From an uncultured Nitrospirota bacterium (lineage in GTDB: Bacteria; Nitrospirota; Nitrospiria; Nitrospirales; UBA8639): DNA of 64,000 bases. The notes beneath the pieces are model-generated. The model searched no databases and had not been told where the DNA came from. It saw only the letters and a program-made list of their open reading frames with translations. Position 1 is the first letter of the stretch. Each line of letters opens with the position of its first letter. Shown one piece after another: positions 1-64,000 of the stretch. The stretch covers positions 1-64,000 of the forward strand of contig CAKZPV010000004.1 in assembly GCA_937139405.1 (NCBI GenBank). Reading direction: 5' to 3'. Position numbers and translations under genes: made by a program.

Positions 1-143
1 AGTGGTGTTCTTCTGACGGCCCTGCTCTCTACGGTTCCTGCTTGGCAGTTTGTGAATCCTCTGCTGGTCTTAGACACCCCTTCTAAGCACAAGCTGAAAA
101 TCAACCCAGACGAGCCAGAAGACGATTCCGTGGAGGCTATGTT
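1..143 (+). repeat. Near-identical direct repeat, copy 1 (pairs with 7495-7637)
   Basis: Bases 1-143 match 7495-7637 with one difference (C78 versus G7572). Identity breaks sharply at 144/7638 and may extend to the left beyond the window. Both copies lie in the same frame of paralogous genes. Confidence 0.95.
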
Positions 144-240
144 CAATCAACCATCACAGACGACTGAACCATCGGCGAACCCGACGCCTGTTACGCACCG
201 GCCACGTCTATCTCGCTGGTTTCGGCGTACCACCCCATGA
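1..240 (+). CDS. C-terminal end of an upstream DUF4347-type giant protein (5' truncated by window edge)
   Basis: The reading frame is open from base 1 and stops at TGA 238-240. The first 48 codons encode the same membrane-like tail found at the end of the complete giant protein at 631-7722 (LLTALLSTVPAW, then NPLLVLDTPSKHKLKI and an acidic stretch). After that the two diverge and this copy ends in a basic RWFRRTTP tail. It is therefore the end of a tandem paralogue whose body lies outside the window. The shared tail contains a hydrophobic segment, so both proteins probably end in a membrane anchor. An ATG inside the fragment (52) could be mistaken for a start, but homology runs upstream of it. 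Confidence 0.8.
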   Translation, partial: SGVLLTALLSTVPAWQFVNPLLVLDTPSKHKLKINPDEPEDDSVEAMFNQPSQTTEPSANPTPVTHRPRLSRWFRRTTP

Positions 241-630
241 ACGTTCTATCGAACGAGCCAACCCTTCCCGTACGAAAACTCTCGAACACGTAACACGTCC
301 GTATCGGATCAAAGAATAATCCTTCTCCAAATTGTCTTATGGACGAACCACCCATCCCTCCCGTGCTCTGCCTTCCAGCAGACTCCTCTTCGCTCGTTGA
401 CATTGCCATTCATTCATCAGAATTCTCATTACTCCCATCTTAATCCTTTGGTTTTTCTGTTCTTCGAATTGAATGGGCACCATTTTTTTCCGTTCATCGC
501 TCAAACAGAAATTCCCGAACATTGCATAACTCTTCCTAATCTCCACAAATGAACAATTCGAAGCCTCTATTTTGTTTAGTTATTTCCAGATAATCACGCA
601 AACGTCCGAAAAGGGAGATGGAGGATTAGC
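241..630. other. Intergenic region upstream of the giant gene
   Basis: About 390 bases separate the upstream paralogue from the next start. I see no convincing gene here; short open frames lack ribosome sites and recognisable products. A GGAG-type site at about 617-624 precedes the ATG at 631. A short imperfect inverted repeat (CGTTC tat CGAACG) at about 243-256 follows the upstream stop but has no T tract. Confidence 0.5.
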
Positions 631-3600
631 ATGGTATCGGGCATGATCGAGAGCGAACAGAAAACGATGAGAAATGTGGCCCACGAGGTGTGTCCTCCCT
701 TGTCTCTCTCTCATGCATCTCATCAACGACGAATGACCGTGCAAGATTCCACGAGAGAGAAGCCGGGCACCAGCCAGCCAAAGATATCCTCACAGAAAAA
801 AAAGCCAGTGTTTCTACAGACCACGGGATATGGACAAGAAGCAGGGTTAGGTCTGCTGCTCGCTCTCGAACCCCGAATCATGTTTGACGGAGCCGCCTTC
901 CTTACCGGGGCAGAAGTAGTCCACGACCAAGTCACCCAAGATCTGGTGCCCGTCGATCAAGAGATCCATGCTGAGCCTGAGACGTTTGCAGACCCGTTCA
1001 CCAACAACATTGATCTCCTCTCAGCTTTGTCCGCCGTCACGACCCCTTCCGACCGCAAAGAAATCGTGTTTATTGATACACGCATGAAGGATTATCAGAC
1101 CCTCATGGAGGGTATCGAGCCCCAGGCTGAAGTCATTCTGCTCGATTCAACACGTGACGGCATTGAGCAAATCGCCGAAGCCTTACGTGGCCGCTCAAAT
1201 ATTGATGGCCTTCATCTCATTGCAGAAGGGAACACAGCCGAGTTGCATCTGGGCACCACGTTCCTTACGCAAGATGCGATTAGCGGCCAATATGCCAATC
1301 TTTTCACACAAATGGGACAAAGTTTATCAGCCGGAGCTGACCTGCTGATTTACGGCTGCAACTTTGGCGAGGGGGATACCGGCCTCGAGGCAATGCAAAC
1401 CTTAGCCGACCTAACGGGAGCTGATATCGCCGCAAGCACGGATCGCACCGGGCACGTCAGCGAATTTGCCAACTGGAAACTTGAAGCCTCCACCGGGTTT
1501 ATTGATTCTTCAATTGTCATTAACCAAGCCACCCAGGATACTTGGGAAGGGGTATTGGCCACCTACACCGTCACAACAACCACGGATGGCGGCGCCAACT
1601 CTCTCCGCCAAGCCATCATCGATGCGAATGCCAATGCCGGCACCGATACCATTACCTTCGTCGGATCCGGGACCTATCTGCTCACCATTGTCGGAACGGG
1701 CGAAAATGCGGCAGCCACGGGCGATCTCGACATCACCGATGATCTCATCATCACCGGCAACGGTGTAGGGTCCACCGTGATTGATGGCGGTGGGATCGAA
1801 CGCATTATTGATGTACGTTCCAGTTCCGTCGTTACCATATCAGGGCTCACGATCCAAGGCGGCAATTCTAGCGAAGGTGGAGGTATTAGTGTTGATAGCG
1901 GGACCGATGTAACACTTTCGAACGTGATCGTGAGTGGCAATACGACAGTTGGTAATGGCGGTGGAATATATAACGCCGCAACATTGTCACTCATAGATAC
2001 CGCGATAAGTGGCAATTCAGCGAACTTGGGTGGTGGCATCTTCAATGAGGGAACGATTGCTATCACCAGCTCGACTGTGAGTGGCAATATGGCCGACACC
2101 GGTGCCGGCCTATACCACGCCAATTCTTCCACAGATCTAACGTTAACGAACGCTACGGTGAGCGGAAACATCGCAACCTCTGCCGGTGGAGGTTTGTGGG
2201 CACAACAACCCGCAACGATTGTCAACTCCACGTTCACCTTAAACTCGGCGGATGCGGGCGGCGGGATTCGAACCCAAGGAGGGTCAGGAAGCGTTGACTT
2301 GCTCAACACCATTGTCGCAGGGAACACGGCAGGTAGCGCGAACCCGGATCTGCAAGGCAATTTTACAACCTCCGGGTACAACCTGATCGGGGACGGAACG
2401 GGCCAAAGTGATCTGGTCAATGGCGTCAACAATGATCAGGTTGGTAGCGGTGGATCACCCATCAATGCCCTGCTTGGCGGACTTGCTAACAACGGCGGTC
2501 CCACACAAACCCACGCTCTGCTAGGCGGCAGCCCGGCAATTAACACCGGCACGGCAACAGGCGCGCCCGCTGTCGATCAGCGCGGAATGGCTCGTGACGC
2601 AAACGTCGATATCGGGGCCTATGAAGTGACGGGCAACACCGCACCTACAGCCGACGCGGGCGGGCCGTACACGATCGACGAAGGCGATTCACTTGTCATC
2701 AATGCCTCGGCATCATCTGACCCCGATCCAGATACGCTTACCTACACCTGGGATCTGGACGGTGACGGGCAGTTCGATGATGCGAGTGGTGTCAATCCGA
2801 CAGTCACCTGGGCAACATTGAATGCGATGACGAACCCCATTAATGACGACGGCTCATATACAGTTGCCGTTCGGGTGGATGATGGGCAGGGTGGAGTCAC
2901 TACCGATTCGGCGGCTCTGACTGTCAACAATGTTGCGCCCACATTGACTACCACGGGTGCCGCAACCATAGCCAGCGGCAACAGCTATACACTCAATCTC
3001 TCAGCCAGCGATCCCGGCGACGATACCATCAGTGGCTGGACGATCAACTGGGGGGATGGGACCATCGACACGGTTGCAGGCAACCCGCCATCGGTCACAC
3101 ACACCTATACCAATACCGGACTGACATTCAATATTCTGGCGTCTGCCACAGACGAGGATGGGACGTTCCTACAGAACGAGCTACTGGTACCAAGATATAC
3201 TGCGGACAGCATCTTTCGCTTTGAAGAAACCACCGGCGCCTTTTTACAGCAGTTCGCTCCTCAAAGTGGGGGGCTAGATGATCCAATCCAAACAATCATC
3301 GGACCAGACGGCAATCTGTATGCCACTGGCGAGCGATCAGATAACGTGGTGCGATACAACCCGATAACAGGGGCAAAGATTGACGAATTCGTCACCGCCA
3401 ATAGTGGAGGGCTGAACAGCCCAGGCGGATTGACCTTCGGACCGGATGGCAATTTGTACGTGGGCAGTTATCAAACTAACGAAGTCCTGCGTTTTAATGG
3501 AACAACCGGTGCCTTCATCGATGTCTTTGCCACTGGCGTGACTCGTGCCTATGGTGTGACATTTGGACCCGACGGGAATCTCTACGTGAACAGCTTTACT

Positions 3601-6600
3601 GGGAACACTGTTGTCAAGTTCGATGGAACGACAGGCGCATCCCTCGGCACCTTCGTGACAGCAAATGCTGGTGGATTGGATACCCCGGAGCGCATGACCT
3701 TCGGACCGGATGGTCATCTGTACATCGCCAGTGCCGGATCAGATGAAGTACTCCGCTATAACGGAACGACCGGCGCGTTTATCGACGATTTTGTCACGGC
3801 CAACCTCGGAGGCCTGGCCTCACCAAGTGGGATAGCCTTCGGACCGGACGGAAATCTCTACGTTGGCAGTGAGACGAATGACAACATTTTGCGCTATGAC
3901 GGCTCAACGGGCGCATTTCTAGGTGAATACGTTTCAGCAGCGACGGGGCTTGATCGACCCGCTATGTTTACATTCTTGCCCGGCCATCAGGTCCTTGTGA
4001 CTAACGCCATCCCCACGCTGGACCTGGATGCGAATGATAGTTCCGGGGCAACGGGTAATGACTTTCAGTTCACCTTCACCGAAGGCGACGGCGCCACCGC
4101 CATTGCCGACAGTGATACCGATCTCGTGGATTTGGACAGCACCACGTTCGACTACATCACCCTGTCGGTCAGTGGGCTGTTAGACGGCAATGCCGAGACC
4201 CTTGTGCTCGATGGCGACACCTTTGCCCTGGCAACGGCGAATCCTGGACAAGACACAACCGGTGGGAATTACCGGGTCGTCATCACGACCGGGGCCGGCA
4301 CGGCCATCGTGACGATCACGAAACAGGGCGGTGGCACCTTCAGTGAAGCCGAGACTGAAACTCTGATTCAAGCCATTCAATACCAGCATACGGATACCAG
4401 CGCCCCCACCGATGGCGATCGACTGATCGATATAACCGTGAACGACGGCACTGACGACAGTGCAGCCGCCCGTACGACGATCAACGTCAATCCAACAAAT
4501 GATCCGCCGGTGATCACGAGTGATGGTGGTGGGGCCACGGCGATGGTGAATGCCCCAGAGAATCAGACCAGTGTGACGACAGTGACAGCTACAGATGTCG
4601 ATCTGCCGGCGAATACGTTGACGTTCACAAAAACTGGTGGGGCTGATGCCGTGCTGTTCAATATAGATAGTGGGACGGGCGCATTGACCTTTAGCGGTGC
4701 CCGAGATTTTGAAACATTCACGGATGCCAACAGCGATGGGGTATATGAAGTGACGGTGCAGGTAGATGATAGTAACGGTGGCATGGATACCCAAGCGATT
4801 AGTGTAACGGTCACTGACGTGGCGGAAGGGAATATCTTGACGGTCGATACGACGGCCGACTACGGGAGCATCGACTTACGGTACGGTAACACATCGTCCA
4901 TCGGTGCGCTATTGGGAGACAAAGGGACCGACAACTTTATCTCGCTGCGGGAAGCTATTGATGCTGCAAACAACACCGCCAACAGCGGGAGCCCGGACGA
5001 AATCCACTTCAACATCGCCGACAACGATCCCGGGCACCTCTATTATCAGGACGACTTGACTGGGGGATCGCTGTCATCCGTAGCAACCACGACCGTTAGC
5101 GACCCGATGATTGGTGACTTCGATCCCGACTACCCCTACGCCCAGCATAGTTGGTTCCGAATTGATCTGGGCTTTATCTTGCAGCCATTGGATATCACAG
5201 ATGCGGTAATCATCAATGGGTACACGCAAGCTGGGGCAACGCAAAACACGTTGTCGGTGGGCGACAACGCCGAGCTGAGGATCGAGCTCACCAGCAGTGG
5301 AAACGACGGCGACGACGGGTTGCGCATTCAATCGGGTGGAGCGGGCAGTTCGATCTTGGGCCTGGTGATCAATGACTTTCGCTTTGCAGGAATTAAGACC
5401 GAACAGGGAGCGGACAACGTCACGGTACAAGGCAACTTTATCGGCACGGATGTGACCGGCACTATCGACCTCGGGAACGGCGATGCTGGTATACATCTTC
5501 GGTCGAGTGACAATCAGGTGGGCGGCACAAACGTCGCCGATCGCAACGTGATCTCGGGCAATCAAGCGCGAGGCGTCACGACCTTCACCTTCGGTCCTAT
5601 CGAAACCGGCAACGTGATTCAGAACAACTACATCGGCGCGGACGCCACAGGTATCGGCGGTTTAGGAAATTCGGGTACGGCAGGTGTGCAGATATACAAC
5701 CAAGATGGGCTGCAACTACTTAATAATGTCATTGGGGACAACGCAAATGATGGTGTCAGGCTGCTGGACTCGGCCAGCATCGTCAACACCGTGATTCAGG
5801 GCAATTTGATCGGGGTTGGGGCCGATGGCACAACGAATTTGAGTCACACGAGCCATGGCATCCAGATCGATGAAGCCGCGGTCAATACAACGATCGGTGG
5901 AATTCTGGCGAGTCAAGGCAACACGATTGCTAACAATACTGGTGACGGGATTGCCATTAGCGCTGGAACTGGCACATCCATTCGAGGCAACAGAATCTTT
6001 AACAACGGCGGGTTGGGTATTGACTTGCTGGGCATTGATGGCGTCAACATTAACGATGCGGGGGACGGCGATAGCGGACCGAATAACCTCCAGAACTTCC
6101 CGACACTCACAACAGCTAAGATCAGCGGCACAGACTTGACCGTCAACGGCACACTCAATAGCACTGCCGGCACGACGTTCAACATCGACTTCTACGCATC
6201 AGTCACAGCAGATGGTAGCGGGCACGGTGAGGCGGAGCGGTATCTTGGCTCAGCCAGCGTGACCACCGATGGCAGCGGAAACGCCACGATTAGCGCATTG
6301 CTGAGCAGCGTCGGAGTTGGGGTGAGCGAATTCGTTACCGCTACAGCAACTGATTCCAATGGCAACACCTCCGAATTCAGTTTAACCGTCGCCGCAACAC
6401 TCGCAAACATACCTCCGGTAGCCATCCCTGATGGGTTTACGGTCAATGAGGGCTCAACGAATAATCTGAATCTGGCGGGTAATGATACCGATCCCGATGA
6501 TGGCTTGGATCTGACGAGCATTACTCTTGTGTCAGGGCCCACCAACGGCACCATCGACAGTATTAACAATGATGGGACGGTGGATTACACTCACAATGGG

Positions 6601-7722
6601 TCGGAAACCCTATCCGACAGCTTTACCTATACGATCAACGACGTGGGGGGAAACACATCGAACACCGTCACAGTGAGTTTGATCGTGACTCCCCAAAATG
6701 ATGCTCCCAGCATTACCTCGAATGGCGGGGGCGCGACGGCAGCTATTACCGTCATCGAGGGCAACACGGCCGTGACGGATGTGAATGCGACCGATGCTGA
6801 GAGCATGTCCCTCACCTACAGCATCATTGGCGGAGCTGATGCGGCGCTGTTTACCATTGACCCCACGACCGGGGTCCTCACCTTCATCACCGCCCCCAAT
6901 CTGGCCACACCAAGCGATGTGGGTGGCGACAACGTCTATGACGTGGTGGTGCAGGCCTCAGATGGCACGGCCGCCGACACTCAGGCGATTGCGGTTACCG
7001 TCACCAATGCGCCAGTCATTGTCCTTCCTCCTCCACCAGATCCTGCACCGGAATCTTCGCCTCCGTCAGACGAGGGAGACGGGGATGCAGGAGAATCGGA
7101 GGATGAGGCGCTTGGAGGGGGCCTAGGAATTGGTGCTCACTCAACAGGGGGGGTGTCCACTGGCAGTCAGAGTGCAACGGAAAAAGACTCGAAGGATTCT
7201 GACGGACTACACAACCTCACCGACCATGATTTGGCCGCGATACAACAGCTTCGAGAGAATACGGGCATGGTCGAGACCGCGAGTAATCTACTGGACGCGT
7301 TGGCGCAATCGTTTAACGGAGTGACCGTTAAGAGTGAGATTCAGTCGTTACTCGACTCATCAGGATTTCTGAGAGACTTGGATCAAGTCCGCGACGCGTT
7401 TGACGGAGCGACGGCGAGCGAAAAAACCTATATGGCATCCAGCATCGCAGCTTCCACCGGCCTGTCGATCGGCTATGTCTTTTGGCTCCTTCGAAGTGGT
7501 GTTCTTCTGACGGCCCTGCTCTCTACGGTTCCTGCTTGGCAGTTTGTGAATCCTCTGCTGGTCTTAGACACGCCTTCTAAGCACAAGCTGAAAATCAACC
7601 CAGACGAGCCAGAAGACGATTCCGTGGAGGCTATGTTTGAGAATCACGCGGTGCCAGCCGAGCCCTCTGACGCACACACAGAAAAGGCATATCAGACGAC
7701 CGAATCTCGGCACATCTCATGA
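631..7722 (+). CDS. Giant DUF4347 / beta-helix / PKD / beta-propeller / cadherin-like surface protein
   Basis: A 2363-residue mosaic protein. Order by approximate residue: LEPRIMFDGAA motif (79-89), typical of the N-terminus of large exported DUF4347 proteins; DUF4347 (143-305, with LLIYGCNFGEGDTG); a CSLREA-like right-handed beta-helix ending in a choice-of-anchor Q-type segment (310-670); PKD-like domains (670-840); a beta-propeller of repeated FGPDGNLY units (850-1120); cadherin/Ig-like modules (1130-1400); a second beta-helix (1404-1925); two more cadherin-like modules (to 2130); a proline/acidic linker; and a C-terminal region with a hydrophobic segment (about 2270-2300). No classical signal peptide is visible; export is probably by a dedicated route. 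Likely a surface adhesin or sensor. The stop overlaps the start of the kinase gene, so the two are translationally coupled. In DUF4347 the usual ISHG is IAEG here. Confidence 0.85.
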   Translation: MVSGMIESEQKTMRNVAHEVCPPLSLSHASHQRRMTVQDSTREKPGTSQPKISSQKKKPVFLQTTGYGQEAGLGLLLALEPRIMFDGAAFLTGAEVVHDQVTQDLVPVDQEIHAEPETFADPFTNNIDLLSALSAVTTPSDRKEIVFIDTRMKDYQTLMEGIEPQAEVILLDSTRDGIEQIAEALRGRSNIDGLHLIAEGNTAELHLGTTFLTQDAISGQYANLFTQMGQSLSAGADLLIYGCNFGEGDTGLEAMQTLADLTGADIAASTDRTGHVSEFANWKLEASTGFIDSSIVINQATQDTWEGVLATYTVTTTTDGGANSLRQAIIDANANAGTDTITFVGSGTYLLTIVGTGENAAATGDLDITDDLIITGNGVGSTVIDGGGIERIIDVRSSSVVTISGLTIQGGNSSEGGGISVDSGTDVTLSNVIVSGNTTVGNGGGIYNAATLSLIDTAISGNSANLGGGIFNEGTIAITSSTVSGNMADTGAGLYHANSSTDLTLTNATVSGNIATSAGGGLWAQQPATIVNSTFTLNSADAGGGIRTQGGSGSVDLLNTIVAGNTAGSANPDLQGNFTTSGYNLIGDGTGQSDLVNGVNNDQVGSGGSPINALLGGLANNGGPTQTHALLGGSPAINTGTATGAPAVDQRGMARDANVDIGAYEVTGNTAPTADAGGPYTIDEGDSLVINASASSDPDPDTLTYTWDLDGDGQFDDASGVNPTVTWATLNAMTNPINDDGSYTVAVRVDDGQGGVTTDSAALTVNNVAPTLTTTGAATIASGNSYTLNLSASDPGDDTISGWTINWGDGTIDTVAGNPPSVTHTYTNTGLTFNILASATDEDGTFLQNELLVPRYTADSIFRFEETTGAFLQQFAPQSGGLDDPIQTIIGPDGNLYATGERSDNVVRYNPITGAKIDEFVTANSGGLNSPGGLTFGPDGNLYVGSYQTNEVLRFNGTTGAFIDVFATGVTRAYGVTFGPDGNLYVNSFTGNTVVKFDGTTGASLGTFVTANAGGLDTPERMTFGPDGHLYIASAGSDEVLRYNGTTGAFIDDFVTANLGGLASPSGIAFGPDGNLYVGSETNDNILRYDGSTGAFLGEYVSAATGLDRPAMFTFLPGHQVLVTNAIPTLDLDANDSSGATGNDFQFTFTEGDGATAIADSDTDLVDLDSTTFDYITLSVSGLLDGNAETLVLDGDTFALATANPGQDTTGGNYRVVITTGAGTAIVTITKQGGGTFSEAETETLIQAIQYQHTDTSAPTDGDRLIDITVNDGTDDSAAARTTINVNPTNDPPVITSDGGGATAMVNAPENQTSVTTVTATDVDLPANTLTFTKTGGADAVLFNIDSGTGALTFSGARDFETFTDANSDGVYEVTVQVDDSNGGMDTQAISVTVTDVAEGNILTVDTTADYGSIDLRYGNTSSIGALLGDKGTDNFISLREAIDAANNTANSGSPDEIHFNIADNDPGHLYYQDDLTGGSLSSVATTTVSDPMIGDFDPDYPYAQHSWFRIDLGFILQPLDITDAVIINGYTQAGATQNTLSVGDNAELRIELTSSGNDGDDGLRIQSGGAGSSILGLVINDFRFAGIKTEQGADNVTVQGNFIGTDVTGTIDLGNGDAGIHLRSSDNQVGGTNVADRNVISGNQARGVTTFTFGPIETGNVIQNNYIGADATGIGGLGNSGTAGVQIYNQDGLQLLNNVIGDNANDGVRLLDSASIVNTVIQGNLIGVGADGTTNLSHTSHGIQIDEAAVNTTIGGILASQGNTIANNTGDGIAISAGTGTSIRGNRIFNNGGLGIDLLGIDGVNINDAGDGDSGPNNLQNFPTLTTAKISGTDLTVNGTLNSTAGTTFNIDFYASVTADGSGHGEAERYLGSASVTTDGSGNATISALLSSVGVGVSEFVTATATDSNGNTSEFSLTVAATLANIPPVAIPDGFTVNEGSTNNLNLAGNDTDPDDGLDLTSITLVSGPTNGTIDSINNDGTVDYTHNGSETLSDSFTYTINDVGGNTSNTVTVSLIVTPQNDAPSITSNGGGATAAITVIEGNTAVTDVNATDAESMSLTYSIIGGADAALFTIDPTTGVLTFITAPNLATPSDVGGDNVYDVVVQASDGTAADTQAIAVTVTNAPVIVLPPPPDPAPESSPPSDEGDGDAGESEDEALGGGLGIGAHSTGGVSTGSQSATEKDSKDSDGLHNLTDHDLAAIQQLRENTGMVETASNLLDALAQSFNGVTVKSEIQSLLDSSGFLRDLDQVRDAFDGATASEKTYMASSIAASTGLSIGYVFWLLRSGVLLTALLSTVPAWQFVNPLLVLDTPSKHKLKINPDEPEDDSVEAMFENHAVPAEPSDAHTEKAYQTTESRHIS
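7495..7637 (+). repeat. Near-identical direct repeat, copy 2 (pairs with 1-143)
   Basis: This stretch is 142/143 identical to 1-143 and encodes the membrane-like C-terminal segment of the giant protein. Such nucleotide identity between paralogues, ending abruptly, suggests recent duplication or gene conversion. Confidence 0.95.
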
Positions 7723-10229
7723 TGAACTTCCTTTCTACAAAATCTCGCATGGCCATTGGTCAGGTGAGTCTTCTTGTCAGCGTGCTGCTCACGGCAAGTT
7801 TGTTTGGTCTGTTGCCAGACCGCACCGGAGCGGTTCGGGATGGACGCGCAGCCTTGGCCGAGGCTATCGCCACCAACAGCTCGATCTTCATCACACAGAA
7901 AGATATCGACCGTTTAGAGGGAATCTTAGGTTTAGTTGTGGATCGGAACCAAGATCTCTTATCTGCCGCCTTGCGCACTGAAGCAGGTCATTGGCTTGTC
8001 ACCATCGGCGACCATGCAAAGCATTGGCAAGATGGCGATTCTGAGTTTGCGACCAATACTCAGATTGTGGTTCCCATTTGGGAGGGCGACACCAAATGGG
8101 GGCAAGTTGAACTCCGATTCGTTCCTTTAGTCAGCGAAGGCTGGTGGGGAACACTCACAGGTCCGCACACGCAATTGTTGGTATTTGTGGCTCTGCTGAG
8201 TTTCTTGGGTTTTTATTTATATTTAGGAAAAATGTTGAAACAACTCGACCCGTCACAGGCCGTTCCAGAGCGTGTCCGATCTGCTTTGGACACCATGGCA
8301 GAAGGCCTCCTGGTCTTAGACAGCAAGGAGCAAATCATGCTCGCCAATCGAGCCTTTGCTTCTTTGTTGACCACCACACCGGAAGCCTTATTAGGTCGAC
8401 GAGTAGGAGAGTTTCCGTGGTCGGACGCTGAAGACCGTCCATTGGAGCCAAGTACATGCCCTTGGCAGTTAGCTCTGCTCTCCGGTGAGGCGAAAAAGAA
8501 CCAGCGAGTTCATTTGGCTTTGCCACAGAGTGAACGGCTTACCTTCATGATTAACTGCTCCCCTATTCTTGGCAGTGCTGCGAAGAATGTTGGGGTCATG
8601 GTGAGCTTTGATGACATCACGCAATTAGAAGAGGCAGAGATTGAGTTACTGAAATCCAAGGAAGCGGCCGAAACGGCGAATCAAGCCAAGAGTGCCTTTT
8701 TGGCCAATATGAGTCATGAAATCCGTACGCCAATGAATGCCATTCTGGGTTTCACAGAACTCCTGAAGCGTGGATTCGGGCGTGACACGACGGAAACTCA
8801 CAAACACTTGGAGATCATCCATTCCAGCGGAAAACATTTGCTCGACTTGATTAACGATATTTTGGATCTCTCAAAGGTTGAATCAGGTCATTTAGAGATT
8901 GAACGCTTAGACTTTAATCCCTATCTCATCATCCAGGAGGTTGTGCGGGTATTGGGGGGAAAGGCCCAAGAGAAGGGCATTGGACTCGAGCTCCACATAC
9001 AAAATGATGTCCCCGAGACGATTAATGGCGACCCAGGACGAATACGCCAGATCGTGACAAACCTTGTCGGGAACGCTGTGAAATTCACTCAGCAGGGCAG
9101 CGTCACCGTGACAGCCTATGCCGAACAATTGTCCGGAGAGACGCTCCAGTTTCATATCGATATCGCAGATACCGGTATTGGAATGAGTCCGGAGGCCGCT
9201 AGCCAAATTTTTGAAGATTTTGTACAGGCCGATGTCTCCATCACCAGAAAATTTGGCGGGACCGGACTTGGCTTATCCATCAGTCGCAAATTCGCACAGG
9301 CTTTAGGTGGTGACATTACGGTAGAGAGTGAGCCTGGTACCGGTAGTGTATTCCGAGTGACCCTGGATGCCGGCAGTGCTGTCGATGTGACATGGGTCAC
9401 TCCTGAACAAGCCCTCATTGGCAACGACACGCACCTGACAGAAGAACGCACTGACTGGGTCTTTCCTCCTGCGCAGATCTTGGTTGTAGACGATGGCCCT
9501 GAAAATCGCGAATTTGTCAAAGTGGTGTTAGAGGGCTATGGGCTCACGATACATGAAGCTGGCAATGGTCGTGTGGCTGTTGAAATGGCCACCAGCACCG
9601 AGTACGACCTTGTCCTCATGGATGTCCAAATGCCCGAGATGGATGGTTTCACAGCGGCCAGAATAATGCGCGACCGCGGGCTGCAGATACCTATTATTGC
9701 CTTGACGGCCAATGCCATGAAAGGTTTCGAACAGGAACTTTTTGACGCCGGGTATTCCGAATATCTGACCAAACCAATCGATCTTGACCTCTTCATGGCC
9801 AAGTTGGCTGAGTTATTGAATGGGGAAACGAAACAGCAGCCACTTTCTGAATCGAGCATGTCTCAAACGTCTCAGGAATCTATCTCTGAAGTCGAGGATA
9901 CTTCGCCGATTGTTTCCAGACTCGGTCTCAATAGCTCAAAATTTTCCAAAGTGATTGCACGATTTGTGGACCGATTGGCAGAACAACTTCCTGCGATGGA
10001 TGAGGCCTTCTGGGCTAAAGATTTTGAGGCCTTAGCCAAATTGGGCCACTGGCTGAAGGGAGCGGGGGGAACAGTGGGATTTGACGTATTTTACGAGCCG
10101 GCCAGTGAACTTGAAATAGCAGCCAAGGCAGAGGATTTAGAATCCGTTGAACGACAGCTTCAGCTCATTCATGGGTTGGCAGCACGAATTGTGACCCAAG
10201 ATCAAGCTGTGGTGGAAGCCGCCTCATGA
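7719..10229 (+). CDS. Hybrid sensor histidine kinase (TM-sensor-TM-PAS-HisKA-HATPase-REC-Hpt)
   Basis: An 836-residue membrane kinase. Visible parts: transmembrane segment (about 12-33), extracytoplasmic sensor region (35-150), second transmembrane segment (about 152-170), PAS-like domain (190-300), HisKA with NMSHEIRTPMNAILGF and phospho-acceptor His333, HATPase with DTGIGM and GGTGLGLSIS, a receiver with MDVQMPEMDG (Asp635), and a C-terminal Hpt domain with LGHWLKGAGG (His777). This is a complete His-Asp-His relay with no DNA-binding output, so the final phosphate should go to a separate receiver; the REC-GGDEF-EAL protein downstream is the nearest candidate (inference). The start ATG 7719 overlaps the stop of the giant gene by four bases, which argues that the kinase reads a signal tied to that surface protein. 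Confidence 0.92.
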   Translation: MMNFLSTKSRMAIGQVSLLVSVLLTASLFGLLPDRTGAVRDGRAALAEAIATNSSIFITQKDIDRLEGILGLVVDRNQDLLSAALRTEAGHWLVTIGDHAKHWQDGDSEFATNTQIVVPIWEGDTKWGQVELRFVPLVSEGWWGTLTGPHTQLLVFVALLSFLGFYLYLGKMLKQLDPSQAVPERVRSALDTMAEGLLVLDSKEQIMLANRAFASLLTTTPEALLGRRVGEFPWSDAEDRPLEPSTCPWQLALLSGEAKKNQRVHLALPQSERLTFMINCSPILGSAAKNVGVMVSFDDITQLEEAEIELLKSKEAAETANQAKSAFLANMSHEIRTPMNAILGFTELLKRGFGRDTTETHKHLEIIHSSGKHLLDLINDILDLSKVESGHLEIERLDFNPYLIIQEVVRVLGGKAQEKGIGLELHIQNDVPETINGDPGRIRQIVTNLVGNAVKFTQQGSVTVTAYAEQLSGETLQFHIDIADTGIGMSPEAASQIFEDFVQADVSITRKFGGTGLGLSISRKFAQALGGDITVESEPGTGSVFRVTLDAGSAVDVTWVTPEQALIGNDTHLTEERTDWVFPPAQILVVDDGPENREFVKVVLEGYGLTIHEAGNGRVAVEMATSTEYDLVLMDVQMPEMDGFTAARIMRDRGLQIPIIALTANAMKGFEQELFDAGYSEYLTKPIDLDLFMAKLAELLNGETKQQPLSESSMSQTSQESISEVEDTSPIVSRLGLNSSKFSKVIARFVDRLAEQLPAMDEAFWAKDFEALAKLGHWLKGAGGTVGFDVFYEPASELEIAAKAEDLESVERQLQLIHGLAARIVTQDQAVVEAAS

Positions 10230-10599
10230 ACTGCCGTAACGCTGAATATTCGCGGATTTAGAGGTTTTTTTCCCATTCCATTGATCCCACAATTCCCTTC
10301 AAATGATTGAATGTCTTAGCTCAAACCAGGATAACCTTGTCACAATTCTTCATCTCCTACTAGCCCCCAAACAGCTATACCCTTTTGTTCATACTGGTGA
10401 ACGATATCCGCCTCTCTCAAATAATCTCAGGTTTTTCTCTGTTTTCCTTAGGATTGCATTGAAAAGATCCGAAAGGATATCTGTGAAATACTATTGGAGG
10501 TCTTCCACAGTGAAAACACCCCTGGGCTCTTCAGGTCTGGCTTGGGAATGGAGTCATTTTCAACTCTGATCCAAAAGGTCGAATGTCGATTTAAATTTT
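10230..10599. other. Intergenic region between kinase and REC-GGDEF-EAL genes
   Basis: About 370 bases. A run of seven T follows the kinase stop (10264-10270) without a clear GC stem. The open frame at 10303-10569 has no recognisable product or ribosome site and I do not call it a gene. Confidence 0.4.
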
Positions 10600-12441
10600 A
10601 TGTCCAGTGAGAAAAACAGAGAGGCAGGTGAGGTCGTTCAGGATTCCCCGGAATCATTGGGTGAAAATGGAGCGCCCAGAACGAATAACTTGCCGAATGA
10701 ATTACGAAGCGGTTCTGATAGCTTTTCCCAAGCGACGATTATGATGGTCGACGACGAAGCGACCACCATGGAAGTCATGCAAGCTTTTCTGGAGGATGCT
10801 GGCTATCAACACTTTGAGCTTCTAGAGGATTCGTCGCAAGCTCTCACGAAAATCGAAGAATTGCGGCCGGACATCCTGCTGCTTGATTTGGTCATGCCCA
10901 AAGTGACCGGATTCGAAATATTGGAGCAGATTAGAAGTCACCCACTGCTCAGCCATTTACCGATTCTTATCCTCACGTCGTCAACAGACGCCAATACGAA
11001 ACTTAAGGCCCTTGACCAAGGTGCGACTGATTTCTTATCCAAGCCCGTGGATCCAAGTGAATTAACACTCCGGGTTCGAAATACTCTTGCGGCTAAAGCG
11101 TATCAGAACCAACTCGCCTACTATGATTCACTGACCAAACTACCAAACCAGAGCTTGTTTCTTGACCGGTTGACCTGGTTTCTTCAACGTGCAGAACGAC
11201 AAAATGAGAATCTGGTGTTGCTCCACATCACGTATGACCAATTGAAGCAGATATCCAATACGTTGGGCCCGTTGGTCGGTGACCAGATCATTATCCAAAT
11301 TGCAGAACGCATGAATTCTTGCATTCGAAGTTCAGATATGTTCGGACATGGGAATGGAGCTCAGAGAGAAATTGATAGCTTGTTTCGGATTAGCCGGGAT
11401 GAATTTTCCCTTTTGTGTCCCAATATGGCGCATATCGAGGATTCGACGAAGTTGGCCTACAGAATTCTTCGGGTCATGGAGAAACCCTTTAATGCCAACG
11501 GGACAGAGATCTACATTGGACCTCATATCGGTATCGCAAGCTACCCAGTCGATGCGACTGAGATGGCTAAACTTATTCAGTGCGCCACAGGCGCAAGTGA
11601 CCAAGCGCAGAGCCAGGGCAAAGTGGGCTTTCATTTTTATTCGAGCGACCTGAATGCTCAGAGTTTGGAGCGTCTGCAACTAGAGGCAGATCTTCGTCAT
11701 GCCATCGAAGACAATCAAATGGTGTTACATTATCAACCGAAGGTCGACGTCAAGACTGGACGCATAAAAGGAGTGGAAGCACTGGTTCGCTGGCAGCAAC
11801 CTGACGGAAGCCTTCGATTCCCCGATTCTTTCATTCCCTTGGCTGAAGATACTGACTTGATCCTCCCCCTCGGCAAATGGGTTCTCCACGAGGCCTGCAC
11901 TCAAATGGCACTGTGGAAAACGCAGGGGTTGGAATTGCAAGTTGCTGTGAATCTTTCAGCAAAGCAATTTCGTGCTAATGATTTAGTGCACCTTGTCAAT
12001 CAGACGTTATTAACCCACGACTTGGATGCACAATATTTAACCCTAGAGTTAACTGAAAGTCTGGTCATGGAAAATCCCGAACAGGCCGTGCTGACCTTAA
12101 ACCAATTGATCGGTTTGGGAGTTAAACTTTCCATCGATGACTTTGGCACGGGCTATTCATCTCTCAGTTATTTGAAACGATTTCCTCTTCATGAGTTGAA
12201 GATCGACCGTTCCTTCCTCATGGACATCACGAATGATCCGGAAGACCGTGCGTTGGTGTCAGCAATGATTTATTTGGCTCATGAATTTAACTTGAAAGTG
12301 GTTGCCGAAGGCGTAGAGATGCAGGACCAACTTGATATGCTTGTCGATCTGAATTGCGACGAATACCAGGGGTATTTCTATAGTCGACCAATTAGCGTGT
12401 CAGACCTCGCTCCCATGCTTTTACAAGGCACATTGGCATGA
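10600..12441 (+). CDS. REC-GGDEF-EAL response regulator, probable c-di-GMP phosphodiesterase
   Basis: A 613-residue protein. An N-terminal receiver (about 45-165) has the acidic pair MMVDDE and phospho-acceptor Asp96 in LLDLVMP. A GGDEF-type domain (about 175-350) has SRDEF (265-269) in place of GGDEF, so diguanylate cyclase activity is unlikely. The EAL domain (about 365-605) keeps EAL (393-395), NLSAKQF, LELTES, DDFGTGYSSL, LKIDRSF and VAEGVE, the set needed for metal binding and hydrolysis of c-di-GMP. The degenerate cyclase domain may act as a regulatory GTP-binding module, as in other composite proteins. It follows the hybrid kinase, a plausible phosphodonor via its Hpt domain. No ribosome site stands out before ATG 10600. 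Confidence 0.92.
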   Translation: MSSEKNREAGEVVQDSPESLGENGAPRTNNLPNELRSGSDSFSQATIMMVDDEATTMEVMQAFLEDAGYQHFELLEDSSQALTKIEELRPDILLLDLVMPKVTGFEILEQIRSHPLLSHLPILILTSSTDANTKLKALDQGATDFLSKPVDPSELTLRVRNTLAAKAYQNQLAYYDSLTKLPNQSLFLDRLTWFLQRAERQNENLVLLHITYDQLKQISNTLGPLVGDQIIIQIAERMNSCIRSSDMFGHGNGAQREIDSLFRISRDEFSLLCPNMAHIEDSTKLAYRILRVMEKPFNANGTEIYIGPHIGIASYPVDATEMAKLIQCATGASDQAQSQGKVGFHFYSSDLNAQSLERLQLEADLRHAIEDNQMVLHYQPKVDVKTGRIKGVEALVRWQQPDGSLRFPDSFIPLAEDTDLILPLGKWVLHEACTQMALWKTQGLELQVAVNLSAKQFRANDLVHLVNQTLLTHDLDAQYLTLELTESLVMENPEQAVLTLNQLIGLGVKLSIDDFGTGYSSLSYLKRFPLHELKIDRSFLMDITNDPEDRALVSAMIYLAHEFNLKVVAEGVEMQDQLDMLVDLNCDEYQGYFYSRPISVSDLAPMLLQGTLA

Positions 12442-12939
12442 AAGCCTAGAATGCCATCTCCATTCGGTTCGATCTCACATTTTAGTCAGTAATCTCCAAA
12501 TTCCATACGGCTCCTCGACGACAGTTTGAGCTCCCCTGTCGTGTTGTCTCACACACGTCTCCCTCTCTTCTCCTCATCACCTTACATTCTTCCTTTTCTT
12601 TTATGAATCTGATCGTTCGCCTCCTATAACTTCAACATACTCCAAGAAATCTGCAACAATAGAAAACAAGAGGACGACATTGCTCCTCTTTCGTACAATG
12701 AAATTAGCACTCCATGGACTCGAGGAAAAAGATCCTTTTCCTTTGGAATTTTACGATTTGTCATTTTCTGCATGTTCTTCGAAGTCTCAACTGTTTCATG
12801 CGTTCTTCCGAGAAAAAGGACAAGGTTTCTTGCATTCTACGACATCGAATATATCTGAAGTTCCATGATGCATGACCTGTGAACACAGTGAAGACGTCGG
12901 ACGCATCAAAATTTTGATTTGAGCAACCAGGATATTCAG
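12442..12939. other. Intergenic region before the EAL-like/HDOD gene
   Basis: About 500 bases, AT-rich, with no gene I can support. The open frame at 12680-12868 has no ribosome site or recognisable product. A promoter for the next gene is expected here but I cannot place it with confidence. Confidence 0.4.
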
Positions 12940-14163
12940 ATGGACCCTGCTCTGGCACAATATGAAAATGTGTTTGTCGGTCGGCAACCCATTCTCTCCC
13001 CACATATGAAAACAGTGGGCTATGAAGTGCTCTATCGAGATTGTGAGCGAGGACAAGCCGTGTTCACTGATGAAGCCGTGGCCACCGCCACGGTTCTTCT
13101 CAACACGTATTTAGATATTGGACTGGAACAAGTCGTCGGTTCCCATTTAGCCTTCCTCAATATTCCTAAACAATTTCTGTTAGAACGCTACTGTGAAGCT
13201 CTGCCAAAAAATCGTGTGGTCTTAGAAATTCTTGAAAACGTCGAACCAACACCGACAGTCATCGAAGCCCTCCAAGCATTAAGCCAACAAGGGTATACCA
13301 TTGCACTCGACGACTTTGTGTACCGCGCTCAATTGCAACCTTTTTTAGAAATTGCCGATATCGTCAAGATTGATGTGTTAGGGAAAAGTGAAGCACAATT
13401 ACATCGAGAGGTCTCACAACTTCGAGAGTACCGCGTACGTCTTTTAGCCGAAAAGGTGGAGTCGCGAGAGGCATATGAAATATGCAGAAAATTGGGATTC
13501 TATTATTTTCAAGGCTATTTCTTTTTTCGACCAGACATTATTCGAGGCCGAGAAATTCCAGCCAATCGCGGAGCTCTTCTGGAATTAATGGGGAAAATTC
13601 AGGACCCTCATATTCCCTTTCATGGCTTAGTGGAACATATCCGCAATGATCTGTCCTTGAGTTATAAAGTCTTACGCTATGTTAATTCAGCCTACGTCGG
13701 TCTTCCCAGGCGGGTCGACTCCATTGATCGTGCCGCCTGCATGGTGGGCATTGACCGTATCCGAACGTGGGCGACGCTCATCATTATGTCGAGCGCCCAA
13801 ACGCAAGCACCTGAGATTTTGGTTATTGCCTTAGTGCGAGCAAAAATGTGCGAGCGATTAGGCTATCGCCTTGGTGTCAATGCACCAGAAAAATATTTCA
13901 CGATGGGACTTCTGTCGGTCTTGGATGCTTTGTATGAATCACCAATGGAAAAGATCCTCGACCAGCTCCCATTGCCTGAGGATACTCGAGAGGCCCTGAT
14001 TAACGGGACGGGAGAGATGGGGTTGATCCTCTCTTGCGTGAAAGCGTATGAGGAAGGCGAATGGATGGAACTCAAGCCTATCCAATTAGAACCCTCAGTC
14101 ATTCGAGATTTTTACTTAGAAGCCATCAATTGGGCGAACCATTTCTCTCCCATGATTGCGTAG
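12940..14163 (+). CDS. EAL-like/HDOD signalling protein (YuxH family)
   Basis: About 407 residues. The N-terminal half is a modified EAL domain of the YuxH type: FVGRQPIL and GYEVLYRDC replace the canonical EAL motif, ALDDFVYR replaces DDFGTG, and LLAEKVES is retained. It probably does not hydrolyse c-di-GMP. The C-terminal half (about 200-400) is an HDOD domain (LSYKVLRYVNSAYVG), a non-enzymatic HD-related module used in signalling. Start choice: the frame also opens at TTG 12919, but only ATG 12940 has a ribosome site (AGGA 12929-12932, 7 bases before), so I start there. It lies in the same orientation as the kinase and REC-GGDEF-EAL genes and extends the c-di-GMP theme of this block. Confidence 0.88.
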   Translation: MDPALAQYENVFVGRQPILSPHMKTVGYEVLYRDCERGQAVFTDEAVATATVLLNTYLDIGLEQVVGSHLAFLNIPKQFLLERYCEALPKNRVVLEILENVEPTPTVIEALQALSQQGYTIALDDFVYRAQLQPFLEIADIVKIDVLGKSEAQLHREVSQLREYRVRLLAEKVESREAYEICRKLGFYYFQGYFFFRPDIIRGREIPANRGALLELMGKIQDPHIPFHGLVEHIRNDLSLSYKVLRYVNSAYVGLPRRVDSIDRAACMVGIDRIRTWATLIIMSSAQTQAPEILVIALVRAKMCERLGYRLGVNAPEKYFTMGLLSVLDALYESPMEKILDQLPLPEDTREALINGTGEMGLILSCVKAYEEGEWMELKPIQLEPSVIRDFYLEAINWANHFSPMIA

Positions 14164-14187
14164 CCTCCAGCTGACGCTTTGCTTCTT
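14158..14187 (+). terminator. Possible weak intrinsic terminator after the HDOD gene
   Basis: GCGTAGC (14158-14164) can pair with GCT-G-ACGC (14170-14177) with one bulged G, followed by TTTGCTTCTTT. The stem overlaps the stop codon; the bulge and interrupted T run make it weak. Confidence 0.3.
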
Positions 14188-14385
14188 TCCCATTCGTTTC
14201 ACACCTTTTGTATCATCCAGACACCCAGACCTTCCCTCGCAATACACCAAGCCAACGTCACAATAAAAGATGCAAGTAGGCATGCGACATCACAGATGCT
14301 ATGATACGGTTCTTGAATGAAAAATCTGCACTTGCCTTGCTGAAATATTCTTCTTCTCAAATTTATATGTGAGACCACTATCGAT

Positions 14386-15315
14386 ATGAGTTTTATTCCT
14401 ACAACTGACATTGCTCCTCTCCAGACCTCGTCGATGAACGCGACGAGAAAGAAATCACTCCCTCCTTGGTTTCACATTCAATTACGCCCAGGGCCTCATT
14501 ACAAGGAACTTCGTCAGCTCGTTGAGACGCACAAGCTTCATACGATTTGTGAAGAAGCACGCTGCCCCAATTTATGGGAATGTTGGAATAATCGAACAGC
14601 CACATTTCTTATTCTTGGAGATATTTGCACACGCCGCTGTCATTATTGTTCAGTGACGACAGGCCGCCCATTAGCGTTGGACAGAGACGAGCCGCAACGC
14701 GTTGCTGATGCTGTGAAGGTTTTAAAACTTCGACATGCGGTCATCACGTCAGTTAATCGTGATGATCTACCCGATGGAGGGGCGAAGATTTTTGCAGAAA
14801 CCATTGCTCAAATTCGGCAGATGAATCCTACCTGCACGGTGGAAGTCCTCATTCCTGACTTTCAAGGCCAGAAGAAAGACTTAACCACAATTATTTGTGA
14901 ACATCCTGATATTCTCAATCACAACATCGAAACAGTTCCACGCCTGTTCCCCTCCATTCGCCCACAGGGAAAATACTCTCGCTCGCTCACCGTGCTTGAA
15001 TGGGCACACCAAATGGGAGCTCGGACCAAATCTGGCCTCATGGCAGGATTAGGGGAAACTGAAGAAGAAATTCGATCGGTGATGAAGGAGCTTCGAACGG
15101 TAGGCTGCGACATGCTTACAATTGGACAATATCTTCGCCCAACATTAGAACATGCCCCAGTTGCTCGCTATTACACACCAGAAGAATTTGAAAGATTGAA
15201 GCAGGAAGGACTAGGACTGGGATTTCGACATGTCGAATCCGGCCCTCTGGTTCGGAGTTCTTATCATGCAGACCGGCAAGCCACTCACACCATGCAGCTT
15301 CATGAATACATGTGA
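14386..15315 (+). CDS. lipA: Lipoyl synthase
   Basis: A 309-residue radical SAM enzyme that inserts two sulfur atoms into octanoyl groups on lipoyl domains. Both iron-sulfur cluster motifs are visible: CEEARCPNLWEC for the auxiliary cluster and CTRRCHYC for the SAM cluster. Conserved stretches such as SVNRDDLPDGG, HNIETVPRL and TIGQYLRPT follow, and the length is usual. The N-terminus may begin at the later ATG 14434; neither start has a strong ribosome site. It stands alone, with no lipB or dehydrogenase genes nearby; citrate synthase is about 1.1 kb downstream. Confidence 0.96.
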   Translation: MSFIPTTDIAPLQTSSMNATRKKSLPPWFHIQLRPGPHYKELRQLVETHKLHTICEEARCPNLWECWNNRTATFLILGDICTRRCHYCSVTTGRPLALDRDEPQRVADAVKVLKLRHAVITSVNRDDLPDGGAKIFAETIAQIRQMNPTCTVEVLIPDFQGQKKDLTTIICEHPDILNHNIETVPRLFPSIRPQGKYSRSLTVLEWAHQMGARTKSGLMAGLGETEEEIRSVMKELRTVGCDMLTIGQYLRPTLEHAPVARYYTPEEFERLKQEGLGLGFRHVESGPLVRSSYHADRQATHTMQLHEYM

Positions 15316-15679
15316 GAGCTAGCCACTGACTAGAGGCTTTAGGGCATTCAGCTCTTGCCAACTAATACTGAATATTTATTCTGATCTTTGTGAAAATTTG
15401 ACCCACCCCGAGCAACCGATTGGGTTTTTTCAGCCAAGGCGTCCAAATACAAATGCTCGCATAGATTTCGAAATGTTGAAAAATCAATGCGTGTACATTC
15501 ATGAAAACAGTTTTCGCACCTCATCATTGGCCTTCCCTCCAATTTATGGTACTATTCAAACGAATAGCGGAGGCTCGAACACTTCAGGATTCTCACCGTA
15601 TCTCCCCCAAGTGACAAAGTGAACTCCCTGAAATGCCCGACCCTCCCGCATTCGTATTTCCCGCACTCGTACCGTTCTC
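15316..15679. other. Intergenic region after lipA
   Basis: About 360 bases between convergent genes. An open frame at 15398-15622 has no recognisable product. I see no clear terminator. Confidence 0.35.
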
Positions 15680-16030
15680 CTAGCGAATAATCAACGCATG
15701 CCCATCACTTGTAGAAATCAAAGCTTGTAGCATTTGTCCTGGCTCCTTTTGCCCGTTTGGGAAGGCAGTATCACGGCCAATCTCTACCCGAATGGGCTCC
15801 TGCGTCTCCTGCCCCTCAACAACATAGACATTGCCTTGAATTTCCTTGAGCATCCCTTCTACGTTCTGAAATTGAGATGAACCTCCTATCGATGATGCCG
15901 ACTGCGTTTGCACGCCTTTGTTACTTTGAAGCAGAGCTCCACCAAGGTCCGCATTTCCAGCAAAACTGAGAGGCACCCATAGGCACCCTAGAATCAACGC
16001 CCCTGCACAAAGATAGCGAAACTGTTTCAT
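15680..16030 (-). CDS. Small exported protein of unknown function
   Basis: A 116-residue protein with a signal peptide (MKQFRYLCAGALILGC, hydrophobic core, likely cleavage after LSFA). The mature part contains a small beta-rich region (GMLKEIQGNVYVVEG, then PIRVEIGRDTAFP), in the style of short secreted proteins that hold one beta-barrel-like fold. Start choice: the frame is open for 27 more codons, but GAGGAGG (16037-16043) sits six bases before ATG 16030, so this start is clear. I do not recognise a family. Confidence 0.8.
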   Translation of the reverse strand: MKQFRYLCAGALILGCLWVPLSFAGNADLGGALLQSNKGVQTQSASSIGGSSQFQNVEGMLKEIQGNVYVVEGQETQEPIRVEIGRDTAFPNGQKEPGQMLQALISTSDGHALIIR

Positions 16031-16433
16031 CACGTACCTCCTCTGCTTTTGACACTTACCAAGACGGGATATCCAACCATTCTCAATTAATAATATACGT
16101 GGGTTGTGCAAAGGCTGTTCCCCTTAGAATCACTCACATATTTCTATAATAAATCCAAATAGTTGCAGAAAAATTATTCAACCCTATGGCTCAGTATTCA
16201 TCAAGAAAATGCAGGGCAGAACCTACAATGACGGCCAAACCGCTGTAGGGAGAATAGTGCAGATTGAGGACGCGCAAGGAAAAACAAAAATTCAAGAAAT
16301 AGATTAATATTCACAAGAGGGCATGGCGCGTTCCTATCCGAAGTGCAATGATGATTAGCCCAGAAACATAGGGGCCGCTATAATAATGTTTTTGTAGTCG
16401 CGTTAACGATACGACTCGAAGGAAGCAGAACGC
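16031..16433. other. Divergent intergenic region before citrate synthase
   Basis: About 400 bases containing the promoters of two divergent genes. A 32-codon open frame at 16209-16307 (+) has a coding-like composition (RTYNDGQTAVGRI) but no ribosome site, so I do not call it. GGAAG at 16421-16425 is the ribosome site of the next gene. Confidence 0.4.
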
Positions 16434-17579
16434 ATGCGTGATTTCTTCCCTGGCTTGGCTGGGATTCCTGCCGCTAAATCCTCCATCAGCTTCGTGGATG
16501 GAGAAAAAGGAATTTTAGAATATCGTGGGATTCGTATTGAAGATTTGGCTCAACACAGCTCCTTTCTTGAGACTGCGTTTCTTTTACTTTTTAAGCAACT
16601 TCCGACCCTCCATGAATTAGAACGTTTCACCTGGGACATTTCTCATCACCGTCGCATCAATGACCGCATTATTGATCTCTTGAAATTGTTCCCAGAACAG
16701 GGGCATCCGATGGACGCACTGCAAGCAGCAGTCGCAGCCCTCGGAATGTTTTATCCCGCGCCCGATGTGCAGGATGAAACCATTCGGTATCTCACTGCTG
16801 TTCGCCTGATCGCTAAACTACCTACGATTGTCGCCGCCTTTGCACAGCTACGACGAGGAAATGAGGCCGTCCAACCCCGTGATGAGCTCTCATTCGCAGA
16901 AAATTTTCTCTACATGCTAACAAATCAGATTCCAGATCCAGTCCTGACCAAGATATTCGACGTCTGTTTAATCTTACATGCCGAGCACACGATGAATGCT
17001 TCCACATTTAGCGGTATGGTGACTGCCTCAACTCTGGCCGATCCTTACACAGTCATCTCATCGGCCATTGGAACCTTGAAAGGCCCGCTCCATGGTGGCG
17101 CAAACGAAGCGGTCATTCATATGTTAGAGGAGATCAATTCAGCAGATCGCCTTACCATGTATGTCGATAACAAATTATTGAATAAGGAGAAAATCATGGG
17201 ATTTGGCCATCGGATCTACAAAGTCAAAGATCCTCGTGCCATCGTCATGCAGACATTCGCTCAACAACTCGATAGCCTGGGTAATGCCCAATCCCTCTTC
17301 ATCTTGGCCAGAGCCGTGGAGAAATATATGGAAACCCGGATAGGATCAAAAGGCATTCGCCCTAACGTCGATTTTTATTCAGGTATCATTTACCATCGAA
17401 TGGAAATCGAGACCGATCTTTTTACGCCAATTTTTGCCATGGCCCGGGTAGCGGGGTGGCTCGCCCATTGCTTTGAACAGTACCAACAGAATCATCTTTT
17501 TCGCCCCGACCAGATTTATGATGGCCCCCATCACCGCTCCTATCAACCGATAGAATTGCGGAAGCCTCACTCCAACTAA
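16434..17579 (+). CDS. gltA: Citrate synthase
   Basis: A 381-residue enzyme of the TCA cycle that condenses acetyl-CoA with oxaloacetate. The catalytic residues are present: His220 in GPLHGGANEA, His259 in GFGHRIYKVKDPR and Asp313 in NVDFYSG. The length fits the shorter citrate/methylcitrate synthase type rather than the longer enterobacterial form, so a 2-methylcitrate synthase activity cannot be excluded; no prp genes are nearby. Start ATG 16434 is preceded by GGAAG with 8-base spacing. Confidence 0.93.
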   Translation: MRDFFPGLAGIPAAKSSISFVDGEKGILEYRGIRIEDLAQHSSFLETAFLLLFKQLPTLHELERFTWDISHHRRINDRIIDLLKLFPEQGHPMDALQAAVAALGMFYPAPDVQDETIRYLTAVRLIAKLPTIVAAFAQLRRGNEAVQPRDELSFAENFLYMLTNQIPDPVLTKIFDVCLILHAEHTMNASTFSGMVTASTLADPYTVISSAIGTLKGPLHGGANEAVIHMLEEINSADRLTMYVDNKLLNKEKIMGFGHRIYKVKDPRAIVMQTFAQQLDSLGNAQSLFILARAVEKYMETRIGSKGIRPNVDFYSGIIYHRMEIETDLFTPIFAMARVAGWLAHCFEQYQQNHLFRPDQIYDGPHHRSYQPIELRKPHSN

Positions 17580-17830
17580 TTTTTTCCTACTACTCAGACG
17601 CACCTTCCCTTCCCCCCACAAGGATAAGACTAGATTTTTAACCTTAGGGCGTCTCCCGCTGCATACAAGATACTGATGATGTGCGGCATCTTGACTGGCA
17701 TGCGTCCAGTCCTATCCACCGAGCAGAAAGTCTTCTCTTACGCTATCCTGCCTAAAAGCCGCACTTTTCTAACCTCTTTTTTTCTTTCTAGAAAAAGCCG
17801 ATATAAAGGGAAACTCTTGGGAACCGCACA

Positions 17831-18562
17831 ATGGTCACAACTGTATTCAGTGTATTTTGATGTTGTCTCGTCATAGAATCCCTCTTACCAGGATGGACGC
17901 TGCTTAAAGTAAAGACCTGGCCCTTACGCGTGATCCTCGTCAATCTTGTTCAAATTGCCATCGTCTGGATGGCCGGATTCACCTAGGAATCTTGGCTGTC
18001 ATCATGGTCTATTCTTCAGCTCTCTGCGCACTTGTCAGCAGTACCAGGCGGGCTGTTCGCTTATTTCTCGGCAACCTTTGTTTTCTATTGGTGGCATCGT
18101 TGGCGACATGAAGTGCAGATACTTTGGCTCGCCTTCCACCAAATACACCATAGCCCTCAACGATTGGAAGTCATCACATCGTTTTATAAACATCCCGGCG
18201 AGATGGTATTCAATTCTATTCTTGGAAGTCTCATCGTCTATTCTCTCCTTGGACTTTCAGTTGAAGCAGGTTTCATCTATACCACCTGCACGGCTGTAGG
18301 AGAATTCTTTTATCACACGAATATTCGCACGCCACAATGGATCGGTTATGTTTTTCAACGCCCAGAAATGCACCGAATTCATCATCAACACCAGTACCAC
18401 AAGAACAATTATGGGGATATCGTCTGGTGGGATATGCTTTTTGGAACCTACGAAAACCCTGCAACCTGGGATGATGTTTGTGGCTTTGAGGAATACCAAA
18501 AGCAGCAGCTACTGCCGATGTTAGCCTACAATGATGTCCATACCCTACATGAAAAAGACTAA
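17831..18562 (+). pseudogene. Fatty acid hydroxylase / sterol desaturase family gene interrupted by two stop codons
   Basis: A single reading frame of 244 codons from ATG 17831 to 18562 encodes a full-length member of this di-iron membrane family, but contains TGA at 17858-17860 and TAG at 17984-17986. The frame resumes with family-like sequence after each stop (ESLLPGWTLLKV, then ESWLSSWSIL). The downstream 176 codons keep all three histidine clusters: HRWRHE, HQIHH and HRIHH. The context at TAG (AGFT, stop, ESWLS) suits a conserved Trp, so TGG to TAG is the likely change. An alternative TTG start at 18032 would give a shorter product lacking the first membrane segments; I think this is a decayed gene. 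About 250 bases upstream (17580-17830) hold nothing I recognise. Confidence 0.75.
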
Positions 18563-18607
18563 AGGTTGGTCTGCTCAGGAAAACCTGCCCAACAGTATCT
18601 GGCTAGT

Positions 18608-18740
18608 CCAAACTTAACGCAATGGCATTATTGCCGAATTGAAAAACTCAATATGCGAGCTTACGATAATCATGCCGCCAACAATCAGATAGATTCATAT
18701 GCGTCACGATATGATTGATGGACAGTTTCCGACAGGCTTC
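18608..18740 (-). pseudogene. Decayed duplicate of the 3' end of the DUF2891 gene
   Basis: Translated on the minus strand this gives NHIVTHMNLSDCWRHDYRK, a stop (TGA, 18048 side, at 18648-18650), then VFQFGNNAIALSL. The intact gene at 19727-20725 has NHIVTHMNLPQCWRTDYRK, Trp at the stop position, then VPQFGIYAIALSM. Nucleotide similarity to about 19757-19890 is obvious by eye. The rest of the copy is missing or unrecognisable up to the toxin-antitoxin genes. Confidence 0.8.
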
Positions 18741-19036
18741 ATTCTCGGGAGAAGTATACAGAGTCTGCCCTTGCGCGGCAGACATGGCAGTCAAACGATA
18801 CTACTCTTCAATTAATTTACCGATTCTCCACCTCCGCCAGCTTCTCAGCCACGCTATGGGGATGGAATCGAAAACTCTATATCTTCAAAAAAAATTTGTT
18901 TTCCCTAAATCAGCCCTGGCTGCGTTAAGCATTGAACTCTCACTCGCTAAGATTGACAGGGCAAGGCACACCCACTACCCTCCAAGTAAAACCCATAACA
19001 GAAGCACTCTCAGAACAGTCTAAGGAGAAATATTCA

Positions 19037-19255
19037 ATGAGCACAAAAACCAAAGAAATATTAAATCAAGCCTTAGAACTCTCTCCGATTGAAAAAGCCC
19101 ATCTGGTTGATTGCCTTCTTTCAAGTCTAGATAAGCCCGATGAAGCCATTGATAATCTTTGGCGAGAGGAAGTCAAAAAAAGACTTGAAGCCTATCAAGC
19201 CGGAAAGCTCACTACCGTATCGCTTCAGCAAGTCCTGTCAAAATACCAGCAATGA
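19037..19255 (+). CDS. Addiction-module antitoxin (Unstab_antitox type)
   Basis: A 72-residue protein with the pattern of small putative addiction-module components: an N-terminal helix-rich region with LELSPIEKAHLVDCLLSSL, then LWREEVKKRLEAYQAGKL. Such proteins bind and neutralise a RelE/ParE-like toxin and repress their own operon. Start ATG 19037 has AAGGAG ten bases upstream; the frame extends further upstream but without a ribosome site. The last four bases overlap the toxin start (ATGA), the usual coupling of such pairs. Confidence 0.85.
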   Translation: MSTKTKEILNQALELSPIEKAHLVDCLLSSLDKPDEAIDNLWREEVKKRLEAYQAGKLTTVSLQQVLSKYQQ

Positions 19256-19551
19256 TAGAAATTCAACTATTAGAAATCGCCACAACAGAACTGGATGAGG
19301 CAGTCACATATTACAATTCAGAACATGCAGGCTTAGGTGACGATTTCATCCTCGAATTCGTCCGTTCTCTAGAACGAATCAAAGCTTACCCTCAAGCTTG
19401 GCAGCCCTTCACCCAAGATACCCGCCGCTGCCAATTACGACGATTCCCTTATGGCATTATTTACCAACTACTCGAGACTAAGATTTTAATTATTGCTATT
19501 TCCCACATGCATCGAGAACCTGGATATTGGAAAGATAGAATAACACCTTAG
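19252..19551 (+). CDS. RelE/ParE-family toxin
   Basis: A 99-residue protein of the RelE/ParE fold: LLEIATTELDEAVTYYNSEH, a central RIKAYPQAWQPF, then RRFPYGIIYQLLETKILIIAISHMHREPGYW, the pattern of the ParE-like subgroup paired with the antitoxin type upstream. It would act on ribosome-bound mRNA or on gyrase; the sequence alone does not tell which. It overlaps the antitoxin gene by four bases. The pair lies between two remnants of a DUF2891 gene, which suggests it arrived in or survived a rearranged site. Confidence 0.87.
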   Translation: MIEIQLLEIATTELDEAVTYYNSEHAGLGDDFILEFVRSLERIKAYPQAWQPFTQDTRRCQLRRFPYGIIYQLLETKILIIAISHMHREPGYWKDRITP

Positions 19552-19582
19552 GTCTTGAAAGCACGGAGTTCGCTACGTGGTA

Positions 19583-19642
19583 TTACTTCTCTTCATCGCC
19601 AAGACTTAAGCTAATCGCACAAATGCCGAGTGTCGGCCCGAC
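19583..19642 (-). pseudogene. Second remnant of a DUF2891 3' end
   Basis: The minus-strand translation VGPTLGICAISLSLGDEEK followed by TAA (19583-19585) parallels the VPQFGIYAIALSMEEKGTK end of the intact gene that starts its coding about 85 bases further on. Only about 20 codons are recognisable. Confidence 0.6.
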
Positions 19643-19726
19643 AATATCAAAATACAAAAAAATTGAACAATGTAATGAAGTGGAGAATTCCAGATGAAGA
19701 AGGGAAAGAATACAGAAGAGATGTAT

Positions 19727-20725
19727 TCAGGGAAAAGCAGATTTAGTCCCTTTCTCCTCCATACTTAACGCAATCGCATAAATGCCGAATTGAGGAACCC
19801 AATGGGCGTGCTTACGATAATCAGTACGCCAACATTGAGGCAGATTCATGTGGGTAACAATATGGTTCACATAGAGGTCACGAAAAGCCAGGTCCTGAGT
19901 AGCTTGAAAGAGGGTCCAGAATGTCCAGGATCGGCTGAAGTTGAGACCTGCCGAATGCGGTGTTGAGACTTGGCGTAGCGGCTCAAGACGACAATTCTCT
20001 TGATTAAATGAGGTGAGCCAGGACTCTGATTCGTCAGATGGCAGAATAGAAAGGAGCACTCTGGTCCGTTGAAGAGACGCCGCGAAGAATTCATTCGTCA
20101 CGAGGTCATATGAAGCGGGCAATTTCTCATCAAGAAGAACAATCCACATTCGTGTAAACGTGAGGAGTTTTTCGATTAAAACATGGTTATTCGTCCATTG
20201 ACTCCATTTCCACAAATTCAGCAAGGCCCAGGAGAGATTACCATACTCTCTCTGTTGGCAATGACGAATCACTTCGCCGGCCGGAAGAGCAAATATCCAT
20301 TGTTCCAAGCGCGAGGCTATTTCTGTGGCTAAGGCCAGCAAATCTTTTTTGCCCCATCCCTGCTCTCGTTCTATTGCCAACTTCAAAAACCAAGAAAAAC
20401 CATAGGGCACTTCCTGATCGAGTTCCCCTTGCCTGAGTAACACGAGTTCCGCATCGAGGCTCTCCCTGGTCAGAACTGCATCAACGATCTCGGCCCAGTG
20501 AGATTGCTCAGTGAATCGCGACGCTGTTAATAAGGCATAGGCCCCGTGCACACTAGAATGCCAATCGATACACCCACAAAACGCCGGATGCCTTGTATCG
20601 TGTCGAATGAACCCCTGTTCGACTGTCTCAGCCAGCACCGTCAGATAAGCAATACGCGAATCACAGAATTGGCTCCATTCGGAAGATGTGTGCAAATCTT
20701 GGTTACTCGTCATAGACCCATCCAT
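19727..20725 (-). CDS. DUF2891 family protein
   Basis: About 332 residues. HPAFCGCIDWHSSVHGAYAL near the N-terminus and VPYGFSWFLKLAIE in the middle are the signature stretches of DUF2891, a predicted all-helical, toroid-like family of unknown biochemical role. The conserved Cys, Asp, Trp and His residues of GCIDWHSSVHG are all kept. The start is uncertain: ATG 20725 and ATG 20713 both have poorly spaced purine runs, and the frame also opens at TTG 20806. Two partial copies of the 3' end lie downstream, at 19583-19642 and 18608-18740, so this locus has been duplicated and eroded. Confidence 0.8.
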   Translation of the reverse strand: MDGSMTSNQDLHTSSEWSQFCDSRIAYLTVLAETVEQGFIRHDTRHPAFCGCIDWHSSVHGAYALLTASRFTEQSHWAEIVDAVLTRESLDAELVLLRQGELDQEVPYGFSWFLKLAIEREQGWGKKDLLALATEIASRLEQWIFALPAGEVIRHCQQREYGNLSWALLNLWKWSQWTNNHVLIEKLLTFTRMWIVLLDEKLPASYDLVTNEFFAASLQRTRVLLSILPSDESESWLTSFNQENCRLEPLRQVSTPHSAGLNFSRSWTFWTLFQATQDLAFRDLYVNHIVTHMNLPQCWRTDYRKHAHWVPQFGIYAIALSMEEKGTKSAFP

Positions 20726-20918
20726 AACCCTCTTGCGTGGGAACACAGGAGGACATACAACACGACAACATCTCTGCAGTCTTTGGACTTTTAAGAAAAA
20801 ACTCAATATCCAATGTTTTTCTCCTACTCATGTCCACGAAGAGTTTGCTACAATTCTCGGTGAAATTGAAAGTCCCCAAGACGTGACATATGATCTTTTC
20901 TAAGAAGGAACCCCTTGC

Positions 20919-21350
20919 ATGAATTTTGATCCAGCTATAGCCGCACATCAAGCCCTTCAACAAGCCGAAGAACAGGGAGAATTGGGAAATTTTGAAGAAG
21001 ATATCCTGGAAGCCGAAGAGATTTTTTCGACAATTCAAGGTCCAAAAGCAACAGCAGCGTTCGACTTGCTACAAGGATTTGGCGAGCAACTGCCTCAGGC
21101 TCGATGGTATCAAGAGTATTTGATTTATATCACTTGGCAACAAGTGACCGAAGGTCCGTTGGCTCGATATTTTCAACATGGCTTGGATGCTTCCAACCGT
21201 TTTCTCGAACAGTTTGCCAAGGAAATTGAGAATACCCCAAGCCAACAGCACATTGTCGCTATTCGAGAATCTTTTCAGGGAGGCTTGGGCATCGAAACCC
21301 AAGAGGTCATTCCTGAATATGAAGAGGACGCCTTTGAAGGCGGTGACTAA
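20919..21350 (+). CDS. Acidic protein of unknown function
   Basis: A 143-residue, strongly acidic, probably cytoplasmic protein with helix-rich sequence (ILEAEEIFSTIQGPKATAAF, LLQGFGEQLPQARW) and no membrane segment or signal peptide. AAGGA at 20905-20909 lies nine bases before ATG 20919. It is followed after 47 bases by the O-methyltransferase gene and may share its transcript. I do not recognise a family. Confidence 0.75.
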   Translation: MNFDPAIAAHQALQQAEEQGELGNFEEDILEAEEIFSTIQGPKATAAFDLLQGFGEQLPQARWYQEYLIYITWQQVTEGPLARYFQHGLDASNRFLEQFAKEIENTPSQQHIVAIRESFQGGLGIETQEVIPEYEEDAFEGGD

Positions 21351-21397
21351 TCGGGACATCTTTCTAAATATCCCACACCATTTCCAGGAGAACCACC

Positions 21398-22408
21398 ATG
21401 ACGCCAGCACCTTCTCCAGAAAAAATCATGCAACTTGGCATGGCCTTTTGGGGATCCAAAACGCTACTCAGTGCGGTTGAGCTAGAAGTTTTTACTACAC
21501 TTGCGCACCAACCCCTCGATGCAACCGCTCTACAAACAACCCTGGGAGTACATCCTCGTAGTGCTCGTGACTTCTTTGATGCTCTCGTCGCGTTAGGGCT
21601 TCTTTCGAGGGAAAACGGTTTCTATGCCAATACGGCGGAAACCGATCTGTACTTAGACAAAGCCAAACCTTCCTACATTGGTGGATTTTTAGAAATGGCG
21701 AATGCCCGACTCTATCGCTTTTGGGGTTCATTAACCGAAGGCCTCAAAACTGGCCTTCCACAAAACGAAGCCAAAGAAGGAGGGGATTTTTTTGGCACCC
21801 TCTATGCGGATCCAGACAAATTGAAAAACTTCCTCCAATCCATGACCGGATTGAGTATGGGTGCCAGTAAAGCCATTGCACAGCAATTTCCCTGGAAACA
21901 GTACCAGACATTTTTTGACATAGGGGCGGCCCAAGGGGGCCTCGTGGTTCAAGTAGCCTTGGCGCACCCTCATATTCATGGAGGAGGCTTTGATCTCCCA
22001 GCACCTCGCCCCATCTTTGAGGAATACGTTCAGTCCTTCAATTTGAGTCACCGGCTAAAATTTATTTCAGGGAATTTTTTTGAGGACCCCTTTCCTAAAG
22101 CCGATGTGTTGTCCATGGGCCACATTCTTCATGATTGGAATCTGGAAGAAAAAAAGTTGTTAATTGCGAAAGCATACGACGCCCTCTCAGATGGAGGAGC
22201 ACTCATCGTCTTTGAGTCATTGATTGATGACGAACGACGCACAAACGCTTTCGGCCTACTCATGAGCCTTAATATGCTGATCGAATTGCCTGGAGGGTTT
22301 GACTATACAGGCGCCGATTGTATCAATTGGCTCAAGGAAGCCGGATTTCGTGAAATCCGTGTGGAGCATCTTATTGGTCCTGACTCCATGGTTATTGGCA
22401 TCAAATAA
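21398..22408 (+). CDS. Class I SAM-dependent O-methyltransferase (plant COMT/CrtF-like type)
   Basis: A 336-residue enzyme. The N-terminal 100 residues form a winged-helix dimerisation domain ([20 protein letters not shown]), followed by a Rossmann SAM-binding domain with FDIGAAQGG, then [23 protein letters not shown] and the catalytic-region stretch [16 protein letters not shown]. The family methylates hydroxyl groups of small molecules such as phenolics, quinone-like or carotenoid compounds; the substrate here is unknown. AGGAG lies nine bases before ATG 21398. The SET-domain gene starts 16 bases after its stop. Confidence 0.88.
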
Positions 22409-22424
22409 CTCCAATAGGACAAAC

Positions 22425-22862
22425 ATGCTAAAGAGTCAGCAACAATTTTCTCGCCGCCAACATTGGCCAACACCCACGGAGGTCAAACCCAGCCACATTG
22501 AAGGACAGGGGCTGTTTACAAAAGTGTCCTTAAGAAAACGCCAAAAAATTGGCGAATTTACAGGAGAACGCATCACTCAACGAGAAGGTCGTAAACGTGC
22601 AAAAACAAAAAAATGGATTGCCATCGTAGAAATCAACAATACTCTTGCCATTGATGCCACAAGAGAAACCACAGGATTTCGATTCATGAATCACTCCTGT
22701 TCCCCCAATACCTTCATGAGAATCATTGACGAACGAGCAGAGTTCTATGCCTTGCATCCCATCAAAGCTGGAACGGAACTGACGGTCGATTGTCACCCGT
22801 CTCACCATAATGGCACATTGCCTTGTCAATGCCGCAGTGCAACATGCCGAGGGTTACTCTAA
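22425..22862 (+). CDS. SET domain protein (lysine methyltransferase-like)
   Basis: A 145-residue protein that is almost entirely a SET domain: IEGQGLFTKVSLRKRQKIGEF near the start, FRFMNHSCSPNTF (the pseudoknot motif binding SAM and substrate), ELTVDCH, and a short Cys-rich post-SET tail CQCRSATCRG. This is a bacterial stand-alone SET protein; the target lysine is unknown. Start choice: the frame extends into the preceding gene, but ATG 22425 has AGGA five bases before and begins the domain properly. It is probably co-transcribed with the O-methyltransferase. Confidence 0.85.
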   Translation: MLKSQQQFSRRQHWPTPTEVKPSHIEGQGLFTKVSLRKRQKIGEFTGERITQREGRKRAKTKKWIAIVEINNTLAIDATRETTGFRFMNHSCSPNTFMRIIDERAEFYALHPIKAGTELTVDCHPSHHNGTLPCQCRSATCRGLL

Positions 22863-23078
22863 TTTCTTAACCCTTACGCTTCATCATTCTTAAGGCTGAC
22901 AATAAAGGATCAGTGAGATTTCTCTACCTCGCACGAACAAGCCAAAACTATTTCTTCAATGGTTAGAGGAAAGTGGCCTTCCTCTCTCTCCTGGTAACAT
23001 GTCGCTTCTTCAGGTCTGGTATAATAATGGAGATCTCAAGGACTATTTTCACAATTTTTGATTCAAAAGGAGAACTGA

Positions 23079-23528
23079 ATGCGCAATGCCATGAACAAGC
23101 AGATCATCAAAGTACGCTCAACCGTCTGGGTGACAAGACTATTCATTACCGGCCTCATAGGCAGCGCCTTGATAATAGGTACCGGAGCCGCGTGGGCTGG
23201 AGGTGGCGGGCATGGCCATAAACATGACCCACAATCAAAGCTTGAACGGTTGACTAAAAAACTTGATCTCACACAAGAGCAGCAAGGCAAAATTCTCCCC
23301 ATCCTTCAAGACAAGCATCAGAAAATGGAAGCCCTACACAATCAAATGAAAGACGTGCGCCAGAACGCCATGTCCCAAGTTGAAGCGCAACTTACCCCTG
23401 AGCAACAAGAGAAATTCCGAAAAGCCAAGGAAGAGCGCAAAGCAAAGATGAAGGAATACAAAGAAAAGCATCGCAAAGGTAATGGCCATAAAAAGGACAA
23501 GCATGGCAAAGATGATCATCACGATTAA
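23079..23528 (+). CDS. Spy/CpxP-like periplasmic LTxxQ protein
   Basis: A 149-residue exported protein: signal peptide (hydrophobic core LFITGLIGSALIIG, cleavage after AWA), a Gly/His-rich start (GGGGHGHKH), then two LTxxQ motifs, LDLTQEQQ and QLTPEQQ, within a long helical region, and a Lys/His-rich tail (GNGHKKDKHGKDDHHD). The family acts as a periplasmic chaperone or a metal-responsive sensor partner. The His-rich ends suggest metal binding. AAAGGAG sits six bases before ATG 23079. Confidence 0.88.
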   Translation: MRNAMNKQIIKVRSTVWVTRLFITGLIGSALIIGTGAAWAGGGGHGHKHDPQSKLERLTKKLDLTQEQQGKILPILQDKHQKMEALHNQMKDVRQNAMSQVEAQLTPEQQEKFRKAKEERKAKMKEYKEKHRKGNGHKKDKHGKDDHHD

Positions 23529-23540
23529 TCACTGACCCCC

Positions 23541-23580
23541 GACCTAAGGCCGGGTTGCTTCACTTTGAGGTCGCCCGGCC
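23541..23580. terminator. Stem-loop between convergent genes
   Basis: GGCCGGG (23548-23554) pairs with CCCGGCC (23574-23580). Inside and overlapping, GACCT (23541-23545) could alternatively pair with AGGTC (23568-23572). It sits between the convergent Spy-like and HIT genes. There is no T tract on either side, so termination is uncertain. Confidence 0.35.
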
Positions 23581-23628
23581 AAACATAGATCGAAGACAGA
23601 TGAAAAACCTTGAGTCAGATCCACCAAT

Positions 23629-24057
23629 TCAGAATATCCCTAAGGTTGTCCGAATCTGGTAAAGACGTTCTTCCAGAAAACCGGTTGACAATCTGACGGG
23701 ATCATGAGAAACACACCACACTGGCTTCAAAGAATCCGGGTCGGACTTCAAGCGGGGGATCACATGCCAATGAATATGTGGAATCTGATTACCTAAGAGC
23801 TCTGAATTAATTTTTCTGACCTCGAAAATTTTGGCCAAGGCTTCCCCCACCCGACTGACTTCCTCAATCAGCTCCATTCGCTCTTCTCGAGTCAATTGAA
23901 ACAATTCTGTGCGATGATTTTTCAAAATCAGAACGGTCCAGCCTGCAAAGAACTGATCGTCAAATAAATATGCTTTGGTCAGACCAAGATCTCCAATATA
24001 ATGATCGTCTGAAGGCCAGACCTTCTCACAAATTTGGCAAGAGGAATTGTGACTCAT
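23629..24057 (-). CDS. HIT family nucleotide hydrolase/transferase
   Basis: A 142-residue protein with the histidine triad QIPHIHWHVIPR (HxHxH), the nucleophile site of HIT hydrolases that cleave nucleoside phosphoramidates or dinucleotides. An N-terminal pair CQIC may bind zinc, as in other HIT members. Length is normal. It stands alone, divergent from the gene at 24184. Confidence 0.9.
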   Translation of the reverse strand: MSHNSSCQICEKVWPSDDHYIGDLGLTKAYLFDDQFFAGWTVLILKNHRTELFQLTREERMELIEEVSRVGEALAKIFEVRKINSELLGNQIPHIHWHVIPRLKSDPDSLKPVWCVSHDPVRLSTGFLEERLYQIRTTLGIF

Positions 24058-24183
24058 GCAAACACCGGATTAAAATTTTTATACATTTCTTTTCCTCTGT
24101 TGCCTAGGTAAGATGCAAACGCACTCATCGACAATCGTAGACGATCATAATCTTTAGCCGCCTACACTTCTTAAGATCTACCA

Positions 24184-24495
24184 ATGAACGAAATTGTCCA
24201 ACTCCGAGCCAGTTATCGGTACATTAAAGACCACCCTTGGGTCGTGCAGGGCATTACGGGATTTCTCTCCGCCTATTTCATGGAACGTCCAGGTTTCCAA
24301 GTTCAAGAACATTTTGATGAACTCGAAACCGGCATGCATGTCTGGGTCTGCGATATGCCTCCCAATATGAAATTCCGCATCCTCCTCCGTCGCCTAAGAG
24401 AGGATATCCCACCCTGCCAATACCAACAACTGGAAACAGACCCTACTCAATATCCACAATATTTTATTGATAGCCCAGAAGCCGAAACCAAGTAG
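24184..24495 (+). CDS. Small protein of unknown function
   Basis: A 103-residue soluble protein with aromatic-rich sequence (YRYIKDHPWVVQGITGFLSA, HVWVCDMPPNMKFRILLRRL). No signal peptide or membrane segment. No strong ribosome site precedes ATG 24184. Composition and length look coding, but I do not recognise a family. It is convergent with the VTT membrane protein gene 18 bases away. Confidence 0.65.
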   Translation: MNEIVQLRASYRYIKDHPWVVQGITGFLSAYFMERPGFQVQEHFDELETGMHVWVCDMPPNMKFRILLRRLREDIPPCQYQQLETDPTQYPQYFIDSPEAETK

Positions 24496-24513
24496 AATGA
24501 GACCATTCCTCTT

Positions 24514-25086
24514 TTACCGCACATACTGAAAAACAATATCGAAAAAATAGCAGTAGAGAACAATAGGGATTGGCAAACCAAGGAAGGTTCCAACAAAGTA
24601 ATGACGGAAGCGAATATCCGCCAACGCTAGGCCATACGTAAGGGCTGGAAGCGTTTGAAACAACAATCGTAACGCGGCAACGGAAATAATTGGGCGTTCA
24701 TCTAAATGCATAAATATTTTGTCTGCCCAACGATGGTTTAAGCTGCGAAGTGCTGCCCCACCAAAATATCGAATCACATAAAAACTCAACGTCGAAGAGC
24801 ACAACCCTGCAATGAACGTCGCCACACCACCCCATTCTTTTCCCAACGCAAAGACCGCTCCTACTAAAAATACCCACCCAGGCACATACAATAAGTTACC
24901 AACACTGAATGCCACACAAAACAGCACCAGACCTATCAACGTATGTTGAGCAAACAAGACACGAATGGTCTCTGGAGAAAGTTGAGCACGTAGGCCGGTT
25001 GTCTCAACGATGAGAAACAATATGGCAAAAAAAGATAGAATGGCCAGGAGCTTTTTCTTAGGATCAAAAATGAGAGCAACAGACAT
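24514..25086 (-). CDS. TVP38/TMEM64 (VTT domain) membrane protein
   Basis: A 190-residue integral membrane protein with about five hydrophobic segments. GNLLYVPGWVFLVGAVFALG and AGLCSSTLSFYVIRYFGG match the VTT (SNARE-associated Golgi) domain, related to DedA proteins now linked to lipid scrambling. The gene is divergent from the dioxygenase gene. Confidence 0.85.
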   Translation of the reverse strand: MSVALIFDPKKKLLAILSFFAILFLIVETTGLRAQLSPETIRVLFAQHTLIGLVLFCVAFSVGNLLYVPGWVFLVGAVFALGKEWGGVATFIAGLCSSTLSFYVIRYFGGAALRSLNHRWADKIFMHLDERPIISVAALRLLFQTLPALTYGLALADIRFRHYFVGTFLGLPIPIVLYCYFFDIVFQYVR

Positions 25087-25235
25087 AGGCGAATGAATAC
25101 GGTCGACTTTGGGAGCAGTTATCTTGGCGAAAATAGCCGAATACTGTTTTCTTTTTCGATTTCCAAAGACTCTGAAGAGTATACTATGAATAACGCAGAA
25201 AGAATAAGAATGCAGATCGAAAGAAAGGAGTATCT

Positions 25236-26045
25236 ATGCCTCGCTCAGCCAACCACATATCACGTCGACGGGCCTTAATACAAAGCGCTGGCTTCATCGG
25301 ATTCCTCATGGGAAGCTTATCCCCTCTCATCAGTGTTGCAACACGACACACCCAGCTCACGCCGAAACAGAGCTTAGGTCCATTTTTCCCTGATGATGGA
25401 GATGAGATTGATTCCATTCGAGAAAACCAAGACCCCAATCTCCCAATCAGTCAAGCCAACGACCAGGACCTCACGTTTGTAAAAGGTCGAAAGGGGAAAG
25501 CCAAAGGGCAAGTTATTTATCTCAACGGACAGGTTCTCGATACCAAGACTGGGCAAGCCGTACCCAAAGCCAGGCTTATCATGTGGAGCGCATCATCCTC
25601 AGGACGATACAATCACAAAGGTGACGACGGCACGTACAGCTTCCCTCATCCGAAAACCAGAGAAGCCGTTCACCGCAGCCACGATGAATATTTCCAATAT
25701 TGGGGACAGACCGTTACGAATGAACAAGGAGAATATTGGTTTAAAACTATCGTGCCAGGATTTTATCCCATTGATCTCCGAGCCGGACTCTATCGACCTT
25801 CGCACCTGCATTTCAAAATTCTCCCTCCAAAAGCTTCAACCTTTGTCACGCAACTCTATTTCAGAGGAGACCAGATTCCTAATAACACCTTGAATCAAGA
25901 ATTGCTGCCCAAGGATGTTGTCATCCTGGATGCGGGACTGAGTCCGGAAGAACAGGAGAGAGTGATTGTCGACTATGCACCAGATCCCTCAGGAAAAAAG
26001 ACAGATGGCTTAGTCGGCCACTACGACTTTGTGATCCCTTCATAG
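25236..26045 (+). CDS. Tat-exported intradiol ring-cleavage dioxygenase-like protein
   Basis: A 269-residue protein. The N-terminus has a twin-arginine signal (SRRRALIQSAGFIGFLMGSL). The mature part contains the intradiol dioxygenase core: LGPFFPDD, a beta-sandwich with YLNGQVLDTKTGQAVPKARL, ASSSGRYNH, and RPSHLHFKI, whose two His are the usual Fe(III) ligands together with two Tyr. Related cytoplasmic enzymes cleave catechol or protocatechuate; exported ones are found next to varied redox genes and their substrates are mostly unknown. GGAG seven bases before ATG 25236 supports the start. No aromatic degradation genes are nearby, so I do not assign a pathway. Confidence 0.85.
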   Translation: MPRSANHISRRRALIQSAGFIGFLMGSLSPLISVATRHTQLTPKQSLGPFFPDDGDEIDSIRENQDPNLPISQANDQDLTFVKGRKGKAKGQVIYLNGQVLDTKTGQAVPKARLIMWSASSSGRYNHKGDDGTYSFPHPKTREAVHRSHDEYFQYWGQTVTNEQGEYWFKTIVPGFYPIDLRAGLYRPSHLHFKILPPKASTFVTQLYFRGDQIPNNTLNQELLPKDVVILDAGLSPEEQERVIVDYAPDPSGKKTDGLVGHYDFVIPS

Positions 26046-26210
26046 CCTTCTTTGCATTAATGTCTTCAGATAACGATATCTACTGAATGCGAAATCGCTC
26101 GACAAAAATAACGGCACAAGATAAGATCCAATGATCCATAAACTCACATCGGTCAACATTATCACTTTTTACTTCATCGGTTCCCGTTATTCGAAATAAT
26201 CACCGTCACC

Positions 26211-26906
26211 ATGAACAAATTTCTATTCAGTGACGTCTTTAAGAGCCGGGACGAAAGAAATACCGTTTTTCTAGCTTTTTTAGTCCTTCTATTTTTTGGT
26301 TGGCTCATATACCATCTTGGATTCTCAAGCGAGCAGACAGAAAGAGAAACACCTACAGCAATTTCTGATCATGTTGTTGAAGAACAATCTAAGGCTCTGA
26401 CATCAGATTTACATGGAGCCGTCATAGCTGAAGAGGCTGCACACAAACCGAAAGGTCAAGACGAAGACGGTGTGTATGCTAATAACGATGAATGTCCGAA
26501 GAAGGCAGGAGCCAAAGATAACGATGGCTGTCCGATCATTGAAATTAAAGACAAGGAAAAAGCAACATTAGAGCTGGCGGCCACAGCTGTTCAATTTCAA
26601 TTAAACAAGGCCACGCTCAAATCAAATTCCTTCCTTGTCCTTCATGACATTCTCAAAATTTTGAAGAAATACCCAGACCATCATCTTAGCATTGAAGGGC
26701 ATACGGATAATATGGGAGCGGCAGCCGGAAATTTGCGGTTGTCAAAAGACAGGGCAGCTGCATGTTATGATTTTTTTAGCACTAGGGGCATCGCTGCTAA
26801 TCGACTTGATTATGAGGGCTATGGAGAAACCCGCCCCATAGCTTCCAACAATACTTCTGCTGGAAGGGCAACAAACAGACGCGTGCAATTTAACTTGTTC
26901 AGGTAA
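26211..26906 (+). CDS. OmpA-family peptidoglycan-binding protein with N-terminal membrane anchor
   Basis: A 231-residue protein. An uncleaved-looking hydrophobic segment (about 20-38) anchors it in the inner membrane. It is followed by a charged linker, a thrombospondin type-3-like calcium-binding stretch (DEDGVYANNDECPKKAG, DNDGCP), and a C-terminal OmpA domain with LSIEGHTDNMG, NLRLSKDRAAA and GYGETRPIASN, ending ATNRRVQF. The domain binds the diaminopimelate of peptidoglycan. The combination of inner-membrane anchor, TSP3 and OmpA is less usual than an outer-membrane barrel. No clear ribosome site was seen. Confidence 0.88.
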   Translation: MNKFLFSDVFKSRDERNTVFLAFLVLLFFGWLIYHLGFSSEQTERETPTAISDHVVEEQSKALTSDLHGAVIAEEAAHKPKGQDEDGVYANNDECPKKAGAKDNDGCPIIEIKDKEKATLELAATAVQFQLNKATLKSNSFLVLHDILKILKKYPDHHLSIEGHTDNMGAAAGNLRLSKDRAAACYDFFSTRGIAANRLDYEGYGETRPIASNNTSAGRATNRRVQFNLFR

Positions 26907-26927
26907 ACTGCCTGTTGAAGGAAAGAT

Positions 26928-28213
26928 CTAGGAATCGCTTGAATCCGTACTTTCTTTCCGAGCATCAAGAACCTTAAGTTCCAGCCCTTCGATTTCCTGA
27001 AGGGTTTTACCGGCAATGCCCTGAAGGTCGCCGTACATGCCGACAGTAGCCTGCATGACGCGATCAATCTGTGTCTCTCGTTTGGCCCACTGCTTCATAA
27101 TAACTTTGCGTTCCTTTTCCAAATCTTCTTGCATCGTTTTAAAAGCCTCTGCAATAGCCTCCACTCGTTGACGAAACCGTGGCCCCATCAAGTAGTCATA
27201 GACCATTTCCATTTTAGTCTGTTGCCCCTCAGTAGCCTGTTTCGCAGCAGTCACTTCCAGCAGACCTTCCGTAAAGCTATCGCCAGAGGAAGGGCCTCTT
27301 TGGGATGCGTAACCCAGACTCCCACCTTGAAATCAAAAGTATCCACATCTTTCGGTAACGTCTGACTCACAATCACCGCCAGTTCCGCTTTGGCTTGCCG
27401 CTGATCTTCCCGCAATTTCACCAACCAGCCATCACTCCAGTTTTTGGTGCGCTTGGATTCCCAAAGAATCGTTCCACAAGCTTGGCCTAACGGGCCGGTC
27501 ACATGTTGAAGGACATCTCCTCCATACTCACCCTTCGGCACCGGCTGAATGTGATCCAAGGGGAATTTTGTAGACAGGAGAGCTTCAAGTTCTAATTCCT
27601 GCACCTCTCCTTGAAGTTGTTGGGAACCCTGTTCAGCTTTGCGCTTCAATTCTTCGACTTGTTTTTTCATCGAAGAAATGGTCTGCTCAGCTTCCATGAG
27701 CTTCAACTTCGATGCATCGTCAGCTTCTTTTTTAGCTTGTTCGCGTGTAGCTGTCAGCCCCGCCTGCACCCGTCTTTCAATAGTGAGGTCAAGCTCACGC
27801 TTGGCATCATCTAATTCCCGTTGCTTGCGAAGCAAATCGGCCTGGACTTTTTGCGCTTCGGCTAGCTTGTCATCGCGCTGCTTAAGAATAGTCTGTAACT
27901 CAATAAGGTCTTTCGATTTCTGTTCCAGATCGTTAGCCAGCGCGAGTTTGGCTTTCTTCGATTCTTCAGCAGCAATACGCGTACATTCCAACTTAAGTTT
28001 GTCAGCTACTTGTTCATTAATAGTTTCCTGAGCCTTCGCTAGCGCCACTTCGCGTTCCTGTATTCCGACTTCCCGCTTGACCGATTCCGCTTCTTTTTGC
28101 GCCATGCGTTGCTCATAGTCGCGTCTGGTTGTTTCAATCAGCGGTGCCGCCAAAGATTCGGTGAGTTTGATTTCGGTCTTGCATCTTGGGCAGGTAATTG
28201 TTGGTTCGGTCAT
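26928..28213 (-). pseudogene. DUF2130 coiled-coil / PD-(D/E)XK nuclease-like gene with a one-base frameshift
   Basis: Two overlapping minus-strand frames make one DUF2130 protein of about 428 residues. The first (28213 to 27251) has a zinc-ribbon CPRCKTEI, a long coiled coil (about 30-215) and a core with GEYGGDVLQHV, LWESKRTKNWSDGW (Glu252-x-Lys254) and EDQRQAKAELAVIVSQ, which fits a PD-(D/E)XK nuclease fold. It breaks off after ALRKV. The second (27254 to 26928) begins inside the same conserved region and reads TAAKQATEGQQTKMEMVYDY to the usual end. One base is missing near 27263-27264: adding one after GT restores RKVLLEVTAAK. The stop and the GTG of the second frame overlap (GTGA), so two polypeptides could be made; a sequencing error is also possible. 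The TIR gene is 14 bases upstream. Confidence 0.8.
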
Positions 28214-28227
28214 TGAATGCTTATCGC

Positions 28228-28716
28228 CTACCTAGACACGACTTTATCTAACCGAGCTTCGAGCTGACGAAAGAGTTCGAGCGCAAATTGATCGCGCTGT
28301 GTTCCTGAACATTCGCCATACGCTTTAGACGAGGCAAAACGTGGACGATCGAGTCGAAAGATTTGTGTACGCTGCAACCCTTTTAAATCATGTCGATCTA
28401 AATCGATCGGTTGCAGCAACACCGGAATCACGGACTTCCCTCCACTTTTTAGAAATTTTGGCAATTCATGGTCTTGAATGTATTGCGACCCCAAAAATGC
28501 CGGGCTGATCAGCACCAAACCCACGTCACATTGAGCGAGAGCCACTTGAATTTCTTCATGCCATTTTTCTCCTACAAGAATATCGGCATCTCGCCAAAAG
28601 ACGTACTGATAGAGTTTAGACGGCGCGGCCTGTTCTTTAAACTTTTTTAAAAACCGTGTCGCTAAGTCCCTATTGGCACGGGCATAGGAGACAAAAACCG
28701 TAATTTTCTTTTTCAT
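28228..28716 (-). CDS. TIR domain protein
   Basis: A 162-residue single-domain TIR protein: KITVFVSYARANRDLA at the start, then VFWRDADILVGEKWHEEI, VGLVLISPAFLGSQYI and FLKSGGKSVIPVLL. The Glu54/Glu55 pair after Trp52 is in the place of the catalytic Glu of NAD-cleaving TIR domains. Bacterial TIR proteins often act as NADase effectors in phage defence. It is immediately upstream of the DUF2130 gene (14-base gap, same strand), so the two form a pair. No separate sensor domain is present, so sensing would have to come from the partner (inference). Confidence 0.88.
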   Translation of the reverse strand: MKKKITVFVSYARANRDLATRFLKKFKEQAAPSKLYQYVFWRDADILVGEKWHEEIQVALAQCDVGLVLISPAFLGSQYIQDHELPKFLKSGGKSVIPVLLQPIDLDRHDLKGLQRTQIFRLDRPRFASSKAYGECSGTQRDQFALELFRQLEARLDKVVSR

Positions 28717-28830
28717 ATCTGAATGTGGGTAAATTTCCTGATTGGGGCACCATCCTAGCCAACCCCTCTTAAAATGTACAGAAGAGGTTTAATTCGTATT
28801 ATTTTTTTTGAGTCCACTGAGGAAAAAGGT

Positions 28831-29922
28831 TCATGTTGATTGAGCGAGAGTGAGGCCGAGACCGGGATGACCAGTAATGGAGTGAGTATCGAGCCTGCCC
28901 TCTTTGCCGAACATAAGAGGTGTGTCAAAAATGTCGTGTTCTAATAGATAGGTACCGAATGCCCCCTCCTGAGCCAGAAGAATATCGCGGAATTGGTTAG
29001 CGACGGTGAGCGCCGCTCGAGTGAGAATACTCGTCTCCCCGACTTGTGCACCGATGATGATAGGTATACCCATGGCTTTAGCCTGTGCGGCAATCACTAA
29101 AGAGCGGAGAAGGCCGCCCATTTTGGAAATTCGGATATTAATGATCCAAGATTGAGGATCAGCTTGCAGATACTCAAATTGGTCTTCGCGTAAAAAGCTC
29201 TCATCGACAATTACAGGAATCCCAAGCTGTTGGGTGATCTGGCCGCACTCATCATAATCTCCAACTTGCAATGGTTCTTCGATCCCAAAGAAAGGATATT
29301 CCAGACTTTTGAGATAAGTTATCGCCTCAGCTGCGGTATGCCAGAGATTGTTCGCATCTAGGCGGATGCGAAGATTTTTAATTGGAAGATGTTTGAGGAA
29401 CTCTATTTTTTGTCGATCATGTTCAAGGTGGCCCATGACTTTCACTTTGAAATCAACAAACTCTAATGCCGAAAATTGGCTCGCCTGTTTTTTAAACGAG
29501 TGAATGTTCTCCGTTCCTAAAACAGCAGAATACTGAAATTGGCCGGTTAATTCTTGAAGATTCAGAAAGGATTCTATAGATTGCCTATTTTCTTGACCCC
29601 AGCAATCAAACAAGGCCAGTTCGACAGCACACCAACTGGCAGGATTTGCATCAATCAATTGGCTATTCTTGGTCGCCCATGATTGTAGATCACCGAAGTT
29701 CTTGAACTGCTGCCATGTCTCCCGATACGAATGAAAAAAACTCATGGCGGTTTGTATGGTCTCTCCCGTGACATATTCTCTGGGGCATCCCTCCCCTACA
29801 CCAACTACGCCAGTAAGTGATTCTGCTTTGACGAGGATACTTTCAGTAGTGGAACGGGTGACCGTCGCATGTGTGAATGCCTGCTTAAACGGAATATCTA
29901 ATTCATGGATGGTGAGGATCAC
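28831..29922 (-). CDS. Enolase-superfamily enzyme (MLE / dipeptide epimerase / OSB synthase type)
   Basis: A 363-residue enzyme. Catalytic residues sit where expected for the muconate-lactonising subgroup: Lys159-x-Lys161 in DFKVKVMG, metal ligands Asp189 (RLDANN), Glu215 (IEEPL) and Asp240 (VDESF), and Lys267 in ISKMGGL. The N-terminal capping domain (VVGVGEGCPREYVTGE) is complete. Members epimerise dipeptides, lactonise muconate or make o-succinylbenzoate. No menaquinone or aromatic degradation genes are present; an amino-acid-linked substrate would suit the neighbouring GH3 gene (inference). It is the last gene of a four-gene operon, 13 bases after GH3. Confidence 0.87.
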   Translation of the reverse strand: MILTIHELDIPFKQAFTHATVTRSTTESILVKAESLTGVVGVGEGCPREYVTGETIQTAMSFFHSYRETWQQFKNFGDLQSWATKNSQLIDANPASWCAVELALFDCWGQENRQSIESFLNLQELTGQFQYSAVLGTENIHSFKKQASQFSALEFVDFKVKVMGHLEHDRQKIEFLKHLPIKNLRIRLDANNLWHTAAEAITYLKSLEYPFFGIEEPLQVGDYDECGQITQQLGIPVIVDESFLREDQFEYLQADPQSWIINIRISKMGGLLRSLVIAAQAKAMGIPIIIGAQVGETSILTRAALTVANQFRDILLAQEGAFGTYLLEHDIFDTPLMFGKEGRLDTHSITGHPGLGLTLAQST

Positions 29923-29935
29923 GGAAAGATTTCGT

Positions 29936-31576
29936 TTAGCTTCTCACATACGGAGCAAAGTCAAATGTACAATCCTTAGCGTATTGCAATTTCACGACTT
30001 TGAATTGATCATCCCGTTGTCCTTGTTGAAGCGCATGGGTTTTATACGCATCCCCAGTCCCAGGGCGCAGATAGACCACGCGAAGAGGCTGTAATCTTCC
30101 ACTCTCTCGCTTGGCTTGAAATTCCACATTGGCTTTCCCCATTTGTTGTTCTAATTTGTATCCTGCGAAAAAGTCCAACGGCGGGTGTTCAAGGTAAAGA
30201 GTATATTGCAGCTCCTGTGGATCAGCCACCATGACATAAAAATCCACGGTCGTTTGATACGCCTGTTGAATGCCCTGAACCGCATCCATCACGTGAAATT
30301 CATACAGTTTTTCTCCCGTGAGATTCGTGACGCCTCTACCTTTTTGCACGAAGCGAATCGTGGGTGTCTGGTAGAACCAACCGGTGACCTCAATCAGATC
30401 ATTAATGAAATACCGATAGAGCCCATTCATAGTCGTCGCAAGTACATAGTACCGCTTACCGACTTGCAATTCTTCTAGCGTAATGGCATTCGGACGATCA
30501 GCATCCCAATCTGTTTGTTCAACGAATTCAAAGAAATTTTCATGAAACGTGGGGACGCATTGATTCGTCTGAACATTGACATTCAAACTTCCCAGAAATT
30601 CACTCGACAAATACCCCATTTCGACAATCGCAGTCTTTTCTGGAAGTCTCGATTGAAGTTTGGGAATTACATCTCCACAATTCCCTCCCGTCCAAGTAAC
30701 AACGGCCCTCAAATTAGGCCACAGTGCCCCAACCGTTAACTGTTCTTCATGACCAATGAAAGCTTGAAGATCACGCAGTCGTCGCTTACCGACACTGGGA
30801 AACGGAGCAACCCAATCAGGAGTTTTTTTACGGTTCAAACCCAGCTGCTCTACGATTTGTAAGAAATGTCTACGACCCACTTCTAAGAGTTTGATAAATG
30901 TCGAAGGATTGGCGGTGGCCACAACCGATAAGTCTGGTTCAGATAACGCCCACGCCGCTAAATACAGATATTTTTGCTGGTAATCTGTAATGCCATGAAT
31001 CGTTTCCGGAAGAATTTGGCTCGATTGGAGGACAGATGGTAAAGCTGACGCTAATAATCCTGACATTGACCCATACGGCGTTCCAGACTCTAAATAGCCT
31101 TCGATTACTTGTCCGGCAAGCACCAACATCTTTCCATGAAAAATTTTTGAAATGCCCTGATATTGTGCATACGTGCTTAAGAGTTGGTAGTGCTGCAGCG
31201 TTCGGTTGGTGTGAGGAAGTATCGGAATGATTTTGGGTTTCCCTGTTGTGCCACTCGTCAACGCATAACTGACTGGTTGATCGTGATTGAGTTGAAGCTC
31301 CTTCGTATCTTCCTGGGCTTGAAGATAGGGCCGGAAGTCTTCATAGGTATGAATGGGCACACCCAAACGGAATTCATGATATCCACGAAGGCGGCTCAAC
31401 CGATACTTCTTTCCAAACGTCGTCTCCGCTTGATACGCCAGAATACGTTCGAGGAGCGCTTGTTGCACGACTTGAGGATTTTGAGTGTGCTTGAGAAACG
31501 GATTCCACCATCGGTGAGTGACCCCTGCCATGTGCGCATGGACTTGCGCAGTATGTCCGATGCTAAAAATACTCAT
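29936..31576 (-). CDS. GH3-family acyl-adenylating amido synthetase
   Basis: A 546-residue protein of the GH3 family, best known in plants for joining amino acids to jasmonate or auxin. The ATP-binding motif YALTSGTTGKPKIIPI, the acyl-side region VVTWTGGNCGDVIPKL, the conserved EMGYLSSE and the hinge GLYRYFINDLIEVTG are all present, and the length is normal. Bacterial members are largely uncharacterised. It should activate a carboxylic acid with ATP and pass it to an amine or other nucleophile. Its first four bases overlap the stop of the fatty acid hydroxylase gene (ATGA), so they are coupled, and an enolase-superfamily enzyme follows. Confidence 0.88.
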   Translation of the reverse strand: MSIFSIGHTAQVHAHMAGVTHRWWNPFLKHTQNPQVVQQALLERILAYQAETTFGKKYRLSRLRGYHEFRLGVPIHTYEDFRPYLQAQEDTKELQLNHDQPVSYALTSGTTGKPKIIPILPHTNRTLQHYQLLSTYAQYQGISKIFHGKMLVLAGQVIEGYLESGTPYGSMSGLLASALPSVLQSSQILPETIHGITDYQQKYLYLAAWALSEPDLSVVATANPSTFIKLLEVGRRHFLQIVEQLGLNRKKTPDWVAPFPSVGKRRLRDLQAFIGHEEQLTVGALWPNLRAVVTWTGGNCGDVIPKLQSRLPEKTAIVEMGYLSSEFLGSLNVNVQTNQCVPTFHENFFEFVEQTDWDADRPNAITLEELQVGKRYYVLATTMNGLYRYFINDLIEVTGWFYQTPTIRFVQKGRGVTNLTGEKLYEFHVMDAVQGIQQAYQTTVDFYVMVADPQELQYTLYLEHPPLDFFAGYKLEQQMGKANVEFQAKRESGRLQPLRVVYLRPGTGDAYKTHALQQGQRDDQFKVVKLQYAKDCTFDFAPYVRS

Positions 31577-32454
31577 AGTGATACCCTGTGTTTATCGGCG
31601 TTAGGCGAAAATGGAGCCCTGATTTGTTCAAGAAAGCCTGAAGGATACTTTCTATTCAACAATCCTAATTCTTGCACATTTCGCCCTTTAGGCAAATACC
31701 AAGTTCCAAACACCAAATCCCAAATAATGAGATTATTTCCATAATTATGATTGGATTCTTGCGTGATCATCGAATGATGCCATCGATGCAATTCAGGACC
31801 ACTGATCACATAATTCAACATGCCAAAACGCAAATCAATATTGCAATGCTGAAAAAAGCCATTGATGGCATAACAGACCACGTACAGTCCAAGCACTTCT
31901 TCTCCCACTCCTACTAATAAAAATGGGAACGTATCGAGGAAAACTTGCAACCCTTTATCAATAGGATGAAACCGCCCGACATTCAGCCAATAAAGTTTAT
32001 GTGGGGAATGATGCACAGCATGAAATCTCCAGAGCGGGTCCCATTCGTGCGCCCACCGGTGCAACCAATAGCGAAAGCCATCTGCCACCACCATCATGAG
32101 TAGCATTTGCAATGGAACCGGCCAATGAGTCGGCCACCAACCTTCAACATTCAGGCGATGTCCATAAAAAACTTGTAACAGAATCCATACCACTGAAACA
32201 GTCAGAAGTTTGGGAAAAACACCTTGAATGAGAGCCATAAAGAGGCCATCTTGCACAATCTCCTGTTTATCAGCCCACCATTCTTCCCGATGAGGATATT
32301 TCCGTTCCAAACACACAATCATAACGGCTCCAACAATAACTGGCAGATATATCGCAAATTGAAGCTCAAAATGATTCTCAAAAAGCAGGTAATGAAATGA
32401 AATGCCAATGGCTAACACGAGAGGATAGATCCCATATCGTACAATCACCTTCAT
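31573..32454 (-). CDS. Fatty acid hydroxylase / sterol desaturase family membrane enzyme
   Basis: A 293-residue membrane protein with three to four hydrophobic segments and the eight-His di-iron pattern: HRWAHE, HAVHH and HRWHH plus a later NHNYG. Members hydroxylate or desaturate lipids. Start choice: the frame is open to 32577, which would overlap the upstream gene; ATG 32454, just after the upstream stop, gives the usual family start. It is coupled to GH3 by a 4-base overlap. It differs from the broken paralogue at 17831-18562. Confidence 0.88.
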   Translation of the reverse strand: MKVIVRYGIYPLVLAIGISFHYLLFENHFELQFAIYLPVIVGAVMIVCLERKYPHREEWWADKQEIVQDGLFMALIQGVFPKLLTVSVVWILLQVFYGHRLNVEGWWPTHWPVPLQMLLMMVVADGFRYWLHRWAHEWDPLWRFHAVHHSPHKLYWLNVGRFHPIDKGLQVFLDTFPFLLVGVGEEVLGLYVVCYAINGFFQHCNIDLRFGMLNYVISGPELHRWHHSMITQESNHNYGNNLIIWDLVFGTWYLPKGRNVQELGLLNRKYPSGFLEQIRAPFSPNADKHRVSL

Positions 32455-32459
32455 CCAAG

Positions 32460-32945
32460 TTATTCTCGGTCTATCGGTGATAAGGATTGAGAACCTCGGC
32501 AATGAAATCGGCCATAGAACATCACAAATGAAGCTAGAACCAAATGAAATACAGTGGGCACCGTGGCCCCAAACCAAAAATGATCAGGTGCTATCGTCAA
32601 CCCAACAATCAATCGGATACACATGCTTACCAGATAGATGATTCCCAAGGTAAACAGGATTATTCCTTGTCGTCTAGAAGGAATAATCGTTCGATTTTTT
32701 ACATTCCAAACAATCCGCACGCAAATCAGAAGGATTAGCCCTTGTACCGCGACTAACTCCACATAGAGCAGCGCCCCGCTGTGCCAAACCGCATAGGGCG
32801 GAAGAAAATTGACGGGATATACGAATTGAACGAGTTGTGCGATCACTCGAAAAGCAAACAGACCGGTTAAGACCAAGAGAACCGAGGCATACTGTCTGGC
32901 TATTATCTCGCTATCCGTGCCAACGCCTTTTCTCAATTTTCTCAA
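32460..32945 (-). CDS. Four-helix membrane protein of unknown function
   Basis: A 161-residue protein with four hydrophobic segments (ASVLLVLTGLFAFRVIAQLV, LVAVQGLILLICVRIVW, GIILFTLGIIYLVSMCIRLI, FHLVLASFVMFYG). I do not recognise a family. The start is a TTG (32945) with a good AGGAGAG (32955-32961) nine bases before, and no suitable ATG exists. It ends five bases before the hydroxylase start and is therefore the first gene of the GH3 operon, perhaps a membrane partner of the hydroxylase (inference). Confidence 0.72.
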   Translation of the reverse strand: MRKLRKGVGTDSEIIARQYASVLLVLTGLFAFRVIAQLVQFVYPVNFLPPYAVWHSGALLYVELVAVQGLILLICVRIVWNVKNRTIIPSRRQGIILFTLGIIYLVSMCIRLIVGLTIAPDHFWFGATVPTVFHLVLASFVMFYGRFHCRGSQSLSPIDRE

Positions 32946-33332
32946 GAAAACGTTCTCTCCTGAGCCCGTTAATCTTCAGGTCAAACCGAAGGGGACGATA
33001 CCTAGCTCCGTAAAAGGTTCGCCCCAAAAAAGGAATTAACAGAACCAATGCCTAACCAACTCGCTTCAAGATGGGTATCTGTTTTTGACAAAGTTTCCCT
33101 AGGCATACAAAAGAAATAAGATACAATAACCAATAATTCCGAACATCACATAAGTCATAAACGTCAGTTCTTGATTTTGCCTGGCGACACTTAACAACTA
33201 AGTAGAATCAGGTGATGATCTAGTGGCAAACATTACTATCAGACTACACAGTTTTTTCTGTTAGAACAATTTCGTCGCATCCTAATAGGTTTAGACATGG
33301 AATAGAATTCGCATCGAGGGAAGTCATCACTG
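32946..33332. other. Divergent intergenic region before the SDR gene
   Basis: About 390 AT-rich bases that must contain the promoters of the GH3 operon (minus) and of the SDR gene (plus). I see no gene and cannot place the promoters with confidence. Confidence 0.4.
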
Positions 33333-34025
33333 ATGTCAATAAAAATTTTGATCATTGGAAATTCTGATGGCATTGGGGCAGCCCTCACACGAACACTCAT
33401 TGCGAGAGGAGATCAGATCGTCGGCATTTCTCGTAGCCCGAGTCCTCTGAGTCCCAATGGCCCAAAACATGTTGTACAGGATATAGCCGCACCAGATTAT
33501 CCTGATGTGTTGCGCCGCATCATTGTGGATGAAGGTCCTTTTGATACCTGTGTTTTTTGTGCGGCTATTGGTTCGGGACTGAAGCTCCATGACCTGTCTC
33601 AGGAAGCTCACGTCATTGAGGTCAATCTCACCGCCATGGTGCATACATTGGCAAGTCTTCTCCCGGGATGGGTGGAACAGGGCCGAGGACATTTCATCGG
33701 CCTCTCCAGTTTAGCGGATGATTTTTATAACACCGATGCACCGTCTTACACCGCCTCAAAAGCCGGATTCAGTAACTACCTGCTATCCATGGCCTTAAAA
33801 CTCAGGTCTCAGGGAATACATGTCACGAATATCCGCTTTGGCTTTGTCGATACCAAATTGCCTAAAGCCTCATGGAAGCCCCTCATGATGACTACTGAGC
33901 AGGCAGCAACTCATGTCATCCGATGTCTTAATACGAAACCCATGCAACTCAGTGTCCCTAAGCTGGCAGGTCTCGCTCTTCATAGCATCCGCTGGGTTCA
34001 GTCACTTCGAGTCTGGTTGTCGTAA
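33333..34025 (+). CDS. Short-chain dehydrogenase/reductase
   Basis: A 230-residue NAD(P)-dependent enzyme. The cofactor motif is IIGNSDGIGAAL (variant of TGxxxGxG), followed by an active site with Ser (GLSSLADD) and YTASKAG (YxxxK), then IRFGFVDTKL. Basic residues after strand 2 (SRSPS) suggest NADP preference. The substrate is unknown. GAGGG lies 12 bases before ATG 33333. It is a single gene, divergent from the GH3 operon. Confidence 0.88.
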   Translation: MSIKILIIGNSDGIGAALTRTLIARGDQIVGISRSPSPLSPNGPKHVVQDIAAPDYPDVLRRIIVDEGPFDTCVFCAAIGSGLKLHDLSQEAHVIEVNLTAMVHTLASLLPGWVEQGRGHFIGLSSLADDFYNTDAPSYTASKAGFSNYLLSMALKLRSQGIHVTNIRFGFVDTKLPKASWKPLMMTTEQAATHVIRCLNTKPMQLSVPKLAGLALHSIRWVQSLRVWLS

Positions 34026-34126
34026 TGGCTTTTGGAATATTGCAATTCTTTTGGTATGGTTGCCTGAAATTTCATACATGGCATTTTGAGACTTTACTCG
34101 TCTGTCCTTAACAAAGGAGCCCCCAA

Positions 34127-34711
34127 ATGTCAGGGAATATCGAAACCTCTTCAGCTAATCCGGAACTCTTAGCTCACCTAGGGCCACTCGCTGCATTGGC
34201 CGGAACTTGGGAAGGCAAGGAAGGCGTGGATATTGCTCCAGCTAAAGATGGATCAAAGGAAACGCATTTTCGAGAACGCATAACCTTTGAGGCAATCGGC
34301 CCAGTCGTCAATGGTCCTCAAACCTTATATGGTCTTCGATATTCCACTATGGTTTGGCCACTCATTCAAGAACAACCGTTTCATGAAGAAATGGGTTATT
34401 GGCTATGGGATGCGGAACGCAAACAAGTGATGCGGTCTTTCGTCGTTCCGCGAGGCGTGGTCGTGAATGCAGGAGGAACATGTGAATCTGCCGCCAAAGA
34501 ATTTTGCATGACAGCTGACGCCGGATCTGAAGTCTTTGGTATTCTCTCCAATCCTTTCTTAGATGAAGCCACGAAAACGGTACGCTATGAATTGTCGGTT
34601 ACCATTCATGAACCATGGAAGTTCAGCTATAAAGAAAATACACAGTTGAAAATTTCCGGTCGTCCCGATGTGTTTCACCATACCGATCAGAACATGCTTA
34701 AACGTTCGTAA
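34127..34711 (+). CDS. Nitrobindin/FABP-like beta-barrel protein
   Basis: A 194-residue protein. LAALAGTWEGKEGVD resembles the GTWxGxG start of nitrobindin-like (THAP4-type) haem-binding barrels. It is followed by FEAIGPVVNGPQTLYGLRYS, HEEMGYWLWD and a C-terminal FHHTDQNMLKR, where that family carries its axial His near the end. It is longer than a typical nitrobindin, so haem or NO binding is only an inference. AAAGGAG lies before ATG 34127. Confidence 0.65.
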   Translation: MSGNIETSSANPELLAHLGPLAALAGTWEGKEGVDIAPAKDGSKETHFRERITFEAIGPVVNGPQTLYGLRYSTMVWPLIQEQPFHEEMGYWLWDAERKQVMRSFVVPRGVVVNAGGTCESAAKEFCMTADAGSEVFGILSNPFLDEATKTVRYELSVTIHEPWKFSYKENTQLKISGRPDVFHHTDQNMLKRS

Positions 34712-34734
34712 CTCTAGAAAAAATTAAAAACCCG

Positions 34735-35370
34735 CTATCTTGTTTTTTGTTTCTTCTTACCGAGAGTGACAAAATTATTTTTCTTCTCGTCATACACCCA
34801 AACATCTCCTGTTTCAATAGAATAGACCCATCCGTGCAGGCGCAAATCTCCTCGACGCAATCGAGTAGCAACAGCTGGATGCGTCTTGAGGTGATCCAAC
34901 TGCACTAAGACATTTTCCCGTATAGTGGCCGCGAACAATTTCTCTCCCTCCAAATGGGCACAATGGTCTTTGACGATTCGGAGCGTCGTCTCCCCATGTT
35001 GCAGCCAGGCCTTCACGGCAGGAAGTTCCTGAAGTTTTTCGGGATGCAACAGGCCCTTCATTGCACCGCAATCCATATGCCCACAGATAATAATGTCTTT
35101 GACTTGGAGAACCGAGACACCATACTCAATCGTCGCGGTACTTCCCCCAATGGCAGCACCGTAGGTCGGAACTAGATTTCCGGCATTGCGAATAATAAAT
35201 AAATCACCTGGATCTGTTTGCGTCAGTAAGGATGGATCAATCCGTGAGTCAGAACAGGTAACAAACAACACACTAGGCGTCTGTTGTTTGGATAAAGAGG
35301 AAAATAATTTTTTCTTTTTTGCAAAGACTTCTTTTTGAAATCTGACTAATCCTTTCAAAACTTTTTCCAT
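34735..35370 (-). CDS. Beta-class carbonic anhydrase
   Basis: A 211-residue zinc enzyme interconverting CO2 and bicarbonate. Zinc ligands and the active-site Asp/Arg pair are visible: CSDSRIDP (Cys with Asp-Arg) and CGHMDCGAMKG (His and Cys). DLFIIRNAGNLVP and GSTATIEYGVSVL are standard for the family. The C-terminal LRLHGWVYSIETGDVWVYD is also typical. It is convergent with the nitrobindin-like gene. Confidence 0.95.
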   Translation of the reverse strand: MEKVLKGLVRFQKEVFAKKKKLFSSLSKQQTPSVLFVTCSDSRIDPSLLTQTDPGDLFIIRNAGNLVPTYGAAIGGSTATIEYGVSVLQVKDIIICGHMDCGAMKGLLHPEKLQELPAVKAWLQHGETTLRIVKDHCAHLEGEKLFAATIRENVLVQLDHLKTHPAVATRLRRGDLRLHGWVYSIETGDVWVYDEKKNNFVTLGKKKQKTR

Positions 35371-35492
35371 AATCTCTCCTTATTAAGTTGATTCTCGCAT
35401 AGCTTCATGATGAATAACTGGCCTTTCGAACGGCAGTAGGGTACATTGCCAGAAACATCCGCTCAACCCCAATTATACAACCCCTTGCACTC

Positions 35493-35846
35493 ATGTTGAA
35501 CGACCCTGATACCCAACATTATAAGCAGGTCTTACTCAAACTACAGACGGACCTTCTTGCCGTGGAACAATCCGGCCAAGAAGCCGCCCAAACAGTCGAA
35601 CTTGATCAGACAGTTGTCGGACGCGTTTCCCGTATGGATGCTTTACAAGGACAGGCCATGGCTAAGGATTCCCAACAACGACGAATGATTCAGTTGCAAC
35701 GAATCAAGGCCAGCCTCCAACGGATTGAAAAAGGAATATTTGGACTCTGCCTCCGATGCGGCGAAGACATTCATGTGAAACGCCTCGAGTTTGACCCTTC
35801 TGCACCATTATGTATTGCCTGTGCCAATCAAGGGCAAAAAGGGTAA
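35493..35846 (+). CDS. TraR/DksA-type zinc-finger protein
   Basis: A 117-residue protein with an N-terminal helical region and the four-Cys zinc finger CLRCGEDI and CIACA of the TraR/DksA family. The helical hairpin holds VGRVSRMDALQGQAMAKD, with Asp residues where DksA reaches into the RNA polymerase channel. It could modulate transcription, but the family has many short members of unknown role. The methyltransferase gene begins one base after its stop. Confidence 0.87.
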   Translation: MLNDPDTQHYKQVLLKLQTDLLAVEQSGQEAAQTVELDQTVVGRVSRMDALQGQAMAKDSQQRRMIQLQRIKASLQRIEKGIFGLCLRCGEDIHVKRLEFDPSAPLCIACANQGQKG

Positions 35847-35847
35847 A

Positions 35848-36552
35848 GTGCCGTTAAACACGACCTATCTCAATGACTTTTGCCCCTTATGCCGAGTAGA
35901 AACTCATGATGAATATTTTCAAGACCCACGACGAAACTATCTTGTCTGTCGCAGCTGCCACTTAGTCTTTGTGCCATCCACACAATATTTATCGGAAGCA
36001 GATGAGAAGGCAGCCTATGACCATCATCAAAACTCACCCATGGATCCGGACTATCGTCGCTTCCTTAGTCGTCTCTGTTCTCCTCTGCAAGATCGCCTAA
36101 CCCCCAACAGCCAGGGCCTAGATTTTGGATCAGGGCCTGGGCCTACCCTTTCGGTCATGCTTGAAGAAATTGGTCATACGGTCACTCTCTATGACCATTT
36201 TTATGCTCACAATCCTACAGCCTTACACCGACCCTATGATTTTATTACCGCTACTGAAGTCGTGGAACATTTGCATAATCCAGCTACGGTTCTCTGGCAG
36301 TTATGGACGCTTCTCAAGCCAGGAGGGTATCTGGGCCTCATGACCAAACTTGTCCGAGACCAGAAGGCCTTTGCAACATGGCATTACAAAAATGATTTAA
36401 CCCATGTATGCTTTTTCTCCAAATCAACATTTGAATGGTTAGCCGATCAATGGCAGGCTACGTTAGAATTTTTCCATAACGATGTCATTATGTTTAACAA
36501 ACCAGTCAATTCTCAAATTGCCATCCAGCAATCCTCACTCAATAATTATTGA
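35848..36552 (+). CDS. Class I SAM-dependent methyltransferase with zinc-ribbon start
   Basis: About 234 residues. A short N-terminal CPLC...CRSC pair looks like a zinc ribbon. The methyltransferase core follows: GLDFGSGPGPTLSVMLEEIG (SAM motif I), VTLYDH and FITATEVVEHLHNP, then LLKPGGYLGLMT. The start is GTG 35848, directly after the TAA of the zinc-finger gene, with AGGG in that gene's end as ribosome site; the open frame extends upstream but only inside the other gene. Coupling with the DksA-like gene suggests a shared job (inference). Substrate unknown. Confidence 0.85.
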   Translation: MPLNTTYLNDFCPLCRVETHDEYFQDPRRNYLVCRSCHLVFVPSTQYLSEADEKAAYDHHQNSPMDPDYRRFLSRLCSPLQDRLTPNSQGLDFGSGPGPTLSVMLEEIGHTVTLYDHFYAHNPTALHRPYDFITATEVVEHLHNPATVLWQLWTLLKPGGYLGLMTKLVRDQKAFATWHYKNDLTHVCFFSKSTFEWLADQWQATLEFFHNDVIMFNKPVNSQIAIQQSSLNNY

Positions 36553-36616
36553 AAAACAGCTATGAAAAGATCGGACGGACGTAGTAGAGTTTTTCAGAGA
36601 GAAAGGACAGGCTTTC

Positions 36617-37009
36617 ATGGATACACACACATCACGCATTCAGAACGAAGTCTTAACAGCAAGCCAACAATGGATTGCCAATTTTAATAAGGGCAACGTC
36701 GATGCCTGCGTGGCCGCCTACTTACCAAATGCCGTCATGGATGCCAAGCCCATGGGGACCTTTACAGGGACACAGGAAATTGAAAATTTCTGGCGTCCAT
36801 TCATGTCTTCCGGGGCCAAGAACCTGGAGTATCAAGAAATCACGCTTGAAGTCATCAGTGATTCGATCGTACATCTCTCTGCTAATTGGCGTATGAACGT
36901 CGGACATGGCGTCATTACTTTAGAGAAATGGATCAAACAATCCAGCGGACAATGGCTCTTGGCCCATGATGCCTTTGAAGTCCTTGAACAATTTCCTCCT
37001 AAGGCATAA
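36617..37009 (+). CDS. NTF2-like (SnoaL/DUF4440 type) protein
   Basis: A 130-residue single-domain protein with the NTF2-like pattern: QQWIANFNKGNVDACVAAYL, then PMGTFTGTQEIENFWRPFM, a beta-sheet part and GQWLLAHDAFEVL. Such domains bind small molecules or act as small isomerases or hydrolases; nothing here fixes the substrate. AAAGGA lies about 11 bases before ATG 36617. Confidence 0.82.
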   Translation: MDTHTSRIQNEVLTASQQWIANFNKGNVDACVAAYLPNAVMDAKPMGTFTGTQEIENFWRPFMSSGAKNLEYQEITLEVISDSIVHLSANWRMNVGHGVITLEKWIKQSSGQWLLAHDAFEVLEQFPPKA

Positions 37010-37033
37010 TTCGCTCTCACTCAAGCTAGCTCT

Positions 37034-38299
37034 ATGTCTCAGCATGCCGATATTGCCATCATAGGTGCTGGTGCAGCGGGCCTTGCAGCTAGCATCTTCG
37101 CAGCACAAACCAATCCTTCACTTCACATTGTTCTGCTTGATAGCGCCAAAACCATTGGTGCCAAAATTCTGGTCTCCGGTGGTGGGCGCTGTAATGTGAC
37201 GAATCAGAAAGTCACGGCTTCCGACTTTCATGGAGACCGAAAGCTCATCGATCGAATCCTCCGCCGGTTCGATGAACAGGCGACCATTCAATGGTTTGAT
37301 GCACTGGGAGTTCCACTACACACCGAAACTACAGGCAAACTCTTTCCCACAAGCAACAAAGCTCGAACTGTATTGGATGCACTCTTGAATCGATGTAAAG
37401 CGCTGTCAATCTCTCTGCGCACTCAACACCACATTCAGTCTATTACCCGTCAAAAAGAGCACTTTTTGATTCAGAGTTTGAATGGTGTGTTGACGGCAAA
37501 ACAAGTCATTCTGGCGACGGGTGGGCGTTCTCTTCCAAAAACCGGATCGGACGGATCTGGATGGGTGCTCGCTCAAAATTTTGGGCATACGATTGCACCA
37601 ACATATCCTGCGCTCGTTCCTTTATTACTTGCAGACTCATTTTTTCATGCCAACCTTTCAGGAATTTCGCATGACGTCATGCTCACGACTCGAGTAAATA
37701 ATCAAATCGCTGATCGCCGAACCGGCAGTCTATTATGGACGCATTTTGGCATAAGCGGGCCCGTCGTGCTTGATGTCAGTCGCTTCTGGATTCGAGAAGC
37801 GGAACAAAGAACGACCGTGCAACTTCATCTCAATTGCTTTCCTCAAACCACGTATAAGGAAGTCGAACAATGGCTCATTCAGGCAGGGCAAGGTCCAGGA
37901 AACACAACTGTTCAAACCCTTTTGGCTGAACGTCTCCCAAGTCGAGTGGCCACACAACTTGCAGCGTTTCTTGAACCTGCCCTTGCTCTCACTCCCGCAA
38001 ACCTTCTTCAAAAAAACATTCGCAGCAAACTCATTCATACGCTCACCGATCTTTCTCTTCCTGTTCTCGGATCACGAGGCTGGAATTTCGCCGAAGTTAC
38101 CGCTGGAGGTGTGCCATTACAAGAAATCAATCCCTTCACTATGGAATCTAAAAAAGTGCCTGGGATTTATCTCACTGGAGAGATGTTAGATTGCGACGGC
38201 CGTATTGGTGGATTTAATTTTCAATGGGCCTGGTCGACTGGATATCTGGCAGGCTACCATGCTGCCCAAAGAACGCGAGAAAAACAATTTCAAACATAA
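37034..38299 (+). CDS. FAD-dependent oxidoreductase of the HI0933/BaiN type
   Basis: A 421-residue flavoprotein. IAIIGAGAAGLAASIFAA is the dinucleotide-binding motif; KILVSGGGRCNVTN, ATGGRSLPKTGSDGSGW, and the C-terminal EVTAGGVPLQEI with GIYLTGEMLDCDGRIGGFN are diagnostic of the HI0933/BaiN family. BaiN-like enzymes reduce bile-acid-like enones, but the wider family has no settled role. The start follows the NTF2-like gene by 24 bases. The methyltransferase gene begins eight bases after its stop. Confidence 0.9.
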   Translation: MSQHADIAIIGAGAAGLAASIFAAQTNPSLHIVLLDSAKTIGAKILVSGGGRCNVTNQKVTASDFHGDRKLIDRILRRFDEQATIQWFDALGVPLHTETTGKLFPTSNKARTVLDALLNRCKALSISLRTQHHIQSITRQKEHFLIQSLNGVLTAKQVILATGGRSLPKTGSDGSGWVLAQNFGHTIAPTYPALVPLLLADSFFHANLSGISHDVMLTTRVNNQIADRRTGSLLWTHFGISGPVVLDVSRFWIREAEQRTTVQLHLNCFPQTTYKEVEQWLIQAGQGPGNTTVQTLLAERLPSRVATQLAAFLEPALALTPANLLQKNIRSKLIHTLTDLSLPVLGSRGWNFAEVTAGGVPLQEINPFTMESKKVPGIYLTGEMLDCDGRIGGFNFQWAWSTGYLAGYHAAQRTREKQFQT

Positions 38300-38307
38300 A
38301 AAACCAC

Positions 38308-39135
38308 GTGAAGTATATTTTTGAAAATGCATCTGAAGAGCGCGAATTTCGACGTTTACAATTACTTGAAGCGGCGAATGACTCAACCTCGATAGCCTTA
38401 TTGAAGGAAACGGGGATACAACGGGGCTGGGAGTGTTTAGAACTAGGAGCAGGTGCAGGATCAATTTTACGTTGGCTGGGCGATCGCGTCGGACCAAAAG
38501 GCTTGGTGGTGGGAGTCGATAAAAATACCACTTATCTTCAAGATTTCACTTCTCCTCCTTTTCAGATCCAGAAAAACACATTTTTGGAAATGTCCCTACC
38601 TTCCACATTTGATCTTATTCATGGACGCTATATTCTTATCCACAACCAGACGGACATGGACATACTCCACAAAATATTCACCCTTCTTCATCCAGGAGGA
38701 TGGGCAATTTTTGAAGAACCAGATTTCACCTCTACTACATTAATGAATCATGTCCTAGAGGCTCCTCTAATCCGAGTCAATCTCGCCATATGTAAAATGT
38801 TCGTGAATGCAGGGTTAGATCCTGCCTATGCCCTGGGCCTTCCGAGAAGGCTTGAGCAAGCCGGATTTTATATTGAACGAACACAATCCATCATGCATCT
38901 CCAACCAGGCAATTCACCTATGGCCCACGTTATGGCTGAATCGGCTTTAGTATTGGAAAAGGAATATTGTGGGACCGGCCTCTGCTCCTCTGACGACATT
39001 CAGCACTACTGCAGACTCTCTCAAGACCCCGCCCATTGGGCCATCTATCACGCCACCACTTCAGTCATTGTTCGCAAGCCCTCAACCTTACCCACAAAAG
39101 CAGAAGGCTCCTCAACCCAAACCACTGCAGAGTAG
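38308..39135 (+). CDS. Class I SAM-dependent methyltransferase
   Basis: About 275 residues. GWECLELGAGAGSILRWLGD is SAM motif I, with GLVVGVDKN and FDLIHGRYILIHN following, and LHPGGWAIFEEPDF at motif III. The frame opens upstream inside the flavoprotein gene (38224), but the conserved YIFENASEEREFRRLQLLE start and position just after the previous stop favour GTG 38308; there is no good ribosome site, so the start is uncertain. Substrate unknown. Confidence 0.82.
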   Translation: MKYIFENASEEREFRRLQLLEAANDSTSIALLKETGIQRGWECLELGAGAGSILRWLGDRVGPKGLVVGVDKNTTYLQDFTSPPFQIQKNTFLEMSLPSTFDLIHGRYILIHNQTDMDILHKIFTLLHPGGWAIFEEPDFTSTTLMNHVLEAPLIRVNLAICKMFVNAGLDPAYALGLPRRLEQAGFYIERTQSIMHLQPGNSPMAHVMAESALVLEKEYCGTGLCSSDDIQHYCRLSQDPAHWAIYHATTSVIVRKPSTLPTKAEGSSTQTTAE

Positions 39136-39597
39136 ACAACAATTCCACCGTTTTTTAATGCGCAATGTTGCTTGAAAATAGCTGCGAACGATTGAATTTA
39201 GAGAAGCTCAAAAGAAGGTGGGTTCTGAACACCACTCACATACAGACAAAGCTTTCCGTGGCGTGAAAGAAAAACATTCGACTATATCAGACAGTTCCTT
39301 CATCCAGCTTATCAAATCACAGACATCTCCTCTAAACAGACTTAGCACGACAACGTATTCACCTGAAATTGATGACTTAGTCAAATCATGTGATTAAAGG
39401 CGATTAACCACGACATGATGAATGCACCGTACACTAGATTGGGCAAAATTTCTCGGCAGGAAATACAATTACCATCTGCAATGAGAAGAGAGTAGGTAAT
39501 TTTCTACAAGAGTAAAACTGGCAGGTAAACCTCAACAAGTCACCCTGTGGAGCCTTATACTCAGATCTAAGAATGAATTTTCGAAAACCTGAAGGCT
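39136..39597. other. Intergenic region between convergent genes
   Basis: About 460 bases between the methyltransferase (+) and the lipoprotein (-). I see no gene, RNA or clear terminator. Confidence 0.4.
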
Positions 39598-40017
39598 CTA
39601 TACTTTGGTATTCCAATAAAACGCTTTTCCGCCCTTCGGATGAGCGGCAAGAAAAGAATCTCCATTCTCGCAGGCGTAAAAAGTATGAGTTGCATTGGCA
39701 GAAATATTTTCGGGCCACCACTCTCGACTGATATGAGGTTTAGGCGATTCAAGTGGCTCAATTTGCTTACAGAGCTCCATCGGATTCCAACCTTCAGCGG
39801 TTTTATATTGAAACGTCAATATTTTTTCACCCGTACCAACATCCAAAGCCACGATGAGTTGACGGGAAGTATCTGGCAACCAATCTGGAATCAATCCTGT
39901 TCGAATGGCATTTTTCTTCCGTGCCATATCCAATGTGGAATATTCAGAATCAACAATTTCGGAACAGGCGGAAATCGAAAAAAGAAGTAGAATCAAGATA
40001 TTTACAGAATTTTTCAT
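39598..40017 (-). CDS. Putative lipoprotein of unknown function
   Basis: A 139-residue protein with a lipoprotein signal (hydrophobic ILILLLFSI, lipobox SISAC at about 15-19). The mature domain (TRQLIVALDVGTGEKILTF, FYACENGDSFLAAHP) is a small mixed fold with three further Cys-region residues; I do not recognise a family. AGAGGAA lies eight bases before ATG 40017. It is flanked by long gene-free stretches on both sides. Confidence 0.75.
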   Translation of the reverse strand: MKNSVNILILLLFSISACSEIVDSEYSTLDMARKKNAIRTGLIPDWLPDTSRQLIVALDVGTGEKILTFQYKTAEGWNPMELCKQIEPLESPKPHISREWWPENISANATHTFYACENGDSFLAAHPKGGKAFYWNTKV

Positions 40018-41218
40018 GTTCGTTCCTCTTGCTAAGGATTTATACTTTCTGTTATCGGAATTTTTTCACTAATATTAACCTAAGGATTAAAAATACTTTA
40101 TGAACCATCGTAAATACTTATGAAATAAGGTTTTTGCAAGAAGAAATGCCTCAAAATTATGGCCTGACACATGATTTAACAGTAGCTAACAGTTCAGCTC
40201 ATGGATCCAACTCAACCCTATGTATAACAATATCTTCAAGCTTAGCCAGATTGAGACGTTCCTAAAGTTAGACCAAATAATTTAGCTTCTTCGCACATAT
40301 TGTTCTGTAGAGCTTAGTCAAGCCGATCTCCTCTTGCCGAATAATGCATCATCTAAATCGGTAAAATCCTTTGGTGCGAAGTCATTGTACAAATAGAATA
40401 GTCTTGGCCAGTGGGGCCACAGCACTAATTTTCTGCAAATATTTGGTTTAGTCAGCAATCTTGCAATACTTCACTTAGCTATATGCAACGTCCCCAACAA
40501 ACACAACCGTTCACCCTTTCATGGGCTTCCAATTCTATTTGTTCGGATTGTGCTGGGCCTATAGGATTAACCTATGGCTTTGCTTCAATGCTGTAATGTG
40601 ATAAGGCGGGAAAATACCTTCTCAGTAAAGGCTGAAAAGGGTTTAGATGTAAGAATCAGCAAAACCGGAACGACAATTAGCGTACTCACCACATGGATGA
40701 GTTTTAAACGTTACTTCATCCTATTCTTGCCTTCACCTCTGTCAAGCGAGAAAGAAACTCCCATCGACGACAACCAAACTGATAGTTGATTCTTCGGTCC
40801 TGCGTTCGCAGATTGAGCTATTGGGTATTTTCAAGGAATAGGTCTAGCCAGAAATACTGTAAATTTAAAGGGACGATTTCTGATACGACTCCTCCGCATT
40901 AAATGATTGTGGATACATAAGTATCGATAGGATGAAATTCACAACTCCACATTTTCCTGTTTTAATCTCGACACATTTGGGGCTTTTGTATAATTCTCCC
41001 AAACTATTGGAAACAACCTTGTCTCAATGTGTCCACCAAGCGACTCAATCGTGATTTCTCCCGCCAACAAAATAAAGTGCAATAACATGCCATACTTATG
41101 AGGAAATCTCTGAATATTCACATATTAAAAGTCTTAATTTTCAGAAAATACAACCGAATTAGTATTAAAGTACTAAAGAATAAGCAATCTTCAGTTGAGG
41201 TGAAAGGCAATCCCTATA
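40018..41218. other. Long AT-rich gene-free region
   Basis: About 1.2 kb without a gene I can support. Short open frames (for example 40574-40789) lack ribosome sites and recognisable products. I see no tRNA-like T-loop, tandem repeat or transposase remnant. It could hold decayed genes, a small RNA or the promoter of the coiled-coil gene. Confidence 0.5.
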
Positions 41219-42358
41219 ATGAAGAACAAAAAAGATATTCTTCAACTCCTAGACGAAGTTCAAGCCACCGCGCAGACATTGTGTCACGAAAAAGTAGATC
41301 TGGGAGAGCAGGTGAAAAAAATCGAAGCTGAAGTATCTACGCTTAGGGCAGAAAAAACCCAATTCGACCAAGCGCTACAAGCTAAAACCGAGCTTTCACA
41401 AAAGGTGCAGACCTTACAGACCAGCACTACTCAAATGACCAAAGAGTTATCGGAAACGAAAACTCAGCTCACCCAGGCCCTACAGGCTAAAACCGAACTT
41501 ACGCAAAAGGTGCAAACTCTACAGGCCAGCCAGGCGCAAATGACCAAAGAGTTACCAGAAACGAAAACGCAACTCACGCAGGCCCTACAGGCTAAAACCG
41601 AACTGACTCAAGAGATGCAAACGTTACACACCAGCGTTGCAAACTTGACCAAAGAATTACAGCACACGAAAGCCCAACTTGCTCAAGCCAAAGAAGCGCC
41701 ACCCACGGAACCCACAAAAGTCGAAGCAGACTTGTCTAAGCTCCGCGCAGAGAAAACCCAAGAAATCTGGAATCTCCAGGAGATCAATGCGCATCTGACC
41801 GAAGAGCTGCAAGCCACGAAAGCTCAACTCGCTCAAGCGAAACAACCGTCACCGATAACGACCGAACCCACGCAAGAGATGCAGACGTTACACGCCAGCG
41901 TTGCGAATTTAACCAAAGAATTGAAAGACACCAAAGCCCAACTCACCCAAGCTAAGCAGGCGACACCACCGCCAACCGAATCCACACAAGAGATGCAAAC
42001 GTTACACACCAGCGTTGCAAACTTGACCAAAGAATTACAGCACACGAAAGCCCAACTCTTCGAGGCCAAACAAACGCCGGGGACCGAACCGACACAAGAG
42101 ATGCAGACCTTACAGGTCAGCTATGCCCAAGTAACCAAAGAGTTGGAAGACACGAAGGCTCAACTTACTGGACAGTTACAGGAAACGAATCATCAGCTCC
42201 CAGCCTTTAATCCTGAGATTCAAAGTCTCCAGGATGAGCTTCGAAATAGCGAACTCCAGAACCAATTATTGGATAATGAGCTGTCACAAAAAAACGAAGA
42301 AATCAAAGACTTAGAAAACCGTCTTAGTGTGTATACTTCTCTCGCTTCGCCATCTTAA
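41219..42358 (+). CDS. Repeat-rich coiled-coil protein
   Basis: A 379-residue protein made almost wholly of heptad-rich repeats of about 32-40 residues. Each unit runs roughly EMQTLHTSVANLTKELQHTK then AQLxxAKQ, with short Pro/Thr-rich spacers (TPPPTEST, TEPTKV) between some units. It contains no hydrophobic segment or signal peptide and is rich in Gln, Lys, Thr and Glu. It would form a long soluble rod. It is convergent with the chemosensory operon, so a link to receptor arrays is possible but not shown. The start ATG 41219 lies 13-20 bases after a GAGGTGAAAGG stretch. No known family is assigned. Confidence 0.8.
   Translation: MKNKKDILQLLDEVQATAQTLCHEKVDLGEQVKKIEAEVSTLRAEKTQFDQALQAKTELSQKVQTLQTSTTQMTKELSETKTQLTQALQAKTELTQKVQTLQASQAQMTKELPETKTQLTQALQAKTELTQEMQTLHTSVANLTKELQHTKAQLAQAKEAPPTEPTKVEADLSKLRAEKTQEIWNLQEINAHLTEELQATKAQLAQAKQPSPITTEPTQEMQTLHASVANLTKELKDTKAQLTQAKQATPPPTESTQEMQTLHTSVANLTKELQHTKAQLFEAKQTPGTEPTQEMQTLQVSYAQVTKELEDTKAQLTGQLQETNHQLPAFNPEIQSLQDELRNSELQNQLLDNELSQKNEEIKDLENRLSVYTSLASPS
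41609..41679 (+). repeat. 71-bp perfect direct repeat within the coiled-coil gene, copy 1
   Basis: Identical to 41987-42057. It encodes one coiled-coil unit. Weaker copies occur throughout 41390-42180. Confidence 0.88.
41987..42057 (+). repeat. 71-bp perfect direct repeat within the coiled-coil gene, copy 2
   Basis: Identical to 41609-41679, 378 bases (126 codons) downstream, so gain or loss between the copies would keep the frame. Confidence 0.88.
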
Positions 42359-42576
42359 TCAGTTGATGAAATCACTCTCTAGCCTTCATCTCCCCTTTTG
42401 CATAAACACATTTCGCATTTCAATCCTTCCTGGATCAATCCTATTCAGTAGGAAAAATCTCCAATATTCTTAGCATCAAATCTAGACAAAACAAGAGTGA
42501 TACCGGCACTTCTCTCAGATTTGTCCCTGTCATGGAAGTTGTCCTGAAGGTGACACCAATTACTATCCAAAATTGG

Positions 42577-43641
42577 TTATTTCGCCACAATGCTCAGCAA
42601 CATAGAGGCAATATCCTGTAAAGGAAGAATATGAGAGGCGGCTTTGACTTCAATGGCGCGTTGCGGCATGCCAAATACGACACAACTTTGCTCGTTTTGC
42701 GCGATGGTGATGCCCCCTTGATCGGCTATAGCCAACATGCCATCGACTCCATCCTCACCCATCCCGGTGAGCAGAACACCAGTCACCTGGCGTCCAAACC
42801 GATAGGCCGCTGATTGAAAGGAAACCGTGACAGAGGGAATATGATTGTCAGATTGAGACCCGTTAACGACTAGAAATCTTCCTTCAGCATCAAATTTTAA
42901 ATGCTGGTGTTCTGGAGGAAAATAGACAGTTCCCGCTTGAGGCCTTGCCTTTGACTCAGCAATGGATACGGGAAGTGAGCAATCCACTGCAAGCCAATTA
43001 ACCAAGTCTTCTAAGAATCCTTGGCTAATGTGTTGTACACACACGATAGGGAATGGAAAATTAGAGGGAAGTTGAGACAAGATTTCTTTGAGGGCATGAG
43101 GCCCACCCGTCGACGCTCCAATCACGACGATCCCAGGTAGCACAGTAGAACCATCACCTGAAACAAAAGGATTCAGCTCCATTGCACTTTTCGGAAGAAT
43201 CTGTCGTTTCCGCAAGACCATGACTCCGGATAGTATTTTGATTTTCTTAATCAATTCCTGTGCCTTCGTGTAAAAGGCTTCTTCGTGTTCATCATCAGGC
43301 ATAGGAAAAACCTCAATGGCTCCGGCTTCAAATAGCTGGAACGTCTTGTCTCGATCTTCTTTTTGGCCTAAACGACTCACAACAAGTATGGCATGAGGAT
43401 CTGTTGTCATGATGCCTCTTGTTAGATCCAGGCCATCCATAACCGGCATTTCTAATTCAGTGCAAATGACCTGTGAATCGCTCTTGGGAATGAGTTCTAA
43501 GGCCTCTTTGCCATTCTTTGCGGTCCCACTGATTTCAATGTCGGAAGAGGGGGCTAACATCTGTTGAAGAGAGGAAAGCGTTTCGCCGACGAGGAAGGTT
43601 CGAATTGGTTGGCCAGCACATGGACCTAAGGCTTTCGACAT
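42577..43641 (-). CDS. cheB: CheB-type chemoreceptor methylesterase with a non-phosphorylatable receiver
   Basis: A 354-residue protein. The C-terminal methylesterase domain has a complete triad: Ser177 in GASTGGP, His204 in VQHIS and Asp297 in LTGMGEDGVDG. The N-terminal receiver is altered: the acidic pair of VDDS is VGET (Gly19, Glu20), and the phospho-acceptor Asp of LDxEMP is Glu62 (TELEMPVMDG). Glu in this place can mimic phosphorylation, so the enzyme may be constitutively active. It removes methyl groups from, or deamidates, chemoreceptors. It is the last gene of the operon, 97 bases after cheA. Confidence 0.92.
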   Translation of the reverse strand: MSKALGPCAGQPIRTFLVGETLSSLQQMLAPSSDIEISGTAKNGKEALELIPKSDSQVICTELEMPVMDGLDLTRGIMTTDPHAILVVSRLGQKEDRDKTFQLFEAGAIEVFPMPDDEHEEAFYTKAQELIKKIKILSGVMVLRKRQILPKSAMELNPFVSGDGSTVLPGIVVIGASTGGPHALKEILSQLPSNFPFPIVCVQHISQGFLEDLVNWLAVDCSLPVSIAESKARPQAGTVYFPPEHQHLKFDAEGRFLVVNGSQSDNHIPSVTVSFQSAAYRFGRQVTGVLLTGMGEDGVDGMLAIADQGGITIAQNEQSCVVFGMPQRAIEVKAASHILPLQDIASMLLSIVAK

Positions 43642-43738
43642 GGTCCTCTTAAGATTTAGGGCAAACTGTAAGCAGAAAATAGAAGAAGATATGAGACACT
43701 ACAGGGATGTTATGTACTTTTTATCAATACATGCTCCA

Positions 43739-46660
43739 TTAACGAGATCGAGAAACGGTCAATTGTCTCTCTGCGGTCCGTATGAGATCGTCTGGGTTGA
43801 GAATGATGCAGACCTCTCCAGTATTGAGAATGGTTGAGCCGGACATATGACGTACCCTTTTCAAAATTAGGCCCTGTGGTTGCGGGCGAACTTCTTCCTC
43901 AAACAAAATTTCATCGACGAGGCACCCAAGCGATTTACCATCGACCACCACTACCACACAGGGACAAAGCTCATCTTGCTTAGACCGATCTTCCACTTCC
44001 AATACATCATTAAGAGAGACAAGGGGAATAACCTGACCATCTTGATTCACAAATTCCTGATTTTTGGAAGCCTTCGAACCTTTCGTATTCAAATGGGTCG
44101 TCGTCTGAACATAGTCGATAGAAATTCCATACTTCTGACCAGCCACCGAAACAATTAATACGTGAACAGGCGGCATTGGCCCAGGCAATTGGATTTGGAT
44201 CATACAACCAGAACCGGAAGTCGACCCCACGTACACAGCTCCCTTGAGACGTTTAATTGCAGACTGGACGACGTCCAAACCCATTCCCTTTTCTGACACA
44301 CCAGGAAGAGACGTTCTTGTAGAAAAACCCGGATTGAAGACTAATGATTCAATCTGAGGAAGAGGCATCGCCTCCAATTCCTCGCTCGTATACAGTTTGG
44401 CTTGGATAGCCGCCTGTTTGATCGCCTCGATATCCAATCCTTTCCCATCATCCCATAATTCGAGAAGCAGATAGGTTCCCATTTGAAAGACATAGAGCCG
44501 AAGGGACCCCTTTTTCGGTTTACCCGCCTGAATCCGCTGGGTAGGCGATTCAATCCCATGATAAATGGCATTTCGAATAAGATGACGCAACGGCTCCTTC
44601 AATTCTTCCAGGACCTGTTTATCCACGGTCATATGCCCACCTTCAAGGCTCAATTCGACCTCTTTCTGAAGTTCCCGACCAATATCAGACGCCATCTTGG
44701 GTAGATGTTGAAAGAAAGAAGAAAAAGTCAGGAGTCTCATTGACCGGATATGTTCCTCTAGTGTCTCAGAAATCGAACTTAATCTCTGTTGCTCATCCGC
44801 CACTGTTCTAGCAACGCGCCCAACAACACCGGTTAAGACGCTCAACTGCTGATTTTCCTGTTTATAAAATTTCGCCATCACATCTTTGGTCATTTGCTGT
44901 TTTGAACGAGCTCCCTTGACACCAATGTCGCGATACTCAAAGACTGCATGACTCCAAGAATCCGAAAACTCTACAAGATTTGCCGTATCAATGAGACATC
45001 CCTGACGACCACAAATAACCGCCTTCAAATCTTCAACAAGCACCATCAATTCATCTAATCTCGCAGATTCAACCAAGAGGGCGCCCTTATGATCTTTTTG
45101 ACTGTCTCCTTTATCTAGTGGTGTTTGCACCGGCTCATGAGCCACTCCTACTTCTGCTAAGGCTCGTTCATCCAAAAAGCCAAGAGGATCAATATCTGTA
45201 GTGACCTCAGACGTAAATTCATCAAAAAGAGCTTGAACCCCATTGGCCCCATGCTCTAAATAATCGACAAATTTTCTCGTCACCACGTTCGGTCTGCGTT
45301 TCGCCACTCGCAAGAGGTCTTCAACTCGACGAGCGACAATTTCCATTTTGCGAGCTCCCAACATTCGTGCCACACTCATCAGAAAATGAGATTGATTGAA
45401 AGCTCGTTGGAGTAACTCCTCCGTGGTCTCTCCCCTGGCACTCAGCGTCTCCCGCAAATTCATGATCGATTCACGGAGATCTCTCAGAGACTCTTTGCTC
45501 TCCCGCATAAAGATGACATGTAAGTCATTCACTTCACCAACAACAGCCTCAACAGTCTCTTCTGAATTAACTTGCGGCTGATCCGCTATGACCTGAGAAA
45601 ATGTTTGGTCAACTGTCAATTCTCCGCTCAGCAGAAGCTTTTGCAAATCTAACACCTTCAAGAACTTCTGATCATGAAATTGAGCAACACCTCGAATATA
45701 TCCTTCTTCCTTCAAGGTTTCGGACAAGGATCCAGAGACCATATCACTGGCTTGAAGAAACACGGACTCAATGATTTCTTCTACAACAATACCGACGTAA
45801 ATATTTTCAAACTGAACAACCACCGCCTTGTGAAAATTTTCGTTCTTACTGATCGGTGCGCCAAGTGTAGACCGCATATCAACAATTGGTAAGACTTCAC
45901 CTCGGACATTGATTACTCCGACAACAAAGTCTGGACAACCAGGAATCGTATGCACTGATTGGAATTCAGCACATTCCCGTATTAAACCTAAATCAATCCC
46001 AAAGTATTCTTCTTTGATGCGAATAACAACGAGCTGCGTATGCTCTGAGAGATCTTCTTCGTCAGACTCCATAAGATCCGTCGTACGTTCTCGCATCAGA
46101 GATTGTTCCAACAACGTCAATCCCCGAATAAGGTTGGGAGCATCGCTCAGCTGACCATCATTGTCGGGTTGAGTAATGCGTTGAATAAATTGTCGAATGT
46201 CATTTCTGTCTTGAGGTAAAGGAAGTGGATGCAACACGTTAATGGCACCATCTTCATGCTGTATCAAATGAGCGATCAAAGGATTCGGTGACCCAGGCAC
46301 AATTTCTGGTGGGGATTCTAATTCCATCTCTTCTGGTTCAATATCCAACAGGTCTCGGGTTTCATCGACAATCAATCCGCTTATCATGCCATCCCATTCG
46401 AAAAGAATAAGATTGTCGCTAATCTTGTAACGAAATGACACATGCCCTAAGGGGCTATCTAGATTCATTACCGGGACAAGCTGCCCGTGATAATTAAAGA
46501 TTCCAACAATATGTTCTGGCATCGTGTCAACGACAACCAGCTCGGGGAGGCAAATGACTTCTTTCACGATTGGAAGAGGCAAAGCATAACGTGCTTGATG
46601 TCGATGAAAGATTAAGTGAAGTCCAGATGTGGTTGATAAACTAGAGGTAGAAGACAGCAT
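43739..46660 (-). CDS. cheA: CheA-type histidine kinase fused to CheW domains
   Basis: A 973-residue protein. Order by approximate residue: CheW domain (8-150), second CheW domain (205-350), an Hpt-like domain (380-490), a linker and dimerisation part (to 690), HATPase (690-835) with the N-box LRHLIRNAIYHGIE, DDGKGLD and EKGMGLDVV, and a C-terminal CheW-type regulatory domain (840-965). The Hpt-like domain has SHFLMSVARML with His425 in the acceptor place, but the usual Lys-Gly after it are Met-Ser, so phosphotransfer may be reduced or lost. Two N-terminal CheW domains before Hpt are unusual and may replace a separate CheW, which is absent nearby. Lies between cheR and cheB. Confidence 0.9.
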   Translation of the reverse strand: MLSSTSSLSTTSGLHLIFHRHQARYALPLPIVKEVICLPELVVVDTMPEHIVGIFNYHGQLVPVMNLDSPLGHVSFRYKISDNLILFEWDGMISGLIVDETRDLLDIEPEEMELESPPEIVPGSPNPLIAHLIQHEDGAINVLHPLPLPQDRNDIRQFIQRITQPDNDGQLSDAPNLIRGLTLLEQSLMRERTTDLMESDEEDLSEHTQLVVIRIKEEYFGIDLGLIRECAEFQSVHTIPGCPDFVVGVINVRGEVLPIVDMRSTLGAPISKNENFHKAVVVQFENIYVGIVVEEIIESVFLQASDMVSGSLSETLKEEGYIRGVAQFHDQKFLKVLDLQKLLLSGELTVDQTFSQVIADQPQVNSEETVEAVVGEVNDLHVIFMRESKESLRDLRESIMNLRETLSARGETTEELLQRAFNQSHFLMSVARMLGARKMEIVARRVEDLLRVAKRRPNVVTRKFVDYLEHGANGVQALFDEFTSEVTTDIDPLGFLDERALAEVGVAHEPVQTPLDKGDSQKDHKGALLVESARLDELMVLVEDLKAVICGRQGCLIDTANLVEFSDSWSHAVFEYRDIGVKGARSKQQMTKDVMAKFYKQENQQLSVLTGVVGRVARTVADEQQRLSSISETLEEHIRSMRLLTFSSFFQHLPKMASDIGRELQKEVELSLEGGHMTVDKQVLEELKEPLRHLIRNAIYHGIESPTQRIQAGKPKKGSLRLYVFQMGTYLLLELWDDGKGLDIEAIKQAAIQAKLYTSEELEAMPLPQIESLVFNPGFSTRTSLPGVSEKGMGLDVVQSAIKRLKGAVYVGSTSGSGCMIQIQLPGPMPPVHVLIVSVAGQKYGISIDYVQTTTHLNTKGSKASKNQEFVNQDGQVIPLVSLNDVLEVEDRSKQDELCPCVVVVVDGKSLGCLVDEILFEEEVRPQPQGLILKRVRHMSGSTILNTGEVCIILNPDDLIRTAERQLTVSRSR

Positions 46661-46775
46661 GGTTCACCCACAGCGTGAGCACAATCCACTCTCTCCATAA
46701 GGTGAGAATGCGTGTGCTTTGAGATGGAATAAAAGCTTGGATTCTAAAACCGGGTTGACGCAAATGTTCATATTC

Positions 46776-47696
46776 TTACAGCCTGTCTCCTTTAGACATG
46801 ACACATGGCTTTTGTGTTCGTTGATAAATGACAGAATCTGTGAAGATCTTGGTTTGTAAGGGAGCCATGGCCTGAACAGGCAATTCACCATGTCCTGTAA
46901 GAATGTATCCGTCACTCGTCAATGTCTCAACCATTTTTCTTACGACATGCCCTATCGCTTCCGCATGAAAATAGAGGAAGACGTTCCGGCAAATAATTAA
47001 GTCAAAATCGTCAATTCCCAAATCCGATAAAGCAAAGGAGTCAGCAAAAATATTGCCCTTTCGAAAAGTCACCATCTTCCGTATGGGTTCCTTCAGAACC
47101 CATTGGTTTCCTCTTTGCTGGAAATACTGTTGACGCAGATCCGAATCAACTTTTCTGAAGGCCCATTGACCATAGATGCCTTGCTGCGCACGTTGAATAG
47201 ATCGGACGTTGATGTCCATTCCGAGAATATCTATATTCCAATTCAGACGATCCGGAAGGAGTTGATCTACCAATATGGCGAGAGAGTAGGCTTCTTCACC
47301 TGTCGAACAACCTGCGCTCAAAATCCGAAGCGATCGTGCGGCCTTCCGGCGTTGAATCAACGTAGGTAGAATATGTTCTTTGAGAAGTGTGATCTGTCCA
47401 CTATCACGAAAGAAAAATGTTTCTCCGTTCATGAAGAGTGCAAGCAATTGCTCCCATTCTGCTATACCCTCATCTGACTGAGATTCGACAAGCTGAAAAT
47501 ACCGAATTGGATCCAAAAGAGAATGAACCGTCATCCTCTTTCGAACGATTTCACTAAGCTTTTCTGTTTCCTTCTGTGAAATTTGAATTCCACAAAAAGT
47601 GGACAACCGAGCTCCCAACCACAGCACAATGGAATCATCGCCAAGAGATCGATTCTTCGAGGTTTGACCCTCTTGAATCTCTTCCAATAGAACCAT
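46776..47696 (-). CDS. cheR: CheR chemoreceptor methyltransferase
   Basis: A 306-residue enzyme using SAM to methylate receptor glutamates. Motif I is LSAGCSTGEEAYSLAI, followed by DINVRSIQRAQQGIYG, FRKGNIF and IICRNVFLYFH, all standard for CheR. It starts three bases after the chemoreceptor stop and precedes cheA by 115 bases. Confidence 0.95.
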   Translation of the reverse strand: MVLLEEIQEGQTSKNRSLGDDSIVLWLGARLSTFCGIQISQKETEKLSEIVRKRMTVHSLLDPIRYFQLVESQSDEGIAEWEQLLALFMNGETFFFRDSGQITLLKEHILPTLIQRRKAARSLRILSAGCSTGEEAYSLAILVDQLLPDRLNWNIDILGMDINVRSIQRAQQGIYGQWAFRKVDSDLRQQYFQQRGNQWVLKEPIRKMVTFRKGNIFADSFALSDLGIDDFDLIICRNVFLYFHAEAIGHVVRKMVETLTSDGYILTGHGELPVQAMAPLQTKIFTDSVIYQRTQKPCVMSKGDRL

Positions 47697-47699
47697 GTG

Positions 47700-49286
47700 T
47701 TACACCATGCCTTGAAGATTATCGGCAATCTTTTTCAGCCGTTGCACGCCCTCCTTGGTTTCATGAATCCCATCAGCTGTTTCCTTCGCTCCGGCATTGA
47801 GCGAACTCATCGCGGCAATGACGGGTTGGACAGCTTTGGCTTGTTGCTTCACATTCAATGTAATTTGCATGGCACTTTGATAGGCACTGTCCACAGCCGA
47901 CCGGACACTCGCAAATGAATCTATAGCCCCTTGAGCATGAGCCTTCACTTCTTGGACAGTCTTCGTCCCCTCTTGAGTGACCATCACAGTAGATTTAGTC
48001 GTTTTCTGAATATCAATCAGCAGTACATTAATTTTTTCTGCTGACGCTTTACTCTGATCAGCAAGTTTCCGGATCTCACCGGCCACAACCGCAAACCCTT
48101 TGCCATGTTCTCCAGCTCGCACAGCTTCAATGGCCGCATTCAGAGCCAGAAGATTTGTCTGATTAGCTAAATCACTCACCAACCGAGTAATGTTTTCAAT
48201 CTGACTGGTATGCTCCGATAAAAGAAAAATTTCTTCAGCAATTTTTTCAACTTTATCTTGCATGGCATCAATTCCCTCACGAGCCAGCTCGATCATCCCT
48301 GAACCTTGCTCAGTGAGAGTAGCCGCTTCCTGAGTTCCTGCCGATGCGACTTCTGATTGTTCAGCCATCCTGGTAGAAGAGACACCTAGCTCTTCCATCG
48401 TCGCGGTTGTTTCATTCGCCGACCCAGATTGGGATATGGCTGATTTTTCCTGTTGCTCAGCCGTGTCTGCCAATTGCCCAGATGTCGCAGATAATGCATG
48501 GACCGCATCGTGAAGAGGTTTTTTAATGATAGAAATGCTAAACCAGGCTACGACAAGTAACCCAACTGCTATACAGCCCAGGAGAATCATCGAACCATTT
48601 AATAGGCCTGTATTCACTTGATCAATTGGGGTAATGACTTCTACCACCCCACGAACGTCCCCAACTTTCCAACCCACTTTGGGCGTCTCTGGATGTGAAT
48701 TATGGCAATCGACACAAGCCTGAGTCATCACGTCTGCAGAGGCATAGCGCATGGACAAGCGGCCATTGATCATTTCTTTTTTGTAAAAAGGCTTGTTGGG
48801 GTTTTGCACAAGGGCTCTGAGCGCATCCATTTCGAATTTGTCGTAGCTTTCAGTGTCTTTTCGATGAGGAAACGGATATTGACTATACAACCGAATGGCC
48901 GTACCGGGGTTTTCCTTTTTTATTTGCTGACCCAATTCATTTGTAAACGTTGCAGGCAAGGGGAGCGTATTGGGCATCACATCCCAATCGTAATCAATTC
49001 TCATCCCGCCTTCTTTGGCACGTGAAACGACTTGTTGGGTATAAAAATTCCGTAAGGTCCTGACTTGATCCGCCAAGGCTTTTGCCTTATGAACGCCAAC
49101 TGTCTCGACATTATTCTTATTCACCACCCAGGTCACACCACCACAGATAGTCACGACTAAAGCTGCGACGAGCCCAATGAGAAAACGCACATTGCCCTTT
49201 TTCCCAGGCTTTTCAATCTTTCCAGCAGGTTTTTTTTCCTTGGACCCAGCTTTTCGCATTTTTTGGAGTTGCTCTTGTTCTTCCAT
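47700..49286 (-). CDS. Methyl-accepting chemotaxis protein with a c-type haem (DUF3365/Tll0287-like) sensor
   Basis: About 528 residues. A basic cytoplasmic N-terminus is followed by a transmembrane segment ([16 protein letters not shown]), a periplasmic DUF3365-like domain with the haem-c motif CVDCH (Cys191, Cys194, His195) and [14 protein letters not shown], a second transmembrane segment ([15 protein letters not shown]), and a signalling domain with the hairpin tip [21 protein letters not shown]. The haem suggests redox or gas (O2, NO) sensing. Start choice: the frame runs upstream to 49334, but the AGGAGG there sits inside that extension; ATG 49286 has AGGT nine bases upstream and directly follows a short leader frame. 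First gene of the chemosensory operon. Confidence 0.92.
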
Positions 49287-49290
49287 GAGT

Positions 49291-49317
49291 TTAGACCTCG
49301 TTTTTACAGGAGAACAT
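49291..49317 (-). CDS. Possible 8-codon leader peptide before the chemoreceptor gene
   Basis: A perfect AGGAGG (49325-49330) sits seven bases before ATG 49317, which opens a frame of eight codons (MFSCKNEV) ending at TAA 49291-49293, four bases before the chemoreceptor ATG. Its ribosome site is the best in this stretch, better than that of the receptor gene itself, so it may feed ribosomes to the receptor start by coupling. Confidence 0.5.
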
Positions 49318-49334
49318 GAGAAATCCTCCTGCAT

Positions 49335-50488
49335 GATGGTTCATTAAAATGGTCACTTAATCACCTTGAATCGTCATAGCACCTATCAAATGAAGTATTG
49401 TTATAGAAGACATCTCGTGAGGGAGTTTTTGCTTACCCTGTCTTATTCCTTATCATCACCTGAATAATATCTACCCAGATGTCTTCTTCCATGTGAAGAA
49501 CGGCTCGGTTTATTCATGCCGGTCGCATTTATACACTTATTCTTTAATTTCCTATTTTCTTATCGGGGAATAGAATCCAATCTTTAGTAATCAGGAAAGT
49601 TTTCTGTAGAAATGAGGAATCTCCTGTAAGAATTAGGAGAGTTTTCAAGAGATGGTCCCAAAGAGACTTGGATTGGAAGAAAAACCTCTTTATTACACAC
49701 CAAGAAAACGCCGATTGAAAGTACAGATTCTCAAACGGCATTGAGAAAAGAACTTGAAGATTTCAATAATCAGGTGAATCAGATTAAGCTATATCGCTCC
49801 CATATACGTAGTTCTATGAATTTATGAGACAAAGAACCATGCTTGAACATTGACAGACAGTAGTAAGAATTTTGAGGGAAAACACTATATGAAGTAACGC
49901 TTACAAAAAGTTTGATTGCGTGTACAATTGAGACAATCTTTCATTGCCAAAACAATGAGAGCCAAAGTAATGGAAGTAGAATATTCTAGCTCTGGCCTTC
50001 ACACGCCACATCCCATTCGCCATATTTTTCCCAGACTCCACTCCTTGAGCTGTTTTATCACTCTTAATTATTCAAAAACCACGAATCTGATTGACTCTCA
50101 TTTCTCGCATTCTCCGAGCACAACGTCATCCCTAGATATCAACAAATCTCTAAATACTTGAGAAATGCTTCCTGTTTTTTCTAATTGTTGGTCTCCAGAG
50201 TCGTTAATTCGTATGTCTACATTAAAAGCAATTCTTATCACTATATTGACATACATATTGTTTTACCTTTCCTCAATTAGAGTAAAGCTACAGTGAATTT
50301 TCTTAATTTTCATGGTCTTTTCTATCTATTCCTTATAAACAGCCTGTACGTTTCGTTCTGCTTCAGGAAAAAGCACATCAGTTGCAATCCATCCTTCTAT
50401 TCATACCAGGCAGGAGGAATACGGAGGAACCAAGGACCAGTTCCAAAGTATTCACATTATTATCCTAGAAGGCAAAGGAGCATTTCCA
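49335..50488. other. Long AT-rich divergent intergenic region
   Basis: About 1.15 kb between the chemosensory operon (minus) and the stand-alone receiver gene (plus). I see no gene I can support. A TTGACA hexamer at about 50244-50249 is a possible -35 element for the receiver gene, without a good -10 partner. A short inverted repeat (CTCCT, AGGAG) occurs near 49620-49640. Confidence 0.45.
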
Positions 50489-50947
50489 ATGAACACAACC
50501 TATTCATGTAATTCAGCTCTGCGAACCGCGGGTATGTTTTCGGGGCAGGACTACCAAGGAGGAGTACTTATCGTAGATGATGAATCAGCCAGCCGAGAAA
50601 TGATTCGCACGTCCTTAGAAAAATTAGGATACTACGTCGTTGACGCCGAAGATGGGCAGGAAGCGATAACCCTTCTCAATCAGGGAGAGCATCCCATGGT
50701 TATTGATGTAATCATTACAGACGTGCGAATGCCACACTGCCTTGATATAGAAACTATGGATTACTTCCAACGAGAATATCCTAGCATCCAGTTAATTGCG
50801 TTGACCGGATTTCCAGATTTGGATCTTGCGATGCATCTCATGAAACGAGGCGTAACCGATTACATGGTCAAACCAGTCGATCAAGAAAAATTAGCGATTG
50901 CAGTGGCACATGCCATGAACACTCGACACCACGACTGGTTTTCCTAA
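50489..50947 (+). CDS. Stand-alone response regulator receiver (CheY-like)
   Basis: A 152-residue protein consisting of a receiver domain after a 25-residue extension. The acidic pair (LIVDDE), phospho-acceptor Asp78 (IITDVRMP), switch Thr (ALTGF) and Lys (MVKPVDQ) are all present. No output domain. It could be the CheY partner of the nearby CheA, or belong to another kinase. AAAGGAG lies eight bases before ATG 50489. Confidence 0.9.
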   Translation: MNTTYSCNSALRTAGMFSGQDYQGGVLIVDDESASREMIRTSLEKLGYYVVDAEDGQEAITLLNQGEHPMVIDVIITDVRMPHCLDIETMDYFQREYPSIQLIALTGFPDLDLAMHLMKRGVTDYMVKPVDQEKLAIAVAHAMNTRHHDWFS

Positions 50948-50992
50948 TTTCAACCAGTGTATGGTCACTACAACCGACGGCCATCTCCCCCT

Positions 50993-51026
50993 CTTGGTTT
51001 GCTCATTTTCATGTGAGCCAACCAAG
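50993..51026 (+). terminator. Strong stem-loop after the receiver gene
   Basis: CTTGGTTTGCTCA (50993-51005) pairs with TGAGCCAACCAAG (51014-51026) with one mismatch and an 8-base loop. The T-rich tract (CCTTTTTTTC) begins only about 16 bases later, so it is a probable but imperfect terminator, or an mRNA 3'-end protector. Confidence 0.5.
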
Positions 51027-51126
51027 ATGATGGCTGCACTTCCTTTTTTTCTTTTGCCATCGTCTTTTTATCTTTATCATTTATAACACTTCGTGCATAA
51101 TACAGCTTTCTTTCTCAATAATTATC

Positions 51127-52203
51127 ATGACTTTCCTCGAACATCTTTCCGAAACACTGCCGCTCTTTCTACCAGTTCTGTTAACCCTCGCTCTTGTTAG
51201 CACAAGCATTTGGGTTGGTTATTGGTTTTTCTTTCTTCGAAATGGTGGACTGAAGGAAGAAGCTCGTTTTTCAGCACGTGTTGGGATGCTACTCTCAGTC
51301 TGCATAGGCATCGTGCTGATTCTTCTCGCTCTCCCAGTCGAAACAGAGACGCGCAAAGACCTTTTTCAATTACTCGCTCTATTGATCACTGCAGTAATCA
51401 CACTATCCTCCACTACCTTTGTCTCCAATGCCATGGCTGGCTTCATGTTACGAGGTATGCAAAGTTTTCGATTGGGTGATTTTCTTCGTACGGAGAAACA
51501 ATTTGGCCGAGTCACAGAGACAGGATTGTTTCACACTGAAATTCAGACAGAAGAACGTGACCTTACAACCCTCCCGAATTTATTTCTAGTTTCTCACCCC
51601 TTTACAGTCATCAGATCTTCGGGCACGATTGTTTCTGCGACCATCTCCCTAGGTTACGATACTTCTCACCAAATCATCGAACAACAATTGCTGAAAGCCT
51701 CGTTGGCTGCCAAACTCACGGATCCTTTTGTCCACGTGATAGAATTAGGAGACTACTCAGTCACATACCGAGTGGCAGGCTTCCTCAGTGACGTCAAACA
51801 ATTACTCACTGCCCGTTCTCAACTTCGCACCAAAATGCTGACAACGCTCCATGAAGCAAAGATCGAAATTGTTTCCCCTAGCTTCATGAATCAACGCCAA
51901 ATAGACACATCGACACGAATTCTTCCTACTCCTAAACCAATCTCCTCAACACAGGCAAGAGAGGAATCCGATACCAGAGCAGAATCTCTTATCTTTGACA
52001 AAGCAGATGCTGTGGCTCAGTTGGCAGAACTCCGTCAACAGCGAGATTCTTTACATGAGGAAATTATTGGATTAGAAACTCAGGCGAAAGCCAAGGGAAA
52101 AACCATCGGCCCGTGGCTTGAACAACGCATTATCCGAATTCGCCAAGAGGAAGAACGTCTCTGCACCCTCATTCAAAAAGCAGAAGGGCAAAAGATTGAG
52201 TAG
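51127..52203 (+). CDS. MscS-like mechanosensitive channel family protein
   Basis: A 358-residue membrane protein. Three hydrophobic segments (about 12-36, 50-68, 80-105) are followed by the MscS beta-domain: SFRLGDFLRTEKQFGRVTET and TLPNLFLVSHPFTVI, then an alpha/beta domain (to about 260) and a charged coiled-coil tail (305-355). The C-terminal coiled coil is an extra feature. The family opens under membrane tension to relieve osmotic stress. No pore-helix Gly/Ala pattern is clear, so ion conduction is not certain. Confidence 0.82.
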   Translation: MTFLEHLSETLPLFLPVLLTLALVSTSIWVGYWFFFLRNGGLKEEARFSARVGMLLSVCIGIVLILLALPVETETRKDLFQLLALLITAVITLSSTTFVSNAMAGFMLRGMQSFRLGDFLRTEKQFGRVTETGLFHTEIQTEERDLTTLPNLFLVSHPFTVIRSSGTIVSATISLGYDTSHQIIEQQLLKASLAAKLTDPFVHVIELGDYSVTYRVAGFLSDVKQLLTARSQLRTKMLTTLHEAKIEIVSPSFMNQRQIDTSTRILPTPKPISSTQAREESDTRAESLIFDKADAVAQLAELRQQRDSLHEEIIGLETQAKAKGKTIGPWLEQRIIRIRQEEERLCTLIQKAEGQKIE

Positions 52204-52779
52204 AAGGAAGCGAGTGACTTCTGGCTTAGATAAATTGCAAGAGTCTACTTTTGAGGGATAGAAATTTAGGAATATTTAACCTCTTCTCATACCGATTTAA
52301 GATGAGTTCATAATTCACACACGGGAATGACTTTCACCAATTTCCCCCACTTTCCTTACTCACTAATGCGGAATTTCCTAATCTGGTTTAAGAGCCCACG
52401 CATCATACAGTGCCATATTTTGCTCCATAGGAATGATTAAACATGACTGCATTCCTTCACGATTAACTGCCTGACCTCGACCAGCCATACTTTACTTGCG
52501 CCCTCTTCCTCTCGATCACAATCCCCATCATCCTATCTTTTTCCCACTAATCAATTGCAATCGATGCATGAAGAGCCTTCCTATATACTAAGGTTTTCAT
52601 AAATGACGCTGATATTTCGTAAGCGTACATGTCCGACCGACGCGACAGCTTTTCCGTTAATACTCACAAAAAATACAACCGGTTTGCCTGAAGGAATTAA
52701 AACGAATTTGAGAATAATCCACTCTTCCGTCAACTCAACTCGAAAAAACATGGTGACCAATGAGCAGCGAGATGGTCAC

Positions 52780-52806
52780 TTGACTCGAACAGCGGTTTCA
52801 TATAAG
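52780..52806 (+). promoter_or_regulatory. Candidate sigma-70 promoter of arsR-pst
   Basis: TTGACT (52780-52785) and TATAAG (52801-52806) are spaced by 15 bases, slightly short. The start point would fall just before or in the palindrome that follows. Confidence 0.45.
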
Positions 52807-52815
52807 TATACATTC

Positions 52816-52835
52816 ATATGAAAATATTTTCATAT
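52816..52835 (+). promoter_or_regulatory. Perfect 20-bp palindrome, probable ArsR operator
   Basis: ATATGAAAATATTTTCATAT is a perfect inverted repeat, 34 bases before the arsR start and about ten bases after the candidate -10 element. Size, AT-rich centre and position fit an ArsR/SmtB operator that would block transcription start. Confidence 0.65.
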
Positions 52836-52868
52836 TTGTAATATTCCTTACATTTTTATGACCCTCTT

Positions 52869-53171
52869 ATGATGAAGACCAAAACAATCACTCCCTCTTG
52901 TGCCAATAAATTAAAAGTGGTGTCAGACTCGACCCGGCTCGCTGTATTGGAAGCCTTAATGTCTGGGCCTCACAATGTGGGAGAACTCATGGAGCAATTG
53001 AATGTTGAACAAAGCTTGTTATCTCACCATCTGGCTATTCTTCGAGAACACGAATTAGTCGAGACGTATCGAGATGGCAAAGCTATGGTTTATCAATTGC
53101 CTGAAAACGTTTCAGACTGCACAGTCGGTAAAGCGATTAACCTTGGTTGTTGTAAAATTTCATTTGATTAA
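52869..53171 (+). CDS. arsR: ArsR/SmtB-family metalloid-responsive repressor
   Basis: A 100-residue winged-helix protein: LKVVSDSTRLAVLEALM, then the recognition helix VEQSLLSHHLAILREHELVE and the wing YRDGKAMVYQL. The classical CVC metal site of E. coli ArsR in the recognition helix is absent. Cysteines instead occur at 11, 84, 94 and 95 near the ends, so an alternative C-terminal arsenite site is likely (inference), as known in other ArsR types. It is the first gene before pstSCAB, 33 bases upstream of pstS, and probably represses the whole operon from the palindrome upstream. ATG 52869 or 52872 may be the start. Confidence 0.88.
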   Translation: MMKTKTITPSCANKLKVVSDSTRLAVLEALMSGPHNVGELMEQLNVEQSLLSHHLAILREHELVETYRDGKAMVYQLPENVSDCTVGKAINLGCCKISFD

Positions 53172-53204
53172 ATTTTGATTCATTTTGAACCTCCAAAAAA
53201 CTAA

Positions 53205-54050
53205 ATGAGAAGCTTTACCCATGGCATTCTTCTCTCTCGACTTCTCCTTATCTGGGCATTCTTAGTTCTGGGTATCTACGTGCTTCCATCAACTGCGAAC
53301 GCCACTACTCAGAAACTGGTTCTTAGCGGTTCTTCAACGATGGCTCCACTCCTTTTAGAAATCGGAAAACGTTTTGAAGCAACTCATCCAGAAACAAGAA
53401 TCGATGTACAAACAGGTGGTTCTTCTCGTGGAATTGCTGACACAATCAATGGCTTAGCTGATATCGGCATGGTCTCTCGAGCGTTGAACCCTCAAGAGCA
53501 ACACTTACATGGAAGCGCAGTCGCACATGATGGTATTGGCATCATTTTACATGCATCAAATCCTATTCAAGAATTAACCAATACCCAGATTCAAAGTATC
53601 TACACCGGAAGAATTAACAATTGGCAACAAATTGGTGGACGTGAAGCAACAATTACCGTGGTAAACAAAGCCCAGGGCCGATCCACGTTGGATTTATTTC
53701 TTCATTATTTCCAATTATCGAACCGCGATATTCGCGCCCACGTCATCATCGGAGACAATGAACAAGGCATTAAGACCGTTTCGGGAAATCCCCACGCAAT
53801 TGGCTATGTCTCTATTGGAACAGCTCAGTATGATGCTTCGCATGGGCTGCCGATTCGCCTGCTACCACTACACAAGGTACCAGCGTCTATCGAGTCCGTC
53901 CGCACCGGAAATTTTCCTCTATCTCGACCACTCACGCTAGTTACAAAATCTCAACCTACAGAACTCACCAAAACATTTATTGACTTTGCTCAGTCGGCTG
54001 AAGTGCATGACCTTATTTTCAAACATTATTTTGTCCCATTCCAAGATTGA
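53205..54050 (+). CDS. pstS: Phosphate-binding protein PstS
   Basis: A 281-residue exported substrate-binding protein. Signal peptide (LLLIWAFLVLGIYVLPSTANA) followed by LVLSGSSTMAPLLLEIGKRF, VQTGGSSRGIADTINGLADI, and later QGRSTLDLFL and NPHAIGYVSIG, the pattern of phosphate-binding PstS proteins with the SST and GGSSRG anion-binding loops. It feeds the PstCAB transporter encoded next. Overlaps the pstC start by about 43 bases. Confidence 0.92.
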   Translation: MRSFTHGILLSRLLLIWAFLVLGIYVLPSTANATTQKLVLSGSSTMAPLLLEIGKRFEATHPETRIDVQTGGSSRGIADTINGLADIGMVSRALNPQEQHLHGSAVAHDGIGIILHASNPIQELTNTQIQSIYTGRINNWQQIGGREATITVVNKAQGRSTLDLFLHYFQLSNRDIRAHVIIGDNEQGIKTVSGNPHAIGYVSIGTAQYDASHGLPIRLLPLHKVPASIESVRTGNFPLSRPLTLVTKSQPTELTKTFIDFAQSAEVHDLIFKHYFVPFQD

Positions 54051-54894
54051 TTTTCTCTTTTTATGGAGTTTGCGAGCATTGGCCTTGTCGGCTGGAGGCC
54101 TCTTGCTTTTGGTCATCGTCTTTCTGTTTCATGAGTCCTGGCCCTATTTGACCCAGATTGGCTTGGCAAACGTTTTCACCGACCACGGTTGGTTTCCCAC
54201 TGAACAGTCTTATCAGCTCACTCCCATGATTTCTGGCACAATCTTGGCTGCATGTGGTTCGATTTTCCTTGCAGCCCCGCTCGGGATATTGTCAGCCCTA
54301 TTTTGTCATTTTTATGCGCCGCCATTTTTAAGCTATTGGTACCGCCGCATGATCGAACTTTTGGCAGGCATTCCTTCTGTCGTCTTTGGTTTTTGGGGTT
54401 TAGTCGTTCTGGTCCCCGTCATTGCTGCTTGGCACCCACCTGGACCAAGTCTGTTAGCTGGTATCCTTATACTAACTCTGATGATCCTTCCGACCATCAT
54501 GCTCATTGCCCACGCCAGTATCAGGCAATTACCTACGATCTATATCCAAAGCGCCACGGCATTAGGACTCAGTCAATGGGCTACGATTTGGCACATTGTG
54601 CTTCCAACTTCTCGAATAGGTCTGTTAACCGGTATATTCCTCGGCCTCGCACGAGCTCTTGGAGAAACGATGGCCATCTTGATGGTCTGCGGAAATGTCG
54701 TACAACACCCTTCACACATTTTTGATCCTATTCGCACTTTAACCGCCAACATTGCTTTGGAGATGGCCTACGCCGTGGACCATCATCGCTCGGTCTTGTT
54801 TATCAGCGGATTACTGCTCATGGGGCTCGTCATCGCGTTTGTGAGTTTGGCTGAAATACTACGCTACAAAACTACCTATGCGCTTACTCAGTAA
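54007..54894 (+). CDS. pstC: Phosphate ABC transporter permease PstC
   Basis: About 295 residues with six hydrophobic segments. The permease signature is in GLSQWATIWHIVLPTSRIGLLTGIFLGLARALGETMA (given in pieces: EAA-type loop around residues 190-225). ELLAGIPSVVFGFWGLVVLVP is typical of PstC. The start is uncertain: ATG 54007 lies inside pstS, TTG 53980 is also open; no clear ribosome site. It overlaps pstA by 17 bases. Confidence 0.9.
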   Translation: MTLFSNIILSHSKIDFLFLWSLRALALSAGGLLLLVIVFLFHESWPYLTQIGLANVFTDHGWFPTEQSYQLTPMISGTILAACGSIFLAAPLGILSALFCHFYAPPFLSYWYRRMIELLAGIPSVVFGFWGLVVLVPVIAAWHPPGPSLLAGILILTLMILPTIMLIAHASIRQLPTIYIQSATALGLSQWATIWHIVLPTSRIGLLTGIFLGLARALGETMAILMVCGNVVQHPSHIFDPIRTLTANIALEMAYAVDHHRSVLFISGLLLMGLVIAFVSLAEILRYKTTYALTQ

Positions 54895-55732
54895 GACCAT
54901 TCGTGAAACTGGTGCAACGCTGCTAGTTTGGGGGACTGCTACATCAATCACCATTCCTTTTCTATGGCTAATCGGAGATCTGCTCTGGCACGGCTGGCCC
55001 CAACTTTCTTTGAATTTTGTATTGGCACTTCCACACAACGCAGGACGCGAAGGAGGGATTGGGCCCATACTAGTATCTACAGGATTGATTGTGAGTGTCT
55101 GCATGGTCGTCGCCCTGCCAATAGGATTAGGAACAGCACTCTTTCTCTCCGAATACACTCGCAACAATCACATGTATGGAAGATTAATTCGAGGCTCTCT
55201 GGATGTGTTGGCAGGAGTCCCGTCCATAGTCTTCGGTCTATTTGGTAACGCCTTTTTTTGCCAAACCCTTGGGTTAGGATTTTCCATTCTTTCTGGGGGA
55301 CTCACGTTAGCTTGTATGGTGCTACCTATTTTGATTCGCACGGTCGAAGAAAGCTTTCGAGCGATTTCGCAAGATCAACGGCTCTCTGCCGCTGCTTTGG
55401 GGATATCTAAGAGAGCAACAATTCTCTTAATTTTGTTCCCCGCTGCCATCCCTGGTTTACTCGTGGGATGTATCCTTGGACTAGGACGCGCCATGGCTGA
55501 AACAGCGGCATTGATCTTTACCAGTGGGTACGTGGATCGAATGCCCGAATCCTTGATGGATTCCGGACGAGCATTATCCATTCACATTTATGACCTAGCC
55601 ATGAACGTCGCAGGTGGCAATCCCAATGCCTATACCACGGCCCTTGTCCTCGTTGGGTTATTACTCACCATTAATCTTTTTGCATCATGGATTGCCGATA
55701 AATGGACTACGCTGAATCAACTCCCGACATAA
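54878..55732 (+). CDS. pstA: Phosphate ABC transporter permease PstA
   Basis: A 284-residue permease with six hydrophobic segments. SLDVLAGVPSIVFGLFGNAF and the EAA loop AAALGISKRATILLILFPAA followed by LGLGRAMAETAALIFTSG are standard. It pairs with PstC to form the membrane channel. The start overlaps pstC by 17 bases and the end overlaps pstB by 31 bases, showing a tightly packed operon. Confidence 0.92.
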   Translation: MRLLSKTIRETGATLLVWGTATSITIPFLWLIGDLLWHGWPQLSLNFVLALPHNAGREGGIGPILVSTGLIVSVCMVVALPIGLGTALFLSEYTRNNHMYGRLIRGSLDVLAGVPSIVFGLFGNAFFCQTLGLGFSILSGGLTLACMVLPILIRTVEESFRAISQDQRLSAAALGISKRATILLILFPAAIPGLLVGCILGLGRAMAETAALIFTSGYVDRMPESLMDSGRALSIHIYDLAMNVAGGNPNAYTTALVLVGLLLTINLFASWIADKWTTLNQLPT

Positions 55733-56571
55733 GACAGGCTCAAGATCATTCGCCGGCAATTCAATCTTGGCCACCCTACCAATCCACTCAACTCTGTTGC
55801 GAACCGACAGCTCACATTCGAGCAAAAAACCTTTCGATTGCCTATCACAAGCACTCGGTACTTCAGAATGTGGATCTCGAGATTAATAAAGGATGCATAA
55901 CCGCCTTAGTAGGACCATCCGGTTGCGGGAAAACGAGTTTCCTCATGAGTATCAATCGACTCACAGATCTCATCCCTACCTGTCGAGTCTCAGGTCAATT
56001 GCATATGAATGAGGTTGATATCCTGGCTCCCACTACCAATCTTTTGCTCTTGCGACGTCAGATTGGAATGATTTTCCAAAAACCCACCGTCTTTCCCTTT
56101 ACTATCAAAAAAAATCTTGAAATTCCGCTGCGTGAACATGGCATCCATCCTAAAACATCATTGGCTTCAACCATCGAAACGGCCTTGCAACAGGTCGGAT
56201 TATGGGATGAGGTCAAAGACCGCCTCAATCACCCAGCCCAAGCCTTATCCGGTGGACAGCAACAACGTCTGTGTCTTGCACGAGCGTTGGTCTTGGCGCC
56301 CCAGATACTTCTACTCGACGAGCCCTGTAGTGCCTTAGATCCAATATCTAGTGGAGTCGTCGAAGACCTCATCGTGAGTTTACGTGGGCAGTATTCTGTG
56401 GTGATTGTCACGCACAATCTGGCCCAAGCCCGTCGCATATCCGATCATGTCGCCCTATTTTGGTCTGTAGATGGGGTAGGACAACTTATTGAAACGGGTT
56501 CGGCGCAACACATGTTTGAATCCCCTCAGCATGAATTGACAGCCGCCTATATCTCTGGAGCCCGCGGCTAA
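55702..56571 (+). CDS. pstB: Phosphate ABC transporter ATPase PstB
   Basis: A 289-residue ABC ATPase. Walker A is VGPSGCGKTSFL, the Q loop region follows IGMIFQKP, the signature is LSGGQQQRLCLARAL, Walker B is ILLLDEPCSALDP, and the switch His is in VIVTHNLAQARR. The N-terminal 35 residues before ARIRAKNLSIAY-like start are an extension of unknown use; the real start may be later than ATG 55702. No phoU follows; a DUF47 PhoU-like gene lies near the Pit gene. Confidence 0.93.
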   Translation: MDYAESTPDIRQAQDHSPAIQSWPPYQSTQLCCEPTAHIRAKNLSIAYHKHSVLQNVDLEINKGCITALVGPSGCGKTSFLMSINRLTDLIPTCRVSGQLHMNEVDILAPTTNLLLLRRQIGMIFQKPTVFPFTIKKNLEIPLREHGIHPKTSLASTIETALQQVGLWDEVKDRLNHPAQALSGGQQQRLCLARALVLAPQILLLDEPCSALDPISSGVVEDLIVSLRGQYSVVIVTHNLAQARRISDHVALFWSVDGVGQLIETGSAQHMFESPQHELTAAYISGARG

Positions 56572-56627
56572 CCCCTTTCTGCATTTATCTCTGAATCTGC
56601 TGAAGTTTACTGTGGTTTGACCTGTTC

Positions 56628-56649
56628 TTAACACAGTCGTAACACACCT
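56628..56649 (-). promoter_or_regulatory. Tandem 11-bp repeat resembling a Pho box
   Basis: TTAACACAGTC followed directly by GTAACACACCT gives two TAACAC units with an 11-bp period, as in PhoB/PhoP binding sites (read on the minus strand: TGTGTTACGAC, TGTGTTAAGAA-like). It lies about 85 bases before the phosphate-type porin gene. Confidence 0.4.
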
Positions 56650-56733
56650 CCTCTAGTATTTCTCTGCTGAACAATGAAACTTGTGAGATCATTTAGCCTA
56701 TACATTCTATTTCAACCAGGGGAGGCAGTCTGC

Positions 56734-58137
56734 ATGAAGTTTGTTCAATTAGTTGGTGCGATCGTATGGTTAGGGTTCCTGCTGCAAGGCCATGCCTGGG
56801 CCGTTGATCCTCTTTATGATGATACTCTCTGGAATGTCCTTCGTGAAAAAGAGATCATCACCAAAGAAGATTGGGTCCGCATTCAGGCTGCCCAAGAAAA
56901 AAAAGACGAGGCAGCACATAAACAATTGGACTCTGAATTTCCATTGGCCATAGGGTATGGAAGAAAAGGATTTGAAATTCGGACAAAAGATGGAAAATTC
57001 GCGACTCAACTCCAATGGAGATTTCAAGGCCGATGGTCCTACCCCGACAGAGGGGATGAGGACTCTTTTGGAGATTTCAATGACAATCCTGAAAGTACAT
57101 TTGAACTACGTCGAGTCCGCATGAAAATCGGGGGGCATGGGTATCAACCTTGGATCAAATATTATTTTGAAGTTGACTTACAACCTACCCGATCAGCTGG
57201 CACGAGCGGATCAGATACAAGGGTAATTGATTGGCGTATCATGCTGGAAAAATTTAAGTTTCTTTCTCTTCAACTGGGTCAGTGGAAAGTCGACTACAAC
57301 CGAGAACGGCGGGACTCTTCAGGGGCTCAACAGTTTGTCGAACGGTCAATTGTAAATAGTGTTTTTACTATTGATCGTCAGGTCGGGGCTATGCTGTATG
57401 GCCATTTGGCACCAGGAACACTGCTTGATTCACGATATTATGCCGGGGTATTTACGGGATCAGGCCGAGGGGAAGCCAACGACGACGACAATATGATGTA
57501 CTTCGGACGGATCCAATGGAATTTCCTGGGTCGTGATTTAAAATGGTCTCAAAGCGACATTGAGTATCATAAACAACCTACAGGAAGCGTGGCGTTCGGC
57601 GCATATACGACGATCGGGAAATGTACCCGGTGGTCTTCTAGTGGCTGTGGAGTCTTAGGTTCTCCTAGCTCATTGGGGGCCTCATTTACTTCTGACGGTA
57701 ATGCCCTCGACGGACAATATCGTGTGGAAGGCGCAGTCGAAGAATTCTCCTTCAAATGGCGTGGACTGTCCATTCAACATGAATTTCACTGGAAACAAAT
57801 TAAGGACGCTGGGAGACCTGGAACGGCCACCATTGCTGCTGCTAGACAATCAACAACCAATCTGAGGGGAAGTTATGCCCAAATTGGATACTTTCCCCAT
57901 TATGTAATTCCCGTGATCCCAAAACCGTTAGAGGTGGCCTTTCGATACGCATTCGTCGATCCCAACGTAGATATCAAGAATGACAAGCGGCAGGAATTTA
58001 CCGGTGCAATTAATTGGTTTTTTGCTGGGCACAAAAATAAACTGACCCTCGATGCTTCTCACTTAACGTTAGATAGGCCAATAGGAAGTGATCAACACGA
58101 GCAGCGCGTTCGCCTACAATGGGATGTCTCGTTCTAG
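56734..58137 (+). CDS. Phosphate-selective porin (OprO/OprP-type)
   Basis: About 467 residues. Signal peptide (QLVGAIVWLGFLLQGHAWA) then a short coiled coil, followed by a beta-barrel with the Porin_O_P pattern: FATQLQWRFQGRWSYPD, FELRRVRMKIGGHGYQPWIKY and alternating aromatic strands to a C-terminal VRLQWDVSF ending in Phe. Start choice: ATG 56734 has GGGGAGG eight bases before, whereas the upstream ATG 56674 has none and would spoil the signal peptide. It would pass phosphate (or arsenate) through the outer membrane to PstS. It follows pstB by about 160 bases. Confidence 0.88.
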   Translation: MKFVQLVGAIVWLGFLLQGHAWAVDPLYDDTLWNVLREKEIITKEDWVRIQAAQEKKDEAAHKQLDSEFPLAIGYGRKGFEIRTKDGKFATQLQWRFQGRWSYPDRGDEDSFGDFNDNPESTFELRRVRMKIGGHGYQPWIKYYFEVDLQPTRSAGTSGSDTRVIDWRIMLEKFKFLSLQLGQWKVDYNRERRDSSGAQQFVERSIVNSVFTIDRQVGAMLYGHLAPGTLLDSRYYAGVFTGSGRGEANDDDNMMYFGRIQWNFLGRDLKWSQSDIEYHKQPTGSVAFGAYTTIGKCTRWSSSGCGVLGSPSSLGASFTSDGNALDGQYRVEGAVEEFSFKWRGLSIQHEFHWKQIKDAGRPGTATIAAARQSTTNLRGSYAQIGYFPHYVIPVIPKPLEVAFRYAFVDPNVDIKNDKRQEFTGAINWFFAGHKNKLTLDASHLTLDRPIGSDQHEQRVRLQWDVSF

Positions 58138-58182
58138 AATTCTTGATTCAAGAATCCACGGGACCCTCCTGTCGTCCCACAA

Positions 58183-58218
58183 AAAGCCCATCTGAGCCAC
58201 CCTTCTCGGATGGGCTTT
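58183..58218. terminator. Bidirectional intrinsic terminator between porin and lipoprotein genes
   Basis: AAAGCCCATCTGAG (58183-58196) pairs with CTCGGATGGGCTTT (58205-58218) with one G-T pair and an 8-base loop, followed by CTCCTT on the plus strand and preceded by a five-A run that gives T on the minus strand. It suits both convergent genes. Confidence 0.85.
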
Positions 58219-58332
58219 CTCCTTACAAAATACGGGATTCTACATATTTGACCATTTGCCAATCGGGAAGGGTAAGAAAAAAGGGAACATGCCTACAACC
58301 TTAGTGAGAGTGACCTGGATAAATGCGATCTC

Positions 58333-58977
58333 TTACTTTCTGTTCAGAACGTCCTGATAACGAATCGCCACTTGCCAGGGTTTGCCTTTCAAGCGACTTC
58401 CAATTTCGCCTTCGGGAGATTCCACCATATATTGGAGAGGTTCGAAAACTAATCGACCGGGTTGCGGATCTATTCGCTCAAGCGGGCGATGACGATAGGA
58501 AGCCTTATAGTTCTCATTATCTTGCCAAATCGGGGTTTGCACGGAAAAATTACTCAACACGACATGAAGGTTCCCACCAGCCACGAAAAGACCACCTGAG
58601 GTGGTAAGTTGATGCGTTTCACCCCATTGGGCTGTTTCAAAAAATGTCACTATTTCCTCGTTCGTCGCTTTTTCTAATGCTGTCACAAAATGCGGAGCAA
58701 AAAGACGAATTTCTGTTTCACTCAACGCCGCATGTTCAGACAAAGAAAGCAGTCCGCGCTGAACCCGAACACCAGATAACAGGCGACTCATCTCCTTAGT
58801 CGTGAGTGACACGGGATGATCATAGCCTTTGCCACCGAAAGCATCCGGCATAGCACGTAAAGCGATCACTCGATTCGGACTATCAAAAATCTTCAGAGTT
58901 TGAAATTGAGGGGTACTACAGGCTCCGAGTGATAAAGTCAGCCCTGCCAGGATCCCAGCCATTATATATTGCTTCAT
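58333..58977 (-). CDS. Putative lipoprotein of unknown function
   Basis: About 214 residues. Lipoprotein signal with lipobox LGAC (about residues 16-19). The mature part (KIFDSPNRVIALRAMPDAFG, ETEIRLFAPHFVTALEKA, then LHVVLSNFSVQTPIWQDN) has no family I recognise. Start choice: AAGGAGG at 58984-58990 sits six bases before ATG 58977 and touches the alternative ATG 58983, so 58977 is preferred. Divergent from the CBS-psiE-arsC genes. Confidence 0.78.
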   Translation of the reverse strand: MKQYIMAGILAGLTLSLGACSTPQFQTLKIFDSPNRVIALRAMPDAFGGKGYDHPVSLTTKEMSRLLSGVRVQRGLLSLSEHAALSETEIRLFAPHFVTALEKATNEEIVTFFETAQWGETHQLTTSGGLFVAGGNLHVVLSNFSVQTPIWQDNENYKASYRHRPLERIDPQPGRLVFEPLQYMVESPEGEIGSRLKGKPWQVAIRYQDVLNRK

Positions 58978-59069
58978 ACACATCCTCCTTTAAAAATATC
59001 ACGAACAAGTTTATTACCAATCAGAATATTCTACCGGATAGCCACTGCCTAAACAGCTTTTCTTGAAAA

Positions 59070-59104
59070 ATGTAACAAAAATGTAATTGGCTTGTGATCA
59101 AGCC
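59070..59104 (+). promoter_or_regulatory. Pho-box-like tandem repeat and adjacent inverted repeat before the CBS gene
   Basis: ATGTAACAAAA (59070-59080) is followed directly by ATGTAATTGGC (59081-59091), an 11-bp tandem like the one before the porin. GGCTTG TGAT CAAGCC (59089-59104) is a perfect 6-bp inverted repeat. Both lie 60-95 bases before the CBS start and may control the CBS-psiE-arsC genes. Confidence 0.42.
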
Positions 59105-59163
59105 GTTATATCCACAGCATATGATTCAGAAAAAGAATAACTATAAAAAGGAGGAACAGACGA

Positions 59164-59547
59164 ATGGTACGTGTAGAACAACTCATGACTCGAGAACTGG
59201 CCTGCATTGAATCAAGCCAGGCCGTATCAGTTGCAGCAAACATCATGCGAATTAAGAAAATTGGCAGCCTCTTGGTGATGGAGGATTCCGAAACGGTTGG
59301 CATTATCACCCAAAGCGATATCGTCAGAAAAGTGGTGGCCTTTCATCTGCAACCAGAGTTTGTCCAAGTCAAGCACATTATGAGCACCCCCATCATTAGC
59401 ATCGATGAAACCGAATCTATATTCGAAGCTGCTGGCATTATGAAAGCCTCAGGGACACGACATCTTGCTGTTGGAAACGAAGAGCAAATCCTCGGAATAT
59501 TGTCAGTTCGAGATCTACTATCCCCCGTTTCACGGGATGAGCTGTAA
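59164..59547 (+). CDS. CBS-domain pair protein
   Basis: A 127-residue protein made of two CBS motifs (MTRELACIESSQAVSVAANI and IMSTPIISIDETESIFEAAG), each ending in a typical GIITQSD or GILSVRD strand-helix. Such pairs bind adenine nucleotides or similar ligands. AGGAGG lies 10 bases before ATG 59164. PsiE follows after one base, so they share a transcript; a role in phosphate status is inferred from this context. Confidence 0.9.
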   Translation: MVRVEQLMTRELACIESSQAVSVAANIMRIKKIGSLLVMEDSETVGIITQSDIVRKVVAFHLQPEFVQVKHIMSTPIISIDETESIFEAAGIMKASGTRHLAVGNEEQILGILSVRDLLSPVSRDEL

Positions 59548-59548
59548 C

Positions 59549-60070
59549 ATGAAAACGATAACATCTCGCCTCATACTCAACTTGTTTGAACCATCTGGTC
59601 GAGAATCATCATCTTGGCTCACCCACATTCTTGCAGCCGATCTCACTCACTTGTGGATGAAGGGGATTAAAGTGGTCCTCAGCCTCCTGATCATCACTAT
59701 TTTATTGGGATTGACGGGAGGAGTGTTTCGAATATTTCTCAACCTCCAAACACTTTTCAGTCACCCCATAGAACAGACCTTACGCCACTTAATTGTGGAC
59801 ACGCTTATTATTCTAGCCATCGTAGAGGTCTTTAAAACCACCCTAACCTATTTTTCTGAGGGACGTGTGAAGGTCACGTTTATTGTCGACACAATCTTAG
59901 TGGTCATGCTGACAGAAATCATTTCAAAATGGTTTTCAGAAGCACCCGTGTCACAATGGATAACCCTGGGCGGGATAATCCTTATCTTAGGAATCATTCG
60001 TATCGTGGCTGTTCAATGGTCTCCGACAAAAACGGAGACCCAAGCAGAAACAGCCATTTCTATGTCGTAG
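59549..60070 (+). CDS. psiE: PsiE-family phosphate-starvation-inducible membrane protein
   Basis: About 173 residues with four hydrophobic segments (VVLSLLIITILLGLTGGVF, LIVDTLIILAIVEVFKTTL, VTFIVDTILVVMLTEII, ITLGGIILILGIIRIVAV), the PsiE layout. Its biochemical role is unknown; in E. coli it is induced by phosphate lack. Start choice: the frame opens inside the CBS gene at 59465, but ATG 59549, one base after the CBS stop, gives the family start. It is followed 12 bases later by arsC. Confidence 0.84.
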   Translation: MKTITSRLILNLFEPSGRESSSWLTHILAADLTHLWMKGIKVVLSLLIITILLGLTGGVFRIFLNLQTLFSHPIEQTLRHLIVDTLIILAIVEVFKTTLTYFSEGRVKVTFIVDTILVVMLTEIISKWFSEAPVSQWITLGGIILILGIIRIVAVQWSPTKTETQAETAISMS

Positions 60071-60082
60071 CACCGCTAGCTC

Positions 60083-60511
60083 ATGATGTATCACATTGCA
60101 TTTGTGTGCATAGATAATTCATGTCGTAGCCAAATGGCAAAAGGATGGTTCAACTATTATTCGAAACAAGAGGGGCACGAACAGATTCAGATCTATAGCG
60201 CTGGCATACTCACACAACCAATCCATCCCTATGCTATTGAAGTGATGAAGGAGAGGGATATTGACATTTCACATCATCTAGCTAAATCAGTGTTCGCACT
60301 TCCGCTCAATCGTCTCACGCACTTGATTACAGTTTGCGAGCGAACGCTGAACACTTGTCCACCATCTCTTTTCGGGGTTTCATACAGCCATTGGGACATA
60401 TCCGATCCACTCAAGCATCATGGCTCACTCGAGGAACGATATGCGATATTCCAAGCAGTCAGAGATCAAATTGATGATCGAGTACGAACTCTGATAGATA
60501 TGTTTCTTTAA
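60083..60511 (+). CDS. arsC: Thioredoxin-type arsenate reductase (LMW phosphatase fold)
   Basis: A 142-residue protein of the low-molecular-weight tyrosine phosphatase fold. The P-loop CIDNSCRS has Cys9 and Arg15, and the general acid Asp sits in WDISDPL. A second Cys pair, Cys85 and Cys92 (CERTLNTC, six residues between), matches the disulfide cascade of thioredoxin-coupled ArsC, so this is an arsenate reductase rather than a phosphatase. The position near pst genes under an ArsR repressor supports this. A second ATG at codon 2 may be the start. No ars efflux gene (arsB, acr3) is visible in the window. Confidence 0.86.
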   Translation: MMYHIAFVCIDNSCRSQMAKGWFNYYSKQEGHEQIQIYSAGILTQPIHPYAIEVMKERDIDISHHLAKSVFALPLNRLTHLITVCERTLNTCPPSLFGVSYSHWDISDPLKHHGSLEERYAIFQAVRDQIDDRVRTLIDMFL

Positions 60512-60827
60512 TCACGAATAGTTCCTGATCATTTAGTCTACGACCAATCCCCTATCCTCCTCTTCCTCATTCTCTACAAGCTACTTTCCGAAGCTACCAT
60601 GACGTGAATCGACCATGAACCTCACCTCGGACAAGCAGCCGCACTCATGCTCTTTGGAAATCATTCCCAAAACCTCTCGCTCAAAAATGCCAGTAGTACG
60701 GTTATTACGTTTCAAGAAAGACAGAAATTACTAAATAAATATTGGAATGGTGGATACCCCCTGCACAGCTGTAGGCTCTGCGCAAGGGATAAAAATGTGA
60801 ATGAGGGAAAAGGCGATCTTGTGAAAA
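60512..60827. other. Intergenic region between convergent genes
   Basis: About 316 bases between arsC (+) and bactofilin (-). The open frame at 60647-60850 runs into the bactofilin gene on the other strand and has no ribosome site. I see nothing else. Confidence 0.4.
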
Positions 60828-61220
60828 TTATTGAAGAGAAGAGTTCATAGCCTGCATTTTTAATGTGCCATTGACCAATACCCCTTCTTCCAGCAAAAAC
60901 ACTGGAGAATCAATGGTCCCTTCGACCTTGGCTGGAGCTAACAATTCAACCTTTTCCTGTGCAGCAATAGCTCCACGAAGTGGACCTTGGGCCACAATAT
61001 GCTTGGCGTTCACCGTGGCCTCAATTGTGCCTTCTTTACCCACCTGAATTAGATCACTACTAAAGACTTCGCCTTCAACGAATCCATCGATGCGCATCAT
61101 GCCTTGTACTTTCAAAACTCCGGTTAATCGACATTTCTGCCCTAAATACATCTGAAAGCCTTCCTCTTCTAGCGCTGCTGTGGCAGGGCCAAGTACGGAC
61201 GATGATCTCAGTTCTTCCAT
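60828..61220 (-). CDS. Bactofilin
   Basis: A 130-residue bactofilin: a beta-helix core with repeated hydrophobic strands (VLKVQGMMRIDGFVEGEVFS, IQVGKEGTIEATVNAKHIVA, VELLAPAKVEGTIDSPVFLL) flanked by short tails. The proteins polymerise without nucleotide and serve cell shape, polar scaffolds or cell-wall machinery. AGGAGG precedes ATG 61220. Located between arsC and the Pit gene; no link to phosphate is shown. Confidence 0.92.
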   Translation of the reverse strand: MEELRSSSVLGPATAALEEEGFQMYLGQKCRLTGVLKVQGMMRIDGFVEGEVFSSDLIQVGKEGTIEATVNAKHIVAQGPLRGAIAAQEKVELLAPAKVEGTIDSPVFLLEEGVLVNGTLKMQAMNSSLQ

Positions 61221-61324
61221 AATTTCCTCCTCTGTATGTCATACGAGTCATAAAGGCAAGAATGTCTCTTCTCGAACCCATTCCTACGGACTAGTTCATA
61301 GGCCTTCAGGCTATGGAAGGATAC

Positions 61325-61345
61325 AAAGAGGTACTACCCCTCTTT
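61325..61345 (-). terminator. Possible terminator after the Pit gene
   Basis: AAAGAGG (61325-61331), 7-base loop, CCTCTTT (61339-61345). On the minus strand the stem ends in CCTCTTT and a short T run, downstream of the Pit stop. Weak. Confidence 0.35.
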
Positions 61346-61422
61346 TGAGGGATGGGATGGGATGGAATGGATAAACCGTGACGTTGATAGCGAACGAGGG
61401 AAATCAGAGAAATTGGCAGACA

Positions 61423-62415
61423 CTACAAGAAGGCAGACAAGATCAAATATAAAAGAATGGCCAATAAAGCTGCTCCTGGAAGGGTGCAGAGCCATGCATA
61501 GACTATTCGACGAGTCACTCCCCATCGAACAGCTGACAGACGGTTCACCGCACCCACACCCATGACCGAAGACGTAATGGTATGGGTCGTACTAACCGGC
61601 AGGCCAATATGCGCCGTGGCCATTAACACAGCTGCTGCGCCTGTTTCAGCCGCGAACCCATGAACAGGTTCAAGCTTGGCAATGCCCATCCCCAAGGTTC
61701 GAATAATCTTCCACCCACCGAGTGCCGTGCCCAGGCCCATGGCAAGCGCACAAGAAACAATAACCCATTGTGGAACTTCTGCTGAAGGAATATGACCAGC
61801 CGACAGTAAGGCCAACGTGATAATACCCATGGCCTTTTGCGCATCATTCGCACCATGGCTCAATGCCATAAACCCGGCGGATACCAATTGCAACTTTCGA
61901 AAGAGAACCATGGCGACCCCGCGTTGAGTCCGAAAAAACATCCAGCTCAACACCACCATCAGGATAAACGCAATTAAGAATCCAAAAAAGGGGGAGAACA
62001 CCATGGCTTTCAGCACTTTGAGCAAGCCAGCCACCTGCAAAACACTTATGCCACCATGAATGAATCCTGCCCCCACCATTCCACCGATCAAGGCATGTGA
62101 TGAACTAGAAGGCAATCCCATATTCAAGGTAATAAAATTCCAAATAATCGCACCACCTAATGCGGCAATAATCACTACATCATTGACAGCACCAGGATCA
62201 ATAATACCCTTGCCCACCATTTTGGCTACCGCAGTGGACATAAAGGCCCCAGCGACATTTAGTACTCCAGCAAACAGGACAGCTGTAAGAGGACTGAGCA
62301 CACGAGTTGAGATAACGGTGGCCACTGCATTGGCGCTATCATGCCAGCCGTTGGAAAAATCAAACAGCAGAGCCAGCGCAATCACCAAAAATAATAAGAT
62401 ACTAAAATCAGCCAC
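61423..62415 (-). CDS. Low-affinity inorganic phosphate transporter (Pit family)
   Basis: A 330-residue membrane protein with about ten hydrophobic segments. DFSNGWHDSANAVATVISTR and SHGANDAQKAMGIITLALL are the two inverted-repeat signatures of PiT transporters, which import metal-phosphate with protons or sodium. Arsenate is a known competing substrate. It follows the DUF47 gene by 70 bases, the common Pit accessory arrangement. Confidence 0.93.
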   Translation of the reverse strand: MADFSILLFLVIALALLFDFSNGWHDSANAVATVISTRVLSPLTAVLFAGVLNVAGAFMSTAVAKMVGKGIIDPGAVNDVVIIAALGGAIIWNFITLNMGLPSSSSHALIGGMVGAGFIHGGISVLQVAGLLKVLKAMVFSPFFGFLIAFILMVVLSWMFFRTQRGVAMVLFRKLQLVSAGFMALSHGANDAQKAMGIITLALLSAGHIPSAEVPQWVIVSCALAMGLGTALGGWKIIRTLGMGIAKLEPVHGFAAETGAAAVLMATAHIGLPVSTTHTITSSVMGVGAVNRLSAVRWGVTRRIVYAWLCTLPGAALLAILLYLILSAFL

Positions 62416-62485
62416 AGATGGTTAGAAGGGATTGTGTCAATGGAAGGTCACGTCCGTTTCTCAAACGTGAATGATCATACATCTC

Positions 62486-63103
62486 TTAGCCATGCTTCAA
62501 AGCTATTCGTTCGAGAACATTGACCGCATCTTCACAGCAGTCGGTGCCAATCTCAAATTTTTCGTAAATTTCTTTCCATTTCATGACCATCTTGGCATCC
62601 AGTTCTTCTTCAAACAACAGAGAGATCGCTTCACGGCTGACCTCATCAGCTTCATTTTCTAGACTATTCACCCGAATCGCACAATCTTTAACATCCCAAT
62701 TTTTTTCTAGAAGCATGCCAATCCCCTTCCCCACCTCTCTGGCTGATTCATGAAGGATATCAGCAAGTTTACAGGCGGTTGGAGTCGGACGAGAAATTTT
62801 AAATACCCGAAATAAGATTGCCACAGCATCGATTTCATCCAGAATATCGTCTAAGGCACTGGCCAAAGCATGAATATCCTCACGATCGAGAGGAGTAATA
62901 AATGTTTTGTTCAGTTTCATAATCAGGTCATGCGTCAACCCATCCCCTTTATGCTCCAAGTCCTTGATATGTTGGATTTGCTTGTCTGATTTCTCAAAAT
63001 TATTCATCAAATTTTTGAGACATTGCCCCGCATCCACCACATTTTCTGAGGCCTGTTGAAATAAATCAAAAAAGCCTGTTTCGCTTGGCATAAAACCCCA
63101 CAT
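62486..63103 (-). CDS. DUF47 (PhoU-like) Pit accessory protein
   Basis: A 205-residue all-helical protein of the PhoU-like DUF47 family: IQHIKDLEHKGDGLTHDLIM, FITPLDREDIHALASALDDI with its acidic metal-binding residues, and VNSLENEADEVSREAI. The family accompanies Pit transporters and is thought to regulate them. It is the first gene of the pair, with no nearby phoU for the Pst system. Confidence 0.92.
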   Translation of the reverse strand: MWGFMPSETGFFDLFQQASENVVDAGQCLKNLMNNFEKSDKQIQHIKDLEHKGDGLTHDLIMKLNKTFITPLDREDIHALASALDDILDEIDAVAILFRVFKISRPTPTACKLADILHESAREVGKGIGMLLEKNWDVKDCAIRVNSLENEADEVSREAISLLFEEELDAKMVMKWKEIYEKFEIGTDCCEDAVNVLERIALKHG

Positions 63104-63368
63104 ACGCTATCTCCTTAAACCAGAATAATGAAGGGAAAATCTATAGGCCTGAAACCCTGAAAACAGAGGCTATCTATCCAAGACACCAAAATCAATCGAT
63201 ATTCAAAACGATCTTGTCATTCAATTCGTGAGAGGCCCACGTATAACCAAAATGAGATCTGCCTAGCACCATACCTGCTCTCATTCTTATGTTGACTGGA
63301 TGTTCGGAAAGAGTATTCCATATATAGCTAGAGGATTTCTATACGCGACGAACAATCACGATCATTAT

Positions 63369-64000
63369 CTAAGCCACACCTTTAGTAGAGGCTGCAGCAG
63401 CCTGCAATTCCACCGAACAATGAAAGGTTTTTTCAAATAGTCGTTTTCTTCGCTCAGTTGTCCACAGCTCTAATTCCGGATCGTATCGAAAAGACACGCG
63501 TAAGCGAAGAGATTTACCTACATCAACTTTCACAGCTTTCACCACCGAAAAATGGGTCCGATCTAATCCATCCGCAATCCGAAGAATCGCACTCAGCCCT
63601 AAGACTGTTTTTCGTTGTCCAGCATTGAGTAATTTAAATCCTTGGTGGGAAGTTTTTGGCAAACCACGCCGATGATAGCGTGCCACATTCGCAATCACGC
63701 GAATTTCATCCAACGAAAATCCAGGCAAGTCAGCATGCGTAATTAAATAATAGGTATGTTTATGATGTTGATTTTCCTGAATATGATGTCCGATATCATG
63801 AAGAAATGCGGCATACTCCAGCCATTCCCGTTCAAACGCATCCATTCCATGAATTGATTGCGTTTGATCAAACAGGCTTAACGCCAATTTGGCCGTGTGC
63901 TGGGAATGCACCTTCGGATATTGATAGCGACGAGCCAATAACAAGATTTGTCGTCGACGCACATTGGGAATTTCCTGCTCAGCAAGTAAGCCTTCGTGAT
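63369..64000 (-). CDS. C-terminal part of a Ppx/GppA exopolyphosphatase (5' truncated by window edge)
   Basis: The minus-strand frame is open to the window edge: upstream of the GTG at 63962 it continues HEGLLAEQEIPNVRRRQ, so that GTG is not the start. The visible 210 residues form the C-terminal HD-like domain of Ppx/GppA: HSQHTAKLALSLFDQ, AAFLHDIGHHIQ (HD motif), YHRRGLPK and LRIADGLDRTH. The full protein hydrolyses polyphosphate or pppGpp. Its place next to the Pit/DUF47 genes fits phosphate metabolism. About 265 bases (63104-63368) between the two genes hold nothing I recognise. Confidence 0.85.
   Translation of the reverse strand, partial: HEGLLAEQEIPNVRRRQILLLARRYQYPKVHSQHTAKLALSLFDQTQSIHGMDAFEREWLEYAAFLHDIGHHIQENQHHKHTYYLITHADLPGFSLDEIRVIANVARYHRRGLPKTSHQGFKLLNAGQRKTVLGLSAILRIADGLDRTHFSVVKAVKVDVGKSLRLRVSFRYDPELELWTTERRKRLFEKTFHCSVELQAAAASTKGVA

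Follow-up and report, generated by a model that had tools for sequence, protein, structure and literature searches.

What might a bacterial operon produce in which a gene of the GH3 acyl-acid amido synthetase family is packed together with genes for a membrane protein, a fatty acid hydroxylase and an enolase-superfamily enzyme? We analyzed such a locus in a stretch of 64,000 nucleotides (the window; positions 1 to 64,000 of contig CAKZPV010000004.1, assembly GCA_937139405.1) from an uncultured Nitrospirota bacterium with a genome size of 4.46 Mb and a completeness of 98%. A first-pass annotation of the window had described the four genes as an operon and suggested hydroxylated fatty acyl amino acids or a modified membrane lipid as the outcome.

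The operon occupies positions 28831-32945 on the minus strand and is transcribed in the order TM161-HYD-GH3-ENO. TM161 (32460..32945) has a TTG start and encodes 161 residues with four predicted helices. HYD (31573..32454) comprises 293 residues, counted from an ATG at 32454 within an open reading frame spanning 31573-32577. GH3 (29936..31576) encodes 546 residues, and ENO (28831..29922, GTG start) an MLE-subgroup enzyme of the enolase superfamily with 363 residues. The intergenic gaps of 5, -4 and 13 bases agree with the close packing described in the first-pass annotation. Its family assignments also hold: the GH3, FA_hydroxylase and MR_MLE_C domains all score above their Pfam cut-offs, and TM161 is a small membrane protein belonging to no Pfam family. 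Just upstream lies the broken remnant of a fifth small reading frame (32992..33182, minus strand; ~85 residues with two hydrophobic stretches). Among same-genus relatives it is open in two loci (L002, L015) and nearly open in a third (L004); it is interrupted in L003 as well as in the window, and tblastn against a set of further loci gave no match. It is not part of the conserved core.

The proposal depended on the four genes being linked beyond this one genome, and they are. The complete set was found in the same gene order in 21 Nitrospirota genomes, namely 15 from a sample of 396 Nitrospirota genomes together with genomes of the same genus; in two of the 21 (G162, G327) it is interrupted. 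The GH3 cut-off was passed in 19 of the 396 sampled genomes, 15 of which contain all four genes. In the window and the eight related loci first examined, the order TM161-HYD-GH3-ENO is constant and the gaps range from -8 to +15 bases; intact four-gene loci in general keep to this order and spacing. Since the four proteins are conserved at ~47-81% across genera and families in the same order, the arrangement is not due to chance. Evolution has kept the four genes together as a single unit. In the two interrupted copies (L049 in G162, L057 in G327), GH3, ENO or HYD is frameshifted or broken, reflecting either decay or assembly errors.

Two families contain the operon in two unrelated synteny contexts. 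In the family of the window it is flanked by an SDR gene and by TIR/RmuC genes. In the second family it lies among other genes, with transposase-like genes adjoining in one member (L018). Over 19 loci, the pairwise identities measured for one of the four proteins track those of the others with correlation coefficients of 0.83-0.93, as expected for co-inheritance; the species tree is reflected in these values as well. As judged by eye, neighbors recurring beyond the four genes reflect lineage-specific synteny only. Genes for TIR-domain, RmuC-like and coiled-coil-like proteins (26928-28716, minus strand) are conserved together beside the operon site in most same-family loci examined, including some that have no operon; the TIR protein is 80-92% identical.

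A search of 41 relatives found close orthologues of GH3 and of HYD in an identical set of nine genomes. Outside these nine, orthologues of TM161 and ENO occur only as remnants (G016, G018) or are cut by a contig end (G015). Five genomes of the same genus (G019, G010, G003, G017, G020) show a clean empty site of ~155-165 bases between the SDR and TIR genes. Remnants are present in three further same-genus genomes: TM161 and ENO are both broken in G016, TM161 is open and ENO reduced to its last part in G018, and 28 ENO codons are left in G014. After the loss of HYD and GH3 the leftovers mostly decay, as a single pathway predicts; the exception is the open TM161 of G018.

GH3 is the sole member of its family in the genome. 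The N-terminal, central and C-terminal domains (PF03321, PF23571 and PF23572) scored 149.3, 72.3 and 43.3 bits, each well above a cut-off of 23.6 bits, and the nucleotide-binding motifs TSGTTGKPK, YLSSE and GLYRYxxND are all intact and aligned across the four-gene loci. The best relatives of solved structure are plant enzymes. GH3 shares the domain architecture and the three ATP-binding motifs with plant GH3.15, GH3.12, JAR1 and GH3.5, but is distant from them (93 bits at best), is embedded in a bacterial operon, and has a substrate pocket that is not comparable by sequence. The plant enzymes act on jasmonate, auxin and benzoates.

Bacterial GH3 enzymes are numerous, with over 7500 matches (PMC12493201). 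We found only one worked out in the literature: OlsH from Singulisphaera acidiphila, a GH3-like enzyme described in 2025, uses ATP and Mg2+ to form N-acyl-ornithine from a free, preferably non-hydroxylated fatty acid; for further GH3 homologues the authors anticipate different amino acids (PMC12493201). The general idea of an acyl amino acid product is therefore sound. The accompanying statement that no such pathway had been described is partly outdated; it holds for the four-gene set, which is undescribed in the literature we found, and it overlooked the ornithine lipid pathway of the GH3-like OlsH with OlsI (PMC12493201). The operon GH3 reaches 94.3 bits with the OlsH model NF052613, against an equivalog cut-off of 620 bits. 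Other bacterial GH3s score 77-115 bits, among them 81 bits for one from a Streptomyces polyketide cluster. Since the operon GH3 scores no better than unrelated bacterial GH3s, the use of a fatty acid is not established by its sequence.

HYD matches FA_hydroxylase (PF04116) with 99 bits, above the cut-off, and its di-iron histidine clusters HRWAH, HAVHH and HRWHH are intact. OlsE, the nearest curated family, hydroxylates the ornithine headgroup of membrane ornithine lipids in rhizobia and Agrobacterium (PMC3972451). HYD aligns collinearly over the full length of the OlsE model NF052566 (profile positions 3-287 of 293) with 206.7 bits, and the HYD proteins of relatives score 184-194 bits. As a control, other FA_hydroxylases of the same organisms reach only 66-85 bits. 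By these scores HYD is clearly nearer to OlsE than the other hydroxylases are, though it stays below the equivalog cut-off of 475 bits and, unlike OlsE, shares an operon with a GH3 gene. An OlsE-like function would suit the lipid-acting hydroxylase of the first-pass annotation. HYD is 32-37% identical to its rhizobial matches, and the two of these that were scored against the OlsE model exceed its cut-off. A second FA_hydroxylase-like reading frame in the window (17987-18559, plus strand, 191 residues) scores 66 bits with the OlsE model.

A soluble product is possible but doubtful. In such a pathway GH3 would conjugate an amino acid with an aromatic or short acid, ENO would epimerize the conjugate, and HYD and TM161 would tailor or export a signal or specialized metabolite. 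The plant enzymes as best solved relatives of GH3 and their small-molecule substrates point in this direction, as do the bacterial GH3 in a Streptomyces polyketide cluster and the patchy, dispensable nature of the operon. Against it stand the specific likeness of HYD to OlsE, an enzyme of membrane lipids, and the fact that OlsH, the only characterized bacterial GH3 found, makes its N-acyl amino acid from fatty acids.

The operon could also represent a plain variant of the OlsH ornithine lipid pathway, combined with an OlsE-type hydroxylase and with ENO as an incidental passenger. OlsH and OlsE are indeed the nearest NCBIfam models of GH3 and HYD, and the genome has no OlsB-type enzyme. Both proteins, however, score far below the curated cut-offs (94 of 620 and 207 of 475 bits) and thus are not assignable to OlsH and OlsE. 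Like the OlsH/OlsI(/OlsG) system, the operon combines a GH3-like, ATP-dependent amide synthetase, recognizable by its three nucleotide-binding motifs, with genes for lipid tailoring. Unlike that system, it contains neither the α/β-hydrolase OlsI nor the methyltransferase OlsG, as judged by Pfam for the four genes and by eye for the recurrent neighbors, and it has ENO, the OlsE-like HYD and the small membrane protein TM161 as additional components. Moreover, no four-gene copy lacks ENO, and elsewhere GH3 and ENO are paired in the absence of a hydroxylase. We therefore regard a plain OlsH variant as quite unlikely.

The MR_MLE_C domain of ENO (PF13378) scores 94 bits, above the cut-off. An alignment with other ENO proteins and with dipeptide-epimerase-like paralogues shows an intact catalytic set consisting of K159xK161, D189, E215/216, D240 and K267, which comprises the two catalytic lysines and the three acidic metal ligands of dipeptide epimerase (AEE). 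Residues K161 and K267 correspond to K162 and K268 of YkfB (PMC5808125). The top NCBIfam match of ENO is the menC model TIGR01928, which could suggest an o-succinylbenzoate synthase of menaquinone synthesis located here by coincidence. We rejected this assignment, which is extremely improbable: the score of 86 bits lies below the cut-off of 200 bits, MenB is absent from the 98% complete genome, and ENO is missing from many complete relatives and disappears along with the operon.

The best solved relatives of ENO are 3jva, 2p88 and 1jpm, all remote (93-120 bits); 2p88, which we take to be an N-succinyl-amino-acid racemase, scores 96-106 bits. With these L-Ala-D/L-Glu epimerases and N-succinyl-amino-acid racemases ENO shares the fold family, the K-x-K motif, the second lysine and the Asp/Glu/Asp metal ligands. 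It differs from them in distinct G(A/C)QVGE and RxYVTxE loops and in the absence of the DxD motif after the barrel, which binds the amino end of the dipeptide. At this position ENO reads QEGAFGTYLLEHD, compared with LDLDxPLL in five paralogues from relatives and DFDA in 1jpm. The motif is missing in every aligned GH3-linked ENO; a gap in this region can be moved, and a conserved DxD appears in neither alignment. Its absence fits a substrate lacking a free amino end. At the level of motifs this argues against a plain dipeptide as substrate and would be compatible with an N-acylated amino acid. Two arginine residues of the capping loops, R23 and R48, do not vary among the four-gene loci, and two more distant loci (L043, L044) have them too. 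As a hint, they may suit an anionic side chain or group better than the cationic headgroup of ornithine.

If ENO instead epimerized the amino acceptor, e.g. a dipeptide, before its acylation by GH3, the product would be an acyl-dipeptide lipid with a D-residue. The dipeptide epimerases 3jva and 1jpm among the best solved relatives speak for this, and aminolipids with serine-glycine or taurine-ornithine headgroups have been described (PMC12493201). We nevertheless consider it unlikely, as the ordinary paralogues in related genomes retain the DxD motif that the aligned GH3-linked enzymes lack. Remote matches of ENO in a plasmid collection are mostly annotated as dipeptide epimerases.

The two distant loci just mentioned come from a genome of the same family (L043, G398) and one of the same class (L044, G384; a contig of only 3.3 kb). 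In both, a GH3 with 33-36% identity lies directly beside an ENO with 29-31% identity, in reversed gene order and without HYD and TM161. Their ENO proteins have the G(A/C)QVGE, EGx(F/Y)GTxLL and RxYVTxE loops in common with the operon ENO, unlike the ordinary dipeptide-epimerase-like paralogues. Since distant genomes carry the pair alone, the coupling of GH3 and ENO looks like the core of the system.

Based on the motifs and the gene neighborhoods we tentatively favor, with slightly less than even confidence, a compact pathway leading to an N-acyl amino acid that is hydroxylated and possibly inverted at its stereocenter; this product would probably be an aminolipid associated with the membrane. 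As its family and motifs suggest, GH3 would use ATP to activate a carboxylic acid, a fatty acid being the most likely choice, and couple it to the α-amine of an amino acid. The resulting N-acyl amino acid would offer a free carboxylate and an α-proton, the targets of two-base MLE-subgroup enzymes. ENO could remove and return the α-proton of this carboxylate, so that the stereocenter of the GH3 product would be inverted or equilibrated; the free acceptor molecule would be an equally plausible substrate. The OlsE-like di-iron enzyme HYD would hydroxylate the amino acid headgroup or the chain within the membrane, presumably assisted by TM161 as a membrane partner. In keeping with this route, an OlsB-type acyltransferase (PF13444) is absent from the genome. 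The operon contains no gene for an OlsI-type α/β-hydrolase or another O-acyltransferase, which leaves a two-chain lipid unaccounted for.

A more specific version of this pathway, which we put forward as speculative and rather doubtful, assigns ENO to lipid biosynthesis: on an ancestral GH3-enolase core, it would invert the α-carbon of the N-acyl amino acid made by GH3 and so lead to D-configured, hydroxylated acyl-amino-acid membrane lipids by an undescribed pathway. The operon thereby raises the question of D-amino acid stereochemistry in aminolipids, and its conserved linkage of GH3 to an enolase of the epimerase type and a hydroxylase resembling OlsE points to a concrete, assayable pathway. 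We found no paper combining "dipeptide epimerase" and "GH3", nothing useful on ornithine lipids in Nitrospira, and no description of lipids of the proposed kind in Nitrospira; the product could mark the group. A Pho-box might be expected upstream, because such a lipid could replace phospholipids under phosphate limitation; in 20 loci the scores were no better than those of shuffled sequences.

TM161 had no match in Pfam or in a further family search. AF2 models calculated from five-sequence alignments were of low confidence for TM161 (pLDDT 64) and poor for ENO (pLDDT 56), and a Foldseek search with the former returned nothing at E<=0.001 (best E 0.5). Across 20 four-gene loci 31 residues of TM161 are invariant, including His122, His134 and His148.

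GH3 genes also occur in other surroundings. The plasmid collection contained five remote matches with 21-26% identity, among them unannotated ones from Vibrio and Burkholderia, and neither ENO nor a hydroxylase was linked to GH3 in the annotated match examined, which is from Streptomyces. There (L059, Streptomyces sp. SGAir0924 plasmid, 1-11434) GH3 belongs to a type I polyketide cluster that also has genes for an aminotransferase, a P450 and a threonyl-tRNA ligase, the last possibly a self-resistance copy. Two other Nitrospirota loci (L045:7723-11333 and L058:9038-13823) contain GH3 genes without ENO. Near GH3 both encode a protein of 378-416 residues, alike by eye and GNAT-like in appearance, and L058 also has apparent Rieske oxygenase and fatty acid desaturase genes. 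These two look like different GH3-based systems.
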